Source: Brockia lithotrophica
GTDB taxonomy: Bacteria > Bacillota > Bacilli > Thermicanales > DSM-22653
Length of the DNA: 64,000 nt
NCBI RefSeq assembly: GCF_003633725.1
Contig: NZ_RBIJ01000001.1
Span: 124,001-188,000, forward strand
Reading direction: 5' to 3'
The first letter of the stretch is position 1. Each line of letters opens with the position of its first letter. The notes under the pieces are model-generated. The model did not search any database and was not told the origin of the DNA. It saw only the letters and a list, made by a program, of their open reading frames with translations. Shown one piece after another: positions 1 to 64,000 of this stretch. The position numbers and the translations under genes are program-made.

Positions 1-1
1 G

Positions 2-829
2 GCGGGGGTGTATGCACGTCCGGAAATCTCGCCCCCGATCCGCGACTGGTCGGACCCCAGGGGATGGGGGAAGATCACGCTGCGCGAGGGGATCGTCCGC
101 TCGAGCAACGTCGCCGCGGTGATCCTCGGGTACGAGCGCCTGGGACGGGAGCGGCTTGCCCGGTACGAACACGCCTTCGGCGTAGACGAACTGCCGTTTT
201 CGCTCACGGGACGGGCTCCGCTCCCCGGATCGGCGCGCGGTCGGCTGCCCGACTTTGCCGCTGCGCCGCCGCGCGACGTGGCGACGACGACGTACGGGCA
301 GGGACTCGAAGTGACGGCGTTTGGCCTCGTCCGTGCCCTTTCCGCAGCGGTGACCGATGGGGTACTGCGCGATCCCGTGCTCGTGAAGTGCGTTCGCGAC
401 GCCAACGCCGGGACGTGCACTTCCCCCACGGCCTCTGAAGGTCGACGCGTCGTTTCGCCGGAAACGGCGGCCAAGGTGCGGGAGATCCTCGCCGACGTCG
501 TAGCCCGACCCGAAGGTACGGGACACGCCTATGCCGTGGACGGATACCGCATCGGCGGCAAGACGGGCACAGCGCAAAAGGTCGATCCCCGCACGGGAAA
601 GTACGAAGCGCGGCGGTACATCTATTCCTTTTACGGATTCCTCCCCGTAGACCACCCGCGGTTTGCCCTCTACATCGCCGTCGATGAACCAGAACGGCCG
701 GCCGAGGGGAGCGGCGAGGTCGTCGCCCCGATCTTTCGCAAGGTCGTCGAGCAGGCAGCGCCTCTGCTCGGCGTGGAGCGCGAAGGGACGGGTTCTCCCG
801 CGGGGGAAAGCCGCATACGAGTGAGGTGA
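2..829 (+). CDS. pbpB: Class B penicillin-binding protein, C-terminal part (5' end outside window)
   Basis: Transpeptidase domain of a division-type PBP (PBP2B/FtsI-like) that cross-links septal peptidoglycan outside the membrane. The reading frame is already open at base 2, so the N-terminus, membrane anchor and catalytic SxxK motif lie upstream of the window. The second motif SSN (nt 101-109) and the third, KTGT (from nt 560, followed by AQK), are present. No PASTA domain follows the transpeptidase domain, unlike the next gene. The protein ends 76 nt before that second PBP, the same tandem order as pbpB-spoVD in Bacillus. The assignment as the vegetative division PBP comes from position; the class B PBP call is firm. 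Confidence 0.85.
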   Translation, partial: AGVYARPEISPPIRDWSDPRGWGKITLREGIVRSSNVAAVILGYERLGRERLARYEHAFGVDELPFSLTGRAPLPGSARGRLPDFAAAPPRDVATTTYGQGLEVTAFGLVRALSAAVTDGVLRDPVLVKCVRDANAGTCTSPTASEGRRVVSPETAAKVREILADVVARPEGTGHAYAVDGYRIGGKTGTAQKVDPRTGKYEARRYIYSFYGFLPVDHPRFALYIAVDEPERPAEGSGEVVAPIFRKVVEQAAPLLGVEREGTGSPAGESRIRVR

Positions 830-905
830 ACGTTGGACTTGTCGTGGGTGTCTGTCCCGCCCTCGTCCGATCGCGTGCGGCAGGTGCCCCGGGGAGGACG
901 GACGC

Positions 906-2837
906 GTGCGGCGCGAACCTTCTCGACGCCTCCTCGCCCTCTTCGGCCTCGCCACGCTTGCGCTTGTCGTCTTTGCCTTGCGCCTGTTTCACCTCCAGGT
1001 GCTCATGGGCCCGGACCTCGCGGCCAAGGCCTTGGAGCTTTGGAGTCGGGATGTACCCGTAGAACCTCCGCGGGGGCGGATCCTCGACCGCAACGGGGAA
1101 ATCCTCGCGACGAACCGCGAGGCGTACTCCGTCCTCGTCTTTCCCGCCCAGGTACGGGACAAGGAGCGCACGGCGGACATCCTCGCGCGCGAACTCGGCG
1201 CCGACCGGGAAAAGATCCTTCGGCGTATTTCGCAGAGGACGCTCGTGGTGCGCCTTTCGCCGGAAGGCAGGCGGGTGGACGAAGACGTGCGGCGGCGCGT
1301 AGAGGCGCTCGCCCTTCCTGGCGTCTACGTCGCCCCCGAGCCGGCGCGCATCTACCCCCACGGTTCCTTGGCCGCCCACGTCCTCGGGTTCGTCGGGATC
1401 GACAACCAGGGACTTTCCGGCCTCGAGCTCGCCTACGACGAGGTGCTGCGGGGGCGCCGTGGGGCGTTCAAGCTCTTCACCACCGCGGCGGGCGAGGCGC
1501 TTCCCGGGCTTCCCATGCTGTACGACGCCCCCGAAGCCGGCTACGACGTCGTGACCTCCCTCGACCTCCGTCTGCAGGAGATCTTAGAGAACGCCCTCGA
1601 CGACGCCTGGCTCACGTACAAGCCCGAGGCGGCCATGGGGGTGATCGCTGACCCCCGAACGGGGGAGATCCTCGCCATGGCCTCGCGGCCCACATTCGAC
1701 CCGAACCGCTACCGGGAGTATCCGGCCGAAGTGCTCAACCGCAACCTCCCGATCTGGCGCGTCTTCGAACCCGGCTCGACGTTTAAGATCGTCACCCTGA
1801 GCGCCGCCCTCCAGGAGAAAAAGGTCGACCTCGAGCGCGAGCACTTCTTCGACCCCGGCTACATCATCGTCGCCGGCGTAAAGATCCGGAACTGGAAGCC
1901 CGGAGGACACGGCGACCAGACCTTTCTCCAAGTCGTGGAAAACTCCAACAACCCGGGCTTCGTCGAACTCGGGCTCCGCCTCGGCAAGGAAACGCTCTTT
2001 CGCTACATCCGCGCCTTCGGCTTTGGAGAAAAGACGGGCATCGACCTTCCCGGGGAGGCCAAGGGAATCCTCTTCCCCCTCGAGCGCGTAGGTCCCGTGG
2101 AGCTCGCGACGACTGCTTTCGGCCAAGGGGTTGCCGTAACGCCGATTCAGCAGGTAGCCGCCGTCTCCGCCGCCGTAAACGGCGGAACCCTCTACCGGCC
2201 ACACCTCCTCAAGGAAGTACGCGACCCGCGCACGGGTGCGGTGGTCCACCGCCAAGAGCCGGAGGTGCGCGGCACGCCAATCTCCCCCGAGACCTCGGCG
2301 CAGGTTCGCTACGCCCTCGAATCCGTCGTCGCCCGCGGGACGGGGTACCGGGCGTACGTGGACGGGTACCGGGTAGGCGGGAAGACGGGGACGGCGCAAA
2401 AGGTAGGTCCGGACGGGCGCTACCTTCCGGGCGAGTACATCGTCTCCTTCATCGGCTTTGCTCCGGCGGACGATCCCCGGCTCGTCGTCTACATCGCCGT
2501 CGACCACCCCCAGGGAATCCAGTTCGGCGGCGTCGTCGCCGCGCCCATCGCCGGGCAGGTCCTCGACGCCTCCCTTCGGATCTTGGGAATTCCTCCGCGC
2601 GAAGGAGGTATTCCCCGGGAAAAGTACGTCTGGCCCGAGGTCCCGCCCCTGGAGGTTCCCAACCTCGTGGGGATGGGCGTGGACGACATCCGGCAAAGCT
2701 CCTACACCTTCGACCTCGAGGTCGTGGGGGAAGGGGAGGTCGTCGTCGACCAATCTCCTCCCCCGGGGACGAAGCTCGCCCCAGGCGAACGGGTGCGCAT
2801 TCGGCTAGGGCCACGTGCCCCCGCGGAAGGTCGGTAG
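906..2837 (+). CDS. spoVD: SpoVD-like penicillin-binding protein with PASTA domain
   Basis: Class B PBP of 643 residues. It has one N-terminal membrane segment (about residues 11-30), a dimerisation region beginning near PPRGRILDRNG, and all three transpeptidase motifs: SxxK as STFK (Ser about 291), SNN (about 347-349) and KTGT (about 493). A C-terminal PASTA domain (about residues 575-640) distinguishes it from the preceding PBP and fits SpoVD, which makes spore cortex peptidoglycan. The GTG start is chosen because GGGGAGG lies about 7 nt upstream. It sits directly before murE as in Bacillus. It could instead be a second vegetative PBP2B; the family is certain, the sporulation role is inferred from position and PASTA. 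Confidence 0.88.
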   Translation: MRREPSRRLLALFGLATLALVVFALRLFHLQVLMGPDLAAKALELWSRDVPVEPPRGRILDRNGEILATNREAYSVLVFPAQVRDKERTADILARELGADREKILRRISQRTLVVRLSPEGRRVDEDVRRRVEALALPGVYVAPEPARIYPHGSLAAHVLGFVGIDNQGLSGLELAYDEVLRGRRGAFKLFTTAAGEALPGLPMLYDAPEAGYDVVTSLDLRLQEILENALDDAWLTYKPEAAMGVIADPRTGEILAMASRPTFDPNRYREYPAEVLNRNLPIWRVFEPGSTFKIVTLSAALQEKKVDLEREHFFDPGYIIVAGVKIRNWKPGGHGDQTFLQVVENSNNPGFVELGLRLGKETLFRYIRAFGFGEKTGIDLPGEAKGILFPLERVGPVELATTAFGQGVAVTPIQQVAAVSAAVNGGTLYRPHLLKEVRDPRTGAVVHRQEPEVRGTPISPETSAQVRYALESVVARGTGYRAYVDGYRVGGKTGTAQKVGPDGRYLPGEYIVSFIGFAPADDPRLVVYIAVDHPQGIQFGGVVAAPIAGQVLDASLRILGIPPREGGIPREKYVWPEVPPLEVPNLVGMGVDDIRQSSYTFDLEVVGEGEVVVDQSPPPGTKLAPGERVRIRLGPRAPAEGR

Positions 2838-2961
2838 GCGCTTTCGTGACAAGCCTTGCAAAACGCCGTACAATGGGGGACGGTACGGGCAAGGTCGAAC
2901 GTCGGATTCCCGCACGTCGGTCGACCGTCGCCCGGGGTCGGCCGTAAGGGAGGAACGGGGA

Positions 2962-4476
2962 ATGCGTCTCGCCGAACTCCTCGCGCCGCTCCGCGTCTGG
3001 AGGGCGCGGGGGTTTCTCACCGTCAACGTCACGCACATCACCGACGACTCGCGGGAAGTCCTTCCCGGCAGCCTCTTCGTCGCCCGCCGAGGCACGACAG
3101 GCGACGGGCACGCGTTCATCCCCGACGCCCTCGCCCGCGGCGCCGTCGCCCTCGTCGTCGCCATGGGGCGGGGGGAGGAAGTCGTACGCCGCGGTGGCGT
3201 TCCCGAAGGCGTCCCCATCGTCGAGGTTCCCGACCCCCACCAGGCCCTCGCCTTTCTCGCCGCGCGCCTGTACGGCGACCCCACGTCCCACCTTCGCGTC
3301 GTCGGCGTCACGGGGACGAACGGGAAGTCGACCGTCGCCTACCTCGTGCAGCAGCTCCTCGAGGCGGCGGGGATCCGCACGGGCCTCGTGGGCACGGTGT
3401 TCGTCGACGTCGGCCGCGGTCCCCGTCCGGCGCAGCTCACGACGCCGGGCGCCGCCGAACTTCAGCGCCTCTTCCGCGACATGCGGATCCACGGCCTGGA
3501 GGCGGCCGTCTTCGAAGCGTCTTCCCACGCCCTCGACCAAGGCCGGATTCGGGGGGTTCGTCTTACCGCCGCGGTCTTTACGAACCTCACCCAGGACCAC
3601 CTCGACTACCACGCGACGATGGACGCGTACGCGGAGGCCAAGGGCCTCCTCTTTGCCTTTCTCGGTTCGGAGGCTTCGGCGGAAAAGGCGGCAATTGTCC
3701 GCGGCGACGACCCCCATGCGGAGCGAATGTTACGGCGAAGCGCCGTACCTGTGTATACGTATGGCTTCGGACCGGAAAATGCCCTGCGCGCCGTCGACGT
3801 CCACCTGAACGCCCAGGGTGCGACGTTCGTCCTCGAGGCCTACACGGGCGAACGCCTACCCGCGCGCCTTCCGCTCCTTGGCCGCTTCAACGTGGAAAAC
3901 GCCCTCGCCGCCCTCGCGGCGGCCCACGCCCTCGGCGTCCCCCTCAAGGAGCTCGTACCCATCCTCGAGTACGTCCGCCCCGTGCCCGGCCGGATGGAGC
4001 GGGTGGAGGCCGGGCAGCCGTTTACGGTGCTCGTAGACTACGCCCACACCCCCGACGGGTTGGAAAAGGCCCTCGGCGCCGTCCGCGAGTGGGCCGAAGG
4101 TCGGGTGATCGTCGTCTTCGGCGCCGGCGGCGACCGCGACCGCGCAAAGCGCCCGCGCATGGGCGAGGTCGCCCACCGCCTCGCCGACGTCCTCGTCGTC
4201 ACGAGCGACAACCCGCGGAGCGAAGACCCGGAGGCCATCGCCCGGGACATCCTCTCCGGGATTCCCGATCCGCCGGAGCGGGAGACATACGTCGAGCTCG
4301 ACCGAAAGCGGGCGATCCGCGCCGCAATTCGCCTCGCCCGTCCGGGGGACGTCGTGCTCATCGCCGGGAAGGGGCACGAGCGCGAGCAGATCGTCGGCCG
4401 CCTCCGCATCCCCTTCGACGACCGCGAAGAGGCCCTCGCCGCCCTGAGGGAGTTGGGGGGTGCGGAGGATGCCTGA
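2962..4476 (+). CDS. murE: UDP-MurNAc-tripeptide ligase MurE
   Basis: Cytoplasmic ATP-dependent ligase adding the third amino acid to UDP-MurNAc-L-Ala-D-Glu. About 504 residues with the Mur ligase ATP loop GTNGKST, a central domain and a C-terminal domain. The motif DNPR (within SDNPRSED) is the signature of enzymes that add meso-diaminopimelate, so a DAP-type wall is predicted. The reading frame is open from nt 2815, but the ATG at 2962 preceded by GGGAGGAACGGGGA is the natural start and gives the usual length. Its end overlaps murF. A rise in mRNA between spoVD and murE could come from the 120-nt gap, but no clear promoter is visible there. Confidence 0.95.
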   Translation: MRLAELLAPLRVWRARGFLTVNVTHITDDSREVLPGSLFVARRGTTGDGHAFIPDALARGAVALVVAMGRGEEVVRRGGVPEGVPIVEVPDPHQALAFLAARLYGDPTSHLRVVGVTGTNGKSTVAYLVQQLLEAAGIRTGLVGTVFVDVGRGPRPAQLTTPGAAELQRLFRDMRIHGLEAAVFEASSHALDQGRIRGVRLTAAVFTNLTQDHLDYHATMDAYAEAKGLLFAFLGSEASAEKAAIVRGDDPHAERMLRRSAVPVYTYGFGPENALRAVDVHLNAQGATFVLEAYTGERLPARLPLLGRFNVENALAALAAAHALGVPLKELVPILEYVRPVPGRMERVEAGQPFTVLVDYAHTPDGLEKALGAVREWAEGRVIVVFGAGGDRDRAKRPRMGEVAHRLADVLVVTSDNPRSEDPEAIARDILSGIPDPPERETYVELDRKRAIRAAIRLARPGDVVLIAGKGHEREQIVGRLRIPFDDREEALAALRELGGAEDA

Positions 4477-5878
4477 GTGGCCGCTCGCCTTCTTCCTCAC
4501 CGCGACCCGGGCGGAATACGCGGGGGACCTTGCGCCCGGGGCCGTGCGGGTGCGCGGCGTCGTCCACGATTCCCGCGCCGTCCGCGGCGGCGAGCTTTTC
4601 GTCCCCCTACCGGGAGCCCGAACGGACGGACACGCCTACGTCGCCGACGCCTTTGCCCGTGGCGCCGCGGCGTCTTTCTGGCGCCGGAGTGTCCCCGTTC
4701 CGGCGGAACTCCGCCGGAGGCCGCTCCTTTTCGTGGACGATCCCCTCGTCGCCCTTTGGGAGGCATCGCGGGCGCACCGCGCGCGCCTTCGCGGCCGCGT
4801 CGTCGCCGTGACCGGATCCGTAGGTAAGACGACGACCAAGGACCTCATCGCCCGCGCCCTCGCCGCCCGCCTGACCGTCGCCTACGCGCGGGAGAGCTAC
4901 AACAACCACATCGGCGTACCGCTCACCTTGCTTGCGGCCGACGAGGACATCGACGCCGTCGTCCTCGAGATGGGGATGAACCGCCGCGGAGAGATCGCCG
5001 AGCTTTCCCGCCTCGCGCGGCCGGACGTCGCCGTGATCACCCTCGTGGGGGAATCGCACATCGGCCTTCTCGGCTCGCGTGAGGCGATCGCTGTGGCCAA
5101 GGCGGAAATCGCCCTCGGGATGGACGAGGGCGGACGGATCTACATTCCGGACGACGACCCACTCCTCCCCAAGGCGGCCTACCTCTTCGCCTTTCCCGGG
5201 GAGGTGCGCACCGTCGGTCCGCGGGGAAAGGACCCAGGCGGGCTACTCGAAGACCGGGGTCTGGACGGCTTTCGCATGTGGGCGGAGGTGAATGGGGGGC
5301 GCGCGGAACTGGACGTTCCGCTCCCCGGAGCCTTTGCCTGGCGCAACGCCCTCTACGCCCTCTTCGTCGCCCGCGACTTCGGGATTCCGCCGGCGGAAGT
5401 CGAGGCAGCCTGGCGTGAACTCGAGCGCTCGCCCATGCGCCTCGCCCCGCGGCATACGCCGCGGGGGGCGCTCGTCCTCGACGATACGTACAACGCCGCC
5501 CCCACGTCCATCCGCGCCGCCGTGTCCGTGCTCGCCCGCGTCCCCGCGCGCGAGCGCGTGGCCGTCCTCGGCGAGGTGGGAGAGCTCGGCGAGCACGCGC
5601 CGCGGCTTTACGCCGAACTCGGGGAAACCCTTCCCGTCGAGGGAATCGTCTACCTCCTCTTTGGCCCCGGGCTCGCCCCTCTGGAGGCGGCGCTCCGCGC
5701 CCGCGGCGCCCGCGTATGGCGTACGGAAGACCCGGAGGCGCTTCTGGCGGAGGTCCGGTCCTACGACCGCCCCGACGCGGTCTTGCTCTTTAAGGCGTCG
5801 CGCTACATGCGCTTCGAGCGCTTCGTCCAAGCCCTCCTCGCAGAAGGGTCGGGGGAGGGGGGGCCGACCGGTGGTTGA
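4460..5878 (+). CDS. murF: UDP-MurNAc-tripeptide:D-Ala-D-Ala ligase MurF
   Basis: Cytoplasmic ligase that adds D-Ala-D-Ala to the UDP-MurNAc-tripeptide. About 472 residues with the ATP loop GSVGKTTTK and the MurF-typical DDTYNAAPTS segment in the C-terminal half. The GTG at 4460 has GAGGGAG about 7 nt upstream and overlaps the last 17 nt of murE; an ATG at 4469 is also in frame but has GGAGG directly abutting it, too close to act. In B. subtilis murF lies elsewhere (with ddl); here it is placed between murE and mraY, the order seen in many other bacteria. Confidence 0.95.
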   Translation: MRRMPEWPLAFFLTATRAEYAGDLAPGAVRVRGVVHDSRAVRGGELFVPLPGARTDGHAYVADAFARGAAASFWRRSVPVPAELRRRPLLFVDDPLVALWEASRAHRARLRGRVVAVTGSVGKTTTKDLIARALAARLTVAYARESYNNHIGVPLTLLAADEDIDAVVLEMGMNRRGEIAELSRLARPDVAVITLVGESHIGLLGSREAIAVAKAEIALGMDEGGRIYIPDDDPLLPKAAYLFAFPGEVRTVGPRGKDPGGLLEDRGLDGFRMWAEVNGGRAELDVPLPGAFAWRNALYALFVARDFGIPPAEVEAAWRELERSPMRLAPRHTPRGALVLDDTYNAAPTSIRAAVSVLARVPARERVAVLGEVGELGEHAPRLYAELGETLPVEGIVYLLFGPGLAPLEAALRARGARVWRTEDPEALLAEVRSYDRPDAVLLFKASRYMRFERFVQALLAEGSGEGGPTGG

Positions 5879-6857
5879 ACGGGTCCTCCTCTTTGCTATG
5901 GCCACGTCCTTCCTCGCGACGCTCCTCATCGGACCCGCCGCGATTCCCCTTCTCCGCTGGCTCAAGGCCGGCCAGTCCATTCGCGAGGAGGGGCCGCGCT
6001 GGCACGCCAAAAAGAGCGGCACGCCGACGATGGGCGGGCTCATCTTCCTCGGCGGCGCGCTCTTCGCCCTCGCCTTCTTCGGCCACTGGACGCCGGAGAC
6101 GGCCTTCCTCCTCGTGGCGACGCTCGGGTATGCGGCGATCGGCTTTGCCGACGACTTCCTCAAGGTCGTCTACCGGCGCAACCTCGGCCTCACCGCTCGC
6201 GACAAGTTCCTCGCCCAGCTCGCCCTCGCCTTTGCCCTCTTCCTCCTCCTCGCCGCGACGGGTCGGCTCGACCCGCGGGTATTCGTCCCCTTCGTCGGCG
6301 ACGTCGCCTTAGGACCCGGTCCCATCGCCTACGTCCTCTATTTCGCCTTCCTCCTCCTCGTCTTCGTCGCCACGACGAACGCCGTGAACATCACGGACGG
6401 ACTCGACGGTCTCCTTGCGGGCTCGGCGGCCATCGCCTTCGGCGCGTACGCCATCCTCGCCTTGGGGCGCGGGCACTTCGAGGAGGCGCTTTTCGCCGCC
6501 GCGCTCGTCGGGGCGCTCGTGGGTTTCCTCTTTTTCAACGCCCACCCGGCGCGCGTGTTTATGGGCGATACGGGCTCCCTCGCCCTGGGAGGTGCCCTTG
6601 CGGGTCTCGCCGTCCTCACCCGCACGGAGCTTTTGCTCGTCCTCTTGGGCGGGCTCTTCGTCGTCGAGACGCTTTCCGTGATCCTTCAGGTGATCTACTT
6701 CAAGCGCACGGGCGGGAAGCGCCTGCTTCGCATGTCTCCCTTGCACCACCACTTCGAACTCGTCGGCTGGAGCGAATGGCGCATCGTCGCCACCTTTTGG
6801 GCCTTCGAGGCCCTGTGCGCCGCCTGCGCCCTCACGGTGGAGGTGCTCGCCCGATGA
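5871..6857 (+). CDS. mraY: Phospho-MurNAc-pentapeptide transferase MraY
   Basis: Polytopic membrane enzyme (about 328 residues, roughly ten hydrophobic segments) that transfers phospho-MurNAc-pentapeptide to undecaprenyl phosphate, forming lipid I. Diagnostic motifs are ADDFLK (catalytic Asp pair), NITDGLDGL and PLHHHFE near the C-terminus. The frame is open far upstream inside murF, but the GTG at 5871, eight nucleotides after a GGGGGAGGGGGG stretch and overlapping the murF stop, gives a normal MraY N-terminus. The stop overlaps the murD start as ATGA, so translation is probably coupled. Confidence 0.95.
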   Translation: MVERVLLFAMATSFLATLLIGPAAIPLLRWLKAGQSIREEGPRWHAKKSGTPTMGGLIFLGGALFALAFFGHWTPETAFLLVATLGYAAIGFADDFLKVVYRRNLGLTARDKFLAQLALAFALFLLLAATGRLDPRVFVPFVGDVALGPGPIAYVLYFAFLLLVFVATTNAVNITDGLDGLLAGSAAIAFGAYAILALGRGHFEEALFAAALVGALVGFLFFNAHPARVFMGDTGSLALGGALAGLAVLTRTELLLVLLGGLFVVETLSVILQVIYFKRTGGKRLLRMSPLHHHFELVGWSEWRIVATFWAFEALCAACALTVEVLAR

Positions 6858-8311
6858 CGCGATTCCCCGTGGGATCCATCGCCTCGCCGCACGAGCGGGG
6901 GTGGTCCGCCCTGCGGCGGCGCTACGCCGGGAGGCGGGTTCTCGTCCTCGGCGGCGGCCGAAGCGGCGTCGCCGCCGCCCTCCTTCTCGCCCGGGCCGGG
7001 GCCCGCGTCGCGTTGAGCGACGTGCGCGAACGCCCGGAGTTCGCCGAGCTCGAGCGTGCAAAGGTTTCCGTGCGCATCGGACCGCAAGGGCCGGAGGTGC
7101 TCGAAGGGGCGGAGGTCGTCGTAAAGAGCCCCGGACTTCCCCCGGAACATCCGGCGGTGCGGGCGGCGCGCGAACGGGGAATTCCCGTGGTGTCCGAGGT
7201 CGGTCTCAGCCTGCCGCTCTTGCCGCACCCCCGTGTGGCGGTTACGGGTTCCAACGGCAAGACGACGGTCGTCCTCTGGACGCGCCACATCCTCGCCCTC
7301 GCCGGTTGGGAGGCCGTTGCCGCGGGAAACGTGGGCGTCCCGCTCTCGGGCGTCGCGGGCGAACTCTCTCCCCGGGCGCGTCTTGTCGCCGAACTGTCGA
7401 GCTTTCAGCTCGAGGACATGCGCCTGGCGAACGAGGCGTTCCGCGCGGAGGTCGCCGTACTTACAAACCTCTACCCACACCACGTCGACTACCACGGCTC
7501 GCTGGCCGCCTACGCTCAGGCCAAGGCGCACCTCTTTGCCGCCCAAGGGCCGGGGGACGTCGCCGTCGTGCGGGACGCCCCCGAGACGCTGGCGCTCCTC
7601 GAGGGACACCGTGGCCGGCGTCTCCTCGTCGGCCTCCGGCGGCCGGACGCCCCGTGGGCGGCGTTCGTCCGGGAGGACGGAGAACCCCGCCTCGCCCTCG
7701 CCTTCGGCGCCGCGGTGTTCCCCCTCTTGCCCGTGCGCGCCCTCCCCTTGCCCGGACGGCACAACGCGGAAAACGCCCTCTTCGCCGCCGCCGCGGCGCA
7801 CCTCCTAGGCGCTAGCGTCGACGCGCTCGTCGAGGGACTTCGCACGTTTTCCGGCGTGCCGCACCGCCTCGAGTATGTAGGCGAGTTTTCCGGCGTACAC
7901 GTGTACAACGACTCCAAGGCGACGAACCCCGAGGCGGCGGCGACGGCCCTCGCCGCCCTCTCCGGTCGCCCCACGGTCCTCCTCGCCGGCGGTCTGGAAC
8001 GCGGGGAGTCCCTCTCCCCCCTCGCCCCGTACTTTGCCGGGCGGGAGGGAGACCTCCGCGCCCTCATCGCCTACGGAGAGATGGGCCCGCGTCTGGCCCA
8101 GGCAGCGCGGGAGGCGGGCTTGGGTTCCGTCCACCTCGTCCTCACCCTCGCCGAGGCGGTCGGCCGTGCGCGCGAGCTCGTTCGCCCCGGTGACGTGCTC
8201 CTCCTCTCTCCGGCGGCGGCGTCTTGGGACCAATACCCCGACTTCGAGGCGCGTGGGGAGGAGTTCCGCCGCTTGGTGCGCGAGGCGTTTGCCGCACCTT
8301 CGGGGCCGTAG
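6854..8311 (+). CDS. murD: UDP-MurNAc-L-alanine:D-glutamate ligase MurD
   Basis: Cytoplasmic Mur ligase adding D-glutamate to UDP-MurNAc-L-Ala. It begins with a Rossmann-like nucleotide-binding turn (GGGRSGVAAA), has the ATP loop GSNGKTT near residue 135, and the MurD/MurC-type segment YNDSKATNP in the last third. At about 485 residues it is slightly longer than usual, the excess being at the N-terminus. The ATG overlaps the mraY stop, which fixes the start. Translation is most likely coupled to mraY. Confidence 0.95.
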   Translation: MTRFPVGSIASPHERGWSALRRRYAGRRVLVLGGGRSGVAAALLLARAGARVALSDVRERPEFAELERAKVSVRIGPQGPEVLEGAEVVVKSPGLPPEHPAVRAARERGIPVVSEVGLSLPLLPHPRVAVTGSNGKTTVVLWTRHILALAGWEAVAAGNVGVPLSGVAGELSPRARLVAELSSFQLEDMRLANEAFRAEVAVLTNLYPHHVDYHGSLAAYAQAKAHLFAAQGPGDVAVVRDAPETLALLEGHRGRRLLVGLRRPDAPWAAFVREDGEPRLALAFGAAVFPLLPVRALPLPGRHNAENALFAAAAAHLLGASVDALVEGLRTFSGVPHRLEYVGEFSGVHVYNDSKATNPEAAATALAALSGRPTVLLAGGLERGESLSPLAPYFAGREGDLRALIAYGEMGPRLAQAAREAGLGSVHLVLTLAEAVGRARELVRPGDVLLLSPAAASWDQYPDFEARGEEFRRLVREAFAAPSGP

Positions 8312-8334
8312 GGCGAGGTAGGGGGTACGTTCTC

Positions 8335-8362
8335 GGCCGCGGGATCGACAAAACCCGCGGCC
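8335..8362 (+). other. Intergenic hairpin before ftsW/spoVE
   Basis: Perfect 9-bp inverted repeat GGCCGCGGG / CCCGCGGCC with a 10-nt loop in the 142-nt gap between murD and the lipid II flippase/polymerase gene. No T-run follows, so it is not a standard terminator. It could be an mRNA stability or processing element. Confidence 0.4.
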
Positions 8363-8453
8363 CGCCTGCCGGCGGATTTGCGCCGGGCGGCGCCGCACGC
8401 CCGGGGGAACGGCTCCGTCCATGCGCCTGCGAGATACGGAGGGAGGCGGAAGT

Positions 8454-9590
8454 ATGGGTGCTCCGGGCACGGCAACGGTTCCGCGGCGGGGAATCGCAGG
8501 GGGAGACTCTCTCGACTTCGTCCTCCTCGGAGCGGCGGTCGCTCTCGTCGTCTTCGGCCTACTCGCAGTCACCTCGGCCGGTTCGGCGGTAGGGGCGCGC
8601 GACTTTGGCGATCCGTGGTACTACGGGAAGCGGCAAGCGGTCTTTGCCGCCTTGGGGCTTGGGGCGATGGCCGTCTTCGCCCGCACGGATTACCGGGCCT
8701 TTCGGCGCTACGTCCCCGCACTCACGGGGATCGCCCTCCTCGGGCTCGTCCTCGTGCTCGTTCCCGGGATCGGCGACGTGCGCGGCGGGGCCCGAAGCTG
8801 GATCGGATTCGGCGCCTTTTCCGTGCAGCCGGCGGAATTCGCCAAGTTCGCCCTCATCTGGACCTACGCCCACCTCTTGGACCGGCACCCGGACCTCGTG
8901 CGCAACGGCTCCAAAGCGGCCCTCGCCTTCGGCTTCCTCGCCCTCGTGTTTGCCCTCATCCTCCTCGAACCGGACCTAGGGACGGGGACGGTGCTTGCGG
9001 CCTCCGTCCTCATCCTCTTCTACGTCGCCGGTCTCTCCCACCGCGTGTTGGCCGTTCTCGCCGCCCTCGGCGCCGCCCTCTTCGGACTTCTCATCCTCGC
9101 CGAGCCGTACCGGATCCGACGGATCACGGCCTTCCTCGACCCGTGGCAAGATCCCCTCGGCGCCGGGTACCAGACGATTCAGTCGCTCATGGCCGTAGGG
9201 CCAGGAGGGGTGTTCGGCGTCGGCTTCGGGATGAGCCGGCAGAAGTTCCTCTACCTGCCGGAGCCGTACAACGACTTCATCTTTGCGATCGTCGCCGAGG
9301 AACTCGGGTTCCTCGGGGCGATGGCACTTCTCGCCCTCTTCTTCGTCTACCTTTGGCGGGGGGTGCGGGCGGCACTCCGCGCCCCCGATGCCTTCGGCTT
9401 TTACCTCGCCACGGGGTTTACGTCCCTCGTCTTCGTCCAGGTATTCATCAACGTCGGCGTCGTCCTCGGACTTCTCCCCGTTACGGGGATCACCTTGCCC
9501 TTTTTGAGCGCGGGCGGGTCTTCCCTGGGGATCACCCTCGCCGGCACGGGCGTTCTTCTTTCCGTGTCGCGCGCCGCGCGGGCAAGTTGA
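8454..9590 (+). CDS. spoVE: SEDS-family peptidoglycan polymerase FtsW/SpoVE
   Basis: Multi-spanning SEDS protein (about 378 residues, ten hydrophobic helices) that polymerises glycan strands from lipid II with a partner class B PBP. Recognisable SEDS features are the GARSWIG-type segment, the YQ.IQSL.A..PGG loop and the C-terminal ITLPF.S.GGSS block. Start chosen at the ATG at 8454, which has GGAGGGAGGCGGA just upstream; an in-frame ATG at 8421 lacks a ribosome site. Its position between murD and murB corresponds to spoVE in Bacillus, but it may serve as the cell-division FtsW here; the sequence alone cannot separate the two. Confidence 0.9.
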   Translation: MGAPGTATVPRRGIAGGDSLDFVLLGAAVALVVFGLLAVTSAGSAVGARDFGDPWYYGKRQAVFAALGLGAMAVFARTDYRAFRRYVPALTGIALLGLVLVLVPGIGDVRGGARSWIGFGAFSVQPAEFAKFALIWTYAHLLDRHPDLVRNGSKAALAFGFLALVFALILLEPDLGTGTVLAASVLILFYVAGLSHRVLAVLAALGAALFGLLILAEPYRIRRITAFLDPWQDPLGAGYQTIQSLMAVGPGGVFGVGFGMSRQKFLYLPEPYNDFIFAIVAEELGFLGAMALLALFFVYLWRGVRAALRAPDAFGFYLATGFTSLVFVQVFINVGVVLGLLPVTGITLPFLSAGGSSLGITLAGTGVLLSVSRAARAS

Positions 9591-9708
9591 ATCCCGCCGG
9601 GACGCAGGGCCGCTTCCGCGCATACGTTGGGGTGGACCGGGCAACCGCCCACGCCAGCTCGGCGGGGGCAACCGGACCGGGGGACGCCGTGCAAGGGAGG
9701 AACTTTCC

Positions 9709-10647
9709 GTGCATCCCGCCCTGCGACGCCTCGCAGACCTCGCCTTTACCCGGGTGCGCTTCCGCGAACTCCTCGCCCCGTACACAACGTGGCGCATCGG
9801 CGGGCCGGCCGACGCCCTCGTGGACGTCGGTACGCCGGAAGAGCTCGAGCGCCTCTTCGCCTTCCTGCGGGAGGAGGGGATCCCCTGGTTCCTTTTGGGG
9901 CACGGGTCGAACGTGCTCTTCGGCGACGGCGGGTTTCGCGGGGTCGTATTCCGCCTCGTGGGCGCATTCCGCACCCTCGCCGTCTCCCCCCAGGGCGGGG
10001 ACATTTCCTGTCCTCCCGGGACGGTTCTCGTGATCGCCGGCGGTGGGGCGTCTCTTCCCGGCCTTGCCTCCTTTGCCGCACGCCAGGGGCTTGCGGGGCT
10101 CGAGTTTGCTGGGGGGATTCCGGGGACGGTCGGGGGAGCGGTGGTCATGAACGCCGGAGCGCACGGCGGCGAGGTGAAGGACGTCCTTCGCTCCGTACGC
10201 CTCTTCACCCCCGACGGTCGCGAGGTCGTGGCGGGTCCGGAAAGCTTAAGGTTTTCCTACCGCACGTCGATCCTCCAGAAGGAACGGGCGGTCGTCGTGG
10301 AGGCAGCGTTTTGCCTTCGTCCCGACGACCCCGAAGAGATTCGCGCACGCCTGGCCGCCTTCCGCGAACGGCGCGCGCGGACGCAACCCGTCACCGCCCG
10401 CACGGCGGGCAGCGTCTTTCGCAACCCGCCGGGAGACTACGCGGGAAGGCTCATCGACGCCGCCGGGCTCAAAGGCCTTCGCGTCGGCGGCGCGGTCGTC
10501 TCGTCCGTACATGCGAACTTCATCGAAAACGCAGGCGGCGCCACGGCCCGAGACGTGCGCGCCCTGATCGAACGCATCCAGGACGAGGTGTACCGGAAGT
10601 TTGGCGTGCGTTTGGAGACGGAGGTCGTGGTGGTGGGGGAGGGGTGA
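9709..10647 (+). CDS. murB: UDP-N-acetylenolpyruvoylglucosamine reductase MurB
   Basis: FAD-dependent, NADPH-using reductase (312 residues) making UDP-MurNAc in the cytoplasm. FAD-binding PCMH-type domain with YTTWRIGGPAD near residue 25 and LGHGSN; catalytic Ser lies in AGSVFRNP; C-terminal domain carries LIDAAGLKG, typical of the shorter type IIb MurB. GTG start with AAGGGAGG eight nucleotides upstream. In Bacillus murG lies directly before it; here the 118-nt gap holds no gene. Confidence 0.95.
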   Translation: MHPALRRLADLAFTRVRFRELLAPYTTWRIGGPADALVDVGTPEELERLFAFLREEGIPWFLLGHGSNVLFGDGGFRGVVFRLVGAFRTLAVSPQGGDISCPPGTVLVIAGGGASLPGLASFAARQGLAGLEFAGGIPGTVGGAVVMNAGAHGGEVKDVLRSVRLFTPDGREVVAGPESLRFSYRTSILQKERAVVVEAAFCLRPDDPEEIRARLAAFRERRARTQPVTARTAGSVFRNPPGDYAGRLIDAAGLKGLRVGGAVVSSVHANFIENAGGATARDVRALIERIQDEVYRKFGVRLETEVVVVGEG

Positions 10648-10663
10648 GCGGAGGTGCTCACCT

Positions 10664-11944
10664 TTGTCCCATCTCCTCATCGAAGGCGGTCGTCCCCTCG
10701 TGGGCCGGCACAAGGTCTACGGGGCCAAAAACGCGGCGCTCCCCATCCTCGCCGCCACCGTGCTTGCGCGGGACACCTTCGAAATCGAAAACGTCCCCGA
10801 CCTCCTCGACCTAAAGATCATGATCGCCATCCTCCACGCGCTCGGGGCGCGCGTGCGGCGCGAGGGGACGACCCTCTACGTCGACACCCGGGAAATCCAC
10901 CGCACGGAAGTCCCCGAGGAACTCATGGGGCAGATGCGTTCGTCCCTCTTCCTCATGGGGCCCCTCGTCGCCCGTTACCGCGAGGCGACGCTCTACCGCC
11001 CCGGAGGCTGTGCCATCGGCACGCGGCGCATCGACTTCCACGTGGAAGGGCTGCGGCGGCTCGGGGCGCGCGTCGTAGAAGAAGGCGGGAGGATCGAGGC
11101 GCGGGCACTCGCCCTCCGCGGCGCCACGATCGTCCTCCCGTACCCGAGCGTGGGCGCCACGGAAAACCTCATGATGGCGGCGGCGCTTGCTGAGGGGACG
11201 ACGCGCATCGTAAACGCCGCCCGGGAACCGGAAATCGAGGACCTCGGCCGCTTCCTCAACGCGATGGGCGCCCGCGTGTACGGTGCAGGGGAGGCGACGA
11301 TCGTCGTGGAAGGAGTGCGCGAGCTCCGGGGCACCCGCCACCGCGTGATCCCCGACCGCATCGTCGCCGGGACGTTTCTCTTCGCCGCGGCGATCACCGG
11401 GGGGGACGTCGTCCTCGAGGACGCCAGACCTGAGCACATGGAGGCAGTCCTGGACCTCCTCGCGACGAGCGGTGCGGAGCTCGAAGTAGGGGCGGATACG
11501 ATCCGCCTGCGGGGGAAGCTCCCCCCGCGCCCGCTCCCGCGCGTGGTCACGGCCCCCCATCCCGGGTTTCCCACGGACCTCCAGCCCCAGCTCGTCACAT
11601 ACCTCACGCAGTCGGAGGGTACGAGCGTCGTCGTGGAGACGGTCTTCGACGGCCGCTTCCGCCACGCAGAGGAGCTCGTCCGCATGGGGGCCAAGATCTA
11701 CGTCGACCAACGCACGGCGGTCATCGAAGGGCCTACACGCCTCAAGGGCGAGCGCGTTCGCGCCTACGACCTTCGGGGAGGCGCCGCCCTCGTCCTCGCG
11801 GGTCTCGCTGCCGAGGGGACGACGCGCGTCTACGGGCTTACGCACATCGACCGCGGCTACATGCGCATCGAGGAGGAGCTTGCGGCCCTCGGAGCTTCTA
11901 TCCGCAGGGTTTCCGCGACGCGGGAGGAAGAGGCGGCGGGCTGA
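10664..11944 (+). CDS. murA: UDP-GlcNAc 1-carboxyvinyltransferase MurA
   Basis: First committed enzyme of peptidoglycan synthesis, transferring enolpyruvate from PEP to UDP-GlcNAc (about 426 residues, EPSP-synthase fold). N-terminal KNAALPILAA contains the substrate lysine and asparagine; the fosfomycin-target cysteine is in the loop GGCAIGTR. The start is a TTG: GGAGGTG at 10649-10655 sits eight nucleotides upstream and the resulting N-terminus (LSHLLIEGG) matches the family; longer in-frame starts run back into murB. It follows murB by 16 nt. A Cys-to-Asp (naturally fosfomycin-resistant) form is not seen. Confidence 0.95.
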   Translation: MSHLLIEGGRPLVGRHKVYGAKNAALPILAATVLARDTFEIENVPDLLDLKIMIAILHALGARVRREGTTLYVDTREIHRTEVPEELMGQMRSSLFLMGPLVARYREATLYRPGGCAIGTRRIDFHVEGLRRLGARVVEEGGRIEARALALRGATIVLPYPSVGATENLMMAAALAEGTTRIVNAAREPEIEDLGRFLNAMGARVYGAGEATIVVEGVRELRGTRHRVIPDRIVAGTFLFAAAITGGDVVLEDARPEHMEAVLDLLATSGAELEVGADTIRLRGKLPPRPLPRVVTAPHPGFPTDLQPQLVTYLTQSEGTSVVVETVFDGRFRHAEELVRMGAKIYVDQRTAVIEGPTRLKGERVRAYDLRGGAALVLAGLAAEGTTRVYGLTHIDRGYMRIEEELAALGASIRRVSATREEEAAG

Positions 11945-11980
11945 GCCGTCGGTCGGGATCGTTCGGGAGGAGGAGGCGCC

Positions 11981-12709
11981 GTGCGCAGGAAGCTTCGGTT
12001 CTTCGTCGCGCTCTTTTTCTTCGGCGTCGCCGTTGCCGCGTACGCCTTTAGCCCCTACGCAAAGGTCGGCTCGGTCGTCGTCGACGGCGCCGTGCGCGTC
12101 CCGCGGCAAGAAGTTCTCGCGCTTTCCGGCGTGCGCGAAGGGGACTTTTTGGGGCGGGCCCTCTGGGCCCGCCGCAACCTCCTTGCGAGCGGGGAGTTTC
12201 GCTCCGCGCGCGTCCGGTGGACGTTTCCCAACCGGATTTTCCTGAGCGTGGAAGAAGAGGAGGCGGTGGGCCTTCTCGCAGAAGGAGGGACCCTGTTGGC
12301 CAACGGCCACGTCTCGCCCTTTGTTCTCCCGGGGTCGGAAGGGTCTTTGCGTGGAGATCGGGACGCGTCGCCGGTGGACGAGCCCCCAAAGGGCGCGTCT
12401 CCTTCTTTGCCGCGCCTCGTGGACGTCCCCCACGACCTCTTTCCCCGCCTCGCGGCGGAGCTCGCCGCAACGCCGAAGGAAGTGCGTACGGCGATCGCCG
12501 AAGTGCGCGGGACGCCGCGCGCCTCCGATCCAGAAGCCTTGCACCTTCGCTTTCGCGACGGACTCGTCGCGGAGACGACGCTGCGCCACCTGGGCCGCAT
12601 GCTCGCCTCCTTTCCCGCCGTCCGCCGCGCCCTGCCCGACGCCCCGAAAGGCGTGCTCTACCTCTACCCCGAGGGGATCTACTATTCCGAACGCCCCAAG
12701 TCCTTCTAG
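11981..12709 (+). CDS. divIB: Cell division protein DivIB/FtsQ
   Basis: Bitopic septum protein of 242 residues: short basic cytoplasmic N-terminus, one membrane helix (about residues 7-23), then a POTRA-like domain (VGSVVVDGAVRVPRQEVLALSGV) and an extracellular beta domain. FtsQ/DivIB links the FtsL-FtsB pair and PBP2B to the divisome. GTG start preceded by repeated GGAGGAGGAGG. The order murA-divIB-ftsA-ftsZ fits the family call, and overall conservation is low as expected for FtsQ. Confidence 0.85.
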   Translation: MRRKLRFFVALFFFGVAVAAYAFSPYAKVGSVVVDGAVRVPRQEVLALSGVREGDFLGRALWARRNLLASGEFRSARVRWTFPNRIFLSVEEEEAVGLLAEGGTLLANGHVSPFVLPGSEGSLRGDRDASPVDEPPKGASPSLPRLVDVPHDLFPRLAAELAATPKEVRTAIAEVRGTPRASDPEALHLRFRDGLVAETTLRHLGRMLASFPAVRRALPDAPKGVLYLYPEGIYYSERPKSF

Positions 12710-12794
12710 TTCGCCCCTCTACGCGGGATGAGGCAGGAATTGCCCTTTTCGACGTGGAACACATACGGATGAGCCGGAAAGGAGGGGGCGGGCG

Positions 12795-13985
12795 GTGGTA
12801 TCGCGCAGCGTCATCGCCGCCGTGGACATCGGCACCCATCGGGTTCGCGTCGTCGTCGGGGAGCGCCGCGGCTACGCCTTGTACGTCCGCGGTGCGGCGG
12901 CGGCCCCGATTGCGGGGACGGCAAAGTCGCGACCGCGGGAGGTCTTGGACGTGCTCCCCGCGCTGCGCCGCGCCTTGGAGGAGGCAGAGGCCATGGCGCA
13001 CGCGACTCCGGAGGTGCTCGTCATCGGCGTAGGGGGAGCGGAGGCGGAAATCGCCCCCGTACGCGTATCGGCGCGGCGGGACCCCCGGACGGCGGTCGAC
13101 GACGCCGAAGTGGAAGCCCTCGTCGCCGCGGCCCAGGGCGAAGGGGCGGGGGCGTACGTTCCCGAAGTTTTGCCGCGGCGGTTCCTCCTCGATGGCGTCC
13201 GGCTCGCCGACCCGCGAGGCCACGCGGGACACGAACTCGTCTTCGAAGGCTGGCAAGTACGCGTTCCGGAGGAAGTCCTCGAGGCGTACCGGGGTCTCCT
13301 CAACCGGCTCGAGCGCGAGGCCGTCTACCGCTTTCGCCCCTTTGCCGTCCTCGAACTCCTCACGCACGCGGAAGAGCGGCGCGAGGGCGTCGTCGTCGTG
13401 GACGTGGGCGGCTGGAACACGGAACTCATCGCCGTGAAGGACGCGGAGCGCCTCGTCGTCGAATCCTTTCCCTTCGGCGGCGCCTACCTCACGCGGGACG
13501 TGGCGCGCGTTCTCGGGATCTCCCTCGCAGACGCGGAGCAGCTCAAGCTCGCGCACGGCGTCGCCTACGTCCAGGAAGCGGCGGACGTCGAGGTCCTCTC
13601 CCTTCCTTCCGAGAAGGGCGAGGCGTACCTCCGGCAGACGGAGCTCGCCCAAATCCTCGAAGCCCGTCTGGAGGAAATCCTCACCCTCGTGCGTTCGCGC
13701 CTCGAGGAGCACGCCCTGGATCCTCTGCCCACGTACGTCTTTACCGGGGGGACGTCGGCCCTTCCTGGATTTACGGGACTCGTTCGCCGCCTCTTTCCCG
13801 GTTCCGTGCGCATCGGCTACCCCCAGTACATGGGCGTACGCCATCCCTCCCTGAGTGGCGCCGTCGCCCTCCTGCACGCCGAAGCCCTGGCTGGACTCGC
13901 AGAAGAAGGGTTTCGCCGACACGACGGAATCCGCGAAGAAGGGTGGATTCGCCGCGTGCGCGAGTGGCTTCTCGAACGGTTTTGA
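12795..13985 (+). CDS. ftsA: Cell division protein FtsA
   Basis: Actin-like ATPase (396 residues) that tethers FtsZ to the membrane. Phosphate-binding turns are visible: AAVDIGTHRVRVVVG at the N-terminus, VVVDVGGWNTEL in the middle and FTGGTSALPGF near residue 318. The last 16 residues (GWIRRVREWLLERF) form the amphipathic membrane-targeting helix. GTG start after GGAGGGGGCGGG. It is rather divergent for FtsA (DIGTHRV instead of DIGTSKV), and a pilus-type PilM relative is the alternative, but position before ftsZ and the C-terminal helix favour FtsA. Confidence 0.88.
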   Translation: MVSRSVIAAVDIGTHRVRVVVGERRGYALYVRGAAAAPIAGTAKSRPREVLDVLPALRRALEEAEAMAHATPEVLVIGVGGAEAEIAPVRVSARRDPRTAVDDAEVEALVAAAQGEGAGAYVPEVLPRRFLLDGVRLADPRGHAGHELVFEGWQVRVPEEVLEAYRGLLNRLEREAVYRFRPFAVLELLTHAEERREGVVVVDVGGWNTELIAVKDAERLVVESFPFGGAYLTRDVARVLGISLADAEQLKLAHGVAYVQEAADVEVLSLPSEKGEAYLRQTELAQILEARLEEILTLVRSRLEEHALDPLPTYVFTGGTSALPGFTGLVRRLFPGSVRIGYPQYMGVRHPSLSGAVALLHAEALAGLAEEGFRRHDGIREEGWIRRVREWLLERF

Positions 13986-14017
13986 CCTTCCGCGGAGGCG
14001 CTCGGCCGCGGAAGGGG
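13986..14017 (+). terminator. Hairpin between ftsA and ftsZ
   Basis: Immediately after the ftsA stop, CCTTCCGCGG (13986-13995) pairs perfectly with CCGCGGAAGG (14006-14015) around a 10-nt loop. Only GGTTT follows, so it is a weak terminator or an attenuating/processing hairpin that would let ftsZ be expressed separately. Confidence 0.5.
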
Positions 14018-14158
14018 TTTCCTGCGGAACCGAAGACGAGGTAAGATAGATGGAGTAGGGAGAACCTCCGAAGAGTTGAAAACATCGGAAGGACTGCCGA
14101 TACGAGAAGTAGGTTCGGTCGTCGTGCCTACGGGTGTACGAGACGGGAGGCTACGGAG

Positions 14159-15244
14159 ATGCTCGACCTGGAGATGGAAAAAGCCGTTCCGGCCGTCATC
14201 AAGGTTGTGGGCGTCGGAGGCGGCGGTTCGAACGCCGTAAACCGAATGATCGAAAGCGGCCTTTCGGGCGTAGAGTTTATCGCCGTAAATACGGACGCAC
14301 AGGCCCTATCCCTGTCCAAGGCGGACGTAAAGCTGCAAATTGGCGAAAAGCTCACCCGCGGTCTCGGGGCGGGGGCCAATCCGGAGATCGGGAAAAAGGC
14401 GGCCGAAGAGTCGCGCGAGGCCATTGAAGCCGTCCTTCGGGACGCCGACATGGTCTTCGTCACCGCGGGCATGGGCGGCGGTACGGGAACGGGAGCCGCC
14501 CCGGTCATCGCCCAGGTGGCGAAGGAGCTCGGGGCGCTCACGGTCGCCGTGGTGACCAAGCCCTTCCGCTTCGAAGGGAAGCGCCGCATGCTTCAGGCGG
14601 AAGCGGGAATCGCAAACCTCAAGGAGCGCGTAGACACGCTCATCGTCATCCCCAACGACCGCCTTCTCGAAGTCGTGGACAAGAACACGACGATCACCGA
14701 GGCGTTTCGCATGGCGGACAACGTCCTCCGCCAAGGCGTGCAAGGGATCAGCGACCTCATCGCCGTTCCGGGGCTCATCAACCTGGACTTTGCCGACGTA
14801 AAGACGATCATGCAGGACAAGGGTACGGCCCTCATGGGAATCGGCGTCGCCTCCGGCGAAAACCGGGCGCAGGAAGCGGCGAAGCGGGCGATCATGAGCC
14901 CCCTTCTCGAGACGACGATCGAAGGGGCGAAGGGGGTACTCCTCAACATCACCGGAGGGACGTCCCTCACCCTCTTCGAGGTGAACGAGGCGGCCGAAAT
15001 CGTCCACGCGGCCTCCGACCCGGATGTGAACATGATCTTCGGAGCGGTGATCAACGAATCCCTCGACGACGAGATTTACGTGACGATCATCGCCACCGGC
15101 TTCGACGAAAAGAAGCGCGAGGCGGGCTTTCCGCGGACGCAGGAGGCGGCGCCCTCTTCCTCCAAAGCCCCGGAGGATTCCCCTCCCTTCTTCGACGACT
15201 TCGACATTCCGACGTTTCTCCGCAAGCGCCGTCCGCGCCCCTAA
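14159..15244 (+). CDS. ftsZ: Cell division GTPase FtsZ
   Basis: Tubulin-like GTPase (361 residues) forming the cytokinetic ring. N-terminal [13 protein letters not shown], the tubulin signature [10 protein letters not shown] near residue 107, the T7 loop region [11 protein letters not shown] and the conserved C-terminal peptide DIPTFLRKR that binds FtsA and SepF are all present. ATG start with GGGAGG eight nucleotides upstream. A perfect hairpin precedes it after ftsA and a strong terminator follows, so it closes the division cluster. Confidence 0.98.
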
Positions 15245-15266
15245 AGAGGCGAAGGACCCCACTTCG

Positions 15267-15317
15267 GACGCCCCTTTCGGTTCCGCTGCACTGCGGGCCG
15301 AAGGCGGGGCGTCTTTT
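15267..15317 (+). terminator. Rho-independent terminator after ftsZ
   Basis: GACGCCCC (15267-15274) pairs with GGGGCGTC (15306-15313), the stem continues inward with TTCGG/CCGAA, and TTTT follows. It lies just downstream of the ftsZ stop and separates the division cluster from spoIIGA. Confidence 0.85.
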
Positions 15318-15464
15318 CGTTTCGCTACGCGGGAAATGCATCGCCCCGCCGCTCTCTTTCGCCCGAAGAGGCCGGGCGTTCCACCGACCTCGGGCGGGTT
15401 TTGTCCAGGGAAGGACGAAAATGACGGGCACGGGGAGAAAGTTTCGTTCCCGGCGCCTGCCCGC

Positions 15465-15498
15465 TTCGACACCTCCTTCCGGGGACGGGGGATATACT
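15465..15498 (+). promoter_or_regulatory. Candidate Spo0A-controlled promoter of spoIIGA
   Basis: TTCGACA at 15465-15471 is the exact complement of the 0A box TGTCGAA. A -10-like TATACT follows at 15493-15498, 21 bp later, and the spoIIGA start is 32 nt further on. In B. subtilis spoIIG the 0A box overlaps a -35-like element placed unusually far (22 bp) from the -10, the same arrangement. The motif match is seen; Spo0A control is inferred. Confidence 0.5.
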
Positions 15499-15529
15499 TG
15501 GCCCTAGACCGAGCCCGGGGGGAGGGGCG

Positions 15530-16492
15530 ATGGAGCCCGTCTTCTACGTCGACCTGTTCGTCCTCTACAACTTCCTCGTCGACGCCCTCCTCCTTTGGGC
15601 CGTGGCATCCCTCGCCGACCGCCCGATCCGCATCTCGCGCCTCGTGGTCTCCGCCCTTTTTGGGGGAGTCGCCGCCCTTCCTCCGTACGCTTCCGAATGG
15701 CCCGCATCGTTCACGGTAGGCTACGCGGCGGTACTCTCTTTCCTCGTCGTCTGTGTCGCCTTTTCCGTGCGAAACGTCCAGGTACTCCTCCGCCTCACGG
15801 CCCTCTTTTGGCTCGTCTCTCTCCTCTACGGGGGCGTGCTCACGTTTCTCGCATCTTGGGAAGGGCGGGGTGCGGGGCTTTCCACGACGCCGACGTCCCA
15901 CGCCTCTTGGGGAGCGCTCCTTTTGGGCTACGCGCTCATGTTTTCCTTGGGCAAGGTGACCTTGCGGGCCTTGGAGCGAGGGCGGCGGGGGATCGCACAC
16001 CGAGTACGGGGTACTGCGCGGGCAGAGGGGAAAGAGGTTTCCTTCGTCGGCCTCGTGGACACGGGCCATCTGTTGCGCGATCCGGTAGGAAACGTACCCG
16101 TGCTGCTCGCCGATACGTCCGTTTTGGTTCGCCTCTTTCCGGAACTCGGAGGCCTCCCGCAGGCGGTAGAAGTTCTCGAGCGGCTCGTCGAAGGCCGGAT
16201 CCCCCGGGATTTCCCGGAACCCTTGGTTCGCCGGTTCCGTCTCTTGCCCTACCGCAGCGTGGGCGGTTCCGGCCTCCTCCCTTCGTTTGTCGTCGACGAG
16301 GTCGTCCTCGAGGCGGGTCGGGAGCGCGTACGCCTCCACCGTCCCCGCCTCGCGTGGAGCGTCCGCCCTCTCTTCTCCGACGCCGCCGCCGAGGTACTCG
16401 TCCCGGCGGAGGTCTTTCCGAGTGCGGAGCTGTCAAGCGACCCGAACCGAAGGAGGGAAGGACATGTGGACGTGGCGGACCCTCGTGCATAA
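15530..16492 (+). CDS. spoIIGA: Sigma-E processing peptidase SpoIIGA
   Basis: Membrane aspartic protease (320 residues) that removes the pro-sequence of sigma-E after septation. N-terminal half: about five hydrophobic helices, starting [19 protein letters not shown]-terminal half: retropepsin-like cytosolic domain with the catalytic motif LVDTGH (DTGN in most relatives) followed by LRDP. ATG start after GGGGGGAGGGG. Its last 29 nt overlap the start of sigE, so enzyme and substrate are probably translated in a coupled way. Likely switched on by Spo0A through the 0A box upstream. Confidence 0.92.
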
Positions 16493-17198
16493 GATTAAGG
16501 CCTTCTTCCGCATGGTACTCGTACGGCTCGGGCTCGCGTCCGAGGAGGTGTACTACCTCGGAGGGCCGGACACGCTGCCGCCGCCCCTCGCCCGCGAGGA
16601 GGAGGAAGTGCTCATCCGCCGGCTTCGGTCGGGTGAGGACGCGCACGAGGTCAAGCAGACGCTCATCGAGCGCAACCTCCGCCTCGTCGTGTACATCGCC
16701 AGAAAGTTCGAGCAGCCGTACGTCCCCCTCGACGACCTCATCGGCATCGGGACCATCGGCCTCATCAAGGCGGTGCACACGTACGATCCGGAAAAGAACA
16801 TTAAGCTCGCCACGTACGCCTCCCGCTGCATCGAAAACGAAATCCTCATGCACCTAAGGAAGGCGAACCGCCTGCGCCACGAAGTCTCGCTCGAGGAGCC
16901 GCTGACCGTGGACTCCGACGGAAACGAACTGCTCATCGCCGACGTCCTCGGGCACGGGGACGACGAGCTCCACCGCGGCATCGAGGCGGAGGTAGACCGA
17001 GAACTCCTCCGCCGGGCGATCTCCACGCTGAGCGAGCGGGAGCGGACGATCGTCGAGCTCAGGTTCGGCCTCCGCGACGGCCGGGAATACACGCAAAAGG
17101 AGGTTGCGGACCTATTGGGGATTTCCCAGTCGTACATTTCGCGCCTTGAAAAGCGGATTCTCCGGCGGCTCGAGGTAGCCATGAGCAACATGGCGTAG
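16464..17198 (+). CDS. sigE: RNA polymerase sporulation sigma factor SigE
   Basis: Mother-cell early sigma factor made as an inactive precursor (244 residues). N-terminal amphipathic pro-sequence of roughly 27 residues ending in EEVYYLGG, the SpoIIGA cleavage region. Region 2 ([33 protein letters not shown]-like [16 protein letters not shown]) and region 4 helix-turn-helix ([14 protein letters not shown]) match SigE closely. ATG at 16464 with AAGGAGGGAAGG upstream. It directly follows and overlaps spoIIGA. Confidence 0.97.
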
Positions 17199-17279
17199 GC
17201 TTTCGTCTCCTGCCGAAACGAACGTTTGCCTTCTCCGGAGCTTCGCATTTGGTGTGTCTGCAGGGGCCGTTTTCGTCAT

Positions 17280-17303
17280 GGATCGTCCCGAACCGGGCAT
17301 ACT
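17280..17303 (+). promoter_or_regulatory. Possible forespore-type (sigma-F/G) promoter before sigG
   Basis: CATACTG near 17297 matches the sigma-G -10 (CATAMTA) at 6 of 7 positions, and a poor -35-like element lies about 17 bp upstream. The site is about 55 nt before the sigG start. B. subtilis sigG is autoregulated by this class of promoter; the match here is partial. Confidence 0.3.
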
Positions 17304-17357
17304 GAGTAACGCCATGCGCGGACGTGGCGGAAGTGTGTACCGGGGAGGGACGAATGC

Positions 17358-18146
17358 GTGTCCGGGAACCACAAGGTCGAAATCACCGGCGTCGACACCT
17401 CGCAGCTTCCCGTACTTACGAATGCGGAAATGCAGGAACTCTTTCGGCGCATGCAAGAGGGAGACCTGGAAGCCCGGGAGCGCCTCATCTACGGCAACCT
17501 GCGTCTCGTCCTTTCCGTCGTGCAGCGCTTCAGCCACCGCGGAGAAAACATGGACGACCTCTTTCAGGTGGGCGTCGTCGGCCTCATCAAGGCGATCGAC
17601 AACTTCGACCTCGCACACGGCGTGCGCTTTTCCACGTACGCCGTGCCGATGATCGTGGGGGAGATTCGCCGCTACCTTCGGGACAACGGCGCCCTTCGCG
17701 TATCGCGTTCCCTCCGGGACGTTGCCTATAAAGCCCTCAACGTGCGCGACCGCCTGCTCGGAGAACGGTCGATCGAACCTACGGTGGACGAAATCGCCGC
17801 CGAGCTTTCCCTTTCCCGCGAGGAGGTCATCCTCGCTCTGGAGGCGATACAGGAGCCCGTTTCGCTCTTCGAGCCCATCTACCAGGACGGGGGCGATCCG
17901 ATCTACCTCATGGACCAAGTCCGCGACGAGCGCACGCGGGAAGGGACGTGGGTTACCTGGATCGCCTTGCGCGAGGCGTTGCGCAATCTGGGGCCGCGGG
18001 AACGGCTCATCGTGACGAAGCGGTTTTTTGAAGGAAAGACGCAGATGGAGATCGCGGAGGAGATCGGGATCTCCCAGGCGCAAGTTTCGCGCCTGGAAAA
18101 GAACGCCTTGCGCCACATGCAAAAGCACGTCGACCTCGCGGAATAG
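17358..18146 (+). CDS. sigG: RNA polymerase sporulation sigma factor SigG
   Basis: Late forespore sigma factor (262 residues). The N-terminal KVEITGVDTSQLPVL is the SigG signature; region 2 (ERLIYGNLRLVLSVVQRF, DDLFQVGVVGLIKAIDNFD, RFSTYAVPMIVGEIRRYLRDN), region 3 (VSRSLRDVAYKAL) and region 4 (GKTQMEIAEEIGISQAQVSRLEKNAL) are all intact. GTG start with GGGGAGGGA eight nucleotides upstream. Placed 160 nt after sigE as in Bacillus, with its own upstream region. Confidence 0.97.
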   Translation: MSGNHKVEITGVDTSQLPVLTNAEMQELFRRMQEGDLEARERLIYGNLRLVLSVVQRFSHRGENMDDLFQVGVVGLIKAIDNFDLAHGVRFSTYAVPMIVGEIRRYLRDNGALRVSRSLRDVAYKALNVRDRLLGERSIEPTVDEIAAELSLSREEVILALEAIQEPVSLFEPIYQDGGDPIYLMDQVRDERTREGTWVTWIALREALRNLGPRERLIVTKRFFEGKTQMEIAEEIGISQAQVSRLEKNALRHMQKHVDLAE

Positions 18147-18204
18147 GCGCCGCTCCGGGTTCGGAAGGAGCGGGAAGGAGCGGGACTGGTCATCGCCTTT
18201 TTCG

Positions 18205-18225
18205 CGCGCCGCACACGGCGCGTTT
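18205..18225 (+). terminator. Terminator-like hairpin after sigG
   Basis: CGCGCCG-CACA-CGGCGCG, a perfect 7-bp stem with a 4-nt loop, followed by TTT. It lies 58 nt after the sigG stop. The short T-run makes it a modest terminator. Confidence 0.5.
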
Positions 18226-18286
18226 CCCCAGGTAGTTCGTGGCGTACCTTTCCGGCCGCCGCGCATATACCGGTAGAGGGAAGGCG

Positions 18287-18565
18287 GTGGCTGACGTGCT
18301 CAGGATTTCCGAGTTTCAATCCAAGGACGTCGTTCGCCTCTCGGACGGGAAGCGTCTCGGACGCGTGGCCGACGTGGAAATCGATCCCGACGCCGGGCGC
18401 GTGCTTGCCCTCATCGTCCCCAAAAGCGGGGGGATGTTTTCCTGGTTTCGGCGTCCTGAAGAAACCGTCGTGCGCTGGGAGGACATCGAGACGATCGGGG
18501 TCGACGTGATCCTCGTTCGAACCCCCGATTCTCCCGCGTCCCGACTCCCGGAAGGGAAGTCTTAA
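18287..18565 (+). CDS. ylmC: YlmC/YmxH-type PRC-barrel protein
   Basis: Small protein of about 92 residues with a single PRC-barrel fold: LRISEFQSKDVVRLSDGKRLGRVADVEIDPDAGRV is the typical core. Members of the YlmC/YmxH family sit after sigG in spore-formers; their molecular role is unknown. The reading frame is open from 18239, but the GTG at 18287 with GAGGGAAGG upstream gives the family-sized product; a GTG at 18296 is also possible. Followed by pgeF. Confidence 0.8.
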   Translation: MADVLRISEFQSKDVVRLSDGKRLGRVADVEIDPDAGRVLALIVPKSGGMFSWFRRPEETVVRWEDIETIGVDVILVRTPDSPASRLPEGKS

Positions 18566-18631
18566 CGGTATAATGGACCACGGGCGAAGCCGTGGTGAGG
18601 AGGCCGCGGGTGTTCCCGAGGAGGTGAACAC

Positions 18632-19507
18632 GTGGAAGGCGCCCGAACGGGAGACGGGCCGTTTGCGTACGACTCCGAAAACCGCATCTTTTGGCTGCGC
18701 GTACGCGGTACGGCGACCGTCGTGGGGGGGCTTACGGCGCGAGACTTCGACCGGCGTCCGGGAGAGCCGTGGGGGAATCTCTCCCCCTCGCGCGAGCGCG
18801 ACCCCGCCGTAGCCGAACGCCGCCGGCGCACGCTTCTCGCCCTTTTGGGGGACGAGCTCCGCCTCGCCGCCCCCAGGCTCGTCCACGGTGCGGATGCTTG
18901 GGTCCTCGAGGCGCAGGGTGGCGACTGCCGCGGGACGCTCGTCCGGGAGAACGGAGAGGAAGAGGAGATTCCGGCGGGAGACGTTCCCGAGGCGGACATC
19001 GCGGCGACCGACTGTCCGCGGGTGGTGCTCCTCATGACCTACGCGGACTGTTTGCCCCTCTACTTGTACGCGCCCGGGAAGGCGATCGCCCTGGCGCACG
19101 CCGGTTGGCGCGGGACGGTGCGCAATGTGGCCGGCCGCAGCGTCGAACTCCTCGTTCGAACCTTCGGCGTGGAGCCAAGGAGCTTGCGGGCGGTCGTCGG
19201 TCCGGGAATTTCCCGTGCCGCGTACGAAGTCGGAGAAGACGTCCTCCGCGCGTTGGAAGGTCTAAGGGAACGGGCCGGTCTTGCCGATACGGAGATTGAG
19301 CGGGTGCTCGACCGTGGGCCGGGCGGAAGGGCGCGGTTGGACCTCGCCCTTTTGAACGCTCTTCTCTTGCAGAAGGCAGGAATTCCCGAAGACCGTATCG
19401 AATGTAGTCCTCTGTCTACAGACGGAAACGGAGACCTCCTCTTTTCCCACCGTCGGGAAGGAGAGAAGGCGGGGAGGATGGCCGCCTTCCTCTTCCTTCG
19501 AGCCTGA
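18632..19507 (+). CDS. pgeF: Purine nucleoside phosphorylase / multicopper-oxidase-like fold protein PgeF (YlmD)
   Basis: YfiH/YlmD (DUF152) family, about 291 residues. The conserved zinc/active-site segments are RLVHG, TYADCLPLYL, ALAHAGWRGT and GPGISRAAYEVG, containing the His-Cys-His set. Family members act as purine nucleoside phosphorylases/adenosine deaminases and correct mis-made UDP-MurNAc-L-Ser (PgeF). GTG start with GAGGAGGTG upstream. A TATAAT stands at 18569-18574 but no -35 is visible. In Bacillus ylmE follows; here sepF comes next directly. Confidence 0.88.
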   Translation: MEGARTGDGPFAYDSENRIFWLRVRGTATVVGGLTARDFDRRPGEPWGNLSPSRERDPAVAERRRRTLLALLGDELRLAAPRLVHGADAWVLEAQGGDCRGTLVRENGEEEEIPAGDVPEADIAATDCPRVVLLMTYADCLPLYLYAPGKAIALAHAGWRGTVRNVAGRSVELLVRTFGVEPRSLRAVVGPGISRAAYEVGEDVLRALEGLRERAGLADTEIERVLDRGPGGRARLDLALLNALLLQKAGIPEDRIECSPLSTDGNGDLLFSHRREGEKAGRMAAFLFLRA

Positions 19508-19558
19508 GGCGGCGCCTGCGACAATTTTCGAAGTTCGAAAGATGGGAGGAAGCCTTTC

Positions 19559-19984
19559 ATGATGGATCGCGTGTTTCAGTGGATTGGGCTGGGCGACGAC
19601 GGCGAATTCACCGGAGAGGACGGCCGGCAGCCTGCCGAACCGGAGACCGAGGCGGAGCGGTCGCGGCGGCGGGGGAACATCGTACCCTTGGAACGGAAGC
19701 GGAGTGAGGCAAAGGTGGTCATCGTAGAGCCGCGGACGTTCAACGAGGTAAAGGACATTGCAGACCACTTGCGCGCGAGGAAGGCCGTGCTCGTGAACTT
19801 CCACCGTGTGCCCCACGAGCTCAAGCAGCGGATGAAGGACTTCTTGAGCGGGACGATTTACGTCCTGGAAGGGGAGTTCACGGCCGTAGGAGAGGACATC
19901 TACCTCCTCGCTCCGGAGAACGTAGAGATCGAAGGGTCGATCTCGCTCTTTGCCGACGAGACGCTGGGGAACTTCCGCCGCTGA
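19559..19984 (+). CDS. sepF: Cell division protein SepF
   Basis: Cytoplasmic FtsZ partner (141 residues) that polymerises and anchors the Z-ring. N-terminal amphipathic membrane-binding helix (MMDRVFQWIGLG), an acidic linker, then the SepF core with VVIVEPRTFNEVKDIADHLRARKAVLVNF and FLSGTIYVLEGE. ATG with GGGAGGAAG upstream; a second ATG follows directly. It matches ylmF in the ylm cluster. Confidence 0.95.
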   Translation: MMDRVFQWIGLGDDGEFTGEDGRQPAEPETEAERSRRRGNIVPLERKRSEAKVVIVEPRTFNEVKDIADHLRARKAVLVNFHRVPHELKQRMKDFLSGTIYVLEGEFTAVGEDIYLLAPENVEIEGSISLFADETLGNFRR

Positions 19985-20134
19985 CCTTTCGAGAACGGGG
20001 GCGTCGGGCCGAACACCGGCGGGACGGGCGGGTTTACCCGCTTTCGGGGTGCGGTCCCTCGGTGGTGGTGTAGCCCTTAGGCGCATCCCGGAGGTGAGGT
20101 GTGCGGGCGGGGCGGGCAAAGGGGGGATGCGGCG

Positions 20135-20641
20135 GTGGCCCTGCGACCCGAAGACATCGAACACAAGGAATTCCCTATCGCCTTTCGCGGGTACCACGTA
20201 GACGAGGTGAACGCCTTTCTCGAACAGGTGGCGCGCGAGATGGCGCTTCTTCTCGAGGAACAGGCGAGGCTTCGAAAGCGCGTCGCCGAGCTCGAGGAGC
20301 GACTCAACCATTACGGGAATTTGGAGGAGACCCTCACGAAAACCCTCGTGGCCGCCGAGAAGACGGCGGAGCAAGTGAAGGCCAACGCGCACAAGGAGGC
20401 GGAGCTCATCCTCCGGGAGGCGGAAAAAAACGCCAACCGCATTGTCGAAGAGGCCCTCGCCAAAGTGCGCAAGATCAACTTGGAAATCGACGAGCTCAAG
20501 CAGCGGGCGATCGTCTATCGCAACCGCTTCCGCACGCTGCTCGAAGCGCAGCTCGAGATGCTCCAGAGCCACGATTGGGACCGCCTCACGGAGGAGACCT
20601 TTGGGGAAGGCAGGGGGCGTGAAGAGCTCCGCACGCCGTAA
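20135..20641 (+). CDS. divIVA: Cell-pole/division protein DivIVA
   Basis: Coiled-coil protein (about 168 residues) that marks negatively curved membrane at poles and septa. The N-terminal membrane-binding domain reads LRPEDIEHKEFPIAFRGYHVDEVNAFLEQV, followed by long heptad-like coiled coils (LLEEQARLRKRVAELEERL). The frame is open from 20099, but GTG at 20135 with GGGGGG eight nucleotides upstream gives the standard N-terminus. Lies between sepF and ileS; ylmG and ylmH, usually found before it, are absent. Confidence 0.93.
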   Translation: MALRPEDIEHKEFPIAFRGYHVDEVNAFLEQVAREMALLLEEQARLRKRVAELEERLNHYGNLEETLTKTLVAAEKTAEQVKANAHKEAELILREAEKNANRIVEEALAKVRKINLEIDELKQRAIVYRNRFRTLLEAQLEMLQSHDWDRLTEETFGEGRGREELRTP

Positions 20642-20757
20642 GCGCGTTTCTTTGGCTTTCTTCCGTAAGACGCCTACGCACCCGGCGAAGAAAAGATGCG
20701 TCGCCGGGAGGAAAACGTCTCTGCGTACGTAAGAACTCCGATCTTCCGGCTCCGTGC

Positions 20758-20787
20758 TTGCCGGGAGGGATTTGCTTTCCCTATAAT
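20758..20787 (+). promoter_or_regulatory. Sigma-A-type promoter of ileS
   Basis: TTGCCG (20758-20763) and TATAAT (20782-20787) are separated by 18 bp. It would give an untranslated leader of about 130 nt ending in a terminator-like hairpin before ileS. Confidence 0.55.
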
Positions 20788-20841
20788 TACCCGTAAGCCG
20801 GGCCGCTTTGAGAGTTGGTTCGGAAACGGGCGCGAGCGGAG

Positions 20842-20872
20842 GCCTTTCCATCCGGCGGGTGGAAGGCTTTTT
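20842..20872 (+). terminator. Leader terminator/attenuator before ileS
   Basis: GCCTT-(bulged T)-CCATCC pairs with GGGTGG-AAGGC around a 3-nt loop and is followed by TTTTT. It sits between the ileS promoter and the ileS start, so full expression would require read-through or an antiterminator form. A canonical T-box (UGGNACC) is not seen. Confidence 0.6.
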
Positions 20873-20920
20873 CGTGTACCAACCGGTCGTTTTGCGTGGG
20901 ACAAAGGAGATGTGGCAAAC

Positions 20921-23716
20921 GTGGACTACCGGGCGACGGTGAACCTCCCCAAGACGGACTTTCCCATGCGCGCCAACCTCCCGAAGCGCGAGCCGGAAAT
21001 CCAAGCTCGTTGGCAGGAAATGGGCATCTACGCCCGCGTACAGGAAAAGAACCGCGGTCGGCCCAAGTTCGTCCTGCACGACGGACCGCCGTACGCCAAC
21101 GGCGACATCCACATGGGGCACGTCCTCAACAAGGTCCTCAAGGACATCATCGTGCGTTCACGCTCGCAAATGGGGTACGACGCGCCTTTCGTGCCTGGAT
21201 TCGACACGCACGGAATGCCGATCGAACACGCGGTGATCACCCACAAAAAGGCCGATCCGCGTTCCGTGGGCATCGTTCCCTTTCGCAACCTCTGTCGCGA
21301 GTGGGCGGAAGAGTTCATCGCACGGCAAACCCGGCAGTTTCAGCGTCTCGGCGTCCGCGGCGACTGGGAACGCCCTTACGTGACCTTCGACCCCAAGTAC
21401 GAGGCGGCGCAGATCCGCGTCTTCGGGGAGATGGCCAAAAAGGGATACATCTACCGCGGGCTCAAGGTGATCTACTGGTCTCCTTCCGCGGAGACGGCCC
21501 TCGCCGACGCGGAAATCGAGTACCGCGACAAGGTCTCCCCTTCGATCTACGTCGCCTTCGATGTGGTGGACGGGAAGGGCAAGCTTTCCCCGGGGGACCG
21601 CGTGGTGATCTGGACGACAACCCCGTGGACGCTCCCCGCCAACCTCGCCGTGACCTTGCACCCGGAGTACCGCTACAGCCTCTTGGAGACGGACCGCGGC
21701 AACCTCCTCGTGGCCACGGAGCTCGTCCCCGCGTTCCGCGAGGTCACCGGCGTGTCCGTCGTTCGGGAGCTCGGCTCTTGGCGCGGCCGGGAGCTCGAAG
21801 GCGTCACCCTCCACCACCCCTTCTACGAGCGCGTGGTTCCCGTCGTCCTCGGAGAACACGTCACCCTGGACATGGGTACGGGCGCCGTGCACACGGCACC
21901 CGGGCACGGAGAAGACGACGCCTACGTGGGTGAGCGGTACGGTCTTCCCCTCCTTTCGCCTGTGGACGAAAAGGGGAGGTTTACCGCCGAAGCCCCCGGT
22001 TTTGAAGGGATGTTTTACGCGGACGCCGACGAACGGATCATCGAGATCCTCGCCGAACGCGGCGCCCTCATCCACCGAGGGACGATCCGTCACACCTACC
22101 CCCACGACTGGCGTACGAAGAAGCCCGTGATCTACCGAGCGACGGAGCAGTGGTTTGCCTCCATCGATGGGTTTCGCGAAGAACTCCTGCGCGCCGTGGA
22201 GAGCGTTCGCTGGATCCCAGAGTGGGGGGAAATCCGCCTCGCCAACATGATTCGCGACCGCGGCGACTGGTGCATTTCGCGGCAGCGCGTCTGGGGCGTC
22301 CCCATCCCCGCCGTCTACTGCACGACGTGCGGCAAGCCCATCATCGACGCGCAAATCCTCGACCGCGTCGCCTTGATCTTCGAGGCCGAAGGGTCGAACG
22401 CGTGGTACGAGCGTCCGGTGGAGGACTTCCTCCCCGAGGGCTTTCGCTGTCCGCACTGCGGCGGCACGCACTTCCGCAAGGAAACGGACACGATGGACGT
22501 CTGGTTCGACTCGGGATCTTCGCATGCGGCCGTCCTCCGGACGCGTCCGGAGCTCGAGTGGCCGGCGGATCTCTACCTCGAAGGCTCGGACCAGTTCCGC
22601 GGCTGGTTCAACTCGTCGCTTACGACCGCCGTAGCGGTCTTCGGCCGACCGCCGTACAAGACCGTGCTCGGGCACGGTTTCGTCCTCGACGGGGAAGGGC
22701 GCAAGATGTCCAAGTCCCTGGGGAACATCGTCGACCCCATGGACGTCATGAAGACGTACGGTGCGGACATCCTCCGCCTCTGGGTCGCTTCCGTAGACTA
22801 CACGTCGGACGTGCGAATTTCGGATGCGATCCTCGGGCAAATCGCCGAAGTGTACCGCAAAGTGCGCAACACGTTCCGCTTCCTTTTGGGAAACACGAGC
22901 GACTTCGACCCGACGCGCGACCGCGTGCCGCCGGAGCGGCTCTGGGAGCTCGACCGCTACATGCTCTCGCGCCTGCACGAGCTCATCGGCCGCGTGTGGC
23001 GGGCGTACGAGGCGTACGACTTTCACGAGGTGTACATGCTCCTCCACACGTACGCGACGGTGGATTTGAGCGCCTTCTACCTCGACGTGCTCAAGGACCG
23101 CCTGTACACGAGCCATCCGGAGGACGAGGGGCGCCGGTCCGCCCAAACCGTCCTCTACGAGACGCTTCGGGCGCTCGCGATCCTCTTCCACCCCATCCTG
23201 CCGCATACGGCAGAGGAAGTTTGGCAGCACATGCCCGGGCCGAAGGAAGAGAGCGTGCAGCTCGCCGACTTCCCGGAGCCCGATCCGCGCCTCATCGACC
23301 GCGCCCTGCACGCCCGATGGGCGAAAATCCTCGCCGTCCGCGAGGCTTCCAACAAGGCCATCGAAGAAGCCCGTAAGGCGGATCTCCTGGGTGCGGCGCT
23401 CGAGGCGCACCTCCACCTCTATCCGGAAAGTGCGGAGGCGGCCGACTTTCTCCGCTCGCTCCCGCGGCCCGAGGAGATCTTCCTCACTTCGGCCGTCACT
23501 GTCCACGACCCTGGAGAGGCCCCGCCGGCGGACGCCGTTCCCTTCCCGGGAGGGTGGGCTTCGGTATCCCGGGCGGAAGGGCAAAAGTGCGCACGCTGCT
23601 GGATGATCACACCGGAGGTCGGTTCGGATCCGGAGTATCCGGACCTCTGCCCGCGCTGTGCTGCGGTGGTTCGGCGCCTCGTCCTCGAGGGCCGCGTGGC
23701 GCAGTCGGACGCGTAA
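20921..23716 (+). CDS. ileS: Isoleucyl-tRNA synthetase
   Basis: Class I aminoacyl-tRNA synthetase of about 931 residues charging tRNA-Ile in the cytoplasm. HIGH motif appears as HMGH in GDIHMGHVLNK, KMSKS is in GRKMSKSLGN, the CP1 editing domain has TTTPWTLPANLA, and the C-terminus carries the zinc finger CARC...CPRC. The frame is open upstream, but the GTG at 20921, ten nucleotides after AAAGGAGA, gives the family N-terminus (VDYRATVNLPKTDFPM). Position after divIVA matches Bacillus. Expression is probably controlled by the leader hairpin. Confidence 0.97.
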   Translation: MDYRATVNLPKTDFPMRANLPKREPEIQARWQEMGIYARVQEKNRGRPKFVLHDGPPYANGDIHMGHVLNKVLKDIIVRSRSQMGYDAPFVPGFDTHGMPIEHAVITHKKADPRSVGIVPFRNLCREWAEEFIARQTRQFQRLGVRGDWERPYVTFDPKYEAAQIRVFGEMAKKGYIYRGLKVIYWSPSAETALADAEIEYRDKVSPSIYVAFDVVDGKGKLSPGDRVVIWTTTPWTLPANLAVTLHPEYRYSLLETDRGNLLVATELVPAFREVTGVSVVRELGSWRGRELEGVTLHHPFYERVVPVVLGEHVTLDMGTGAVHTAPGHGEDDAYVGERYGLPLLSPVDEKGRFTAEAPGFEGMFYADADERIIEILAERGALIHRGTIRHTYPHDWRTKKPVIYRATEQWFASIDGFREELLRAVESVRWIPEWGEIRLANMIRDRGDWCISRQRVWGVPIPAVYCTTCGKPIIDAQILDRVALIFEAEGSNAWYERPVEDFLPEGFRCPHCGGTHFRKETDTMDVWFDSGSSHAAVLRTRPELEWPADLYLEGSDQFRGWFNSSLTTAVAVFGRPPYKTVLGHGFVLDGEGRKMSKSLGNIVDPMDVMKTYGADILRLWVASVDYTSDVRISDAILGQIAEVYRKVRNTFRFLLGNTSDFDPTRDRVPPERLWELDRYMLSRLHELIGRVWRAYEAYDFHEVYMLLHTYATVDLSAFYLDVLKDRLYTSHPEDEGRRSAQTVLYETLRALAILFHPILPHTAEEVWQHMPGPKEESVQLADFPEPDPRLIDRALHARWAKILAVREASNKAIEEARKADLLGAALEAHLHLYPESAEAADFLRSLPRPEEIFLTSAVTVHDPGEAPPADAVPFPGGWASVSRAEGQKCARCWMITPEVGSDPEYPDLCPRCAAVVRRLVLEGRVAQSDA

Positions 23717-23752
23717 AGGAAACCTCCTCGGGAAAAGGTAAAAGGAGACCTG

Positions 23753-23791
23753 CGCCGCGCCCCGGCGTTTTGCCGGCGGTGCGGCGTTTTT
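23753..23791 (+). terminator. Rho-independent terminator after ileS
   Basis: CGCCGC (23753-23758) pairs with GCGGCG (23781-23786), with an inner CCGGC/GCCGG stem, and TTTTT follows. It lies between ileS and ylyA, only 20 nt before the ylyA start. Confidence 0.75.
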
Positions 23792-23811
23792 CCCGAGGAG
23801 GCAAGATCGCC

Positions 23812-24468
23812 GTGCGTACGGAAGACCACCTCACGGATGAGCAACGGGCCACTTTACGGCGGATTTTGCAGGAACGCCTGCACGAGCTCGAGGCGAAGCT
23901 CGCCGCGGGTGCCGCCACGCTTGCGGAAACGGATGCGAGTTCCGAGCTTTCCCGCTACGACAACCACCCCGCCGACGACGGGACGCTCACGCACGACCGA
24001 AGCCGGGACCTCGCGCTCGCCCTGGATTACCGGGCGGAGCGGGAGGAGATCCTCCGCGCCTTGCGGCGGATGGAAGAGGGGATCTACGGCCTGTGCGAAC
24101 GCTGCGGGGCGCCGATCCCCTTCGAACGCCTCCTCGCCGTACCCGCCGCGCGGTTTTGCCTCGAACACGAACGGGAGTTCGAGGATGTTCGCCGGCGCGA
24201 GACGCCCCGCAGGCCCGCAGAGGAGGAATACCTCCGGACGTGGTACGGGAGCGAAGGGGAAAGAAGGGCGGGGGAAACGCCGGGGATTTCCCCGGAAGAC
24301 GTATGGGAAGAGGTGGAAAGTTTCGGGACATCGGACACGAGTACGGGAGAATTCGCGGCTCGTTCCGCTTCCTACTCTGCGGAATTTGCCGACACGGGAA
24401 ATCCCGTGGAGGAGCTTCCTGCCAATCTTCAAGGAAAACCGCATAGTTCTTCCTATTTTCGGAGATAA
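23812..24468 (+). CDS. ylyA: TraR/DksA-family zinc-finger protein YlyA (YteA-like)
   Basis: About 218 residues. An N-terminal helical part (ATLRRILQERLHELEAKL), the DNHPAD block with THDRSRDLALALDYRAERE typical of the YlyA/YteA group, then a DksA/TraR zinc finger with CERCGAPIPFERL and a second ligand cysteine in RFCLEH (CxxC...C; the usual fourth Cys is not seen). YlyA binds RNA polymerase in B. subtilis and modulates sigma-G genes, which fits this spore-former. GTG start after GAGGAGG. The C-terminal 80 residues are low-complexity. Confidence 0.8.
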   Translation: MRTEDHLTDEQRATLRRILQERLHELEAKLAAGAATLAETDASSELSRYDNHPADDGTLTHDRSRDLALALDYRAEREEILRALRRMEEGIYGLCERCGAPIPFERLLAVPAARFCLEHEREFEDVRRRETPRRPAEEEYLRTWYGSEGERRAGETPGISPEDVWEEVESFGTSDTSTGEFAARSASYSAEFADTGNPVEELPANLQGKPHSSSYFRR

Positions 24469-24511
24469 ACGCGAGATGCTACAATGAGCGGAGAAGCCGA
24501 AGTGCGAAACG

Positions 24512-26557
24512 GTGGTGCGTGGATCTATGGCTTCCCGCGAGCAAGACCGGGAGAGCGGCCCGTTTGCCGACGCGGAGAATGTCGATCGCGGTCGCGACGG
24601 AGAGGAAGCCGCACCTCGGGTTCCCGGCACGGTACTCGTCTTTACCGCCGCAGACAAATCGTCCAAGGATTGGCTCGTACGCCCCGTACTCGGCTGCGAT
24701 TTCCTTACGTTTGCCGGAGAAGGTCGACGCCCTTCCGAGTGCGCGAATTCGGGCTGCTCTCTTGAGGTCTTCTTTCCCTCGGGGGCCAAGGCCGTCCGCC
24801 GAGCGCTGGACGCCGCCTACCGCCGCGGCTACGCCCTCACGGCTGTGCCGGAAGAACGCGGCATCGGTGTCCTGCACCTCTTCCCGGGCGATGCAGGGGT
24901 GCTCTTGGGCCTGTTTTTTCCACCCGACGCCCCCCGTCTCGTCGCCCCCTGCTGGAGGTCTCTCGCCAGCGTGGACACACCGATCTTCGTCCACGCGTAC
25001 GGCAAAATCGTCTTCGCCAACGGTGCGGCCGTACAGGCGCTCGCCCGGGGTGGCGAGGCGGAGCTTTTGGGAAAGAGCCCGCTCAAGCTCTTCGTCCCCG
25101 AAGATCGGCCGCTCTTCTTCCGCGCGCTCATGGAGCCGGGGCGGGCGTTTCTCCTCCGTACCGCCGACTCCTACGGCGGGGAGCCCTTCTTCCTCCGCAC
25201 GCGTCCCCTCGACGAAGACGCCGCGGGGTTTTTCGTCTCGAGCCTCGTCCCCGTACGCGAGGAGGAACGGACGGGGGACGTCCTTTTGGACATTCCCTCG
25301 CGCCAGGAGTTTCTCCGGACGCTCGATCGGCTCCTCCGACACAACGTGCCTCCCTTTGCCGTCGTGCTCGTGGACGTAGACCGATTCAAGGTATACAACG
25401 ACGCCTTCGGTCCCGAGGTCGGGGACGAGCTCTTGCGTGCGGCGCGCGACCTCTTCCGCACGCTCGTCTCCGGGAACGGCCTCGTGGCGCGGATGGCGGG
25501 TGACGAATACGGCCTCGTATTCTTCTTGCCTTCGGAAGACCCGAAGGCTTTAGACGAGCTTCTCGCCAAGCTAACGACGGTCGCCCGCGGAGGCTACGAC
25601 CCGTTCGTGGTCGAAGGACGGACGTACCACCTCACCTTTTCCGTCGGGGTCGCCGTCTACCCCGAGGACGGCCAAAGCGTTGAGGAACTCCTCCGGGCCG
25701 CCGAAGGGGCCCTCGTCCGCGCGAAGGAACGGGGGCGGGGAAAGGTCGTGCGCTACGTCCCCCAAGGGAAGGACGTGCTCGTCCGCCAGCTCGTGCTCGA
25801 AATGGACCTCTGGGGTGCCCTCGAACGTGGAGAATTGGTATTATACTATCAACCCCTGTACGACGTCCTGCGGGGAAAGCTCGTGGGGATGGAAGCGCTC
25901 CTGCGCTGGCGGCATCCGGAGATGGGGCTCATTCCTCCCGCGGAGTTCCTCCCTCAGGCGGAAGACACAGGGCTCATCGTTCCGATCGGGGAGTGGGTCC
26001 TTCGGGAGGCTTTGCGCCAGCTTGTCGCTTGGGAGCGCGAGACGGGCGAGGTGCTTCGGGCGTACGTCAACGTATCGGCGGTCCAGTTCGACGACCCGGA
26101 GTTCGTCCGCCGCGTGGCGGCCATCGTCGCCGAGAGCGGGGTGCAGCCGAACCGCCTAGAACTCGAGCTCACCGAGAGCGTCCTCATGCGCGACATCGAG
26201 GCGAGCGTCGAACGGCTCAAGGAACTCAAGGCGATGGGGATACGCATCGCCGTAGACGACTTCGGCACGGGGTATTCGTCCCTAAGCTACTTGCGCCGTC
26301 TCCCCATCGACGCCGTGAAGATCGACCGCTCCTTCGTGTGGGAGGTCAAGGACGAAAAGGATACGGGTACGATCGCGACGGCCGTGATCTACCTCGCCCA
26401 CGCCTTGGGACTCGAAGTCGTCGCCGAGGGCGTGGAAACGGAGTGGCAAAAGGAATTCCTCGCCTCCAACAGCCTCCAGATCATGCAGGGGTATTACTTC
26501 GGGAAGCCGCTCCCGGCGGAGGAGTTTGCCGCCACCTACCTCCGCAAGGCGACCTAG
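24512..26557 (+). CDS. PAS-GGDEF-EAL cyclic-di-GMP turnover protein
   Basis: Cytoplasmic 681-residue signalling protein without clear membrane helices. Domain order: unknown N-terminal region (1-145), PAS-like sensor (about 150-225, IFVHAYGKIVFANGAAV), GGDEF (about 280-410) and EAL (about 440-675). The GGDEF signature is AGDEY (329-333), a changed first and last residue, so cyclase activity is uncertain. EAL residues are intact: MEALLRW (461-463), NVSAVQF, ELTES, DDFGTGYSS, KIDRSF, AEGVE, suggesting an active c-di-GMP phosphodiesterase. GTG at 24512 or ATG at 24527 could be the start; the ribosome site is weak. It is inserted between ylyA and lspA, which adjoin in Bacillus. Confidence 0.9.
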   Translation: MVRGSMASREQDRESGPFADAENVDRGRDGEEAAPRVPGTVLVFTAADKSSKDWLVRPVLGCDFLTFAGEGRRPSECANSGCSLEVFFPSGAKAVRRALDAAYRRGYALTAVPEERGIGVLHLFPGDAGVLLGLFFPPDAPRLVAPCWRSLASVDTPIFVHAYGKIVFANGAAVQALARGGEAELLGKSPLKLFVPEDRPLFFRALMEPGRAFLLRTADSYGGEPFFLRTRPLDEDAAGFFVSSLVPVREEERTGDVLLDIPSRQEFLRTLDRLLRHNVPPFAVVLVDVDRFKVYNDAFGPEVGDELLRAARDLFRTLVSGNGLVARMAGDEYGLVFFLPSEDPKALDELLAKLTTVARGGYDPFVVEGRTYHLTFSVGVAVYPEDGQSVEELLRAAEGALVRAKERGRGKVVRYVPQGKDVLVRQLVLEMDLWGALERGELVLYYQPLYDVLRGKLVGMEALLRWRHPEMGLIPPAEFLPQAEDTGLIVPIGEWVLREALRQLVAWERETGEVLRAYVNVSAVQFDDPEFVRRVAAIVAESGVQPNRLELELTESVLMRDIEASVERLKELKAMGIRIAVDDFGTGYSSLSYLRRLPIDAVKIDRSFVWEVKDEKDTGTIATAVIYLAHALGLEVVAEGVETEWQKEFLASNSLQIMQGYYFGKPLPAEEFAATYLRKAT

Positions 26558-26588
26558 GTTTGGGGAGCGCCTCCAAGGAGTTTGGGAA

Positions 26589-27097
26589 ATGGGCCTTCGC
26601 AAACGGCTCTCGCTTTCGCCGAACGAAAGGACCGTCTTTTTCCGTGCGACGGGAGGGTATTTGGTTGCGGCGCTGGTCTTCCTCCTCGACCGCGCGGCCA
26701 AGGTGTGGGTCCTCCACAGCCTCCTCGTCGGGGAGAGCTTCCCCGTCTTCGACGGGATCCTCCACATCACTTCGGTGCGGAACACCGGAGCCTCTTTCGG
26801 GATGCTGCGTGGCGCCACGGAATTTCTCGCCCTTTTGAGCGCCGTGGCCGTGGTTATGCTCGTCTACCTCGTGTATCGGCTTTCGGCGTGGGGAAGAGGG
26901 TATTCCTTGGCCCTCGGGCTCGTGCTCGGAGGTGCGGCGGGGAACCTTTGGGACCGCATCGCCTACGGGGCGGTCGTCGACTTCATCGACGTCCGCGCGA
27001 TCCACTACCCCGTCTTTAACGTCGCCGATGCGGCGCTCACCGTAGGAGGGATTCTCCTGGGCGCCCTCTTCCTCTTCGGAAAAAAGGGGAGAGCGCT

Positions 27098-27116
<19 letters not shown>
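26589..27116 (+). CDS. lspA: Lipoprotein signal peptidase LspA
   Basis: Membrane aspartic peptidase (175 residues, four hydrophobic helices) that cleaves lipoprotein signal peptides. Catalytic aspartates are in GNLWDRI (Asp about 122) and FNVADAA (Asp about 147); the conserved VRNTGASFG stretch is also present. ATG with CAAGGAG eight nucleotides upstream. The 3' end overlaps the next gene by 19 nt. Confidence 0.95.
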
Positions 27117-29093
<1,977 letters not shown>

Positions 29094-29099
29094 CGCCGC

Positions 29100-30566
29100 A
29101 TGGCCCGTTCCGAGGAACGCCCGACGTCCTTCGGCATTCGCCCCCTCTACGACGTAGAAGACACTCCGCCTTTTCTTCGCCTCCTGCCCTTGAGCCTACA
29201 ACACGTCTTTGCCATGTTCGGCGCTACGGTCCTCGTGCCGATCCTCACGGGACTGGACGTGCAGGCGGCGCTCTTGGCGAGCGGGTTGGGAACGATCCTC
29301 TTCCTCCTCGTGACGCGCGGCCGGATTCCGAACTACCTCGGCTCTTCCTTTGCCTTCATCGGCCCCATTCTCACGGTGACGCACGCGGCCGGGGTAGGGG
29401 CCGCCCTTTTGGGGGCGTTTCTCTCTGGCGCGCTGTACCTCGTCTTTGCTTGGCTCGTGCACCGTGCGGGAACGCGCTGGCTCGACGCCATCCTTCCTCC
29501 CGTTCTCGTCGGGAGCATCGTCGCCGTGATCGGCCTCGCGCTTTCCGGCGTGGCGGTGTCCTGGGCGCTCGCGGATCCCTTGCATCCGCAGGGCGGGAGC
29601 TCTCTCGCGGCGGCAGAGGTGGCCCTCGTCACCTTGGCGATCGTGCTCTTCGTGAACCTGTACGGCCGCGGCCTTCTGGGCGTCCTCCCTGTCCTCACGG
29701 GAGTCGTCTTGGGTACCGTCTACGCCTACCTCCGCCACCCGGACTGGTTCACCGCTGGACCCGACGGGGGATTCGTGGGCAAGGTGGCGCAAGCTTCCTG
29801 GTTTCTCACGCCGGCGGAGTTCTTTTCCCGCCACACGCACACGCTAGAAGTCGCCCGCGCCGCGCTCACGCCCGAGGCGTGGCTCTTCGCCCTCACGATT
29901 GCCCCCATCGCCTTTGTCACCCTCGCGGAACACATCGGCCACCTCCTCGTCACGGAGCGCGTGATCGGACGTCCGTTGGTCCCCCTCCTCCCGCGCTCGC
30001 TTTTGGGGGACGGACTGGCGGTGATGCTTGCGGCGTGGATTGGCGGGCCGCCGAGCACGACGTACGGCGAAAACATCGGCGTTCTTGCGGTAAGCCGCGT
30101 GTACAGTCGGGCGGTCCTCTTCGGAGCCGCCGGGTTTGCCGCGCTCCTCGCCTTTGTGGAAAAGCTCGGCGCTGCCCTCCTGGCCGTACCCAAGCCCGTC
30201 CTCGGGGGCGTGATGATCGTGCTCTTCGGCGTGATCGCCGCCCAGGGGCTTCGGATGTTCGTCGAGTACGGCGTCGACCTCGCCCACCGGCGCAACATGC
30301 TCCTCGTCGCCGTCGTCCTCGTGACGGGTATCGGCGGTTTTCGCTTCGACCTCGCGGGAACCTTTCCCGGCGGCGTGCCGTTCTCCCTCACGGTAGACAA
30401 CATCGCTTTGGCCACCTTGCTCGGCATCTTTCTCCATCTCGTGCTTCCCGAACGCGCCGTCGCCTACGGCAAGACGACCTTGGCCGCCCAGGCGGCGGGC
30501 GAAGTTCCGTACGAGGGACGTTCCCCGCACCGCGGCGGCGAAGACGGCCCGCCTTCCCGGACGTGA
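29100..30566 (+). CDS. pyrP: Uracil permease (NCS2 family)
   Basis: Uracil:proton symporter with 12-14 hydrophobic helices (488 residues). The NCS2/UraA features LSLQHVFAMFGATVLVP near residue 31, the QH motif, and GGPPSTTYGENIGVLAVSRVYS in the TM10 region are present. ATG with GGGGGAGAGGAG just upstream, 7 nt after pyrR. It imports uracil and is co-regulated by PyrR. A terminator follows. Confidence 0.95.
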   Translation: MARSEERPTSFGIRPLYDVEDTPPFLRLLPLSLQHVFAMFGATVLVPILTGLDVQAALLASGLGTILFLLVTRGRIPNYLGSSFAFIGPILTVTHAAGVGAALLGAFLSGALYLVFAWLVHRAGTRWLDAILPPVLVGSIVAVIGLALSGVAVSWALADPLHPQGGSSLAAAEVALVTLAIVLFVNLYGRGLLGVLPVLTGVVLGTVYAYLRHPDWFTAGPDGGFVGKVAQASWFLTPAEFFSRHTHTLEVARAALTPEAWLFALTIAPIAFVTLAEHIGHLLVTERVIGRPLVPLLPRSLLGDGLAVMLAAWIGGPPSTTYGENIGVLAVSRVYSRAVLFGAAGFAALLAFVEKLGAALLAVPKPVLGGVMIVLFGVIAAQGLRMFVEYGVDLAHRRNMLLVAVVLVTGIGGFRFDLAGTFPGGVPFSLTVDNIALATLLGIFLHLVLPERAVAYGKTTLAAQAAGEVPYEGRSPHRGGEDGPPSRT

Positions 30567-30573
30567 CTTTCCG

Positions 30574-30597
30574 CGCCCGCGCGAGCGGGCGTTTTTT
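30574..30597 (+). terminator. Rho-independent terminator between pyrP and pyrB
   Basis: CGCCCGC-GCGA-GCGGGCG, seven perfect pairs, followed by TTTTTT. It lies 16 nt before the pyrB start codon. No second PyrR-binding loop is visible in the 47-nt gap, so it is either constitutive partial termination or controlled through a structure inside pyrP. Confidence 0.8.
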
Positions 30598-30613
30598 CCG
30601 GAGGTGGCATGCG

Positions 30614-31663
30614 GTGCCCCACTTCCTTTCGGCCGAAGACTTCTCGCCCCGCCTCGTATACGCCCTCTTTCGGCTTGCGGGGGAACTTCGCGCACGGCAG
30701 GAACCTCCCAAGCTCCTCTCCGGCCGCTCGGTGGCCCTCCTCTTTGGCGAACCGTCCACGCGCACGCGCCTCTCCTTTTCCCTCGCCGCCATGCGCCTGG
30801 GCGCCGAAGTCCTCACCCTCGACGAGCGCCTTACGAGCCGGGCGAAGGGCGAGACACTCGCGGATACTTTGGAGGTCCTCGCCCTTTTGGGAGTAGACGT
30901 GGCCGTCGTCCGCACCTCGGAAGACGTCATCCGTCCGCCGGCGCTCTCTCCGTCCGTGGTGAGCGCCGGAAGCGGAACCGGGGAGCATCCGACGCAGGCC
31001 CTTCTCGACGCGTGGACGCTCTACGAGGCCTTCGGGCGCCTGGAGGGTCTTCGCCTCCTCGTCCTCGGCGACCTTCGGCACAGCCGGGTGTTCGGCTCGC
31101 ACGCGCGTCTCCTCCCGCGCCTCGGCGTGCGCATTACGGCCGCCGCACCTCGTGCCTGGCTCGGTCGCGAGGAGGATTTGCCGGGTGTGGCCGAGCGCGT
31201 CGCCCTCGAAGACGTTTCCCTCGAAGACCTGCTCGCTTCCGCCGACGCCGTCCTCGTCCTCCGGCCCCAGTGGGAGCGCCACGCGCATTCCGCAGGCTCC
31301 TCCGCGTCTCCAACGCCCGTGTCGTACCTCGAGCGGTACGGGCTTACCGAGGCGCGGGCGCGCGCCCTACGCCCCGAATCCCGAATCCTCCACCCGGGCC
31401 CCGTAACGTGGGGCGTGGAAATCGATCCGTCCCTTCGAGAAGACCCGCGGATTCTCGTGCGCCGCCAGGTGGAAAATGGCCTCTACGTGCGCATGGCCGT
31501 CCTCGTCGCCGCGGGAGGGAACCTCGGGCCGTGCGAAGGCGACCGCGTTGCCGGCGAGGGAAATGCGGACGCCGAAGCCCTCGGCGGGGATCTGCCGTCT
31601 TATGCCGAGTCGCCCGTCCGGGAGGAGGGGAACCGTGCCTTTACCTCTCCTCTCCATCGATGA
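30614..31663 (+). CDS. pyrB: Aspartate carbamoyltransferase catalytic subunit
   Basis: Joins carbamoyl phosphate and aspartate, the committed step of pyrimidine synthesis (349 residues). Carbamoyl-phosphate loop EPSTRTRLSF, GEHPTQALLDAWT, GDLRHSRV and the closing HPGPV are intact. GTG start eight nucleotides after CGGAGGTGG. About 30 extra residues extend past the usual C-terminus and overlap pyrC by 29 nt. No regulatory pyrI subunit is nearby, as in other Gram-positives. Confidence 0.95.
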   Translation: MPHFLSAEDFSPRLVYALFRLAGELRARQEPPKLLSGRSVALLFGEPSTRTRLSFSLAAMRLGAEVLTLDERLTSRAKGETLADTLEVLALLGVDVAVVRTSEDVIRPPALSPSVVSAGSGTGEHPTQALLDAWTLYEAFGRLEGLRLLVLGDLRHSRVFGSHARLLPRLGVRITAAAPRAWLGREEDLPGVAERVALEDVSLEDLLASADAVLVLRPQWERHAHSAGSSASPTPVSYLERYGLTEARARALRPESRILHPGPVTWGVEIDPSLREDPRILVRRQVENGLYVRMAVLVAAGGNLGPCEGDRVAGEGNADAEALGGDLPSYAESPVREEGNRAFTSPLHR

Positions 31664-33110
31664 CGTCTTCGTCCTCACGCCCGAGGGAAAGCTCGTCTAC
31701 GGCCTTCTCCTCCTCGAGGAAGGGTTCGTCCGCTACGCCGGCCCGCGGGACGGGGTGGGGGGCTTGGGGGAACGGGTCTTTCGCATCGCGGGAGAGGGGA
31801 TGTGGGCGCTTCCGGGCTTCGTAGACGCGCACGTGCACTTCCGCGAACCGGGCGGAACGCACAAGGAGACGATCGCCAGCGGAAGTCGTGCCGCTGCCCA
31901 TGGGGGATTTACCTCGGTGCTCATGATGGCCAATACAGTCCCGCCTCCGGACACGCCGGAGCGGGTTTGGGAGATGCGCGCCGTCGCCCGCCGAACCGCC
32001 GTCGTCCGTACCTTTGTCACCGCTCCCGTGACGCGCGGGCAGACAGGGGAGGTTCCCGTGGACTTTGCCGCCCTCGCCGCCGCGGGCGTTCGCGCCTTTT
32101 CCGACGACGGCCTTCCCGTCCTCGATCCCGACGTCCTGCGGGAGGCCTTTTTCGCTTCTGCCCGCCTCCGGTTGCCGGTCCTCCTTCACGAGGAAGACCC
32201 TTCCCTTTCCCGGGGAGGGGTCGTCCATCCGAGCCCGTGGGCGAAAGGGCGGGGACTTCCGACGTATCCACCGGAGGCGGAGGCGTCGCTCATCGGCCGC
32301 GACCTCGCCCTCGGGGCTTTCGTTCCCGGGGCGCGGATCCACCTGCAGCACCTGTCCTCTCGAATTTCCGTAGAACTCGTCCGGCGCCTGCGCCCGCTTC
32401 TCGCCCGTCGGGGAGTCCACCTCACGGCCGAGGCGACGCCACACCACCTCGTCCTCACGTGGGAGGACGTGCGCCGATCCGCAGACGTTGCCGCCGGAGC
32501 CGAACGGTTGCCGGTCGCGACCCGACCCCAGGACGCAAAGATGAACCCTCCCCTCCGCGAAGCCGAGGATCGGGACGCCCTCGTCCGTGCCCTCCGGGAG
32601 GGGGTTGTCGATTTCGTGGCCACGGACCACGCCCCCCACGCTCCGGAGGAAAAGGCCCTCCCCCTCGAACGGGCCCCCTTCGGGATCCTCGGTCTGGAGA
32701 CGGCCTTTCCCCTCTTGTACACGGAACTCGTCCTCCGGGGAAGGCTTTCCCTAGGAGAACTCGTGGACCGCATGTCCCGCATCCCCGCACGATTTCTCGG
32801 GATTCCCGGCGGCGAACTTCGAGCGGGCGTTCCGGCCGATCTCGTCCTCGTGGATCCCTACCTCCCGCGTTCTGTCGTCCCCGAGAGGCTGGCGTCCAAG
32901 AGCCGCAACAGCCCCTTTTTCGGACGTCTCCTACGGGGTTGGCCGGTCCTAACGCTCGTGGGGGGGCGCGTGGCTTACGCAGATTCCGAACTCTTCTCCC
33001 GCGCCGTGCGCGACCTCCTTCCGGATGCCCACGTTGTTCCGCCGAACGTCGGGGCTGGGAGAGAGATCGGCGACGGCGCGGAGTTCGCCCAGGGGAGCGT
33101 GAGCTCGTGA
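31635..33110 (+). CDS. pyrC: Dihydroorotase
   Basis: Zinc amidohydrolase closing carbamoyl-aspartate to dihydroorotate (491 residues, class I type). Metal ligands: DAHVHFREPG near residue 62, HEED (170s), LQHLSS and the catalytic Asp in VATDHAPH. GTG start preceded by GGAGGAGGGG, inside the pyrB tail, indicating translational coupling. The tail of about 35 residues after the barrel is unremarkable. Its stop overlaps the pyrK start; carA and carB, which stand here in Bacillus, are missing. Confidence 0.95.
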   Translation: MPLPLLSIDDVFVLTPEGKLVYGLLLLEEGFVRYAGPRDGVGGLGERVFRIAGEGMWALPGFVDAHVHFREPGGTHKETIASGSRAAAHGGFTSVLMMANTVPPPDTPERVWEMRAVARRTAVVRTFVTAPVTRGQTGEVPVDFAALAAAGVRAFSDDGLPVLDPDVLREAFFASARLRLPVLLHEEDPSLSRGGVVHPSPWAKGRGLPTYPPEAEASLIGRDLALGAFVPGARIHLQHLSSRISVELVRRLRPLLARRGVHLTAEATPHHLVLTWEDVRRSADVAAGAERLPVATRPQDAKMNPPLREAEDRDALVRALREGVVDFVATDHAPHAPEEKALPLERAPFGILGLETAFPLLYTELVLRGRLSLGELVDRMSRIPARFLGIPGGELRAGVPADLVLVDPYLPRSVVPERLASKSRNSPFFGRLLRGWPVLTLVGGRVAYADSELFSRAVRDLLPDAHVVPPNVGAGREIGDGAEFAQGSVSS

Positions 33111-34003
33111 CTTCCTCGATTGCCGACGTCGCGACGCCTACCCCCTTTGCCGATCTGCCGTTTTTCGTGAAGGACGTGCAGGCGCTTACGTCCGACCTCG
33201 TCCTCCTCGACACGGTTCCCGCAGAGTCCCTCCCTCCGGACGCCCAACCGGGACAGTTCTTCCAAATCCTCCTGGAGGGCGGGGAGGTGTACCTCCGCCG
33301 CCCCTTCAGCCTCGTCACCCGCCTGGGCGTCGTCCACCGCTTTGCCGTGCGCGTCGTCGGACGCGGGACGTCCGCCATCGCCCGGCTTCGCCCGGGGGAT
33401 CGGCTTCGCCTCTTAGGACCTTTGGGCACGGGGTTCCCCCTTGCGCCGCCCGGAGCGCGCAAGCTCCTCCTCCTCGCGGGCGGCGTGGGGGCCGCGCCGC
33501 TCGCCTCCGTCCTCGCCGCCGTCGCCGCAGGAAAGACGGCCTTTCGAACCTCCGACGTAGCCGTCGTCCTCGGGATCCGCCGGAGCGAAGAGGCCGTTCT
33601 CGCCCGCCTTTTCCGTCCCTGGGCGGAGCCCCTTCTCGCCGTGGAACGTCCGTCTCGCGACGCAGAGGGGAGGGTCGTTCCTCCGGTGGCGTTTCCCGGT
33701 ACGGCGCTGGACGCGGCGTTTGCGCGTTGGCAAGAGCTGTGGCCCGACCCCGTCCCTCCGGAGGAAATCGCCGTCTTCGTCGCCGGACCGAAGCCCATGC
33801 TTGAGGCGGCCTTTCGCCGTCTCCCCGCCGCGGCGCGCGTGTACGGCGCCTTCGAGGCACCCATGGCGTGCGGAACCGGACTTTGCCGCGGCTGCGTCGT
33901 CGAGACAGCGGTGGGGAACGTACGTCTCTGCCGCGAAGGCCCCGTCCTCTCCCGCGAGGTGCACTTCCCCCACCTCGCCCCCCGAGAAGGCGATGCGTCC
34001 TAG
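33107..34003 (+). CDS. pyrK: Dihydroorotate dehydrogenase B electron-transfer subunit PyrK
   Basis: Iron-sulfur flavoprotein (298 residues) passing electrons from PyrD to NAD+. N-terminal FAD-binding barrel with RRPFSLV, central NAD-binding domain (LLLAGGVGAAPL), and a C-terminal [2Fe-2S] ligand set CGTGLCRGC plus a later Cys (RLCREGPV). The GTG start overlaps the pyrC stop (GTGA) and has AGGGGAG upstream. The protein is larger than the usual 255 residues because the NAD domain holds an insertion. Confidence 0.92.
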   Translation: MTSSIADVATPTPFADLPFFVKDVQALTSDLVLLDTVPAESLPPDAQPGQFFQILLEGGEVYLRRPFSLVTRLGVVHRFAVRVVGRGTSAIARLRPGDRLRLLGPLGTGFPLAPPGARKLLLLAGGVGAAPLASVLAAVAAGKTAFRTSDVAVVLGIRRSEEAVLARLFRPWAEPLLAVERPSRDAEGRVVPPVAFPGTALDAAFARWQELWPDPVPPEEIAVFVAGPKPMLEAAFRRLPAAARVYGAFEAPMACGTGLCRGCVVETAVGNVRLCREGPVLSREVHFPHLAPREGDAS

Positions 34004-34062
34004 GCGGCTTTCCCTGTGACGCCCCCTAGCCCCTCCGGTGCAGGAACGAGAGGAGGTTTGCT

Positions 34063-35058
34063 GTGTTTTCGTCCGAATCCGACGGGAGTCGGCGGACACC
34101 GAAGTCCGTCGACCTCACCGTTTCCCTCGGCCCCCTTCGCCTCGCCAATCCCGTGCTCCCGGCTTCCGGGACGTTCGGGTACGGCCTTGAGGCGATGGAG
34201 TGGCTCGACCTTCGTCGGCTGGGCGCTGTGGTCCTGAAGTCGACCTCTCTCGCCCCCCGGCCCGGACACCGTGGGGTTCGCGTGGCGGAGACGCCCTGCG
34301 GAATGCTCAATGCCATCGGCCTAGAAAACCCCGGAGTCCGGGAGGCGCTCGCGCTCGTGGAACGCCTCCCCGAGGGGGTCGTCCTCGTGGCGAGCATCTT
34401 CGGAAACACCGAAGACGAATACGCGGCCGTGGCCGAGGCCTTTTCCCGCTCGCCCCGCATCTCCGCGCTCGAAATCAACCTCTCCTGCCCGAACGTGGCC
34501 GAAGGCGGTCTCGCCTTCGGGCGAAATCCCGAGGGCGTGGCGAGGGTTACGGCGCGCGTGCGCGCCGCGACGTCCTTGCCCTTGTGGGTAAAGCTCTCTC
34601 CGGATACGTGCGACGTCGTTGCAGCGGCGAAGGCCGCCAACGCCGCCGGGGCCGACGCCCTCGTCCTCGGAAACACGATGCCCGGCCTCGCCGTCGACCG
34701 GCGGACGTACGCCCCCGTCCTCGCAAACGTCACGGGCGGCCTTTCCGGCCCCGCGCTCAAGCCCATCTCCCTCCGCCTCGTCTACGAAGTGTACCGACAC
34801 GTCCCCTTGCCGATCATAGGCGTCGGCGGGATCTCCGACGCGGAGGACGTCTTGGAGTTCCTCGCCGTCGGCGCGAGCGCCGTCCAAGTCGGAACCGCGG
34901 CGCTCCGGGATCCCTTCGTGTTCGAGCGGATTCTCGCGGAGCTTCCCGCCGCCCTGCGCGCCGTCGGGGTCGATCGTGCGGCGTCGTTCGTCGGAATCGC
35001 CCACCGTGGCGGACTCCGCGCCCTCGCGCCTTCGGAAGGAAGGGGGGAGGCGGAATGA
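34063..35058 (+). CDS. pyrD: Dihydroorotate dehydrogenase catalytic subunit (class 1B)
   Basis: FMN enzyme oxidising dihydroorotate to orotate (331 residues), partner of PyrK. Features: NPVLPASGTFGYG, the catalytic-base Cys in NLSCPNV, KLSPD, GNTMPG, and the phosphate-binding IIGVGGIS and VQVGTAAL. The first 16 residues are an unusual Ser/Arg-rich extension. GTG start with AGAGGAGG upstream. Its stop overlaps the pyrF start (ATGA). Confidence 0.95.
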   Translation: MFSSESDGSRRTPKSVDLTVSLGPLRLANPVLPASGTFGYGLEAMEWLDLRRLGAVVLKSTSLAPRPGHRGVRVAETPCGMLNAIGLENPGVREALALVERLPEGVVLVASIFGNTEDEYAAVAEAFSRSPRISALEINLSCPNVAEGGLAFGRNPEGVARVTARVRAATSLPLWVKLSPDTCDVVAAAKAANAAGADALVLGNTMPGLAVDRRTYAPVLANVTGGLSGPALKPISLRLVYEVYRHVPLPIIGVGGISDAEDVLEFLAVGASAVQVGTAALRDPFVFERILAELPAALRAVGVDRAASFVGIAHRGGLRALAPSEGRGEAE

Positions 35059-35879
35059 TCCCCTTGTCCCCTGCGCAAAAGCCCTTCGACGACGATCCAC
35101 GAAGTCGCCTCTTCGTGGCCCTCGACGTCCCCTCCCGGCAAGAGGCGGAAAACCTCCTCTCCCGGCTCGGGGGAAGCGTTCGGCGGGTTAAGGTCGGATT
35201 GGAACTCTTCTTCGCCGAAGGCCCACGGTTCGTGGAAGTCCTCGCGGAGCGCGGCTACGAGGTCTTCCTCGACCTCAAGCTCCACGACATCCCCCATACC
35301 GTCTACCGCGCGGCGCGCCTTCTTCCCGCGGGAGCGGTCCTCTTCCTCACGGTTCACGCGTCCGGAGGCAGGGAAATGGTGCGTGCTGCCTACGAAGGAA
35401 TCCGGGAAGCGCGGGTACGGGGAGAAAAGCACCAGGCATCCCCCAAGGACGTTCTCGCGGTGCAAAACTCACCGAGCTACGCCCCGCCGTACCTCCTCGG
35501 CGTCACCTGGCTCACGTCCTTAGGCGAGGCGGAGTTCGCCCGCTTCGGCATCGATCGCCGGCAAAGCGTCGGCATCCTCGCGGAAGAAGCCCTGCTCGGC
35601 GGGGCGGCGGGCCTCGTCGTCTCGGCGTGGGAGGTCACCTCCCTCCGCGCCGCCCTGGGACCCGGTCCGATCTTCGTCGTTCCGGGAATCCGCCCCGCCT
35701 TTTCCCGAGGGGAAGACGACCAAAGGCGCGTTTCCTCCCCGGGGGAGGCCATTCGTTCCGGCGCCGATGCCGTGGTCGTCGGACGCCCTATCGTTTGGGC
35801 ACCCGACCCCCGCAGGGCTGCGGAGGCGATCCTCGAAGAGATCGCCGCCGCCCTTTTTGATCTGCCTCCCAGGCGATAA
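35055..35879 (+). CDS. pyrF: Orotidine-5'-phosphate decarboxylase
   Basis: TIM-barrel enzyme making UMP from OMP (274 residues). The catalytic Lys-Asp array is DLKLHDIPHTV; VKVGLELFF and VVPGIRP followed by GADAVVVGRPI bind the phosphate. The first 20 residues are extra relative to the family. ATG overlaps the pyrD stop, so the start is clear. Confidence 0.95.
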   Translation: MIPLSPAQKPFDDDPRSRLFVALDVPSRQEAENLLSRLGGSVRRVKVGLELFFAEGPRFVEVLAERGYEVFLDLKLHDIPHTVYRAARLLPAGAVLFLTVHASGGREMVRAAYEGIREARVRGEKHQASPKDVLAVQNSPSYAPPYLLGVTWLTSLGEAEFARFGIDRRQSVGILAEEALLGGAAGLVVSAWEVTSLRAALGPGPIFVVPGIRPAFSRGEDDQRRVSSPGEAIRSGADAVVVGRPIVWAPDPRRAAEAILEEIAAALFDLPPRR

Positions 35880-35986
35880 AGGGCTAAAGGGGGCTTTCTT
35901 TCCGGCGGCAGGTGCCCCGTCCGGACGGATCGCCCCGCACGTTGTGGAACTTCAGGACGCCTGGGATTTCCGGGAGGGATCCATTC

Positions 35987-36679
35987 GTGGCATCCGACCG
36001 CTTCGACGTTCCCCTTCGGGAAGAGGCTCTGGGTTTGGCGGATCTTCTCCTCGAAGTGGGCGCCGTCCACGTACGGCCCGAGGAACCGTTTCGCTTTCGC
36101 TCAGGCCTGTCCTCCCCCGTCTATGTCGACCACCGCATCCTCCTCTCGCGGCCCTCGGCGCGGAAGGCATTTGTCGACGCCCTCACGGACCGCGTGCGGC
36201 ACGTCCGCGATTCCCTTTCTCCCGCTTCCGCAGAGGGCCACCTCCTCACCGTGGCGGGGGTGGCGACGGGGGCGATCCCCTACGCCGCCTGGGTTTCCGA
36301 CCGCCTTGGGTTGCCCATGGTCTACGTACGGGCCGAACGCAAGGAACACGGCCGCGGCCGCCGCGTGGAGGGGGAACTCCGCGCGGGTACCCCCGTCGTG
36401 CTTCTCGAGGATCTCCTCACGACAGGCGGGACGACCCTCGAGGCGGTGGACGCCTTGGAGAACGAGGGTGCGCGCGTCCTCTCCGTCTTCGTCCTCTTTA
36501 CCTACGGGTTTCCTCAAGGGCCCGCCCGCCTCGCGGAACGCGGCACCGCCTTTTCCGCCCTCACGGACTTCGTCGCCCTCCTCCGAGCCTTGGAGCGGCG
36601 CGGACGAACACACGAGGCGGAAATCCTTCGGCGTTGGTGGGAGGACGTCTCCCGCGCCGGCGAGCGGGACGCGGAGTAA
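35987..36679 (+). CDS. pyrE: Orotate phosphoribosyltransferase
   Basis: Transfers PRPP to orotate (230 residues). Type I phosphoribosyltransferase with FRSGLSSPVYVDHR, KEHGRGRRVEG (flexible loop) and the PRPP motif VVLLEDLLTTGGTTLEAV. GTG start with GGGAGGG eight nucleotides upstream; the open frame from 35912 lacks a ribosome site. The 107 nt between pyrF and pyrE hold no visible control element. Last classical gene of the operon. Confidence 0.95.
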   Translation: MASDRFDVPLREEALGLADLLLEVGAVHVRPEEPFRFRSGLSSPVYVDHRILLSRPSARKAFVDALTDRVRHVRDSLSPASAEGHLLTVAGVATGAIPYAAWVSDRLGLPMVYVRAERKEHGRGRRVEGELRAGTPVVLLEDLLTTGGTTLEAVDALENEGARVLSVFVLFTYGFPQGPARLAERGTAFSALTDFVALLRALERRGRTHEAEILRRWWEDVSRAGERDAE

Positions 36680-36691
36680 GGACGCCCCTGG

Positions 36692-37150
36692 GTGAGCGCC
36701 GCGGCGCTGTCCCCTTTGGCGCATACACAGGCGGCAGGGGGACCGACCGTGTGGGACGGATTTTGGGACGACATCCGGCGGCTCTTCTCCGACCTCCGCC
36801 TTTCGGCGGCCGACCTCTTTCGGGGATCTCCGGCGATGCGCGTGTACTCCCCCGACGCCCAGACGGTCGTCGTGGAAATCTCCGTTCCCGAAGGGTTCAC
36901 TTCCGACGAGGTGGACGTCGCCGTCGACCGCCGCCTCCCCCACGTTCGCGGCCGCGTCGTGCATCGGTACGTCGAGAGAGAAGGCGTGCGGGAGACGCGG
37001 CGCGCCTTTGCCTGGAGTTTCCCTCTTCCCGTAGGGGTGGATCCGGACCGCGTTCGCGTCGAGCGGGGGCCGCGCGTCCTCCGCGTCGTCTTGCTTCGCC
37101 GCACCGCCCTCCCTGAGGGGGAGCCTCCTTCGGCGCTTCCGCCCCCGTAA
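36692..37150 (+). CDS. Alpha-crystallin/Hsp20-like small protein
   Basis: Up to 152 residues. The middle and end (AQTVVVEISVPEGFTSDEVDVAVD ... WSFPLPVGVDPDRVRVERGPRVLRVVL) follow the alpha-crystallin beta-sandwich pattern with the closing V/L-R-V-V-L strand, so a small heat-shock-type holdase is likely, though weakly conserved and lacking the C-terminal IxI tail. GTG at 36692 with GGAGTAAGGA upstream, or GTG at 36749. Thirteen nucleotides after pyrE, so transcribed with the pyr operon. Function in pyrimidine synthesis is not expected. Confidence 0.6.
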   Translation: MSAAALSPLAHTQAAGGPTVWDGFWDDIRRLFSDLRLSAADLFRGSPAMRVYSPDAQTVVVEISVPEGFTSDEVDVAVDRRLPHVRGRVVHRYVEREGVRETRRAFAWSFPLPVGVDPDRVRVERGPRVLRVVLLRRTALPEGEPPSALPPP

Positions 37151-37204
37151 GGGTGGGACGGACGCCCGTTTCGACCTCCCTCCGCGCAGAAAAGGCGCAA
37201 AGAC

Positions 37205-37236
37205 AAAAAAACGAAGGGGCGCACAGCGCCCCTTCG
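37205..37236 (-). terminator. Minus-strand terminator
   Basis: CGAAGGGGCGC (37212-37222) pairs perfectly with GCGCCCCTTCG (37226-37236) around a 3-nt loop. Seven A residues lie on the low-coordinate side, giving a T-run for minus-strand transcription. It ends the SLAC1-type gene transcript and may also stop read-through from the pyr operon. Confidence 0.75.
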
Positions 37237-37271
37237 CGCGTTTGGTCGTCGCCGCGAGGTTTTTTCCGGAG

Positions 37272-37300
37272 AAACGGGCGGGGGAAGCTCCCGCCCGTTT
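37272..37300 (-). terminator. Bidirectional hairpin after SLAC1-type gene
   Basis: AAACGGGCGGG (37272-37282) pairs with CCCGCCCGTTT (37290-37300), 11 perfect pairs and a 7-nt loop, with T or A tracts at both sides. It lies 12 nt past the minus-strand stop and between convergent genes. Confidence 0.75.
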
Positions 37301-37312
37301 TCGCTTTGCCTT

Positions 37313-38332
37313 TCAATCTTCCTTGACGCAGAGGTGGCGCATCTTGAGGAGTTTGTACGTCTTCCACGTGAAGAAGGCGAGCCACGTGAGAAGCACGACG
37401 TTGAAGAAGTGGGCGAGCCAGCGGAAGATTTCTTCGTGCGTCATGTGGTACGCGAGGATCGTGGCGATCGTGAGGGCGGCGCTGGGAAAGAGATACGCCC
37501 ACCAGGAAATGTAGAAAGGAATCCGCGTGTACATGCGGAACTGGAAGAGGAAGAGAAGGGCCATGAAGAGGGCGATGCTGTAGAGGATTTGGGCAAAGAT
37601 GTCGAAGCAGCCCGTGAGCTTCACGTAGGAGATGCACCCGACGGCGGGCGGGGCCATGAGGATGAAGAACGTCGGCACGAGCTTGATGGGAAGCGGAGCG
37701 TGGAAGAAGATTCGGTAGAAGAAGATCGTGCCGAGGACGATGCTGAAGAACAGGCCGACGCCGAAGAAAAACACGTTGATTCCGAGCGGGGCGAATTCCA
37801 CTCCCGCCACGGGGACTACGATGTTCCCTACGAAGGGGATGAACCAGGCGGGGTTGTAGTGCTGGATCTCAAAGGTGTCCTGGTGGATGAGCTTGTTCAA
37901 AATCGCCAAGGTAATTCCCAGGTGAAGCGGCGTTCCGATCCACCAGAGGACGCGGGCGATATCCGGTACGAAGTCGAGGTAGGCAATGCTGAGGAGGAGA
38001 AAGCTTACGGAAAAGGCGGCAAAGAAGTTGATGCGCGTCGGGTGATTGAAGTCGCGGACGATCTCCTCCGGCCAGCGGATCGCGCGGACGATCTGAAGGA
38101 GGGTAAAGGCCGCGAAAAACGCGCTCGCCAAGACGAGGAGGGCTCCCGAGAGGATGTGGGGGACATCGAACAGGGTTTCCGTACGGTGGGTTGCGATGGT
38201 CACGCCCGCGATTCCCATCACGAGGGAGAAAAGGGCGATGGGGAAGTAGCGGAGCCCGCGCTCGACGTGTTCGCCGGAGGAGAGCTTTTCCGCATGCGGG
38301 CGAAACCCGCGAACGGCTTCAGGTTGTGCCAT
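37313..38332 (-). CDS. SLAC1-family anion channel / TDT transporter
   Basis: Integral membrane protein of 339 residues with about ten hydrophobic helices. YFPIALFSLVMGIAGVTIA at the start, NFFAAFSVSFLLLSIA, GTPLHLGITLAIL and NPAWFIPFVGNIVVPVAG are the recurring pattern of bacterial SLAC1/TehA-like (tellurite-resistance/dicarboxylate transporter, TDT) proteins, which conduct small anions. Substrate unknown. ATG with AGGGAGGAAAGG upstream on the minus strand and a near-perfect sigma-A promoter. It is monocistronic, convergent with the pyr operon. Confidence 0.82.
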   Translation of the reverse strand: MAQPEAVRGFRPHAEKLSSGEHVERGLRYFPIALFSLVMGIAGVTIATHRTETLFDVPHILSGALLVLASAFFAAFTLLQIVRAIRWPEEIVRDFNHPTRINFFAAFSVSFLLLSIAYLDFVPDIARVLWWIGTPLHLGITLAILNKLIHQDTFEIQHYNPAWFIPFVGNIVVPVAGVEFAPLGINVFFFGVGLFFSIVLGTIFFYRIFFHAPLPIKLVPTFFILMAPPAVGCISYVKLTGCFDIFAQILYSIALFMALLFLFQFRMYTRIPFYISWWAYLFPSAALTIATILAYHMTHEEIFRWLAHFFNVVLLTWLAFFTWKTYKLLKMRHLCVKED

Positions 38333-38436
38333 CGTCCTTTCCTCCCTTCCCGGAAAATTTTCCCGCGGTCGGAGCGGCCGGTCCCGTTTCCGGACCGGAG
38401 GAGTCGAGAATCGTTCTTGTTCTTTTTCCGAGAAAG

Positions 38437-38465
38437 ACTATACCTATTTGCGGGAAAGATGTCAA
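38437..38465 (-). promoter_or_regulatory. Sigma-A promoter of the SLAC1-type gene
   Basis: On the minus strand, TTGACA (38465-38460), 17 bp, TATAGT (38442-38437). It leaves an untranslated leader of about 100 nt that includes a CCGGTCC/GGACCGG hairpin. Confidence 0.8.
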
Positions 38466-38641
38466 GGAGGTGCGAGGTGCGAGCACGCACGTTTTATGGT
38501 TTTCATTTCCTTTCAGAAATGGGGCGGAGCGGGGGGAGGGAATGGAGCCCCTTTTTTATTGGCCTCTCGGCGGCCCCTTTTGGTACAATGAGAAACAAGG
38601 CGGGAAGTGCGCACACGCACCTGGAAAGGGTGGCAAGGCCC

Positions 38642-38905
38642 ATGGGGGGATACATCGTCTACCGGTTTTCCGGCGTTTCCGAAGTGCTCGAGCAACGTTT
38701 TTCCACGCTCAAGCTGGCGATGCGCAAGGCGTATCTGGACTGGGCATACCGCCGCTTTTTGCCCCTCACGATCGAAGTTCCCGGGGGCCCTTCCTTTGAC
38801 GTAGACGCGATGCGCGCGTTTTGGGAAAAGGAAGGGTGGCCCACGGAAGGCCAAGGGTTTTGGAAAGGCGGAGCGCCCCGCGGGATTCTGCAGTGGGAAG
38901 GGTAG
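38642..38905 (+). CDS. Small hypothetical protein
   Basis: Unrecognised 87-residue protein, rich in aromatic residues, beginning MGGYIVYRFSGVSEVLEQRF and containing a basic middle (LKLAMRKAYLDWAYRRF). No membrane segment, no metal motif. ATG with GGAAAGGGTGGCAAGG upstream; an earlier in-frame ATG at 38587-38592 overlaps a -10-like TACAAT and is less likely. It stands alone between two promoters; function unknown. Confidence 0.55.
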   Translation: MGGYIVYRFSGVSEVLEQRFSTLKLAMRKAYLDWAYRRFLPLTIEVPGGPSFDVDAMRAFWEKEGWPTEGQGFWKGGAPRGILQWEG

Positions 38906-38994
38906 TTGGGAGACGAGAGAGCGGACAGAGGTAGGCCGAGGTGGCACGATTTCCTCGGTCTTTTCTTCGTTTTTCGCTCCGGCGGCGGAAAGTT

Positions 38995-39023
38995 TTGCTC
39001 CCCAGCGCCTTTGGAGGTAAAAT
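38995..39023 (+). promoter_or_regulatory. Candidate sigma-A promoter of methyltransferase-DUF364 pair
   Basis: TTGCTC (38995-39000), 17 bp, TAAAAT (39018-39023), 54 nt before the GTG start of the methyltransferase gene. Confidence 0.5.
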
Positions 39024-39076
39024 ACAAAAAGAATCGAGGTTGAAAGCGTTTACCGATCGGAGAGAGGTGGCGCTTC

Positions 39077-39937
39077 GTGGCGATCGACGAAGCCGTATTC
39101 CGCGCACTTTGGCCGGGAGGGCCCGCGCGCTATGCCGAACAAGAGTCGTTTTGGAACCGTCGGGCGGACGAGTTCGGACGCCTGCTCGAGGATCCCGAAC
39201 GCAAGCGGCGCGTGGAGGACCTGCTCGCCTGGTTCAACGCGGAGGGCGTTCCCCGACCGCCGGCGCGCGTATTGGACATCGGGTGCGGGCCAGGGACGTA
39301 CGCGATCTTTCTCGCCCAAGAGGGCTACGACGTCACCGGCGTAGACATTGCGGAACGGATGGTAGAAAGGGCTCGCGCGTACGCCGAACGCTACGGCGTC
39401 GCGGACCGCACGCACTTTGTGCAGGCGGTTTGGGAGGAGTTGGACTTGGACGCCGTGGGCTGGCGTGGCGCCTTCGACTTCGTCTTTGCCTCCAATACGC
39501 CCGCCATTCGCAACGCCGACGCCTTTCTCAAGATGGTAGAGGCGTCGCGAAACGCAGGTTTTCTCTCCAGCTTCGTCTGGCGGCGAGACAGCCTGCGGGA
39601 AGAACTCGAGGCGGCCTTGGGCTTTCGGCCGCCGGAAGACGTGTTTCGCGAGGCGTTCGACGAGCCTCGCGTTTACGCGGTGCTCAACCTCCTCTGGCTT
39701 CGCGGCTTTCATCCGTCCGTAACGTACCGCCGCGGCGGGTGGACGCAGCGGCTCACCGTCGAAGACGCCATAGACCGCTACCTCCGGCGCTTCATCCGCG
39801 AGGCAAAAGACGAGGAGGCCCTGCGGAGGGAAATCCGCGCCTTCCTCGAACGCCGTGCCGACGCCGAGGGAACGGTCACGACCCACGTGCGCACCAAGAT
39901 GGCCTGGATCTTTTGGCGAAAGGAAGACGACGAATGA
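39077..39937 (+). CDS. Class I SAM-dependent methyltransferase
   Basis: Cytoplasmic protein of 286 residues. The Rossmann motif I is VLDIGCGPGTYAIFLAQ (about residues 64-80), followed by VTGVDIAERMVERAR (motif II) and a DFVFASNTPAI segment (motif IV). Substrate is not evident. GTG start after AGAGAGGTGG. Its stop overlaps the start of the DUF364 gene (ATGA), so the two form a translationally coupled pair with one promoter upstream. Confidence 0.85.
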   Translation: MAIDEAVFRALWPGGPARYAEQESFWNRRADEFGRLLEDPERKRRVEDLLAWFNAEGVPRPPARVLDIGCGPGTYAIFLAQEGYDVTGVDIAERMVERARAYAERYGVADRTHFVQAVWEELDLDAVGWRGAFDFVFASNTPAIRNADAFLKMVEASRNAGFLSSFVWRRDSLREELEAALGFRPPEDVFREAFDEPRVYAVLNLLWLRGFHPSVTYRRGGWTQRLTVEDAIDRYLRRFIREAKDEEALRREIRAFLERRADAEGTVTTHVRTKMAWIFWRKEDDE

Positions 39938-40683
39938 TCGTTCGGGAGATCGCCCGACGCCTCGCGCCGTACGCGCGCGACCTGCGCGTCGTGGACTACG
40001 GACTGTGCCTTTTGGCCGCCTACGTCGTCGTCGAGGGACCGGACGGACGCCGGGCCTTTGGCGCGGCCCACATTCCGCACGAGGACATCCACCGGGTGGG
40101 GCGCGTCCATCCCCCCGAACTCGGGGCCCTAGAGCGGTTCGTCGTCGATCCCCATCCCCTCAACCGCGTGCTCGGCCTCGCCATGGCGAACGCCGTAAGT
40201 CAGTACCACTATCCACCCGTGCGCCGGGCCGATTCCGACGCGTTGATCCAGCGGCTCGTCGCCTATCCGGACCCCATCTGCCTCGTGGGGAACATGAGCC
40301 CCCTCGACCACCTGTTGCGCGATCGCGGGAAGGACGTCTGGGTGTTCGAACGTTCTCAGTCGCTCAAGGGTCCATTCTCCTTTTCCGACGTGGAGGAGCC
40401 CCTCCTCCTCCCGCGTTGCGGGGCCGCCGTGATCACGGGGATGACGCTCAACAACTTCACCGTCGACCGCGTCCTCGAGCTCGTTTCCGGGTACCGCGTC
40501 CTCGCAGGGCCTTCGGCGAGCATCCTTCCTCAAGTGCTCGAGGGACTCGGCTTCGACGCCCTCTTTTCCATGACGTATTCGTCCGTGGACGCGCCGCTTC
40601 GCCACGTAAAGCTCGGCGGGTTTCTCTCGCCGGCAATTCACGTCGACCTTGGGACGCCGTTCTTCTGGGAGTTTCCCGATTGA
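39934..40683 (+). CDS. DUF364/DUF4213 putative heavy-metal-chelation domain protein
   Basis: 249 residues with an N-terminal enolase-like DUF4213 part (RRLAPYARDLRVVDYGLCLLAAYVVVEG) and a C-terminal Rossmann-like DUF364 domain marked by ITGMTLNNFTVDRVLEL and GPSASILPQVLEGLGFD. These proteins are thought to bind metals or metal cofactors and are often next to methyltransferases or metal transporters; the biochemical role is unproven. ATG overlaps the stop of the methyltransferase. The last 46 nt are antisense to the next gene. Confidence 0.78.
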   Translation: MIVREIARRLAPYARDLRVVDYGLCLLAAYVVVEGPDGRRAFGAAHIPHEDIHRVGRVHPPELGALERFVVDPHPLNRVLGLAMANAVSQYHYPPVRRADSDALIQRLVAYPDPICLVGNMSPLDHLLRDRGKDVWVFERSQSLKGPFSFSDVEEPLLLPRCGAAVITGMTLNNFTVDRVLELVSGYRVLAGPSASILPQVLEGLGFDALFSMTYSSVDAPLRHVKLGGFLSPAIHVDLGTPFFWEFPD

Positions 40684-41174
40684 CGCGGTTCCGGCCAGGT
40701 GAGGGGGGAGACGTCGAAGCGCACCCCGAGGACGAAGAGCCGCTTTTGCGGGTCCCAGGCGGCGAGGTACTCCGCATACGGTTCGCGATAGGTGCGAAAG
40801 AGGGGGCGCGTCCACTCCCGGCCCTCGCCGAGAACCCCTAAGCGCTCGAGGAAAAACGAGATTTCGGAGAGAGAGACTTGAGCCTGCGTGGCGCGGAAAA
40901 AGCGTACCGCGGTGCGAAGGCGGGCAAGGTTTGGCGGTACGGCGCGGGAGAGGAAGGCCGCGGAGTATACGGAACGGAAGGCGCCGTCTTCGCCTACGTG
41001 ACCGAACCATACGGCAACGCCGTCGTTCTCGCGCGCGCTCCAAAAGCGCGCGCGTGGGGGAGACGTAGGTGGGTTCGGCAAGGCGCTCCCGCCTCGTTCC
41101 CAGGAGTTTCTCAACGGGACGCCCAAGTCCCGCAGGCGGACGACGAGTTCCCCCGGGGTAGACGGTCGGATCAT
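40638..41174 (-). CDS. Hypothetical protein (minus strand)
   Basis: Unrecognised protein of about 178 residues starting MIRPSTPGELVVRLRDLGVPL; the frame stays open to a GTG at 41222 (194 residues). Third codon positions are strongly G/C as in real genes here, and the middle (ISFFLERLGVLGEGREW ... YLAAWDPQKRLFVLGVRFDV) looks like a folded domain. No motif identified and the ribosome site is weak. Its 3' end overlaps the DUF364 gene tail-to-tail. A plus-strand terminator lies upstream, so the real transcript direction is worth testing. Confidence 0.5.
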   Translation of the reverse strand: MIRPSTPGELVVRLRDLGVPLRNSWERGGSALPNPPTSPPRARFWSARENDGVAVWFGHVGEDGAFRSVYSAAFLSRAVPPNLARLRTAVRFFRATQAQVSLSEISFFLERLGVLGEGREWTRPLFRTYREPYAEYLAAWDPQKRLFVLGVRFDVSPLTWPEPRQSGNSQKNGVPRST

Positions 41175-41235
41175 GTGCGCTCTCGCGGGCACCGCGCGAC
41201 GCGGCGGTGCCCAGAAGTTCACCTCCGCATGGCAC

Positions 41236-41257
41236 GCCCCCTTCGTGGGGGCTTTTT
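41236..41257 (+). terminator. Rho-independent terminator (plus strand)
   Basis: GCCCCC-TTCGT-GGGGGC followed by TTTTT. It points in the plus direction and lies 550 nt after the DUF364 gene, upstream of the minus-strand hypothetical gene and 93 nt before the histidine kinase. Confidence 0.75.
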
Positions 41258-41349
41258 CTTTCCTCAGTTTTCCACTTCGGGGTCCTGTGCATTCGGAGTG
41301 AATTCTGCCGAACCCGAGGAATAGAGGTAAGATAGAAGATGGCGAAAGG

Positions 41350-42681
41350 ATGACGGGGATGGAGCTTCTGCGCGACGGAGTGGCGTTTTTCGGAGCCGCT
41401 GTGTTTTTCTGGTGGGGGTACCGGATCCTTCTTGAGGCGCTTTCTCCCTTAGGGGAAACGAAGAGGGGATCCGGTGCCCTTGTGCGCTTCTCCGTCGAGG
41501 TCCTCTCCGTTGCGTGGGTTGTCGTGAGTTTCTCGACGATGTCGCGGTGGTCGTTTCCTTCCGGCGCCGAGTACAGCCTCTTTCTTCCCTACGTGGTTGC
41601 CATGACGACGCGTCGCTTCCCGATCCTCCTCGTGTCGTCTCTCTTCCCCATTCTCTACTTCTTCGGTTCCCCCGTAGGGGAGGCCCTCGTTCTCGGCCTT
41701 GTAGGCGCCTTTAGTGGGTACCTCGGAAAAGGAGGGGGGATCGATGTCCGGTCCCCCTTTCGCCTCGACGGCCTCCTCCTCCTCGCCGCAGCGTTCTTCG
41801 CCTACGCCCTCGTTTGGTTGGGCGGCCGTGTCGGACCACTTCGCGACGTCTTCTCCGTCCGTCCGCCTTCGCCCCTGCCCCTCTGGATGGGATTCGCCTT
41901 GGTCGTCTTTGCCGCCGCGTGGCTCTTCGACGTGCACGCAGAGCGGCTTCACGTGTTTCCCTCCCGCGAATCTGCCCGGGAGCGGCGGCCGTTCGTCGCC
42001 GTGTTTGCCCACGAACTCAAAAACAGCTTGGCCGTCCTGCGCGGGTACCTCCAGCTCAACGCGCGGGCGATGCCTGCCGCGCAGCAGAAGCTCCTCCTGA
42101 GCGAAGTCGACCGCGCACAACTTCTGGCAGAAGAGCTCCTCGACTTGTACGTTCCCAAGCCCTTGCAGAGAAAGGACGTCGATCCCGTAACTTTGCTCAC
42201 CGAGGTACACGAACTCATGCGGCCGTATGCCAACCAGGCGGAGGTCTACCTCGCCCTCCGCTATCAGTCGTTCCACGAAAAGGCATGCGCCCTCGATGCC
42301 CGACGGGTACATCAGGCGCTCGTGAACGTGATCAAAAACGCCATCGAAGTCTCTCCCCCGGGTGGCACCGTGACGTTGGAGCTCCGGAAGGAAGGGGAGT
42401 ACGTGGTCTTTTCCGTGGCGGACGAAGGTCCGGGAATTCCAGAGCCCCAGCGCGCGCACGTATTCGATCCCTTTTGGAGCAACAAGGCGGGCGGTACGGG
42501 CATCGGCCTTTTCCTCACGCATCGAATCGTCGTCGCCCACGGGGGGAAGATCGAGATCGAAGAGCGAAACCCGCATGGAACGATCTTCCGCCTCGTCTTC
42601 CCCTGCCGGGCTCACACGGCGCTCGAATCCGAGGCGTTCGACGCATACGGGCGAGAAACGCCCGAAGATCTGTCTTTTTGA
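41350..42681 (+). CDS. Membrane sensor histidine kinase
   Basis: 443 residues. The first 200 residues carry six or so hydrophobic helices (a 5TM/MASE-like sensor), then the DHp helix with the phospho-His in FAHELKNSLAVLRGYL (about residue 221), and the ATP-binding domain: N box NVIKNAIEVSPPGG, G1 DEGPGIP, F box DPFWSNKAGGTGIGL. The layout resembles KinB/KinC-type sporulation kinases that feed Spo0F/Spo0A. No response-regulator gene is adjacent, so it is an orphan. ATG at 41350 or 41359; GAAAGG lies directly upstream. Confidence 0.88.
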   Translation: MTGMELLRDGVAFFGAAVFFWWGYRILLEALSPLGETKRGSGALVRFSVEVLSVAWVVVSFSTMSRWSFPSGAEYSLFLPYVVAMTTRRFPILLVSSLFPILYFFGSPVGEALVLGLVGAFSGYLGKGGGIDVRSPFRLDGLLLLAAAFFAYALVWLGGRVGPLRDVFSVRPPSPLPLWMGFALVVFAAAWLFDVHAERLHVFPSRESARERRPFVAVFAHELKNSLAVLRGYLQLNARAMPAAQQKLLLSEVDRAQLLAEELLDLYVPKPLQRKDVDPVTLLTEVHELMRPYANQAEVYLALRYQSFHEKACALDARRVHQALVNVIKNAIEVSPPGGTVTLELRKEGEYVVFSVADEGPGIPEPQRAHVFDPFWSNKAGGTGIGLFLTHRIVVAHGGKIEIEERNPHGTIFRLVFPCRAHTALESEAFDAYGRETPEDLSF

Positions 42682-42708
42682 GGCGTTTACGAGAAACCGC
42701 CGGGGAAG

Positions 42709-42729
42709 CCCACCTTATTTAAAGGTGGG
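42709..42729. terminator. Bidirectional terminator between kinase and nrdG
   Basis: CCCACCTT-ATTTA-AAGGTGGG, eight perfect pairs, lies between the convergent histidine kinase and nrdG genes, seven nucleotides beyond the nrdG stop. Confidence 0.6.
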
Positions 42730-42735
42730 AGAAGG

Positions 42736-43431
42736 TCACGCGTACGTCCGAAGGAGCACTTCTTCAATCCCTTCCGGAAGGCGCTTTTTAATTTCTTCGA
42801 GCATGGAGGCGGGCGTGGGAGTTTCCCCGCTCGCCTCTACGTCTTTTACGCCGGGGGAAGGGCGGTAAGCTTGAAGCGCGTAGCGCTTGCAAGGGGCGAC
42901 CCAGCGGGCGATTTCTAAGACGTCCTCTACCGTGTGAAGCCTTTCTACAACCGTCGTGCGGAATTCGTAGTCGGGGGCGAGGGCCTTTATGAGCTCTATC
43001 GATTCGGCTACGCGGTCTACGTCGCGGAGGTCCCAGACGTATTCGCCGTACTTTTCCCGGGGCGCCTTGACGTCCATGGCGATGTAGTCCACGAGCCCTT
43101 CGCGGAAGAGGGCTTCCAGTACGTGCGGCCTAGAGCCCTGAGAGTCGAGCTTTACCTTGAGGCCTAAGTCCTTGATTCGCCTGAGAAGTTCGGGAAGTCC
43201 CTTCCAAAGCGTAGGCTCTCCCCCCGTGATGCAAACGCCTTCTAACGCATCTGCGCGAGAGCGCAAGTACGCGAGGAATTCGTCTTCTGTCCTCCTAGGA
43301 TTCGGCTGCACGCGGATGAGTTCGGAGTTGTGGCAGTACGGACAGCGGAAGTTGCAACCGCTTATGAAGGCCGTAGCGGCGACGTGCCCCGGATAGTCCA
43401 CGAGCGTAAGGGGAAGGAAGTCGTAGAACAC
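42736..43431 (-). CDS. nrdG: Anaerobic ribonucleotide reductase activating enzyme NrdG (radical SAM)
   Basis: Radical SAM glycyl-radical activase, 231 residues. The 4Fe-4S motif is CNFRCPYC (CxxxCxxC, near residues 26-33), followed by the SAM-binding ITGGEPTL. The N-terminus (FLPLTLVDYPG) is typical of the longer NrdG-like activases. GTG start with GGAGG eight nucleotides upstream on the minus strand. It would generate the glycyl radical on NrdD, whose gene lies 1.8 kb upstream, separated by an insertion sequence. Confidence 0.92.
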   Translation of the reverse strand: MFYDFLPLTLVDYPGHVAATAFISGCNFRCPYCHNSELIRVQPNPRRTEDEFLAYLRSRADALEGVCITGGEPTLWKGLPELLRRIKDLGLKVKLDSQGSRPHVLEALFREGLVDYIAMDVKAPREKYGEYVWDLRDVDRVAESIELIKALAPDYEFRTTVVERLHTVEDVLEIARWVAPCKRYALQAYRPSPGVKDVEASGETPTPASMLEEIKKRLPEGIEEVLLRTYA

Positions 43432-43482
43432 GGCAAAAACCTCCTTTTTAGAAAAACGGGGGAGTGCGAGGGGGCTGTAATC

Positions 43483-43502
43483 CCCCTCAATTTATTGAGG
43501 GG
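43483..43502 (+). repeat. Left-end hairpin of the IS element
   Basis: CCCCTCAAT-TT-ATTGAGGGG, nine perfect pairs with a 2-nt loop. It corresponds to the TnpA-recognised subterminal hairpin. A competing hairpin GAGGGGG/CCCCCTC (43468-43474 with 43482-43488) overlaps its left arm. Confidence 0.85.
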
Positions 43503-43563
43503 ATACACGGACCCCCTCGTCCTAATACTTGCGTTTCTTCTCCTTGCGTAATACCATGAAGGT

Positions 43564-43989
43564 ATGAAGAAGAAGGCTTGGAAGTCCACAGGAACGGCGG
43601 TCTACAACATCAATTACCACTTTGTATGGTCAACCAAGTATCGTCGCAAAGTGCTCCTTCCTCCAGTAGACGCTTCCCTGAAGGAAGCTATCATCGCTCT
43701 CTGCGCAGAACACGGGTACGAACTGCTAGCCCTGGAGGTTATGCCCGATCACGTGCATGTTTTTCTTTCCGCCCCTCCCAAAGTTGCACCTGCAGTGATA
43801 GCCAAGGTGCTGAAAGGTTCCACTGCCCGGATGCTTTTTAAGAAGCATCCGGAGCTCAAAAAGGAGCTCTGGGGCGGCCACTTATGGAATCCAAGCTATT
43901 ATGTGGGCACGGCGGGACAGGTCTCAAGCGAAGTCATTAAAAGGTATATCAAGGCTCAAAAGACAATAGGGGAAGGAGGTGAACTGTGA
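43564..43989 (+). CDS. tnpA: IS200/IS605 transposase TnpA (Y1 HUH)
   Basis: Single-strand transposase of 141 residues that cuts and rejoins the element ends. The HUH motif is DHVHVF (His63, His65) and the nucleophile is Tyr128 in IKRYIKAQ; the typical YNINYHFVWSTKYRRKVL start and LWNPSYYVGTAG segment are present. It looks complete and active. ATG start; its stop overlaps the GGAGG-driven start region of tnpB. Confidence 0.95.
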   Translation: MKKKAWKSTGTAVYNINYHFVWSTKYRRKVLLPPVDASLKEAIIALCAEHGYELLALEVMPDHVHVFLSAPPKVAPAVIAKVLKGSTARMLFKKHPELKKELWGGHLWNPSYYVGTAGQVSSEVIKRYIKAQKTIGEGGEL

Positions 43990-45219
43990 GTGCCCTTCGT
44001 CACTATTAAAGCCCAGGTTCACGCCGACCCCAAGACCCTGACCGTCCTCAAAGACGCCATGTTTTGCGCCACCAAGGTCTACAACGGCCTCCTCTGGCAC
44101 CTCCGGAAGGAGTGCGAGGAGACCGGAAAAGCAAATGTTTCCCGCAGGAACCTCAACCGCATCTTAAAAAAACTTCCCCGGGCGAAAGGTTACTACTCGA
44201 TGTCCGTGCAGCTCACGAGGGACGAAGTGATAGAAGCGTACAGGTCCTTCTTCGCCCTCAAGAAAAAGGGGTTCACGCGGCACAGCGCCCCCGGATTTCG
44301 TCCGAAAAGCTACCTCTCCCCGCTCAAGTACGTCCAGAGCGGCTTCAGGGTGGAAGGAGACAAGGTCACGGTTTCTCTGGGCACCGGCCGGGAAGACGGG
44401 GTAAGACAGGTCTCCTTCCGCATCTCTCACCGTCCCGGCGTGGAGTACGAGCGGGTGCGGGAGCTCTCCATCATCTACGACAAGGTGTCCGGGCAGATAG
44501 AGGCCCGTCTGGTGGTGGAGGTGAAGGCGAACCCGCGTCCTGGGACAAAGAGAGTTGCCCTGGATTTGGGGGAGACCGTTCTCATGGCGGCCGCCTTCGA
44601 GGACGGTACCGTGCTGCTCTACTCGGGCAGGTTCATTAAGTCGGTTAGGAGATACTGGCAGAAGGTGCGGGCGAGTCTCAAGCCAAACTCCCATAGGTGG
44701 AGGGAGGTGGCCCACCGGGAAAAGCTTCAAGTGGAGCACCTGCTCCACATTGCCACGTCCCACTTCATAGAGGAGTGCGTGAGGCGGGGCGTGGGGGAGA
44801 TAGCCATCGGGGATCTTTATTGCATCCGCGAGAGCATCGACTACGGAGACAAACTCAACCAGAGGCTACATGCCTGGCCGTACCGGAAGCTAGTCAATAT
44901 GCTCAAGTACAAGGGTGCTCTGGCGGGAATTGTGGTCCGGGACGACGTGGACGAGAAGAACACGTCCGCGCGCTGTCACGCCTGCGGGCGCGTCTTACCC
45001 TCCAACCGGAAGCACAGGGGGCTTTACGAGTGTTCCTGCGGCTGGAGGGCGCAGGCGGACGTGAACGGCTCTCTGAACATCTTCGAGAGGGCGTTCCAGG
45101 TATCTCCCGTGAAGGGGAGTAGTGGCCGTGTGGCGCGGCCTGTGGTCCTGTCATTCCACTTGGGATGGCACGGAGTCCACGAACCGAAGCGCAGGAACAA
45201 AAGCCTGCGCGCATCCTGA
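43990..45219 (+). CDS. tnpB: RNA-guided nuclease TnpB (IS605 OrfB)
   Basis: 409 residues. Helical N-terminal part, wedge domain, then a RuvC nuclease: Asp192 in VALDLGE, segment II reading EIAIGDLY (Gly274-Asp275 where a Glu is usual), and Asp357 in ADVNGSLNI. The zinc finger is CHAC (329, 332) with CSC (348, 350). In known relatives TnpB uses an RNA from the element's right end to cut the vacated donor site. GTG start preceded by GGAAGGAGGTGAAC, adjacent to tnpA. Whether the segment II change abolishes cutting is not known. Confidence 0.93.
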   Translation: MPFVTIKAQVHADPKTLTVLKDAMFCATKVYNGLLWHLRKECEETGKANVSRRNLNRILKKLPRAKGYYSMSVQLTRDEVIEAYRSFFALKKKGFTRHSAPGFRPKSYLSPLKYVQSGFRVEGDKVTVSLGTGREDGVRQVSFRISHRPGVEYERVRELSIIYDKVSGQIEARLVVEVKANPRPGTKRVALDLGETVLMAAAFEDGTVLLYSGRFIKSVRRYWQKVRASLKPNSHRWREVAHREKLQVEHLLHIATSHFIEECVRRGVGEIAIGDLYCIRESIDYGDKLNQRLHAWPYRKLVNMLKYKGALAGIVVRDDVDEKNTSARCHACGRVLPSNRKHRGLYECSCGWRAQADVNGSLNIFERAFQVSPVKGSSGRVARPVVLSFHLGWHGVHEPKRRNKSLRAS

Positions 45220-45227
45220 AAGGGATG

Positions 45228-45247
45228 CCCCTCAATTCATTGAGGGG
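45228..45247 (+). repeat. Right-end hairpin of the IS element
   Basis: CCCCTCAAT-TC-ATTGAGGGG, nine perfect pairs, identical to the left hairpin except for one loop base. It ends seven nucleotides before the complement of the nrdD stop codon. Confidence 0.85.
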
Positions 45248-45253
45248 AGGACG

Positions 45254-47086
45254 TCACGCTCCTGCTCCGGCGTGAAGCTTGAATTCAAGCCGCTGGGCGA
45301 ATTCCTCTTTCTTTCCTTCGTGCCAGTTCTGCACAGGGCGGTAGTAGCCGACGACGCGGCTGTAGACTTCCGTCTTCGCGCCGCAGTATGGGCAGGTGAA
45401 GTGTTCTCCGGAGAGGTATCCGTGGTTGGGGCAGATGCTGAAGGTCGGCGTAAGCGTGTAGTAGGGAATCGGGTAGCGTTCGGCGATGGTCTTTACGATT
45501 TTCTTTACGACGCGAATGTCAGAGACGGCTTCGCCGAGAAAGGCGTGGAATACCGTACCGCCCGTATACTTCGTCTGAAGGTCGGCCTGAAGGTCTAGGG
45601 CCGTAAAGAGGTCATCTGTAAAGTCCACGGGAAGCTGAGAAGAGTTTGTGTAGTAGGGCGTGGATTCTCCCGCCGTAAAGATTTCCGGCCAGCGCTCGCG
45701 GTCTAAGCGGGCGAGGCGGTAGGAGGCGCCTTCGGCGGGCGTCGCTTCGAGGTTGTAGAGGTGCCCCGTTTCTTCCTGGAAATCCGCGACGCGCTCGCGC
45801 ATGAAGTCAAGGACTTTATTGGCAAACTCCACGCCTTTTTTTGTGGCGATGTTCGTGCCGAGGAAGTTCACGAGGGCTTCGTTCATCCCCACGAGGCCAA
45901 TCGTGGAGAAGTGGTTGTTCCAGTAACTGCCGGAGCCGCCGAGGGAGAACGCGGCGAATGGGTCCGTGCCTACGACGAGTCCCTTTACGTTTCGCAGGTA
46001 GAACTTCGTGTACGGATAGAGCCCGGCTTCCGTCCACTCCTCGAGCTTCGCGCGCTTGATTTCCAAGCTTTCCTTGGCGATGCGCATAAGTTCTTCCAGT
46101 CGGGCGAAGAACTCTGCCTCGGATTTGGCGAGGTAGCCGATGCGCGGGAGGTTGATGGTCACCACGCCGATGGAGCCGGTGAGGGGATTGGCGCCGAAGA
46201 GCCCTCCCCCGCGCTTTTTGAGCTCGCGGTTGTCGAGGCGGAGGCGGCAGCACATGCTTCGCGCGTCTTCCGGGTTCATGTCCGAAGAGACGAAGTTGGA
46301 GAAGTAGGGAGTCCCGTACTTTGCCGTCATCTCCATGATCTTATCCACGACGGGCGAATCCCAGGGGAAGTCCTTGGTGACGTTGTACGTGGGGATGGGA
46401 AAGGTGAAAATCCGTCCTTGGGCGTCGCCTTCGAGCATGACCTCGGCAAAGGCCATGTTGAACATGTCCATCTCGCGCTGGAATTCCTTGTACGTGCGCT
46501 CCATGTACTCGCCGCCGATGATTACGGGCTCGTCTTTCATGTAGTCGGGGACGACTAGGTCGAGGGTGATGTTGGTGAAGGGCGTTTGAAAGCCCACCCG
46601 CGTGGGGACGTTGAGGTTGAAGATGAACTCCTGCATCGCCTGCTTCACTTCGTCGTAGGAAAGGCCGTCGTAGGCGATAAACGGCGCGAGGTATGTATCG
46701 AAGTTGGAGAACGCCTGCGCTCCGGCCGCCTCCCCCTGAAGCGTGTAGAAAAAGTTCACTACCTGAAGGAGCGCCGTGCGGAAGTGCTTGGGAGGCTTCG
46801 AGGAAATCTTTCCTTCCACGCCGGTGAAGCCCGTAAGGAGGAGGTCTTTAAGGTCCCAACCCATGCAGTAGACGGAAAGGCTTCCCAAGTCGTGGATGTG
46901 GAAATCCCCTTCTTCGTGCGCCTTCCGGATTTCCGGCGTGTACACCTCGTGGAGCCAGTACCACTTCACGACTTCCTGCGCGATGTGGTTGTTGAGCCCC
47001 TGTAGAGAGTAGTTCATGTTGCTGTTCTCGTGCACCCGCCAGTCGTTTTGGGTGAGGTAGTCTTCGACGAGCCGTTTGAGATCCAT
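45254..47086 (-). CDS. nrdD: Anaerobic (class III) ribonucleoside-triphosphate reductase NrdD
   Basis: Glycyl-radical enzyme (610 residues) reducing NTPs to dNTPs without oxygen. Key parts: HIHDLG near the N-terminus, NVPTRVGFQTPFTN, the cysteines MCCRLRLDN, a zinc site CPNHG...CPYCG, and the glycyl radical site RVVGYYRP with Gly580. The N-terminal ATP-cone of typical NrdD is absent; the ATG with GGGAGG eight nucleotides upstream supports this short form. It has its own promoter. nrdG follows downstream after the IS element. Confidence 0.96.
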   Translation of the reverse strand: MDLKRLVEDYLTQNDWRVHENSNMNYSLQGLNNHIAQEVVKWYWLHEVYTPEIRKAHEEGDFHIHDLGSLSVYCMGWDLKDLLLTGFTGVEGKISSKPPKHFRTALLQVVNFFYTLQGEAAGAQAFSNFDTYLAPFIAYDGLSYDEVKQAMQEFIFNLNVPTRVGFQTPFTNITLDLVVPDYMKDEPVIIGGEYMERTYKEFQREMDMFNMAFAEVMLEGDAQGRIFTFPIPTYNVTKDFPWDSPVVDKIMEMTAKYGTPYFSNFVSSDMNPEDARSMCCRLRLDNRELKKRGGGLFGANPLTGSIGVVTINLPRIGYLAKSEAEFFARLEELMRIAKESLEIKRAKLEEWTEAGLYPYTKFYLRNVKGLVVGTDPFAAFSLGGSGSYWNNHFSTIGLVGMNEALVNFLGTNIATKKGVEFANKVLDFMRERVADFQEETGHLYNLEATPAEGASYRLARLDRERWPEIFTAGESTPYYTNSSQLPVDFTDDLFTALDLQADLQTKYTGGTVFHAFLGEAVSDIRVVKKIVKTIAERYPIPYYTLTPTFSICPNHGYLSGEHFTCPYCGAKTEVYSRVVGYYRPVQNWHEGKKEEFAQRLEFKLHAGAGA

Positions 47087-47127
47087 GGGCCGAACCTCCC
47101 GCTCCTACATGTAGTGGCCTTACCCAA

Positions 47128-47156
47128 ATCATTCCCTATCCCTAGGGAAATGTCAA
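47128..47156 (-). promoter_or_regulatory. nrdD promoter with overlapping inverted repeat
   Basis: Minus strand TTGACA (47156-47151), 17 bp, AATGAT (47133-47128). The spacer holds an inverted repeat CATTCCCTA (47130-47138) / TAGGGAAATG (47143-47152) that spans from the -35 to the -10, a good position for a repressor. It does not match the NrdR box. Confidence 0.6.
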
Positions 47157-47199
47157 TCCCTTTCCGCAGGTTTGACACAAAAATAGGAAATTCGGCCAC

Positions 47200-47455
47200 T
47201 GGGTACGTTTTCCGGGACGCGGAGCGCGGCTTTTGCCATCGTTTTCACTATACGTATTGTAGAAACACGAACTACAATCACCCACGCATGAAACTTTTCA
47301 CGAACGCTTACAAACCCAGGACGACCAAGGGTTACGGCGTATGGTACTACGCCGATATTTCACGGTAGCACGAAGTTCCGCGTTTGGAGTTGAATTTTCT
47401 ATGACAAACTTGGAAAGAAGATTGCGTAGGACCCGTTCTAATCGGTAAGATACGG
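47200..47455 (+). promoter_or_regulatory. Divergent upstream region of the hydrogenase operon
   Basis: About 390 nt without a gene separate nrdD and the hydrogenase genes. Seen: TTGCCA-16 bp-TATTGT (47233-47260) overlapping an inverted repeat ATTGTAG (47256-47262) / CTACAAT (47272-47278); a second inverted repeat CGGCGTA/TACGCCG around 47336-47356; and TTGCGT-18 bp-TAAGAT (47422-47451). These are candidate promoters and operators for hydrogenase expression; none is proven. Confidence 0.4.
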
Positions 47456-47593
47456 GTGGAGGTTGGGATGGGGGTAAGGGTGTCATACTCTTCCGACGTA
47501 CGCGACGTAGCACGATCTCTGCGCCGCACTGTCAGCGCTTTCAGACGGCCCTCACCCAAGCGCAAAAAGACGCACGTAGGGGGGAACGGGAGC

Positions 47594-48694
47594 ATGCCGA
47601 CCGCTACGGGGCACAAGACGATCTACGAGGAAGCTTTGGAAGCCGGCCTCACGCGGCGCGACTTCCTTAAGCTCGCCTCGGCGATCACCCTCGCCCTGGG
47701 GCTCGACCTCAAGGAAATGCCCAAGGTCGTCCGGGCGATGGAGACGAAGGAACGCGTACCGGTGATCTGGCTGGAGTTCCAGAGCTGCAGCGGATGCGGG
47801 GAATCTTTCATTCGCTCCATGCAGCCGCGCATGGAAAAGGTCCTCTTCGATCTCATCTCCCTCGAGTACACGGAACTCATCATGGCAGGTGCCGGAAGCG
47901 CGGCGGAAGAACACCGCAAGAAGATCATGGCCGAATACCCCGGGAAGTACGTCCTCGTCGTCGAGGGAAGCGTCCCGGCGCCGGAGTACCTCTTCATCGG
48001 CGGGCATTCCGCGTACGACATCCTCCGGGAGACCGCGGAAAAGGCGATGGCCGTCGTCTCCTTCGGAAGCTGCTCGTCCTGGGGCGGGATTCCCGCGGCC
48101 AAGCCAAACCCGACAGGGGCCAAGGCGGCCGCCGATCTCGTAAAGGGGAAGCCTGTGATCCGCATCCCGGGCTGCCCGCCGATCGCGGAAGTCATGACGA
48201 ACACGATCGCCCACATCGTGATCTTTGGCCAAATCCCCGAACTCGACGAGCTCGGTCGGCCCAAGGAATTCTTCCGTCACCGCCTGCACGACAAGTGCCA
48301 GCGCCGCGCGTATTTCGACGCTGGGCTCTTTGCCGAGTCGTTCGACGACGAAGGGGCGCGGCAAGGGTACTGCCTGTACAAGCTCGGATGCCGGGGTCCG
48401 ACGACGTACAACGCCTGCGCGGAACTCCGCTGGAACGGCGGCCTCTCCTGGCCCGTACAGTCTGGCCACCCGTGCATCGGTTGTTCGGAGCCCAACTTCT
48501 GGGACCAGGGTCCTTTCTACGAGCGGCTGGCGATGATTCCGGGCACGCAGACGACGGTAAACCCCGAAAAGGTAGGCGCAATCCTTACGGGTGTCGTCGT
48601 TGCGGGCATCGCCGCCCACGCTGCGGCTACCGTCGTGCTCCGCGGGCGGATTGCGAAGCACGAAAAGGCCGAAACGGCCGCCAAGGAAGAGTAA
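47594..48694 (+). CDS. hyaA: NiFe hydrogenase (group 1) small subunit
   Basis: 366-residue electron-transfer subunit of a membrane-bound uptake hydrogenase. Twin-arginine signal TRRDFLK (Arg21-Arg22) before a hydrophobic stretch shows Tat export together with the large subunit. Iron-sulfur ligands: CSGCGES (65, 68), FGSCSSWGG and IPGCPP for the proximal cluster; HDKC, YCLYKLGC, NACAEL, HPCIGC for distal and medial clusters. A C-terminal membrane helix (about 325-345) anchors it. The ATG at 47594 with GGGGGGAACGGGAG is preferred over the upstream open frame. First gene of the hydrogenase locus. Confidence 0.95.
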   Translation: MPTATGHKTIYEEALEAGLTRRDFLKLASAITLALGLDLKEMPKVVRAMETKERVPVIWLEFQSCSGCGESFIRSMQPRMEKVLFDLISLEYTELIMAGAGSAAEEHRKKIMAEYPGKYVLVVEGSVPAPEYLFIGGHSAYDILRETAEKAMAVVSFGSCSSWGGIPAAKPNPTGAKAAADLVKGKPVIRIPGCPPIAEVMTNTIAHIVIFGQIPELDELGRPKEFFRHRLHDKCQRRAYFDAGLFAESFDDEGARQGYCLYKLGCRGPTTYNACAELRWNGGLSWPVQSGHPCIGCSEPNFWDQGPFYERLAMIPGTQTTVNPEKVGAILTGVVVAGIAAHAAATVVLRGRIAKHEKAETAAKEE

Positions 48695-48729
48695 ACCAAA
48701 CGACCGCGAGAAAGACGGGGTGAGAGAGA

Positions 48730-50499
48730 ATGGCCAACCGCTTGGTCGTCGACCCGATCACGCGCATCGAGGGACACCTCAGAATCGAGGCCGAACTCGA
48801 CGGGAGTGGAAGGATTTCCAAGGCCTACAGCTCCGGCACGGCCGTGCGCGGGATCGAGCTCATCGTCCAGGGGCGTGACCCGCGCGACCTGTGGGCCTTC
48901 ACGCAGCGCATCTGCGGCGTTTGCACCACGGTGCACGCGCTGGCGTCGGTCCGCGCAGTGGAAAACGCTCTGGGCATCAAAATTCCGCTCAACGCCAACC
49001 TGATCCGCAACATCATGTACGGGGCGCAGATGGCCCACGACCACACGGTGCACTTCTACCAGCTGCACGCCCTCGACTGGGTGAACGTCGTATCCGCAGC
49101 CCAGGCCGACCCGGTGAAAGCGAGCGAGATCGCCCAGAACTACGCTCCGTGGTCGAACTGGCCGAAGACTTCGCCCGCCTACTTCAAGGACATTCTCGCC
49201 AAGCTCAAGAAGGTCATCGACAGCGGGCAGTTGGGGATCTTCGCCACGGGGTACTGGAACCACCCCGCGTACGTGCTTCCGCCGGAGATCAACCTCATCG
49301 CCGTTGCCCACTACCTGGAGGCCCTCGACTGGCAGCGCGAAGTCGTCCGCATCCACACGATCTTCGGCGGCCGCAACCCGCACCCCAACTACGTGGTAGG
49401 CGGCGTACCGTGGCCCATCGACCTGAACAGCGACAACGCCCTGAACACCTCCCGCCTCACGGAAGTCGGCCGCCAGCTCGACATGGCCATCGAATTCGTA
49501 AACAACGTGTACTACGCGGATGCCATCCTCCTCGCGGCGGCTTACCGCGACTGGAGGTACGGGGGCGGGCTCAAGAACTACATCTCGTACGGGGACATGC
49601 CGCCGAACGACATCGACGACGTGGCGTCCTACCGCTTCCCGCGGGGTGCGGTGCTCGACTTCAACTTGAACGAAGTTCACCCCGTGGACATGGTCGACCC
49701 GAAGCAGATTCAGGAGTTCGTCGACCACTCCTGGTACACGTACGACGGCAAGGAGAAGCCCGGATACGGAAAGCACCCGTTTGAAGGAGAGACGAACCTC
49801 CACTTCACCGGCCCCAAGCCTCCCTTCGAGTACCTGAACGTCGAAGGGAAGTACTCGTGGGTGAAGGCGCCGCGCTGGGAAGAAAAGCCCATGGAGGTCG
49901 GGCCGCTGGCGCGGATGATCGTGGGGTACGCGGCGAAGAACGAAGTCATCCGGGGGACGGTAGACGAAGCGCTCGCCCGCGTAAACGAGACGATCAAGGC
50001 GCTCGGCGGGACGGACACGGTGGACATCCACTGGATGCACTCCGCCATCGGCCGCACCCTCGCCCGCGCCCTCGACGCCAAGATCGCCCTCCAGTACGCC
50101 AAGGAAGACTTCGACCGCTTGCTCGCGAACATCAAGGCGGGCGACTGGTCGACCTTTAACGGCAAGAAGTGGGATCCGTCTACTTGGCCCAAGGAGGCTA
50201 AGGGCGTCGGGTACACGGAGGCCCCGCGCGGCGCGCTCGGCCACTGGGTGATCATCAAGGACGGGAAGGTCGAGCGGTTCCAGGCCGTCGTGCCGACGAC
50301 GTGGAACGCTTCGCCGCGGGATGCGCTCGAAAACGTGGGTGCATACGAGGCCTCCCTCGTCGGAACCCCCATCCACAAGGCGGACGAACCGGTGGAGATC
50401 CTCCGGATCATCCACTCCTTCGACCCGTGCATGGCGTGTGCCGTGCACCTCACGGACCTCACGACCAACCAAACCCTCGAGTTCTTCCTCGACATGTAA
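48730..50499 (+). CDS. hyaB: NiFe hydrogenase (group 1) large subunit
   Basis: 589-residue catalytic subunit holding the NiFe(CN)2CO site. N-terminal L1 motif RICGVC (Cys62, Cys65) and C-terminal L2 motif DPCMACAVH (Cys567, Cys570, His573). Sixteen residues follow the L2 histidine and form the peptide removed by the endoprotease encoded downstream. It oxidises H2 on the outer face of the membrane with HyaA and the cytochrome b. ATG start 35 nt after hyaA. Confidence 0.97.
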   Translation: MANRLVVDPITRIEGHLRIEAELDGSGRISKAYSSGTAVRGIELIVQGRDPRDLWAFTQRICGVCTTVHALASVRAVENALGIKIPLNANLIRNIMYGAQMAHDHTVHFYQLHALDWVNVVSAAQADPVKASEIAQNYAPWSNWPKTSPAYFKDILAKLKKVIDSGQLGIFATGYWNHPAYVLPPEINLIAVAHYLEALDWQREVVRIHTIFGGRNPHPNYVVGGVPWPIDLNSDNALNTSRLTEVGRQLDMAIEFVNNVYYADAILLAAAYRDWRYGGGLKNYISYGDMPPNDIDDVASYRFPRGAVLDFNLNEVHPVDMVDPKQIQEFVDHSWYTYDGKEKPGYGKHPFEGETNLHFTGPKPPFEYLNVEGKYSWVKAPRWEEKPMEVGPLARMIVGYAAKNEVIRGTVDEALARVNETIKALGGTDTVDIHWMHSAIGRTLARALDAKIALQYAKEDFDRLLANIKAGDWSTFNGKKWDPSTWPKEAKGVGYTEAPRGALGHWVIIKDGKVERFQAVVPTTWNASPRDALENVGAYEASLVGTPIHKADEPVEILRIIHSFDPCMACAVHLTDLTTNQTLEFFLDM

Positions 50500-50534
50500 G
50501 GTTTCCGAACGGTCCGGCCCTCTCGCGCGCCGCA

Positions 50535-50576
50535 GGGGGAACTCCCGAAGGCGCGATGCACCCTGGGGGTTCCCCC
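50535..50576 (+). other. Intergenic hairpin between hydrogenase large subunit and cytochrome b genes
   Basis: GGGGGAAC (50535-50542) pairs perfectly with GTTCCCCC (50569-50576) over a 26-nt loop, with GC clamps outside. No T-run follows. It may protect the hyaAB mRNA and set lower expression of the downstream genes. Confidence 0.45.
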
Positions 50577-50625
50577 GCGGGAGGGTTTGGCGGATATGGA
50601 ATTTGTGGAGAGGGGAGGCGAGCAC

Positions 50626-51408
50626 ATGGCGCGGACGTCGGGAGGGAGCGGATCCGCGCAGGTAGCCGCCCCGAGTGGGAAGCTCGTCGACCGCGTCCCC
50701 AAGGTGGAACGCGTGTCGCCCGGTACGGTCAAGGTTTACGTCTGGGAGCTCCCCGTTCGGGTGTGGCACTGGGTCAACGCTCTGGCGATTTTCACGCTCT
50801 TCGTGACCGGCGTGTACATCGGCAATCCGTTCGTCCAGCCCATCCCCATCGAGGCTACGGAAGCGTCGAACTTCTTCATGGGGTGGGCGCGGGACATCCA
50901 CTTCATCACGGCGTTCATCTTCACCCTGGGATGGATTGGCCGGTTGTACTGGCTCATCTGGGGGAACCGCTACGCAGCTGAGCATCCGTTTAGGAAAGAC
51001 TTCTGGAAGGGCATGTGGGAGACCCTCAAGTTCTACCTGTTCCTGCCAAACAAAAAGCAGCACTACGTGGGGCACAACCCCTTGGCGATGTTTAGTTACT
51101 GGCTCCTGGGGATCATGTCCCTTATAATGGTGCTGACGGGGTTCTACATGCTCTTTGAACCGCAACCCGAGAGCTTCTGGGGTAAGCTCTTCGCCTGGGT
51201 GCCGTGGATCTTCGGGCCGAGCTTCATGGTTCGGTCGTGGCACCGCATCGTCGCCTGGCTCATCATGATCTTTGTAGTCGTCCACGTGTACATGGCCATC
51301 CGCGACGATGTCCTCGAGAAGAGCGGGACGTTGAGCTCCATCTTTACGGGCTACAAGGTCGCCCCCGAAGAAGCCGTGCGGGAAGAACTCGCCAAGAAGA
51401 GCGACTGA
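50626..51408 (+). CDS. hyaC: NiFe hydrogenase b-type cytochrome subunit
   Basis: 260-residue membrane cytochrome b (HyaC/HupC type) carrying electrons from HyaA to menaquinone. Four main hydrophobic helices; candidate haem ligands are the histidines in VWHWVNAL, DIHFITAF, and SWHRIVAWLIMIFVVVHVYMA. The frame is open from 50587, but the ATG at 50626 with AGGGGAGG seven nucleotides upstream is preferred. A cytoplasmic N-terminus of about 45 residues is longer than in E. coli HyaC. Confidence 0.93.
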   Translation: MARTSGGSGSAQVAAPSGKLVDRVPKVERVSPGTVKVYVWELPVRVWHWVNALAIFTLFVTGVYIGNPFVQPIPIEATEASNFFMGWARDIHFITAFIFTLGWIGRLYWLIWGNRYAAEHPFRKDFWKGMWETLKFYLFLPNKKQHYVGHNPLAMFSYWLLGIMSLIMVLTGFYMLFEPQPESFWGKLFAWVPWIFGPSFMVRSWHRIVAWLIMIFVVVHVYMAIRDDVLEKSGTLSSIFTGYKVAPEEAVREELAKKSD

Positions 51409-51491
51409 TCGCCTCGAAGGTTCGCCGGTTCTTCGAGGCGGTTCCGGCAGGGGGACCTGCCGTCTGAGGGATTTGAAAAGATGCGGAAGCA

Positions 51492-51527
51492 GCGCCGCGG
51501 GGGCTACGCGGGCCTCGCGGCGCTTTT
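51492..51527 (+). terminator. Terminator-like hairpin after hyaC
   Basis: GCGCCGCG (51492-51499) pairs with CGCGGCGC (51516-51523), with an inner GGGC/GCCC-like stem, followed by TTTT. It lies between hyaC and the maturation protease gene and would reduce transcription of the accessory genes. Confidence 0.6.
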
Positions 51528-51557
51528 CATCGCCGGCTAGTTCGGGGGGATGCTCCT

Positions 51558-52097
51558 GTGCACATCACCGTGCTGGGGCTGGGGAACACGCTTTTCAGCG
51601 ACGAAGGGGTGGGGATGCACGTCCTCCCGCTTCTGGAAGAGGCGCTTCGTGCCGCGTACGGCAAACGCAAGGACCTCACCGTCGACATCGTCGAAGGGGG
51701 AACGGACGGCCTTCGGCTCATCGTTCCCGTCGAAGATGCGGAAAACTTGATCGTCGTCGACGCCGTCGAAGCCAAAAAGCCGCCCGGTACCGTGCTCGTG
51801 ATCGAAGGCGAGGAAAACATCCCTGTGTACTACGGGGTGCGCCTCTCCGCCCACGAGATTGGACTTCCGGAGATCCTCTTTGGTGCCAAGATTCGTGGCC
51901 GACTTCCCAAGCGCGTGGCCCTTGTGGGCGTTCAGCCGGCCTCCTTGGAAGTAGGTCTCGAACTTACGGACACCGTTCGGGCGAAGCTGCCCGAGGTCGT
52001 CGAAGCCGTCCTCGGCCTGGTGGAAAAATGGGTACGGGAGGAACTCGGGGAGGAATCCGCCGAGCGGGCGAAGGAAGACATACACCCTCCCTCTTAA
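51558..52097 (+). CDS. hyaD: Hydrogenase maturation endopeptidase (HyaD/HybD family)
   Basis: 179-residue protease that clips the C-terminal peptide of the large subunit after Ni insertion. N-terminal GLGNTLFSDEGVG carries the first metal-sensing acidic residue; others lie in IVEGGTDGLRL and VVDAVEAKKPPG, with the third ligand His in SAHEIGLPEIL. GTG start after GGGGGG. The C-terminal 20 residues are a charged extension. Confidence 0.93.
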   Translation: MHITVLGLGNTLFSDEGVGMHVLPLLEEALRAAYGKRKDLTVDIVEGGTDGLRLIVPVEDAENLIVVDAVEAKKPPGTVLVIEGEENIPVYYGVRLSAHEIGLPEILFGAKIRGRLPKRVALVGVQPASLEVGLELTDTVRAKLPEVVEAVLGLVEKWVREELGEESAERAKEDIHPPS

Positions 52098-52170
52098 AGA
52101 CGGGCGGAAGGACCGTTACCTCCCGACGTCCGGGGGCGGCAGAGGACCGCGGCTCGGAAGGGAAGTGGAC

Positions 52171-52317
52171 GGTCTTTCGTCCGCGTAAGGGAACCCGAGC
52201 CGCCGCCTCGACCGGCGGCATGCCGTACGGCAAGTCTTTGCCCGCGGCGGGAAACCTAGCAGCGCGCCACTCGGGATCCAGCACGTCGTGGCAGGTCTTT
52301 GCCCGCAGAGGGGAACC
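52171..52317 (+). repeat. Three direct repeats with 61-62 nt period
   Basis: Copies at 52171-52195, 52233-52256 and 52294-52317 share RGTCTTTGCCCGC followed by 3-5 variable bases and GGGRAACC; copy 1 has one extra base and CGT for GC. The two later copies are also preceded by GGCA. The 36-37 nt between copies differ in sequence. They lie in the 238-nt non-coding gap between hyaD and the zinc-ribbon gene. No cas gene is in the window. Could be a degenerate CRISPR-like array, an RNA element or regulator sites. Confidence 0.6.
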
Positions 52318-52335
52318 CCTCGGGGGGTGAGAACG

Positions 52336-52764
52336 GTGGAGCGGCGGGAGTTTTGGAAGAGCCTCAAGGAAGAGCTTTTCGGGTTTGTACGGGAGGTTGC
52401 CGCCCCTCTAGCGGAAGAGTACGCCGAGCGCCTCGAAGAGGTTTCGGAGGCGGTAGAAGGTGTGCTCTGGTTTCCCGTACGCGTTCGGAATCTCGAGCCG
52501 GGGGAAGCCGAGCTCGTCTTTGCTGGAAACGACGCCTTCTTCGTCGTCAAAGATCGGGATGGGAACGAACGCGCGCTCCGGAACCGCTGCCCCACGTGCG
52601 GCGGACTCCTCACCCACATCCCCTACGCCCGTGCACTTCGCTGCCTGCGTTGTCGGACGGAATACCGTATACTAGACAACGGGGGAACCCTCGCGCCTCT
52701 TTGGGTGCGCTTTCGTCGGGACGACGAGGGGGCCCGCATTGGGGTGAAGGTCGATGAGCCATGA
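52336..52764 (+). CDS. Hydrogenase-locus zinc-ribbon protein, unknown function
   Basis: About 142 residues. An N-terminal amphipathic helical half (REFWKSLKEELFGFVREVAAPLAEEYAERL) precedes a C-terminal domain with CPTC and CLRC pairs (NRCPTCGGLLTHIPYARALRCLRC), a zinc ribbon or rubredoxin-like knuckle, and no CxH Rieske motif. GTG start with GGGGGGTGAG upstream. It ends inside the hypA start (11-nt overlap), so it is translated with the nickel-insertion genes. A role as assembly chaperone or electron carrier for the hydrogenase is inferred only from position. Confidence 0.75.
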   Translation: MERREFWKSLKEELFGFVREVAAPLAEEYAERLEEVSEAVEGVLWFPVRVRNLEPGEAELVFAGNDAFFVVKDRDGNERALRNRCPTCGGLLTHIPYARALRCLRCRTEYRILDNGGTLAPLWVRFRRDDEGARIGVKVDEP

Positions 52765-53107
52765 GGTCGCACTCATGGGCGACATTCTCAACCTCATCGC
52801 CGAGGACATGAAGGTTCGGGGGCTCAGCAAGGTGCTCAAGATCGAACTCATCGTCGGCGATCTGTCCAATGCCATGCCGGACGCCCTCGAGATGGCCTTC
52901 GAGATCCACAAGGCGATGAAGTCGCCCATCCTGGACGAGTCTTCCGAGCTCGTGATCATCCGCGAGGAAGCGCGGGCGAAGTGCGTCTTTTGCGGGCACG
53001 AGTACACCCCGGACAACCGCGTCGCCCTCTGCCCGAACTGCGGCATGCCGGGCGGCAAGATCATCTCCGGGGAAACCCTCAAAGTTCTCTCCTACGAAGG
53101 GAGTTGA
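52754..53107 (+). CDS. hypA: Hydrogenase nickel-insertion protein HypA
   Basis: 117-residue nickel chaperone working with HypB. Zinc site CVFC and CPNC in the C-terminal half; the conserved VGDLSNAMPDALEMAFE helix region is present. The nickel site at the N-terminus reads MSHEV instead of MHE; removal of Met would leave Ser-His-Glu, restoring His at position 2. ATG start overlaps the previous gene. Confidence 0.93.
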   Translation: MSHEVALMGDILNLIAEDMKVRGLSKVLKIELIVGDLSNAMPDALEMAFEIHKAMKSPILDESSELVIIREEARAKCVFCGHEYTPDNRVALCPNCGMPGGKIISGETLKVLSYEGS

Positions 53108-53112
53108 TCGGA

Positions 53113-53781
53113 GTGGAGCGCATCGTCCTTTCCGAGGACGCCCTCGCGAGCAACAACAAGGCGGCGGCGCACAACCGGGAGCTCTTTCGCAAGTACGGGG
53201 TCCTCACGATCAACATCATGAGCGCCCCGGGGTCGGGCAAGACCACCCTTCTCGAGCACACCGTGAAAGCGCTTGCGCCGAAGTACCGAATCGGCGTGAT
53301 CGAAGGCGACCTCGCGACGCAGAAGGACGCGGACCGAATTCGCGCGGCCGGAGCAAAGGCGATCCAGATCAACACGCAGGGGGTCTGCCACCTCGACGCC
53401 CGCATGGTGGCCAAGGTGCTTCCGCAGTTTGACCTCTCCCAGTTCGACATCGTGTTCATCGAGAACGTGGGGAACCTGATCTGCCCGGCAAACTACGACC
53501 TCGGCGAACGCCACCGCGTCGCCCTTCTCAGCGTCCCCGAAGGCAACGACAAGATCCTCAAGTACCCCGTGATGTTCCTCAAGACGGAGCTCGTCCTTCT
53601 CAACAAGATCGACCTTTTGCCGTACTTCGAATTCAGCGTCGAGCAGGCCGTCGAAGACCTCCGGACGATCAACCCGGACTCGCGGCTCATCCCGATTTCC
53701 ACAAAGGACGGGACGAACCTCGACCAGTGGTACGCTTGGATTGACGAGGTGTACGCGGCTTGGAAGCAGATGGTGGCGTAA
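53113..53781 (+). CDS. hypB: Hydrogenase nickel-insertion GTPase HypB
   Basis: 222-residue GTPase of the SIMIBI class. P-loop SAPGSGKTTLLE, switch IEGDLATQKDADRI, GVCHLDARMV with the Cys-His metal site at the dimer interface, and the base-recognition NKIDLLPY. The N-terminal high-affinity nickel motif CCxxCGC and His-rich stretches are absent. GTG at 53113 after GGGAG; spacing to hypA is 5 nt. Its end overlaps hypF by 22 nt. Confidence 0.95.
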   Translation: MERIVLSEDALASNNKAAAHNRELFRKYGVLTINIMSAPGSGKTTLLEHTVKALAPKYRIGVIEGDLATQKDADRIRAAGAKAIQINTQGVCHLDARMVAKVLPQFDLSQFDIVFIENVGNLICPANYDLGERHRVALLSVPEGNDKILKYPVMFLKTELVLLNKIDLLPYFEFSVEQAVEDLRTINPDSRLIPISTKDGTNLDQWYAWIDEVYAAWKQMVA

Positions 53782-56129
53782 AGCGCAGCGGCGTTCCCGC
53801 ATCCGGCATGGGCGCCTCCCCGCGGCCGGAGGGGGAGAGGGTCGCTGTTCGGATCACGATCCGCGGACGCGTACAGGGGGTCGGGTTTCGTCCCTTCGTC
53901 GCCCGCCTCGCCGACCGGTTCGGCGTGTTCGGCAGCGTTCAAAACAACATGGACGGCGTGTTCGTCTACGCGGAGGGGTCTCCAGAAGCGGTGCAGGGCT
54001 TCGTGGACGCCCTTCCAGAGGAAAAGCCGCGTGCGGCGCGGATCTACGAGTACCGCGTAGAAGATGCGGAACCGCGTGGAGAACGGGAGTTTCGCATCCT
54101 CCCGAGCGATCCTGAAGGCGAATCGCACCTCGTGATCCCCGTGGACATGGCCGTCTGCGAAGACTGCCTGCGGGAGATGCGCGACCCCACGAACCGCCGG
54201 TACCGCTACCCGTTCATCAGCTGCACGCAGTGCGGGCCGCGCTACACGATCATCGAGTCGCTTCCGTACGACCGCGAGCGCACGACGATGCGGCTCTTCC
54301 CGCTGTGCGAGGATTGCCGCCGCGAGTACGAGGATCCCGCCGACCGCCGCTACCACGCTGAGACCACCGCCTGCGCCGTCTGCGGACCGTCGCTCATCCT
54401 CACGGATGCCGACGGTCGGCCCCTTTCCGGAGATCCCGTACTGCGCGCGCAGGAGCTCCTTCGGGAAGGCAAGATCGTCGCCGTAAAGGGCATCGGGGGA
54501 TTTCACCTCGCCTGCGACGCCACGCGGGAGGACGTCGTACAACTTCTCCGCGCCCGCAAACACCGCCCGCGGAAACCGCTCGCGGTCATGGTACGCGACC
54601 TCGCACACGCTCGGCGCGTGGCGGAACTGACCCCCGAAGAGGAGTCCTGGCTCACGTCCGCGGAGGCGCCGATCGTGATCGCGTGGCAGCGGCCGGACTC
54701 GCCCCTCGCGCCGTCCGTGGCCCCGCGACTCGCTACCGTGGGCATCATGCTCCCCTACTCGCCTCTGCACCACCTCCTCCTCGAAGAGGGCGCTCCCCCG
54801 TACCTCGTGATGACGAGCGCCAATCCCTCCGGCCTCCCCATCCTCTACCGGAATGAAGAGGCGTACGACTACCTGCGGGGGATCGCCGACGCCTTCCTCC
54901 TACACAACCGCCCGATCGTCCACCCGTTGGACGACTCCGTGCTCCGCGTGGTGGGAGGGGACGTGGACCTTCTACGCCGCTCCCGCGGGTTTGTGCCCGA
55001 GCCGATCTTCACCCACGTGGACGTTCACGGCATCGTCGGGATGGGCTCCGAGGAAAAGAACACGTTTGCCTTCGGACGCCACCGGCAGCTCTTTGTCGGG
55101 CCGCACATCGGCGACATGGGCGCCGTGGAGGTCGAAGAGCACTACCTGCGGGAGTTCGAACACCTCTTCCGCTGGATGGGGATTCGGCTGACGCGCATCG
55201 CCGTGGACATGCACCCGCTCTTTACGACGCGCCGGCTCGCCCAAGATCTCCGCAGGCGGTTTCCTGAGGCAGAGATCGTCCCCGTACAGCACCACCACGC
55301 GCACCTCGCCGCAGCGATGGGAGAACACCACCTCGACGGGGAAGTCTACGGGCTCATCCTCGACGGGACGGGGTACGGTACGGACGGGGCGATTTGGGGG
55401 TTCGAGGTGCTCTACGGTGGCTACGCGCGCTTTCGCCGCATCGCGCACCTGCGCTACGCACCGCTCCCCGGCGGAGATCGCGCTGTGCGCGAACCTTGGC
55501 GGACGCTCCTCGGGATGCTCTACGGGTTCTTCGGGGCGAAGCGGGCCGAAGGCATCTTCCGCCGCCACCTTCCGGAACGCTTCGAGACCGCCCGCGCCCT
55601 CCTCCGTTTTCTCGCCGCGGGGGGGAGGGGCGTGCCTCTGGCGGGGACGTGTGGCCGTCTCTTCGACGCCGTGAGCGCCCTCCTCGGACTCGTCGAGGAG
55701 TCCGCCTACGACGGAGAGCCGGCCATCGTCCTTTCGGAACTCATCCGGCCGGAGGAGGAATTTCCGCCGTACACCTTCGCCGTGCGCGAGAACGCGGAAG
55801 GTTTCCTGCTGGATCCGGCGCCGCTCTTTGAGGAAATCCTCCGCGACTTCGCCGGGGGCGTGCCGCCTAAGGAGATCGCCGGGAAGTTCCACGCGGCGAT
55901 CGTGCGCGCCTTAAAAGAAGTCGTCGTTCGGGATGCCGCCGCGCACCCCGAACGTACGCGGCGCGTGGTCCTCTCCGGGGGGTGCTTCCACAACCCTACG
56001 CTGCGGAGAAAGCTCAAGCTCGCCCTCGAATCTTCGGGATTCGAGGTCTTCACCCACCGCGTCTTGCCCGCCGGCGACGGCGGCCTTTCCGCCGGACAGG
56101 TGTTCGTTGCACGATACCAAGGGGGGTAG
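53760..56129 (+). CDS. hypF: Carbamoyltransferase HypF
   Basis: 789-residue enzyme that activates carbamoyl phosphate and loads the HypE cysteine for CN ligand synthesis. Domains: acylphosphatase (about 28-115, RGRVQGVGFRPFVARLA), two zinc fingers (CEDCLREM, CTQCGPRYT, CEDCRREY, CAVCGPS), YrdC-like domain (about 225-415, RKHRPRKPLAVMV) and Kae1-like domain with VQHHHAHLAA and SGGCFHN. The start is probably TTG at 53760 with GAGGTG seven nucleotides upstream; an ATG at 53808 is the alternative. Confidence 0.96.
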   Translation: MEADGGVKRSGVPASGMGASPRPEGERVAVRITIRGRVQGVGFRPFVARLADRFGVFGSVQNNMDGVFVYAEGSPEAVQGFVDALPEEKPRAARIYEYRVEDAEPRGEREFRILPSDPEGESHLVIPVDMAVCEDCLREMRDPTNRRYRYPFISCTQCGPRYTIIESLPYDRERTTMRLFPLCEDCRREYEDPADRRYHAETTACAVCGPSLILTDADGRPLSGDPVLRAQELLREGKIVAVKGIGGFHLACDATREDVVQLLRARKHRPRKPLAVMVRDLAHARRVAELTPEEESWLTSAEAPIVIAWQRPDSPLAPSVAPRLATVGIMLPYSPLHHLLLEEGAPPYLVMTSANPSGLPILYRNEEAYDYLRGIADAFLLHNRPIVHPLDDSVLRVVGGDVDLLRRSRGFVPEPIFTHVDVHGIVGMGSEEKNTFAFGRHRQLFVGPHIGDMGAVEVEEHYLREFEHLFRWMGIRLTRIAVDMHPLFTTRRLAQDLRRRFPEAEIVPVQHHHAHLAAAMGEHHLDGEVYGLILDGTGYGTDGAIWGFEVLYGGYARFRRIAHLRYAPLPGGDRAVREPWRTLLGMLYGFFGAKRAEGIFRRHLPERFETARALLRFLAAGGRGVPLAGTCGRLFDAVSALLGLVEESAYDGEPAIVLSELIRPEEEFPPYTFAVRENAEGFLLDPAPLFEEILRDFAGGVPPKEIAGKFHAAIVRALKEVVVRDAAAHPERTRRVVLSGGCFHNPTLRRKLKLALESSGFEVFTHRVLPAGDGGLSAGQVFVARYQGG

Positions 56130-56134
56130 AGATC

Positions 56135-56383
56135 ATGTGCGTTGGGGTACCCGGGAAAATCCTCGAACGCGACGAGTACACGGCGATTGTCGACGTCATG
56201 GGTTCGCGGCTTAAGATCGGCATCCTCCTCACGCCGGACGTAGAAGTGGGGGACTGGGTGCTCGTGCATGCGGGGAAGGCGCTGCAGGTCATCGACGAGC
56301 AGTTTGCCCTCGAGAGCATCGAGGCGTGGAAGCTCATCAATGAGCTTCGGGAGCAGGGCGTCATCGATCCGACCGACCGCTGA
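56135..56383 (+). CDS. hypC: Hydrogenase assembly chaperone HypC
   Basis: 82-residue chaperone that carries the Fe(CN)2CO unit with HypD and delivers it to the large subunit. N-terminal MCVGVPGKIL with the essential Cys2, then an OB-like barrel (VGDWVLVHAGKALQVID). ATG with GGGGGG upstream, 5 nt after hypF; the longer open frame upstream lies within hypF. Confidence 0.96.
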   Translation: MCVGVPGKILERDEYTAIVDVMGSRLKIGILLTPDVEVGDWVLVHAGKALQVIDEQFALESIEAWKLINELREQGVIDPTDR

Positions 56384-56427
56384 ATTCGGCCTTCTGGTGA
56401 GTAAGAAAAGAGACGGGGGGAAGGCGG

Positions 56428-57567
56428 ATGGAAACCCAGGTGCACGCCGAAGACCGCATCGCCCAGGCGATCGAGAGGACGAAAGATCCGGCCCTTGCCC
56501 GGGAGCTCTTGCGCGAAGTCCGGCGGTTGGCGGAAAAGTTCGTCGAGGTGCACGGACGTCCAGCGTCGTTCATGGAGGTTTGCGGCTCGCACACGCACGC
56601 CCTTGCCGAATTCGGGATTAAGTACGCCCTGCGCGACGTGCTCAAGCTCGTCTCCGGACCGGGGTGCCCCGTGTGCGTTACGGACCAGCAGGAGATCGAC
56701 GCGATGATCGCCCTCGCGGACGGCGAGGACCGGATCATCACGACGTTCGGAGACATGCTCCGCGTCCCCGGTTCGCGCGGCTCGCTCATGAAGGCCAAGG
56801 CGGAAGGGCGGGCGGACGTACGCGTGGTGTACTCCCCCTCCGACGCCGTGGAAATCGCCCAAAAGAACCCGGATAAGCAGGTGATCTTTCTCGGCGTAGG
56901 CTTCGAGACGACGATTCCCGTGCTCGCCGCGGCGGTATACGAGGCGGAAACCTTGGGTCTCGAAAACTTCTCCATGTGGATGTCGGGGAAGCTCGTGGAA
57001 CCCATCATGCGCTACCTCTTGGACACCGGAGAGACGCGCATCGATGCCTTTATCCTCCCGGGACACGTGGCCACCATCCTCGGACGCAAGGGCTTTCTCT
57101 GGCTCGCCGAAGAATACGGCGTAAACGGCGTGATCTCCGGTTTCGAGATGAACGAAATCCTGAGCTCGCTCTACATCCTCCTCGACCTCGTCCTCAAGGG
57201 CAAGGCGGAGATCGTGAACAACTACCCGTACGTCGTCCGAGAAGAGGGGAACCCCGGTGCTTGGAAACTCGCGGAGAAGTACTTCATGCCCGTGGACATG
57301 GCGTGGCGGGAGATCGACGTGATCCCCAAGAGCGGCATGGACTTCCGTCCCGAATACGCCCACTTCGACGCCAAGAAGCGATTCCCCGTGACCGTAGGCA
57401 AGCCGAAGCCGACGGCGTGCCGCTGCGGCGAGGTCATCCGCGGACTCATCGAACCCGAAGAATGCCCGCTCTTCGGAAAGGCGTGCACGCCCGCCCACCC
57501 GATCGGACCGTGCATGGTTTCCTCGGAAGGCGCGTGTGCGGCACACTACAAGTACCTCCGCCAGTGA
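56428..57567 (+). CDS. hypD: Hydrogenase Fe-ligand assembly protein HypD
   Basis: 379-residue iron-sulfur protein that builds Fe(CN)2CO with HypC and HypE. Conserved MEVCGSHTHA, GPGCPVCVT, GFETTIPV and the C-terminal 4Fe-4S cysteines in ACRCGEVIRG ... ECPLFGKACTP ... GPCMVSSEGAC. ATG with GGGGGGAAGGCGG upstream. Complete and typical. Confidence 0.96.
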   Translation: METQVHAEDRIAQAIERTKDPALARELLREVRRLAEKFVEVHGRPASFMEVCGSHTHALAEFGIKYALRDVLKLVSGPGCPVCVTDQQEIDAMIALADGEDRIITTFGDMLRVPGSRGSLMKAKAEGRADVRVVYSPSDAVEIAQKNPDKQVIFLGVGFETTIPVLAAAVYEAETLGLENFSMWMSGKLVEPIMRYLLDTGETRIDAFILPGHVATILGRKGFLWLAEEYGVNGVISGFEMNEILSSLYILLDLVLKGKAEIVNNYPYVVREEGNPGAWKLAEKYFMPVDMAWREIDVIPKSGMDFRPEYAHFDAKKRFPVTVGKPKPTACRCGEVIRGLIEPEECPLFGKACTPAHPIGPCMVSSEGACAAHYKYLRQ

Positions 57568-57643
57568 TCCCCCGAACGTCGTCCGGGAGTCCCCACGAAA
57601 AGGTCTCGCAAGGGTTGACGATGAGGCCAAAGGAGGGCAGGGC

Positions 57644-58651
57644 ATGGCCAGGCACATTAGCATCGAACACGGCGAAGGCGGCGAAATGACGCACGAGCTC
57701 ATCCGTGATCTCTTCGTGAAGTACTTCGGCCACGCCGAAGAGGCGAAATTCGACGCCGCCGTTCTCGACCTCCCCGGCTCGCGCATCGCCTTTACGACGG
57801 ACACGTTTACCGTAAAGCCGCCCTTCTTTTCCGGCGGGAACATCGGCAAGCTCGCCGTTGCCGGCACGGTAAACGACCTCGCCGTAAGCGGAGCGGAGCC
57901 CCTTTACCTCTCGGCGGGCTTCGTCCTCGAAGAGGGCCTCTCCTTCGACGACCTCGAGCGGATCGTGGCCTCCATGGCCGAAGAGGCGTCCAAGACGGGC
58001 GTGCGCATCATTACGGGAGATACGAAGGTCGTGGAGAAGGGGAGCGCCGACAAGATCTTCATCAACACCTCCGGCGTCGGCGTGGTTCACCCGGGATGGG
58101 AGCTGCACCCGGAAGACATCGAGGAAGGCGACGTGGTCATCGTCAACGGCACCATCGGCGACCACGGCGTGGCCATCCTCGCGGCGCGGGGTGAGCTCGG
58201 CGTCGCGACGGATCTCCCCACGGACAGCACCTCGCTGTACCCTTTGATTCGCGCCGTGCGCGACGCGGGCGTCCGGATTCGCGTGATGCGCGACCCGACG
58301 CGCGGCGGCCTCGCCACAACCCTCGTGGAAATCACGGAGGATTTCGGCGTGATCGTCGAACTCGACCAAGAAGCGATTCCCCTCAAGCCCGAAGTCGAAG
58401 GTGCGTGCGAAATCCTCGGCCTTGATCCGCTGTTTCTCGCCAACGAGGGCAAGGTCGTCTTCATCGTTCCCGAAGCGGACGCGGAAAAGGCCCTAGCCGC
58501 GATGCGCGCGCGCGAGGAAGGGCGCGATGCGACGATCATCGGGCGCGTCGTAGGCCGCAGCGAAGAGGGCAAGCTTCTTTTGCGAAGCCCCGTCGGTTCG
58601 CGCCGCCGCATTTTCCGCCTCTTGGGGATGCAGCTTCCGCGGATCTGCTGA
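57644..58651 (+). CDS. hypE: Hydrogenase expression/formation protein HypE
   Basis: 335-residue ATP-dependent dehydratase (PurM-like fold) turning the S-carbamoyl group on its C-terminal Cys into thiocyanate for CN ligands. N-terminal HGEGGEMTHELI, FTTDTFTVKPPFF, GNIGKLAVAGTVNDLAVSGA, RDPTRGGLATTLVE, and the final residues PRIC. ATG at 57644 with AGGAGGGCAGGG upstream; the frame before it is inter-gene. Confidence 0.96.
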   Translation: MARHISIEHGEGGEMTHELIRDLFVKYFGHAEEAKFDAAVLDLPGSRIAFTTDTFTVKPPFFSGGNIGKLAVAGTVNDLAVSGAEPLYLSAGFVLEEGLSFDDLERIVASMAEEASKTGVRIITGDTKVVEKGSADKIFINTSGVGVVHPGWELHPEDIEEGDVVIVNGTIGDHGVAILAARGELGVATDLPTDSTSLYPLIRAVRDAGVRIRVMRDPTRGGLATTLVEITEDFGVIVELDQEAIPLKPEVEGACEILGLDPLFLANEGKVVFIVPEADAEKALAAMRAREEGRDATIIGRVVGRSEEGKLLLRSPVGSRRRIFRLLGMQLPRIC

Positions 58652-58759
58652 GCTCCGCTTCTCGAGTTGCGCCGCCTAAACCATGCCGGGCCGCTTGCCG
58701 TACGGGGGGCTTTGGGGACGGTTCGACCTGCCTTGGGGAACCGTTAAGGAGGGATACCC

Positions 58760-59128
58760 GTGGAGTTCGACGAGATCGACCTCACGGATATCGCGCCCAT
58801 CAACTTCGTGGGCGTATCCGAAGAGGAAAAGGAAAAGATCCTCGACGCGTTGGGCAAGGTAGTGGACCCGGAAGTCGGGGTTGACATCATCAACCTCGGA
58901 CTCGTGTACGACGTCGTGCGCCGCGAGGACGGAGTCCTCCACGTCAAGATGACGATGACCTCCATGGGGTGCCCCTTTACGCCCCTCATCCTCGCGGAGA
59001 CACGCAAGGCGCTCGAGGCCCTCCGGCTCTTCCCTGGGGTCGAAGTGGAGCTCGTCTGGATGCCCCCGTGGGACATGAAGACTCGCCTTTCCGCATTGGC
59101 AAAGATCGCCTTCGGGGTTTTCGAATGA
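58760..59128 (+). CDS. MIP18/DUF59-family Fe-S maturation protein
   Basis: 122-residue protein of the MIP18 (PaaD/SufT-like) family: EEKEKILDALGKVVDPEVGVDIINLGLVYDV and the conserved Cys in MTSMGCPF followed by LVWMPPWD. Relatives help assemble or deliver iron-sulfur clusters. GTG with AAGGAGGG upstream, 108 nt after hypE and before a terminator, so it probably ends the hydrogenase transcript and may serve its cluster-rich subunits; that link is inference. Confidence 0.88.
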   Translation: MEFDEIDLTDIAPINFVGVSEEEKEKILDALGKVVDPEVGVDIINLGLVYDVVRREDGVLHVKMTMTSMGCPFTPLILAETRKALEALRLFPGVEVELVWMPPWDMKTRLSALAKIAFGVFE

Positions 59129-59143
59129 GCGATCTGGTACAAT

Positions 59144-59175
59144 AAGGGCGTTCCGAGCGCGCTCGGAACGCCCTT
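59144..59175. terminator. Strong bidirectional hairpin terminator after the hydrogenase locus
   Basis: AAGGGCGTTCCGAGC (59144-59158) and GCTCGGAACGCCCTT (59161-59175) are perfectly complementary, 15 bp with a 2-nt gap. TTGTACGTTT follows. It closes the transcript ending with the MIP18-like gene. Confidence 0.8.
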
Positions 59176-59299
59176 TGTACGTTTCTGCGGGTCCTTTTCC
59201 CGGAGATCTTTCGGAGAAAGCTTCCTCCTCGTCCTTGTAGGGTCGGAGTGGATCCTTCCGCGTTTCGGCCAGAGATCCCGAACTCGGGGAGGCTGTCCG

Positions 59300-60139
59300 A
59301 TGTCCGGCATCGCCTTCGTCCTCGTCACGTTTTTGTCCTCGGTTCTCGCGGGAATCGTCGGCGCCCTGTTGGGGTTGGGTGGCGGCGTTGTAATGGTGCC
59401 CGTACTCACGCTCTTCTTGGGGGTGCACATCTACTACGCCATCGGAGCGAGCATCGTCTCCGTGATCGCCACCTCGAGCGGGGCGGCCGTCGCCTACGTC
59501 CGCGACCGGCTCACGAACCTCCGCGTGGGGATGCTTTTGGAGATGGCCACGACCACCGGCGCGATCGCCGGGGCCCTCCTCATCGGGATCGTCAACCCCC
59601 GCTGGCTCTTCGTGATCTTTGGCCTCGTGCTTCTCTATTCTGCCGTACAGATGTTTCAAAAGCGAAAGGAAGAGCTCCCACTGCCTATCGAACCCGACGG
59701 GTTTACGCGCCGCTTTCGCCTGCGGGGAAGTTATTACGACCAAGCCCTGGGGCGGGAAGTCACCTACGAACCCACGCACGTCGCCTTCGCCTTTCCCGCG
59801 ATGTTCGGCGCGGGCCTCATTTCCGGGCTTCTCGGCATCGGAAGCGGGGCCTTTAAGGTGCTCGCCATGGACCTCATCATGCGCCTGCCGATCAAGGTTT
59901 CTTCGGCGACGAGCAACTTCATGATCGGCGTCACGGCCGCCGCGAGCGCCGGGATTTACTTCCTCCGGGGCTACATCGAGCCGTTCGTCGCCGCCCCCGT
60001 GGCCCTGGGGGTACTCGTAGGCGCCTTTTTAGGGACGCGGATCATGGTGCGCATTCGCGGGGTGGCCCTTCGCTACCTCTTCGTCCCCGTCCTCGCCATC
60101 CTCGCCCTAGAAATGCTCGCCCGTGGGATATGGGGGTGA
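59300..60139 (+). CDS. TauE/SafE-family sulfite/organosulfonate exporter
   Basis: 279-residue membrane protein with about eight helices in two halves. The paired glycine-rich motifs GALLGLGGGVVMVPVLTLFLG and GLLGIGSGAFKVLAMDL mark the TauE/SafE (DUF81) family, which exports sulfite, sulfoacetate or similar anions. ATG with GGGGAGG upstream. Overlaps the DUF1634 gene by 10 nt, a frequent pairing. The actual substrate is not known. Confidence 0.87.
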   Translation: MSGIAFVLVTFLSSVLAGIVGALLGLGGGVVMVPVLTLFLGVHIYYAIGASIVSVIATSSGAAVAYVRDRLTNLRVGMLLEMATTTGAIAGALLIGIVNPRWLFVIFGLVLLYSAVQMFQKRKEELPLPIEPDGFTRRFRLRGSYYDQALGREVTYEPTHVAFAFPAMFGAGLISGLLGIGSGAFKVLAMDLIMRLPIKVSSATSNFMIGVTAAASAGIYFLRGYIEPFVAAPVALGVLVGAFLGTRIMVRIRGVALRYLFVPVLAILALEMLARGIWG

Positions 60140-60564
60140 ACTCCTTGGCCCAGGGTAAGGAAAATCCGCCGGCCGCGAAACCGCTCGGCGAGATGGAAGT
60201 GGCCGTAAGCCGCATTCTCCGCATCGGCGTACTCACGAGCACCGTCGTCATCGCCTTTGGACTTCTTCTCCTTTTCCTTCGCGATGGTCTCGCCGTCGCT
60301 CACGTTTCGCAGGTCCTCCACGCCCCTCCCACGGCACCGGCATACCCCGTATCCCCGGGAGAACTTTTGAGAGAGAGCGTGCGTGGAAATCCGGCGGCGA
60401 TCATCGCCCTCGGGCTTGTTCTCCTCATCGCCACACCCGTACTTCGGGTTGCGGCCTCGGTTTTTCTCTTCCTCCGCGAGGGAGACCGGTTGTACGCGGG
60501 GATCACCCTCTTCGTCCTCGTGGTTCTCCTTCTGAGTTTTGTCCTCGGGGAGGCGGGGGTGTAA
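60130..60564 (+). CDS. DUF1634 membrane protein
   Basis: 144 residues with three hydrophobic helices, at about 28-50, 88-110 and 120-140. The pattern (EMEVAVSRILRIGVLTSTVVIAFGLLL, GNPAAIIALGLVLLIATPVLRV) is that of DUF1634, which is usually encoded beside TauE/SafE exporters and may be their accessory subunit. ATG at 60130 overlaps the exporter's end; GTG at 60136 is an alternative. Function unproven. Confidence 0.8.
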   Translation: MGVNSLAQGKENPPAAKPLGEMEVAVSRILRIGVLTSTVVIAFGLLLLFLRDGLAVAHVSQVLHAPPTAPAYPVSPGELLRESVRGNPAAIIALGLVLLIATPVLRVAASVFLFLREGDRLYAGITLFVLVVLLLSFVLGEAGV

Positions 60565-60685
60565 GTTCGGAGGTGCCCAAGAACCCAAAACTCCGTGCCC
60601 CTTGAGTCCGCGCGCTTGACATCATGCGAGACCTCGTTCCCAAGACATCCCGGATGCGGTGTGCGGCAACAAGGGGGAGTGGTAG

Positions 60686-61111
60686 ATGGGGAGTGCGAAC
60701 CGTCCTCGATTTCGAGGGCGGGACATTCTTGCGGTTGGAACTTTAGGCGGAGTGGGTTCCTTCATGCGCTGGATGGTCGGAGTGGCTCTCCCCAAAGCGT
60801 GGGAGCCGGCGGCGGTAGCCTTTGTGAATCTGGCCGGGGCTTTCGGACTGGGAGTTTTGGCTGAGTGGGTGCTCCGGGATCGGACGCCGGAGTCTGCCCG
60901 ACGCTTTCTCTGGTACGGGACCGGTTTTTTGGGCGGTCTGACCACCTTTTCTGGCTTCAGCGGAGACGCGCTTCAGCTCGGACCGAGAGCCGGCATAGGC
61001 TACGGAGTCTTCTCCTTCGTTGCCGGTTGGTTGGCCTTGCGTGCCGGCCGTCGCCTCGTCGCTAGGGCGTACGGGCAACCGACGGCGGAAAGGAAGGAGG
61101 AGCGGCGGTGA
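60686..61111 (+). CDS. crcB: Fluoride channel subunit FluC/CrcB (first copy)
   Basis: 141-residue four-helix membrane protein. GGVGSFMRWMVGVALP, VNLAGAFGLGVL and GFLGGLTTFSGFS are the conserved CrcB segments, with the pore Asn and the TTFS phenylalanine-box. Exports fluoride as a dual-topology dimer; paired genes usually form heterodimers. ATG with GGGGGAG upstream. Its stop overlaps the second copy. No fluoride riboswitch is visible upstream. Confidence 0.92.
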   Translation: MGSANRPRFRGRDILAVGTLGGVGSFMRWMVGVALPKAWEPAAVAFVNLAGAFGLGVLAEWVLRDRTPESARRFLWYGTGFLGGLTTFSGFSGDALQLGPRAGIGYGVFSFVAGWLALRAGRRLVARAYGQPTAERKEERR

Positions 61112-61473
61112 TGGCGGGATTTCTCGTCTTTGCCGGCGGATTTTTCGGGGCGATCCTCCGCTATTTGCTGAGCGCACCGTTGAACACTCGCGCGTTTGCA
61201 AGCGGCGCAGCGCTTCCGTGGGGAACCCTCGCCGTCAACTTGAGCGGAGCATTTACGTTCGGTTTGTTAGATGCCGTACTCCCCCTTCCGTCTCCGTTTC
61301 GGCCGCTTCTTCTCGCGGGCTTTCTCGGTGGGTATACGACGTTTTCTGCCTTGATGCTCGAAATCGACGACCGGTGGCAAAACCGGCGTCCGGCGGCGAT
61401 TCTCTATGCGGGAATTTCTTTTTTGGGCGGGCCCATATTTGTTTATTTTGGGTATTTATTAACGGGTAAATAG
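61108..61473 (+). CDS. crcB: Fluoride channel subunit FluC/CrcB (second copy)
   Basis: 121-residue partner of the preceding protein, again with four helices: GGFFGAILRYLLS, VNLSGAFTFGLLD and GFLGGYTTFSALMLE. GTG at 61108 (or ATG at 61111) overlaps the first copy's stop, with GGAAGGAGGAGCGG upstream. The 3' end is markedly more AT-rich than the rest of the window. Confidence 0.92.
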   Translation: MMAGFLVFAGGFFGAILRYLLSAPLNTRAFASGAALPWGTLAVNLSGAFTFGLLDAVLPLPSPFRPLLLAGFLGGYTTFSALMLEIDDRWQNRRPAAILYAGISFLGGPIFVYFGYLLTGK

Positions 61474-61753
61474 TAGAGAAAATATTAGATATTGTTAGTT
61501 ACTTTGTCTAATACGAATAATAATTTTGATTATAATCATGACGAACCGTTCAACGCTCCAGATCGTGAGAGCACAGCGAAAATCGTCGCCTACGTGGAGA
61601 GATACCCGAGGACATGTATTCTTGTGTGCACCGGCCAGCAAAGGCCCTTCGGATGGGCCGCGTCGTCGATATTCGAACGCTCGTGCGGCCTTACGCTTTC
61701 TCCTCCCACTAAGAGCGTGCTTGGAAAGGGGGAGTCCGTCATGAAAGAGCTTC
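61474..61753 (+). other. AT-rich intergenic island with palindrome
   Basis: No convincing gene. The first 80 nt are very AT-rich, unlike the surroundings. TGATTATAATCA (61527-61538) is a perfect 12-bp palindrome with TATAAT at its centre (61531-61536), a possible -10 under operator control; no -35 is clear. The rest is GC-rich with an open frame of 104 codons that has no family look. Confidence 0.4.
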
Positions 61754-61782
61754 TTGACGGTGGCCGTTTTGCGCCCTATCAT
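61754..61782 (+). promoter_or_regulatory. Sigma-A promoter of the sdpR-like/sdpI-like operon
   Basis: TTGACG (61754-61759), 17 bp, TATCAT (61777-61782), 40 nt before the ArsR-type regulator start. Confidence 0.7.
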
Positions 61783-61821
61783 TTAGATGATTGCCTAAGG
61801 ATCTAAAGGTGGTCGGTCGGC

Positions 61822-62199
61822 ATGTCTCTAACACATGTGTTCAAAGCGCTCGGGGACGACACACGACGGCAGATACTGAAGCTCCTTAGAGCAAGGGACC
61901 TTACTGCCGGAGAGATCGCGGCGCACTTTGCCGTTTCATGGCCTACGATTTCCCATCACCTGAACGTCCTGAAGCAGGCTCAGCTCGTTCAGGACTATCG
62001 CCGCGGACAGAACATCTACTACACCCTCAACACCACGGTCTTTCAAGAGGTCGTGGCTTGGGCGATGGACTTTGCCGCAGGTGCCGTAAACGTGGAGCGT
62101 CCCGCAACGGGCAACGGCGAAAAAGGGAGTGAAAGGAGCGAAAGGCCATGGCAAAGGACGCCCCAAGTGAAACCTACGACCTTTCCCGGAGAAGTGTAA
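61822..62199 (+). CDS. sdpR: ArsR/SdpR-family transcriptional regulator
   Basis: 125-residue winged-helix repressor: VFKALGDDTRRQILKLLRARDLTAGEIAAHF, recognition helix SWPTISHHLNVLKQAQLV and wing YRRGQNIYYTLN. The ArsR metal-box cysteines (ELCVCDL) are absent and the sequence with SHHLNVLK resembles SdpR. ATG with AAAGGTGG upstream. The C-terminal 35 residues are a polar tail. Ten nucleotides before the sdpI-like gene, which supports the SdpR call; it likely represses its own operon. Confidence 0.85.
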   Translation: MSLTHVFKALGDDTRRQILKLLRARDLTAGEIAAHFAVSWPTISHHLNVLKQAQLVQDYRRGQNIYYTLNTTVFQEVVAWAMDFAAGAVNVERPATGNGEKGSERSERPWQRTPQVKPTTFPGEV

Positions 62200-62209
62200 T
62201 GGAAGTGTA

Positions 62210-62863
62210 ATGCAAGAATGGCCCGTGTGGCTCGTATTGGTAGGTATGCTCGTTGCTGCCTTTTCTCTCTATCCGCAGTTGCCGGAGCGAGTGCCCGTAC
62301 ATTGGAACCTCGAGGGCGAAGTAGATAGGTACGGTTCACGGTTGGAGGCGGCGTTTGAAATTCCGTTGCTCACGCTGGGACTCTATCTCTTGATGCTTGT
62401 AACCCCCCTCATTGATCCCAACCGCCGCAATTACGGCCGTTTCCTCGGGGCATATCGTGTGATTCGATGGAGCTTCGTCTTTTTCATGGTCGTGGTGTAC
62501 GGGATTGTGATGACTTCGGCCTTAGGCCATGCGGTGGACGTGGGGCGCTGGGTGGAAGTGGTGCTCAGCCTGATTTTCGTTGTGACCGGCAATGTCATGG
62601 GACAGATCAAACCCAATTACTTCGTCGGAATCCGCACTCCCTGGACGCTGGCGGACGAAGAGGTGTGGCGGCGGACGCATCGTCTTGCGGCTCGGGTATG
62701 GGTGTTTGGGGGTCTCATCTGCCTCTTGTTGTCCTTTGTCCCCGGTCGGGCCGCGGCAATCGCCTTCGTTGTAGGAATCGTCTCCATGGGACTCATTCCG
62801 ATCGTGGCCTCCTACGTGTACTTCAGTTTTCGGGAGGCAGACGGGGATGAGGGGAAAAAGTAA
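62210..62863 (+). CDS. sdpI: SdpI-like immunity/DUF1648 membrane protein
   Basis: 217-residue protein with six hydrophobic helices. The DUF1648 start (YPQLPERVPVHWNLEGEVDRYGSR) and the SdpI block (GNVMGQIKPNYFVGIRTPWTLADEEVWRRTHRLAARVWV) are clear. SdpI protects B. subtilis from the SdpC killing toxin and signals to SdpR. ATG with GGAAG upstream. No sdpABC toxin genes are in the window, so it may be a stand-alone immunity or YfhL-type protein. Confidence 0.88.
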   Translation: MQEWPVWLVLVGMLVAAFSLYPQLPERVPVHWNLEGEVDRYGSRLEAAFEIPLLTLGLYLLMLVTPLIDPNRRNYGRFLGAYRVIRWSFVFFMVVVYGIVMTSALGHAVDVGRWVEVVLSLIFVVTGNVMGQIKPNYFVGIRTPWTLADEEVWRRTHRLAARVWVFGGLICLLLSFVPGRAAAIAFVVGIVSMGLIPIVASYVYFSFREADGDEGKK

Positions 62864-62930
62864 CCCGTTTCCAACGGGCATGACTAGTATCCAATATTTT
62901 TAATATTTAGTTATCACCCTTCGATCGGAC

Positions 62931-63047
62931 GTGTCTCCGGTGCGGGTGGCGTCCTTCGCTATCGTCGGTTCTTTGATTTTGAGTGTTCTTCTCGTCTTAG
63001 TGGCCCCGCTACTGGTCCGGGGGGAAACCCTGCTTTACGAGGAATGA
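62931..63047 (+). CDS. Possible small single-helix membrane peptide
   Basis: Open frame of 38 residues, MSPVRVASFAIVGSLILSVL and on to RGETLLYEE: a basic start, one hydrophobic helix of about 20 residues and an acidic tail, the layout of small membrane proteins. GTG at 62931 or 62940. No good ribosome site is visible, so this is only a candidate. It follows the sdpI-like gene by 67 nt. Confidence 0.3.
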   Translation: MSPVRVASFAIVGSLILSVLLVLVAPLLVRGETLLYEE

Positions 63048-63369
63048 GGGCGGAAGCAACTTCTGCGGGGCCTGCATTTTCCCCGGACAGGTCGTGTCGT
63101 CGATGTTTTGAGGTCTTCCGCACATCTGGTGCCGGTTCGGAATGGGCCTGCGAACCGGCACCGGTTCGTATTGGGGCGGTGGAACGATGTCATTTTTGTC
63201 ACACAGATCAACAGCGGGTTCTGTTGACAGGCTATTTGTTCCGATGTTACCTTGACACCGAGGTTATCCTGTTCCAGAATTCCACCGAACCCAAAAACTC
63301 ATCGTGGGAGTTGAAGTCGAGAAGGCAAACGAACAAAACGAACAATCGGGCGGCGCAGGAGGGAGGACC
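63048..63369 (+). promoter_or_regulatory. Control region of the terminal regulator gene
   Basis: 322 nt without a convincing gene. It holds a 12-bp perfect inverted repeat GGTGCCGGTTCG (63128-63139) / CGAACCGGCACC (63151-63162) followed by another CCGGTTCG, a second inverted repeat TCAACAG (63208-63214) / CTGTTGA (63221-63227), and a promoter-like TTGACA (63252-63257)-17 bp-CAGAAT (63275-63280). Confidence 0.45.
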
Positions 63370-64000
63370 GTGGAAAGCCCGCCGGAGAAGCGGATCCCCG
63401 ACCAGGAACCTGCGTTCCTGGCGGCGGATGAGGAGATCGCGGAGGTGCTCGGCGATCTTCGCAGGCGGAACATTCGCCCTCATTGCGGAAGTCGGTATGA
63501 TCGGTCGCTGAATGTTCCCGTTCTGAACTCGGGACGCCTCTTTTCGTTCGTCGCTTGCCTTCGCCGGCGGTATCGGCGTTACGAAACGCTCGGAATGTAC
63601 TTGCCCGACGTCGGGCTCATCGTCACGGATTCCGATCTCCGCGTCGCTTTGGTCATGCATCCGGCGCCTAGAGGAAGCGGTGGAGAACAAGGAGGGGAAA
63701 GCGCACTGTCGTCTTCCTTGAGCGCAATTCCGGAATTCAAGCCCGGAGATTTGCTCGATGAGGCGTCTTATGGGCTCACCGCTTTTGTTCTGGCGAAGCG
63801 CTCGGGACGCATTCGTGCCGTCGCCGGTGCGGTTCACACCTGTCCGCAGTTCAAAGGGATGTGGACCGTCGCGGTACCGTTTGGGAAGGAGCCGCTGGGT
63901 TATGTAGGGCTTTTCCTTTCGACGGATCGAGATCTGCACGGCTACGCGCTCTGGCTGATCGAAGTGACGGAGCAGATCGGGCGGGAGCTTTGGGTAAGGG
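63370..64000 (+). CDS. GAF-like sensory regulator, 5' part (runs off window)
   Basis: Open frame of 210 codons with no stop before the window ends. After a charged N-terminus (about 1-50) the sequence reads like the GAF sensor of AcoR/sigma-54-type activators: LIVTDSDLRVALVMHP, PGDLLDEASYGLTAFVLA, GAVHTCPQFKGMWTVAVPF, GYVGLFLSTDRDLHGYALWLI. The expected AAA+ and DNA-binding domains would lie beyond the window and are not seen. GTG start chosen because AGGAGGGAGG precedes it; an in-frame GTG at 63304 lacks a ribosome site. Confidence 0.6.
   Translation, partial: MESPPEKRIPDQEPAFLAADEEIAEVLGDLRRRNIRPHCGSRYDRSLNVPVLNSGRLFSFVACLRRRYRRYETLGMYLPDVGLIVTDSDLRVALVMHPAPRGSGGEQGGESALSSSLSAIPEFKPGDLLDEASYGLTAFVLAKRSGRIRAVAGAVHTCPQFKGMWTVAVPFGKEPLGYVGLFLSTDRDLHGYALWLIEVTEQIGRELWVR

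Follow-up and report, generated by a model that had tools for sequence, protein, structure and literature searches.

The opine metallophore staphylopine is served by Cnt synthesis enzymes together with a NikA-like importer. Opine metallophore systems, in which an enzyme modifying a small molecule is encoded beside a NikA/CntA-like importer, are in this respect similar to some members of the methyltransferase family analyzed here, whereas the methyltransferase under study has no nicotianamine-synthase match (this family was absent among its 16 Pfam matches at E 0.01). For archaeal nickel and cobalt uptake, a 2009 survey distinguishes, in the part drawn on here, three transporter families, Nik/CbiMNQO, NikABCDE and NiCoT (PMC2667541). 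The DUF364 structure has been described since 2010 and, in the portion of that report used here, is tied to heavy-metal chelation in general only (PMC2954201). One DUF364 member raises prodigiosin production in Serratia, as stated in the part of the source consulted (PMC4046660). A methyltransferase-DUF364 pair, or DUF364 together with nickel, appeared in no title or abstract opening among the literature matches listed, in a search that mostly left subscription journals aside.

A pair of overlapping genes in Brockia lithotrophica is compared here with these systems. Positions refer to the window, the whole 64,000-nucleotide stretch of DNA that was analyzed, unless another locus is named (Table 1). 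The pair probably helps the cell to capture nickel or the molecule that carries it. This role is proposed because the pair lies near a hydrogenase operon and because relatives of both halves recur beside metal uptake genes.

The gene pair and its surroundings

The methyltransferase was matched by Methyltransf_25 with an E value of 1.2e-15 (Pfam) and carries the SAM-binding motif VLDIGCGPG at residues 65-73, of which D67, G69, G71 and G73 are kept in 44 of 44 aligned rows. The best NCBIfam match, the corrinoid protein-associated methyltransferase CpaM (NF043040), was rejected as an identification at 55 bits against a cut-off of 180. In the second protein, DUF364 (PF04016) scored 82.6 bits (cut-off 23) and DUF4213 (PF13938) 29.8 bits (cut-off 23.5). 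The preliminary description, made from the sequence alone, was thus correct in naming a SAM methyltransferase and a DUF4213-DUF364 protein, and the ATGA overlap that it reported is found unchanged in a second genome of the same genus (G001). Comparison with G001 gave dN 0.049 and dS 0.386 (ratio 0.13) for the methyltransferase and dN 0.026 and dS 0.398 (ratio 0.06) for the DUF364 gene. These ratios identify both as conserved proteins rather than chance open reading frames, and both are under purifying selection.

The same description had given the pair its own promoter, which did not find support: a scan of positions 38300-41400, covering the sigma-70 type only, returned no plus-strand site before the pair, and its sole match lies on the minus strand (38465-38437) before a SLAC1/TehA-like gene. 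The closest plus-strand ORF on the upstream side that was taken for a gene (38642-38905) ends about 170 bases before the GTG start, which has a Shine-Dalgarno-like AGAGAGGTGG on its 5' side. An Rfam search of the window found no riboswitch and no match at all. At the other end, a 194-aa ORF without a Pfam match (40638-41222, minus strand) runs towards the DUF364 gene and overlaps its 3' end; nothing in the G001 stretch matches most of this ORF (40742-41133).

Downstream, the hydrogenase operon encodes the small and large subunits, cytochrome b, a protease, HypA, HypB, HypF, HypC, HypD and HypE, with no nickel transporter among its named genes. At the corresponding place of G001, the stretch that was fetched contains the small-subunit gene and the greater part of the large-subunit gene. 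Between NrdG-like and NrdD genes lies an IS200/IS605-type element (43564-45219) with ORFs resembling TnpA and TnpB by eye; it looks recently inserted, as G001 lacks approximately 43431-45250. Two adjacent small ORFs at 60686-61473 resemble, by eye, the subunits of a CrcB fluoride channel.

Table 1. Location of the gene pair, its subfamily residues and the neighbouring hydrogenase operon in the window (G001, second genome of the genus).
Feature	Position	Strand	Basis or comparison
Class I SAM-dependent methyltransferase, 286 aa, GTG start	39077-39937	+	Methyltransf_25
ATGA start/stop overlap, methyltransferase/DUF364	39934-39937	+	Read directly; identical in G001
DUF4213-DUF364 protein, 249 aa, proposed nickel-linked His subfamily	39934-40683	+	Pfam, archaeal identity, model
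Cys25 codon	40006-40008	+	Subfamily 10/10, other DUF364 7/30
His46 codon (HIPHED motif)	40069-40071	+	Subfamily 10/10, others 0/30
His53 codon	40090-40092	+	Subfamily 10/10, others 0/30
His224 codon	40603-40605	+	Subfamily 10/10, others 0/30
His236 codon (IHxxLGxP tail)	40639-40641	+	Subfamily 10/10, others 0/30; 3npg stretch stops earlier
[NiFe] hydrogenase operon	47456-58651	+	Begins 6.8 kb from the pair

Occurrence of the pair

The nearest relatives were searched in 151 genomes including the organism's own, all matching ones being listed and 127 non-matching ones not. DUF364 genes were present in four of the 151, the own genome included, and G001 is the only other genome of the genus among those listed. 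It contains the pair, with order and overlap kept at 88% DNA identity, in collinear DNA that is 82-90% identical over approximately 15 kb and reaches the hydrogenase structural genes. Across the phylum, relatives of the window DUF364 protein were found in 22 of 398 genomes and the methyltransferase family in 86 of 398 at 1e-10, with best rows of full length and approximately 27-36% identity. The plasmid collection held no relative of the DUF364 protein.

Forty stretches around methyltransferase-family genes were fetched, mostly for the best matches and usually with about 6 kb on each side, less at contig ends; a profile search detected a DUF364 gene in none of them. Conversely, no methyltransferase of the window family was detected within 1.5 kb of other DUF364 loci outside the genus, and flanks of 8 kb added a single weak match (L175, 198 aa, 4.7 kb from the DUF364 gene) of 35 bits, where the window protein scores 300. 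The 8 kb flanks of the eight archaeal loci with the closest DUF364 relatives contained no window-type methyltransferase, and the genome of Pyrobaculum oguniense gave no match to it at 1e-5. As this archaeal, nickel-linked DUF364 occurs without it, the methyltransferase partner is not obligatory. With no such pair in loci outside the genus, the pair is, as far as the data reach, a genus-level arrangement; a widely conserved pair was rejected on these counts. A weak methyltransferase ORF of an unrelated kind, which only just exceeds one Pfam cut-off, precedes the DUF364 gene of L173 by 36 bases, and L029 carries a fragment homologous to this ORF without a Pfam match. One other, unrelated case was judged too few for a general rule of methyltransferase-DUF364 coupling.

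The expectation that the pair would be conserved together in other genomes is therefore largely disappointed, since it was seen solely in two genomes of one genus. Its proposed link to metals fares better, in that each half separately recurs with ABC importers of the metal-chelate type and the DUF364 subfamily lies near nickel and [NiFe] hydrogenase genes.

A histidine-bearing subfamily of DUF364 proteins

The predicted structure of the DUF364 protein (pLDDT 76.6) combines an enolase-N-like with a Rossmann-like fold. Its best match in the PDB was PH1506 (3npg, TM 0.78-0.79), which is 32% identical in sequence and has the two-domain fold in common, followed by Dhaf4260 (3l5o, TM 0.59-0.60), which shares the same fold. 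The pocket residues Gly37, Asn83, Gly129, Glu148, Thr174 and Thr182 of Dhaf4260 correspond to G43, N86, G119, E139, T168 and T176 of the window protein; Gly39 is replaced by A45 and Asp180 by N174, a position that is Asn in all 30 proteins compared.

The residues that set the window protein apart emerged from an alignment of ten subfamily members (window, G001 and eight archaeal) with 30 other DUF364 proteins, from which sequences shorter than 190 aa were excluded. Four histidines are confined to the subfamily, and Cys25 is shared by part of the other proteins (Table 1); Glu154 is found in 10/10 members and in 1/30 of the others. Mapped onto the published pocket, in the part of the report used here, His46 falls one residue after the equivalent of Dhaf4260 Gly39, which belongs to the pocket-lining glycine motif (PMC2954201). 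PH1506 lacks His46, His53 and His224, and its available stretch ends before the tail with His236; in the model of the window protein, residues 233-249 are unreliable and His236 is not placeable. As judged from this pattern of conservation, His46, His53, His224 and His236 may bind metal.

Other members of the family occur in a different setting. A second DUF364 gene of the organism itself (L159 5569-13541, contig C1 at approximately 605.6-613.6 kb) belongs to another subfamily and stands in a molybdenum/tungsten locus, with a Moco riboswitch, two ORFs that resemble ModA by eye, a FecB-type binding protein, a MoeA-like protein and ModD. Moco riboswitches also precede FecCD or FmdE-DUF364 clusters at L173 2780-8460 and L175 1828-8600. 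Given these riboswitches at other DUF364 loci, the fold is not specific to nickel and serves more than one metal.

Nickel and hydrogenase genes beside archaeal relatives

A scan of one genome per species, which used peptide patterns only and is insensitive, returned four loci, the best being that of P. oguniense at 52% identity. In the class of this archaeon, 20 of 81 genomes matched the DUF364 protein, eight of them at 45-54% identity; 17 of the 20 were fetched. All four histidines are present in these eight proteins, as they are in the window protein, and Hyp, NikR, NicT or CbiM genes lie within about 8 kb in six of the eight loci. The window protein shares both traits by which the subfamily is proposed, the histidines and hydrogenase genes nearby. 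The same count gave 0/9 for the fetched loci of other DUF364 genes in this class, of which four lie on short contigs, and 0/14 for DUF364 loci of the window's phylum. It comprised HypA/D/E/F, NikR, NicT and CbiM and excluded HypB/Mrp-like matches, with queries drawn from four of the archaeal loci and the window. The difference of 6/8 against 0/23 corresponds to a Fisher p of 4e-5, a value that overstates independence because the eight archaeal genomes are related; their loci fall into about three arrangements. L147 combines the DUF364 gene with HypE, NicT, NikR and HypA, and L149 with NikR, HypA, CbiM and NicT, to which CbiQ and CbiO were added by eye, while L145 and L146 have no nickel gene nearby. 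Names of HypD, HypE and HypF rest on scores above the NCBI cut-offs; for NikR, NicT, HypA and CbiM, the best match stayed below them.

HypD occurs in all eight subfamily genomes, and in five of the eight loci no more than 10 kb separates it from the DUF364 gene; among the genomes of the class in which other DUF364 proteins matched, 3/12 have HypD. Over all 81 genomes, the co-occurrence is weak (8/8 against 44/73, p 0.02). These archaeal loci differ from the window in that no methyltransferase partner was found and in that a FecB-FecCD-ATPase cluster adjoins the DUF364 gene in five of eight (L142, L143, L144, L146 and L148), whereas the organism's own FecBCD genes are located elsewhere in its genome. 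FmdE is encoded between the DUF364 gene and the Fec cluster in L142 and L143; in L148, an FmdE-profile match was detected 1.8 kb away on the other side.

Importers beside the methyltransferase family

NikA-like or FecBCD importers were encoded near the methyltransferase in 17 of 38 loci (12 Opp/Nik-type, five FecB-FecCD) and in none of 20 controls (p 1.5e-4). Two of the 40 stretches (L091, L098) were excluded from this count, as the gene fell outside the main cluster, and the controls, taken from 17 of these genomes, were placed at round coordinates without prior inspection, which is not a random draw. Ten of 15 binding proteins of the Opp type were tested; a NikA model was the best NCBI match for eight of the ten, and all ten stayed below the NikA cut-off (TIGR02294, 118-213 bits against 393). 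CbiM, in L080 and L083 only, was the sole nickel gene of the count found among the 40 loci and 20 controls. In the methyltransferase tree, the window protein falls into a set of 15 rows (95/90) that holds all five FecBCD-linked members, three Opp-linked ones and five others, one of them on a long archaeal branch.

Five of the 40 stretches around methyltransferase genes (L068, L077, L080, L083 and L086) contain cobalamin riboswitches, compared with 0/20 controls. Three stand beside operons of a methyltransferase and a NikA-like importer (L077 5575-6777, L080 4583-6855, L083 5827-8176). In L077, the riboswitch ends 167 bases before the methyltransferase-Opp operon; in L080 and L083, it lies between the methyltransferase and a CbiM/precorrin-6A reductase cluster, CbiM being the gene named in L080 and the reductase in L083. 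These three loci are candidates for a B12-regulated cobalt uptake system of which the methyltransferase is a part.

The two halves of the pair meet at one type of importer. In L070, L071, L078 and L085, a methyltransferase of the window family heads a same-strand run with FmdE, FecCD, the ATPase and FecB; these importers are 38-58% identical to that of the window genome, and the fetched stretches have no DUF364 gene. As the FecB profile included the P. oguniense sequence, its scores are not independent and a tree, built without pieces shorter than 250 aa, serves as the test. A 100/100 branch separates four of five methyltransferase-linked FecB proteins, the five archaeal DUF364-linked ones and one FecB of the window genome from five other DUF364-linked FecB proteins and the methyltransferase-linked one of L067. 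The FecB beside the organism's second, molybdenum/tungsten-type DUF364 copy falls into the same clade as the nickel-linked ones.

The corresponding importer of the window genome is encoded on contig C1 from 302718 onward. Its FecB is 38-46% identical to methyltransferase-linked and 46-47% to archaeal ones, and its FecCD 47-58% to the four methyltransferase-linked and 42-47% to archaeal ones. An FmdE gene lies beside it on the opposite strand, the product of which aligns over 177-213 residues with archaeal FmdE (31-36%) as against 64-69 residues with others. In G001, FmdE and FecB (90%) are both present, on separate contigs. Every component of the module is thus encoded in the genome, but the pair lies near the hydrogenase and not beside the importer. 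Among solved structures, 2etv, named as putative iron-binding, comes nearest to the binding protein of the importer. A CbiM-type ECF transporter is present as well, by which nickel could also enter, and no NicO-family match was found in the genome. A crystal structure of FmdE shows, in the part of the report consulted, a site of mixed zinc and nickel content, coordinated by His and Cys, in a protein that had passed a nickel resin (PMC2954224).

Proposed role and alternatives

The reading preferred here, with a probability of about 0.5, places the pair in the cytoplasm as an accessory to the uptake of a nickel (possibly nickel/cobalt) chelate, by which the [NiFe] hydrogenase encoded nearby is supplied. 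From the observed arrangement and conservation of the genes we infer the following biochemical steps. Nickel, probably bound to a ligand, would enter through the FecBCD-type importer encoded elsewhere with FmdE, and FmdE and the DUF364 protein would receive the imported nickel or nickel-ligand. Within its interdomain pocket, the DUF364 protein might hold the metal or its chelate by means of the histidines found in the subfamily only. It is plausible, as far as gene neighbourhoods and protein families indicate, that the methyltransferase modifies a metal ligand; the methyl acceptor would be this small ligand, whose methylation would be a step in its synthesis or would loosen it for nickel release, and the two proteins would act together. 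Nickel would then be passed to HypA/HypB, with the hydrogenase as its proposed customer. That the metal is nickel is itself put at roughly even odds; for the window copy, it is the best guess favoured by the neighbours of the subfamily, the histidines and the hydrogenase.

The riboswitches that accompany the methyltransferase half favour cobalt. If that half belongs to B12-regulated cobalt uptake, the pair would serve cobalt or a corrinoid and not nickel. The riboswitch directly before the methyltransferase-Opp operon of L077, those beside the CbiM/precorrin-6A reductase clusters of L080 and L083, and an importer permease that scores best against BtuC models (below the cut-off) are all consistent with this. 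One of the five riboswitch-bearing stretches, L068, shares the tree set of the window protein, though its riboswitch faces another gene. Against it stand the NikR-, HypA- and NicT-like genes beside the archaeal DUF364 half, the hydrogenase near the pair, the window without an Rfam match, and the five FecBCD-linked methyltransferase stretches of the window's own tree set, none of which has a cobalamin riboswitch. A role in cobalt or corrinoid metabolism is considered unlikely on this balance.

Quite unlikely, and somewhat more so than a role in cobalt, is a methyltransferase that acts on an unrelated small molecule and merely shares a transcript with the DUF364 gene. The restriction of the pair to one genus would be expected of chance neighbours, with the distant L175 match as the sole hint of it elsewhere; yet overlap and order have persisted in G001 while both genes were under purifying selection, and both halves attach independently to the same FecBCD-FmdE type of importer. 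More doubtful still is that the pair is a paralogue of a molybdenum or tungsten accessory module, as other DUF364 genes appear to be. The Moco riboswitches at L173, L175 and the organism's second copy, with ModA-like, MoeA-like and ModD genes beside the latter, the methyltransferase ORF directly before the DUF364 gene of L173, and a gene context with molybdate and tungstate transporters reported in the part of the structural paper used here (PMC2954201) all speak for such an origin. The window copy, however, has other neighbours and belongs to a separate subfamily distinguished by four additional histidines, and no Moco riboswitch was found in the window.

A more specific form of the nickel uptake reading can be put forward only as a tentative and rather improbable proposal. 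The pair may make or unmake a methylated nickel chelator of low molecular weight, such that the methyltransferase and the histidine-bearing DUF364 protein would constitute the cytoplasmic part of a so far unrecognised nickelophore route, built on FecBCD and FmdE and feeding the [NiFe] hydrogenase, that is shared by the genus and the Pyrobaculum-type archaea.

The analysis separates from the other DUF364 proteins a subfamily marked by four histidines of its own and by nickel or hydrogenase genes nearby, which makes one metal and four residues directly testable. If the proposed reading is true, FecBCD-FmdE-DUF364 would be a fourth archaeal route for nickel and cobalt beside the three surveyed families. 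These four residues, which can be tested in a family that has no assigned function, are the most useful product of the analysis.
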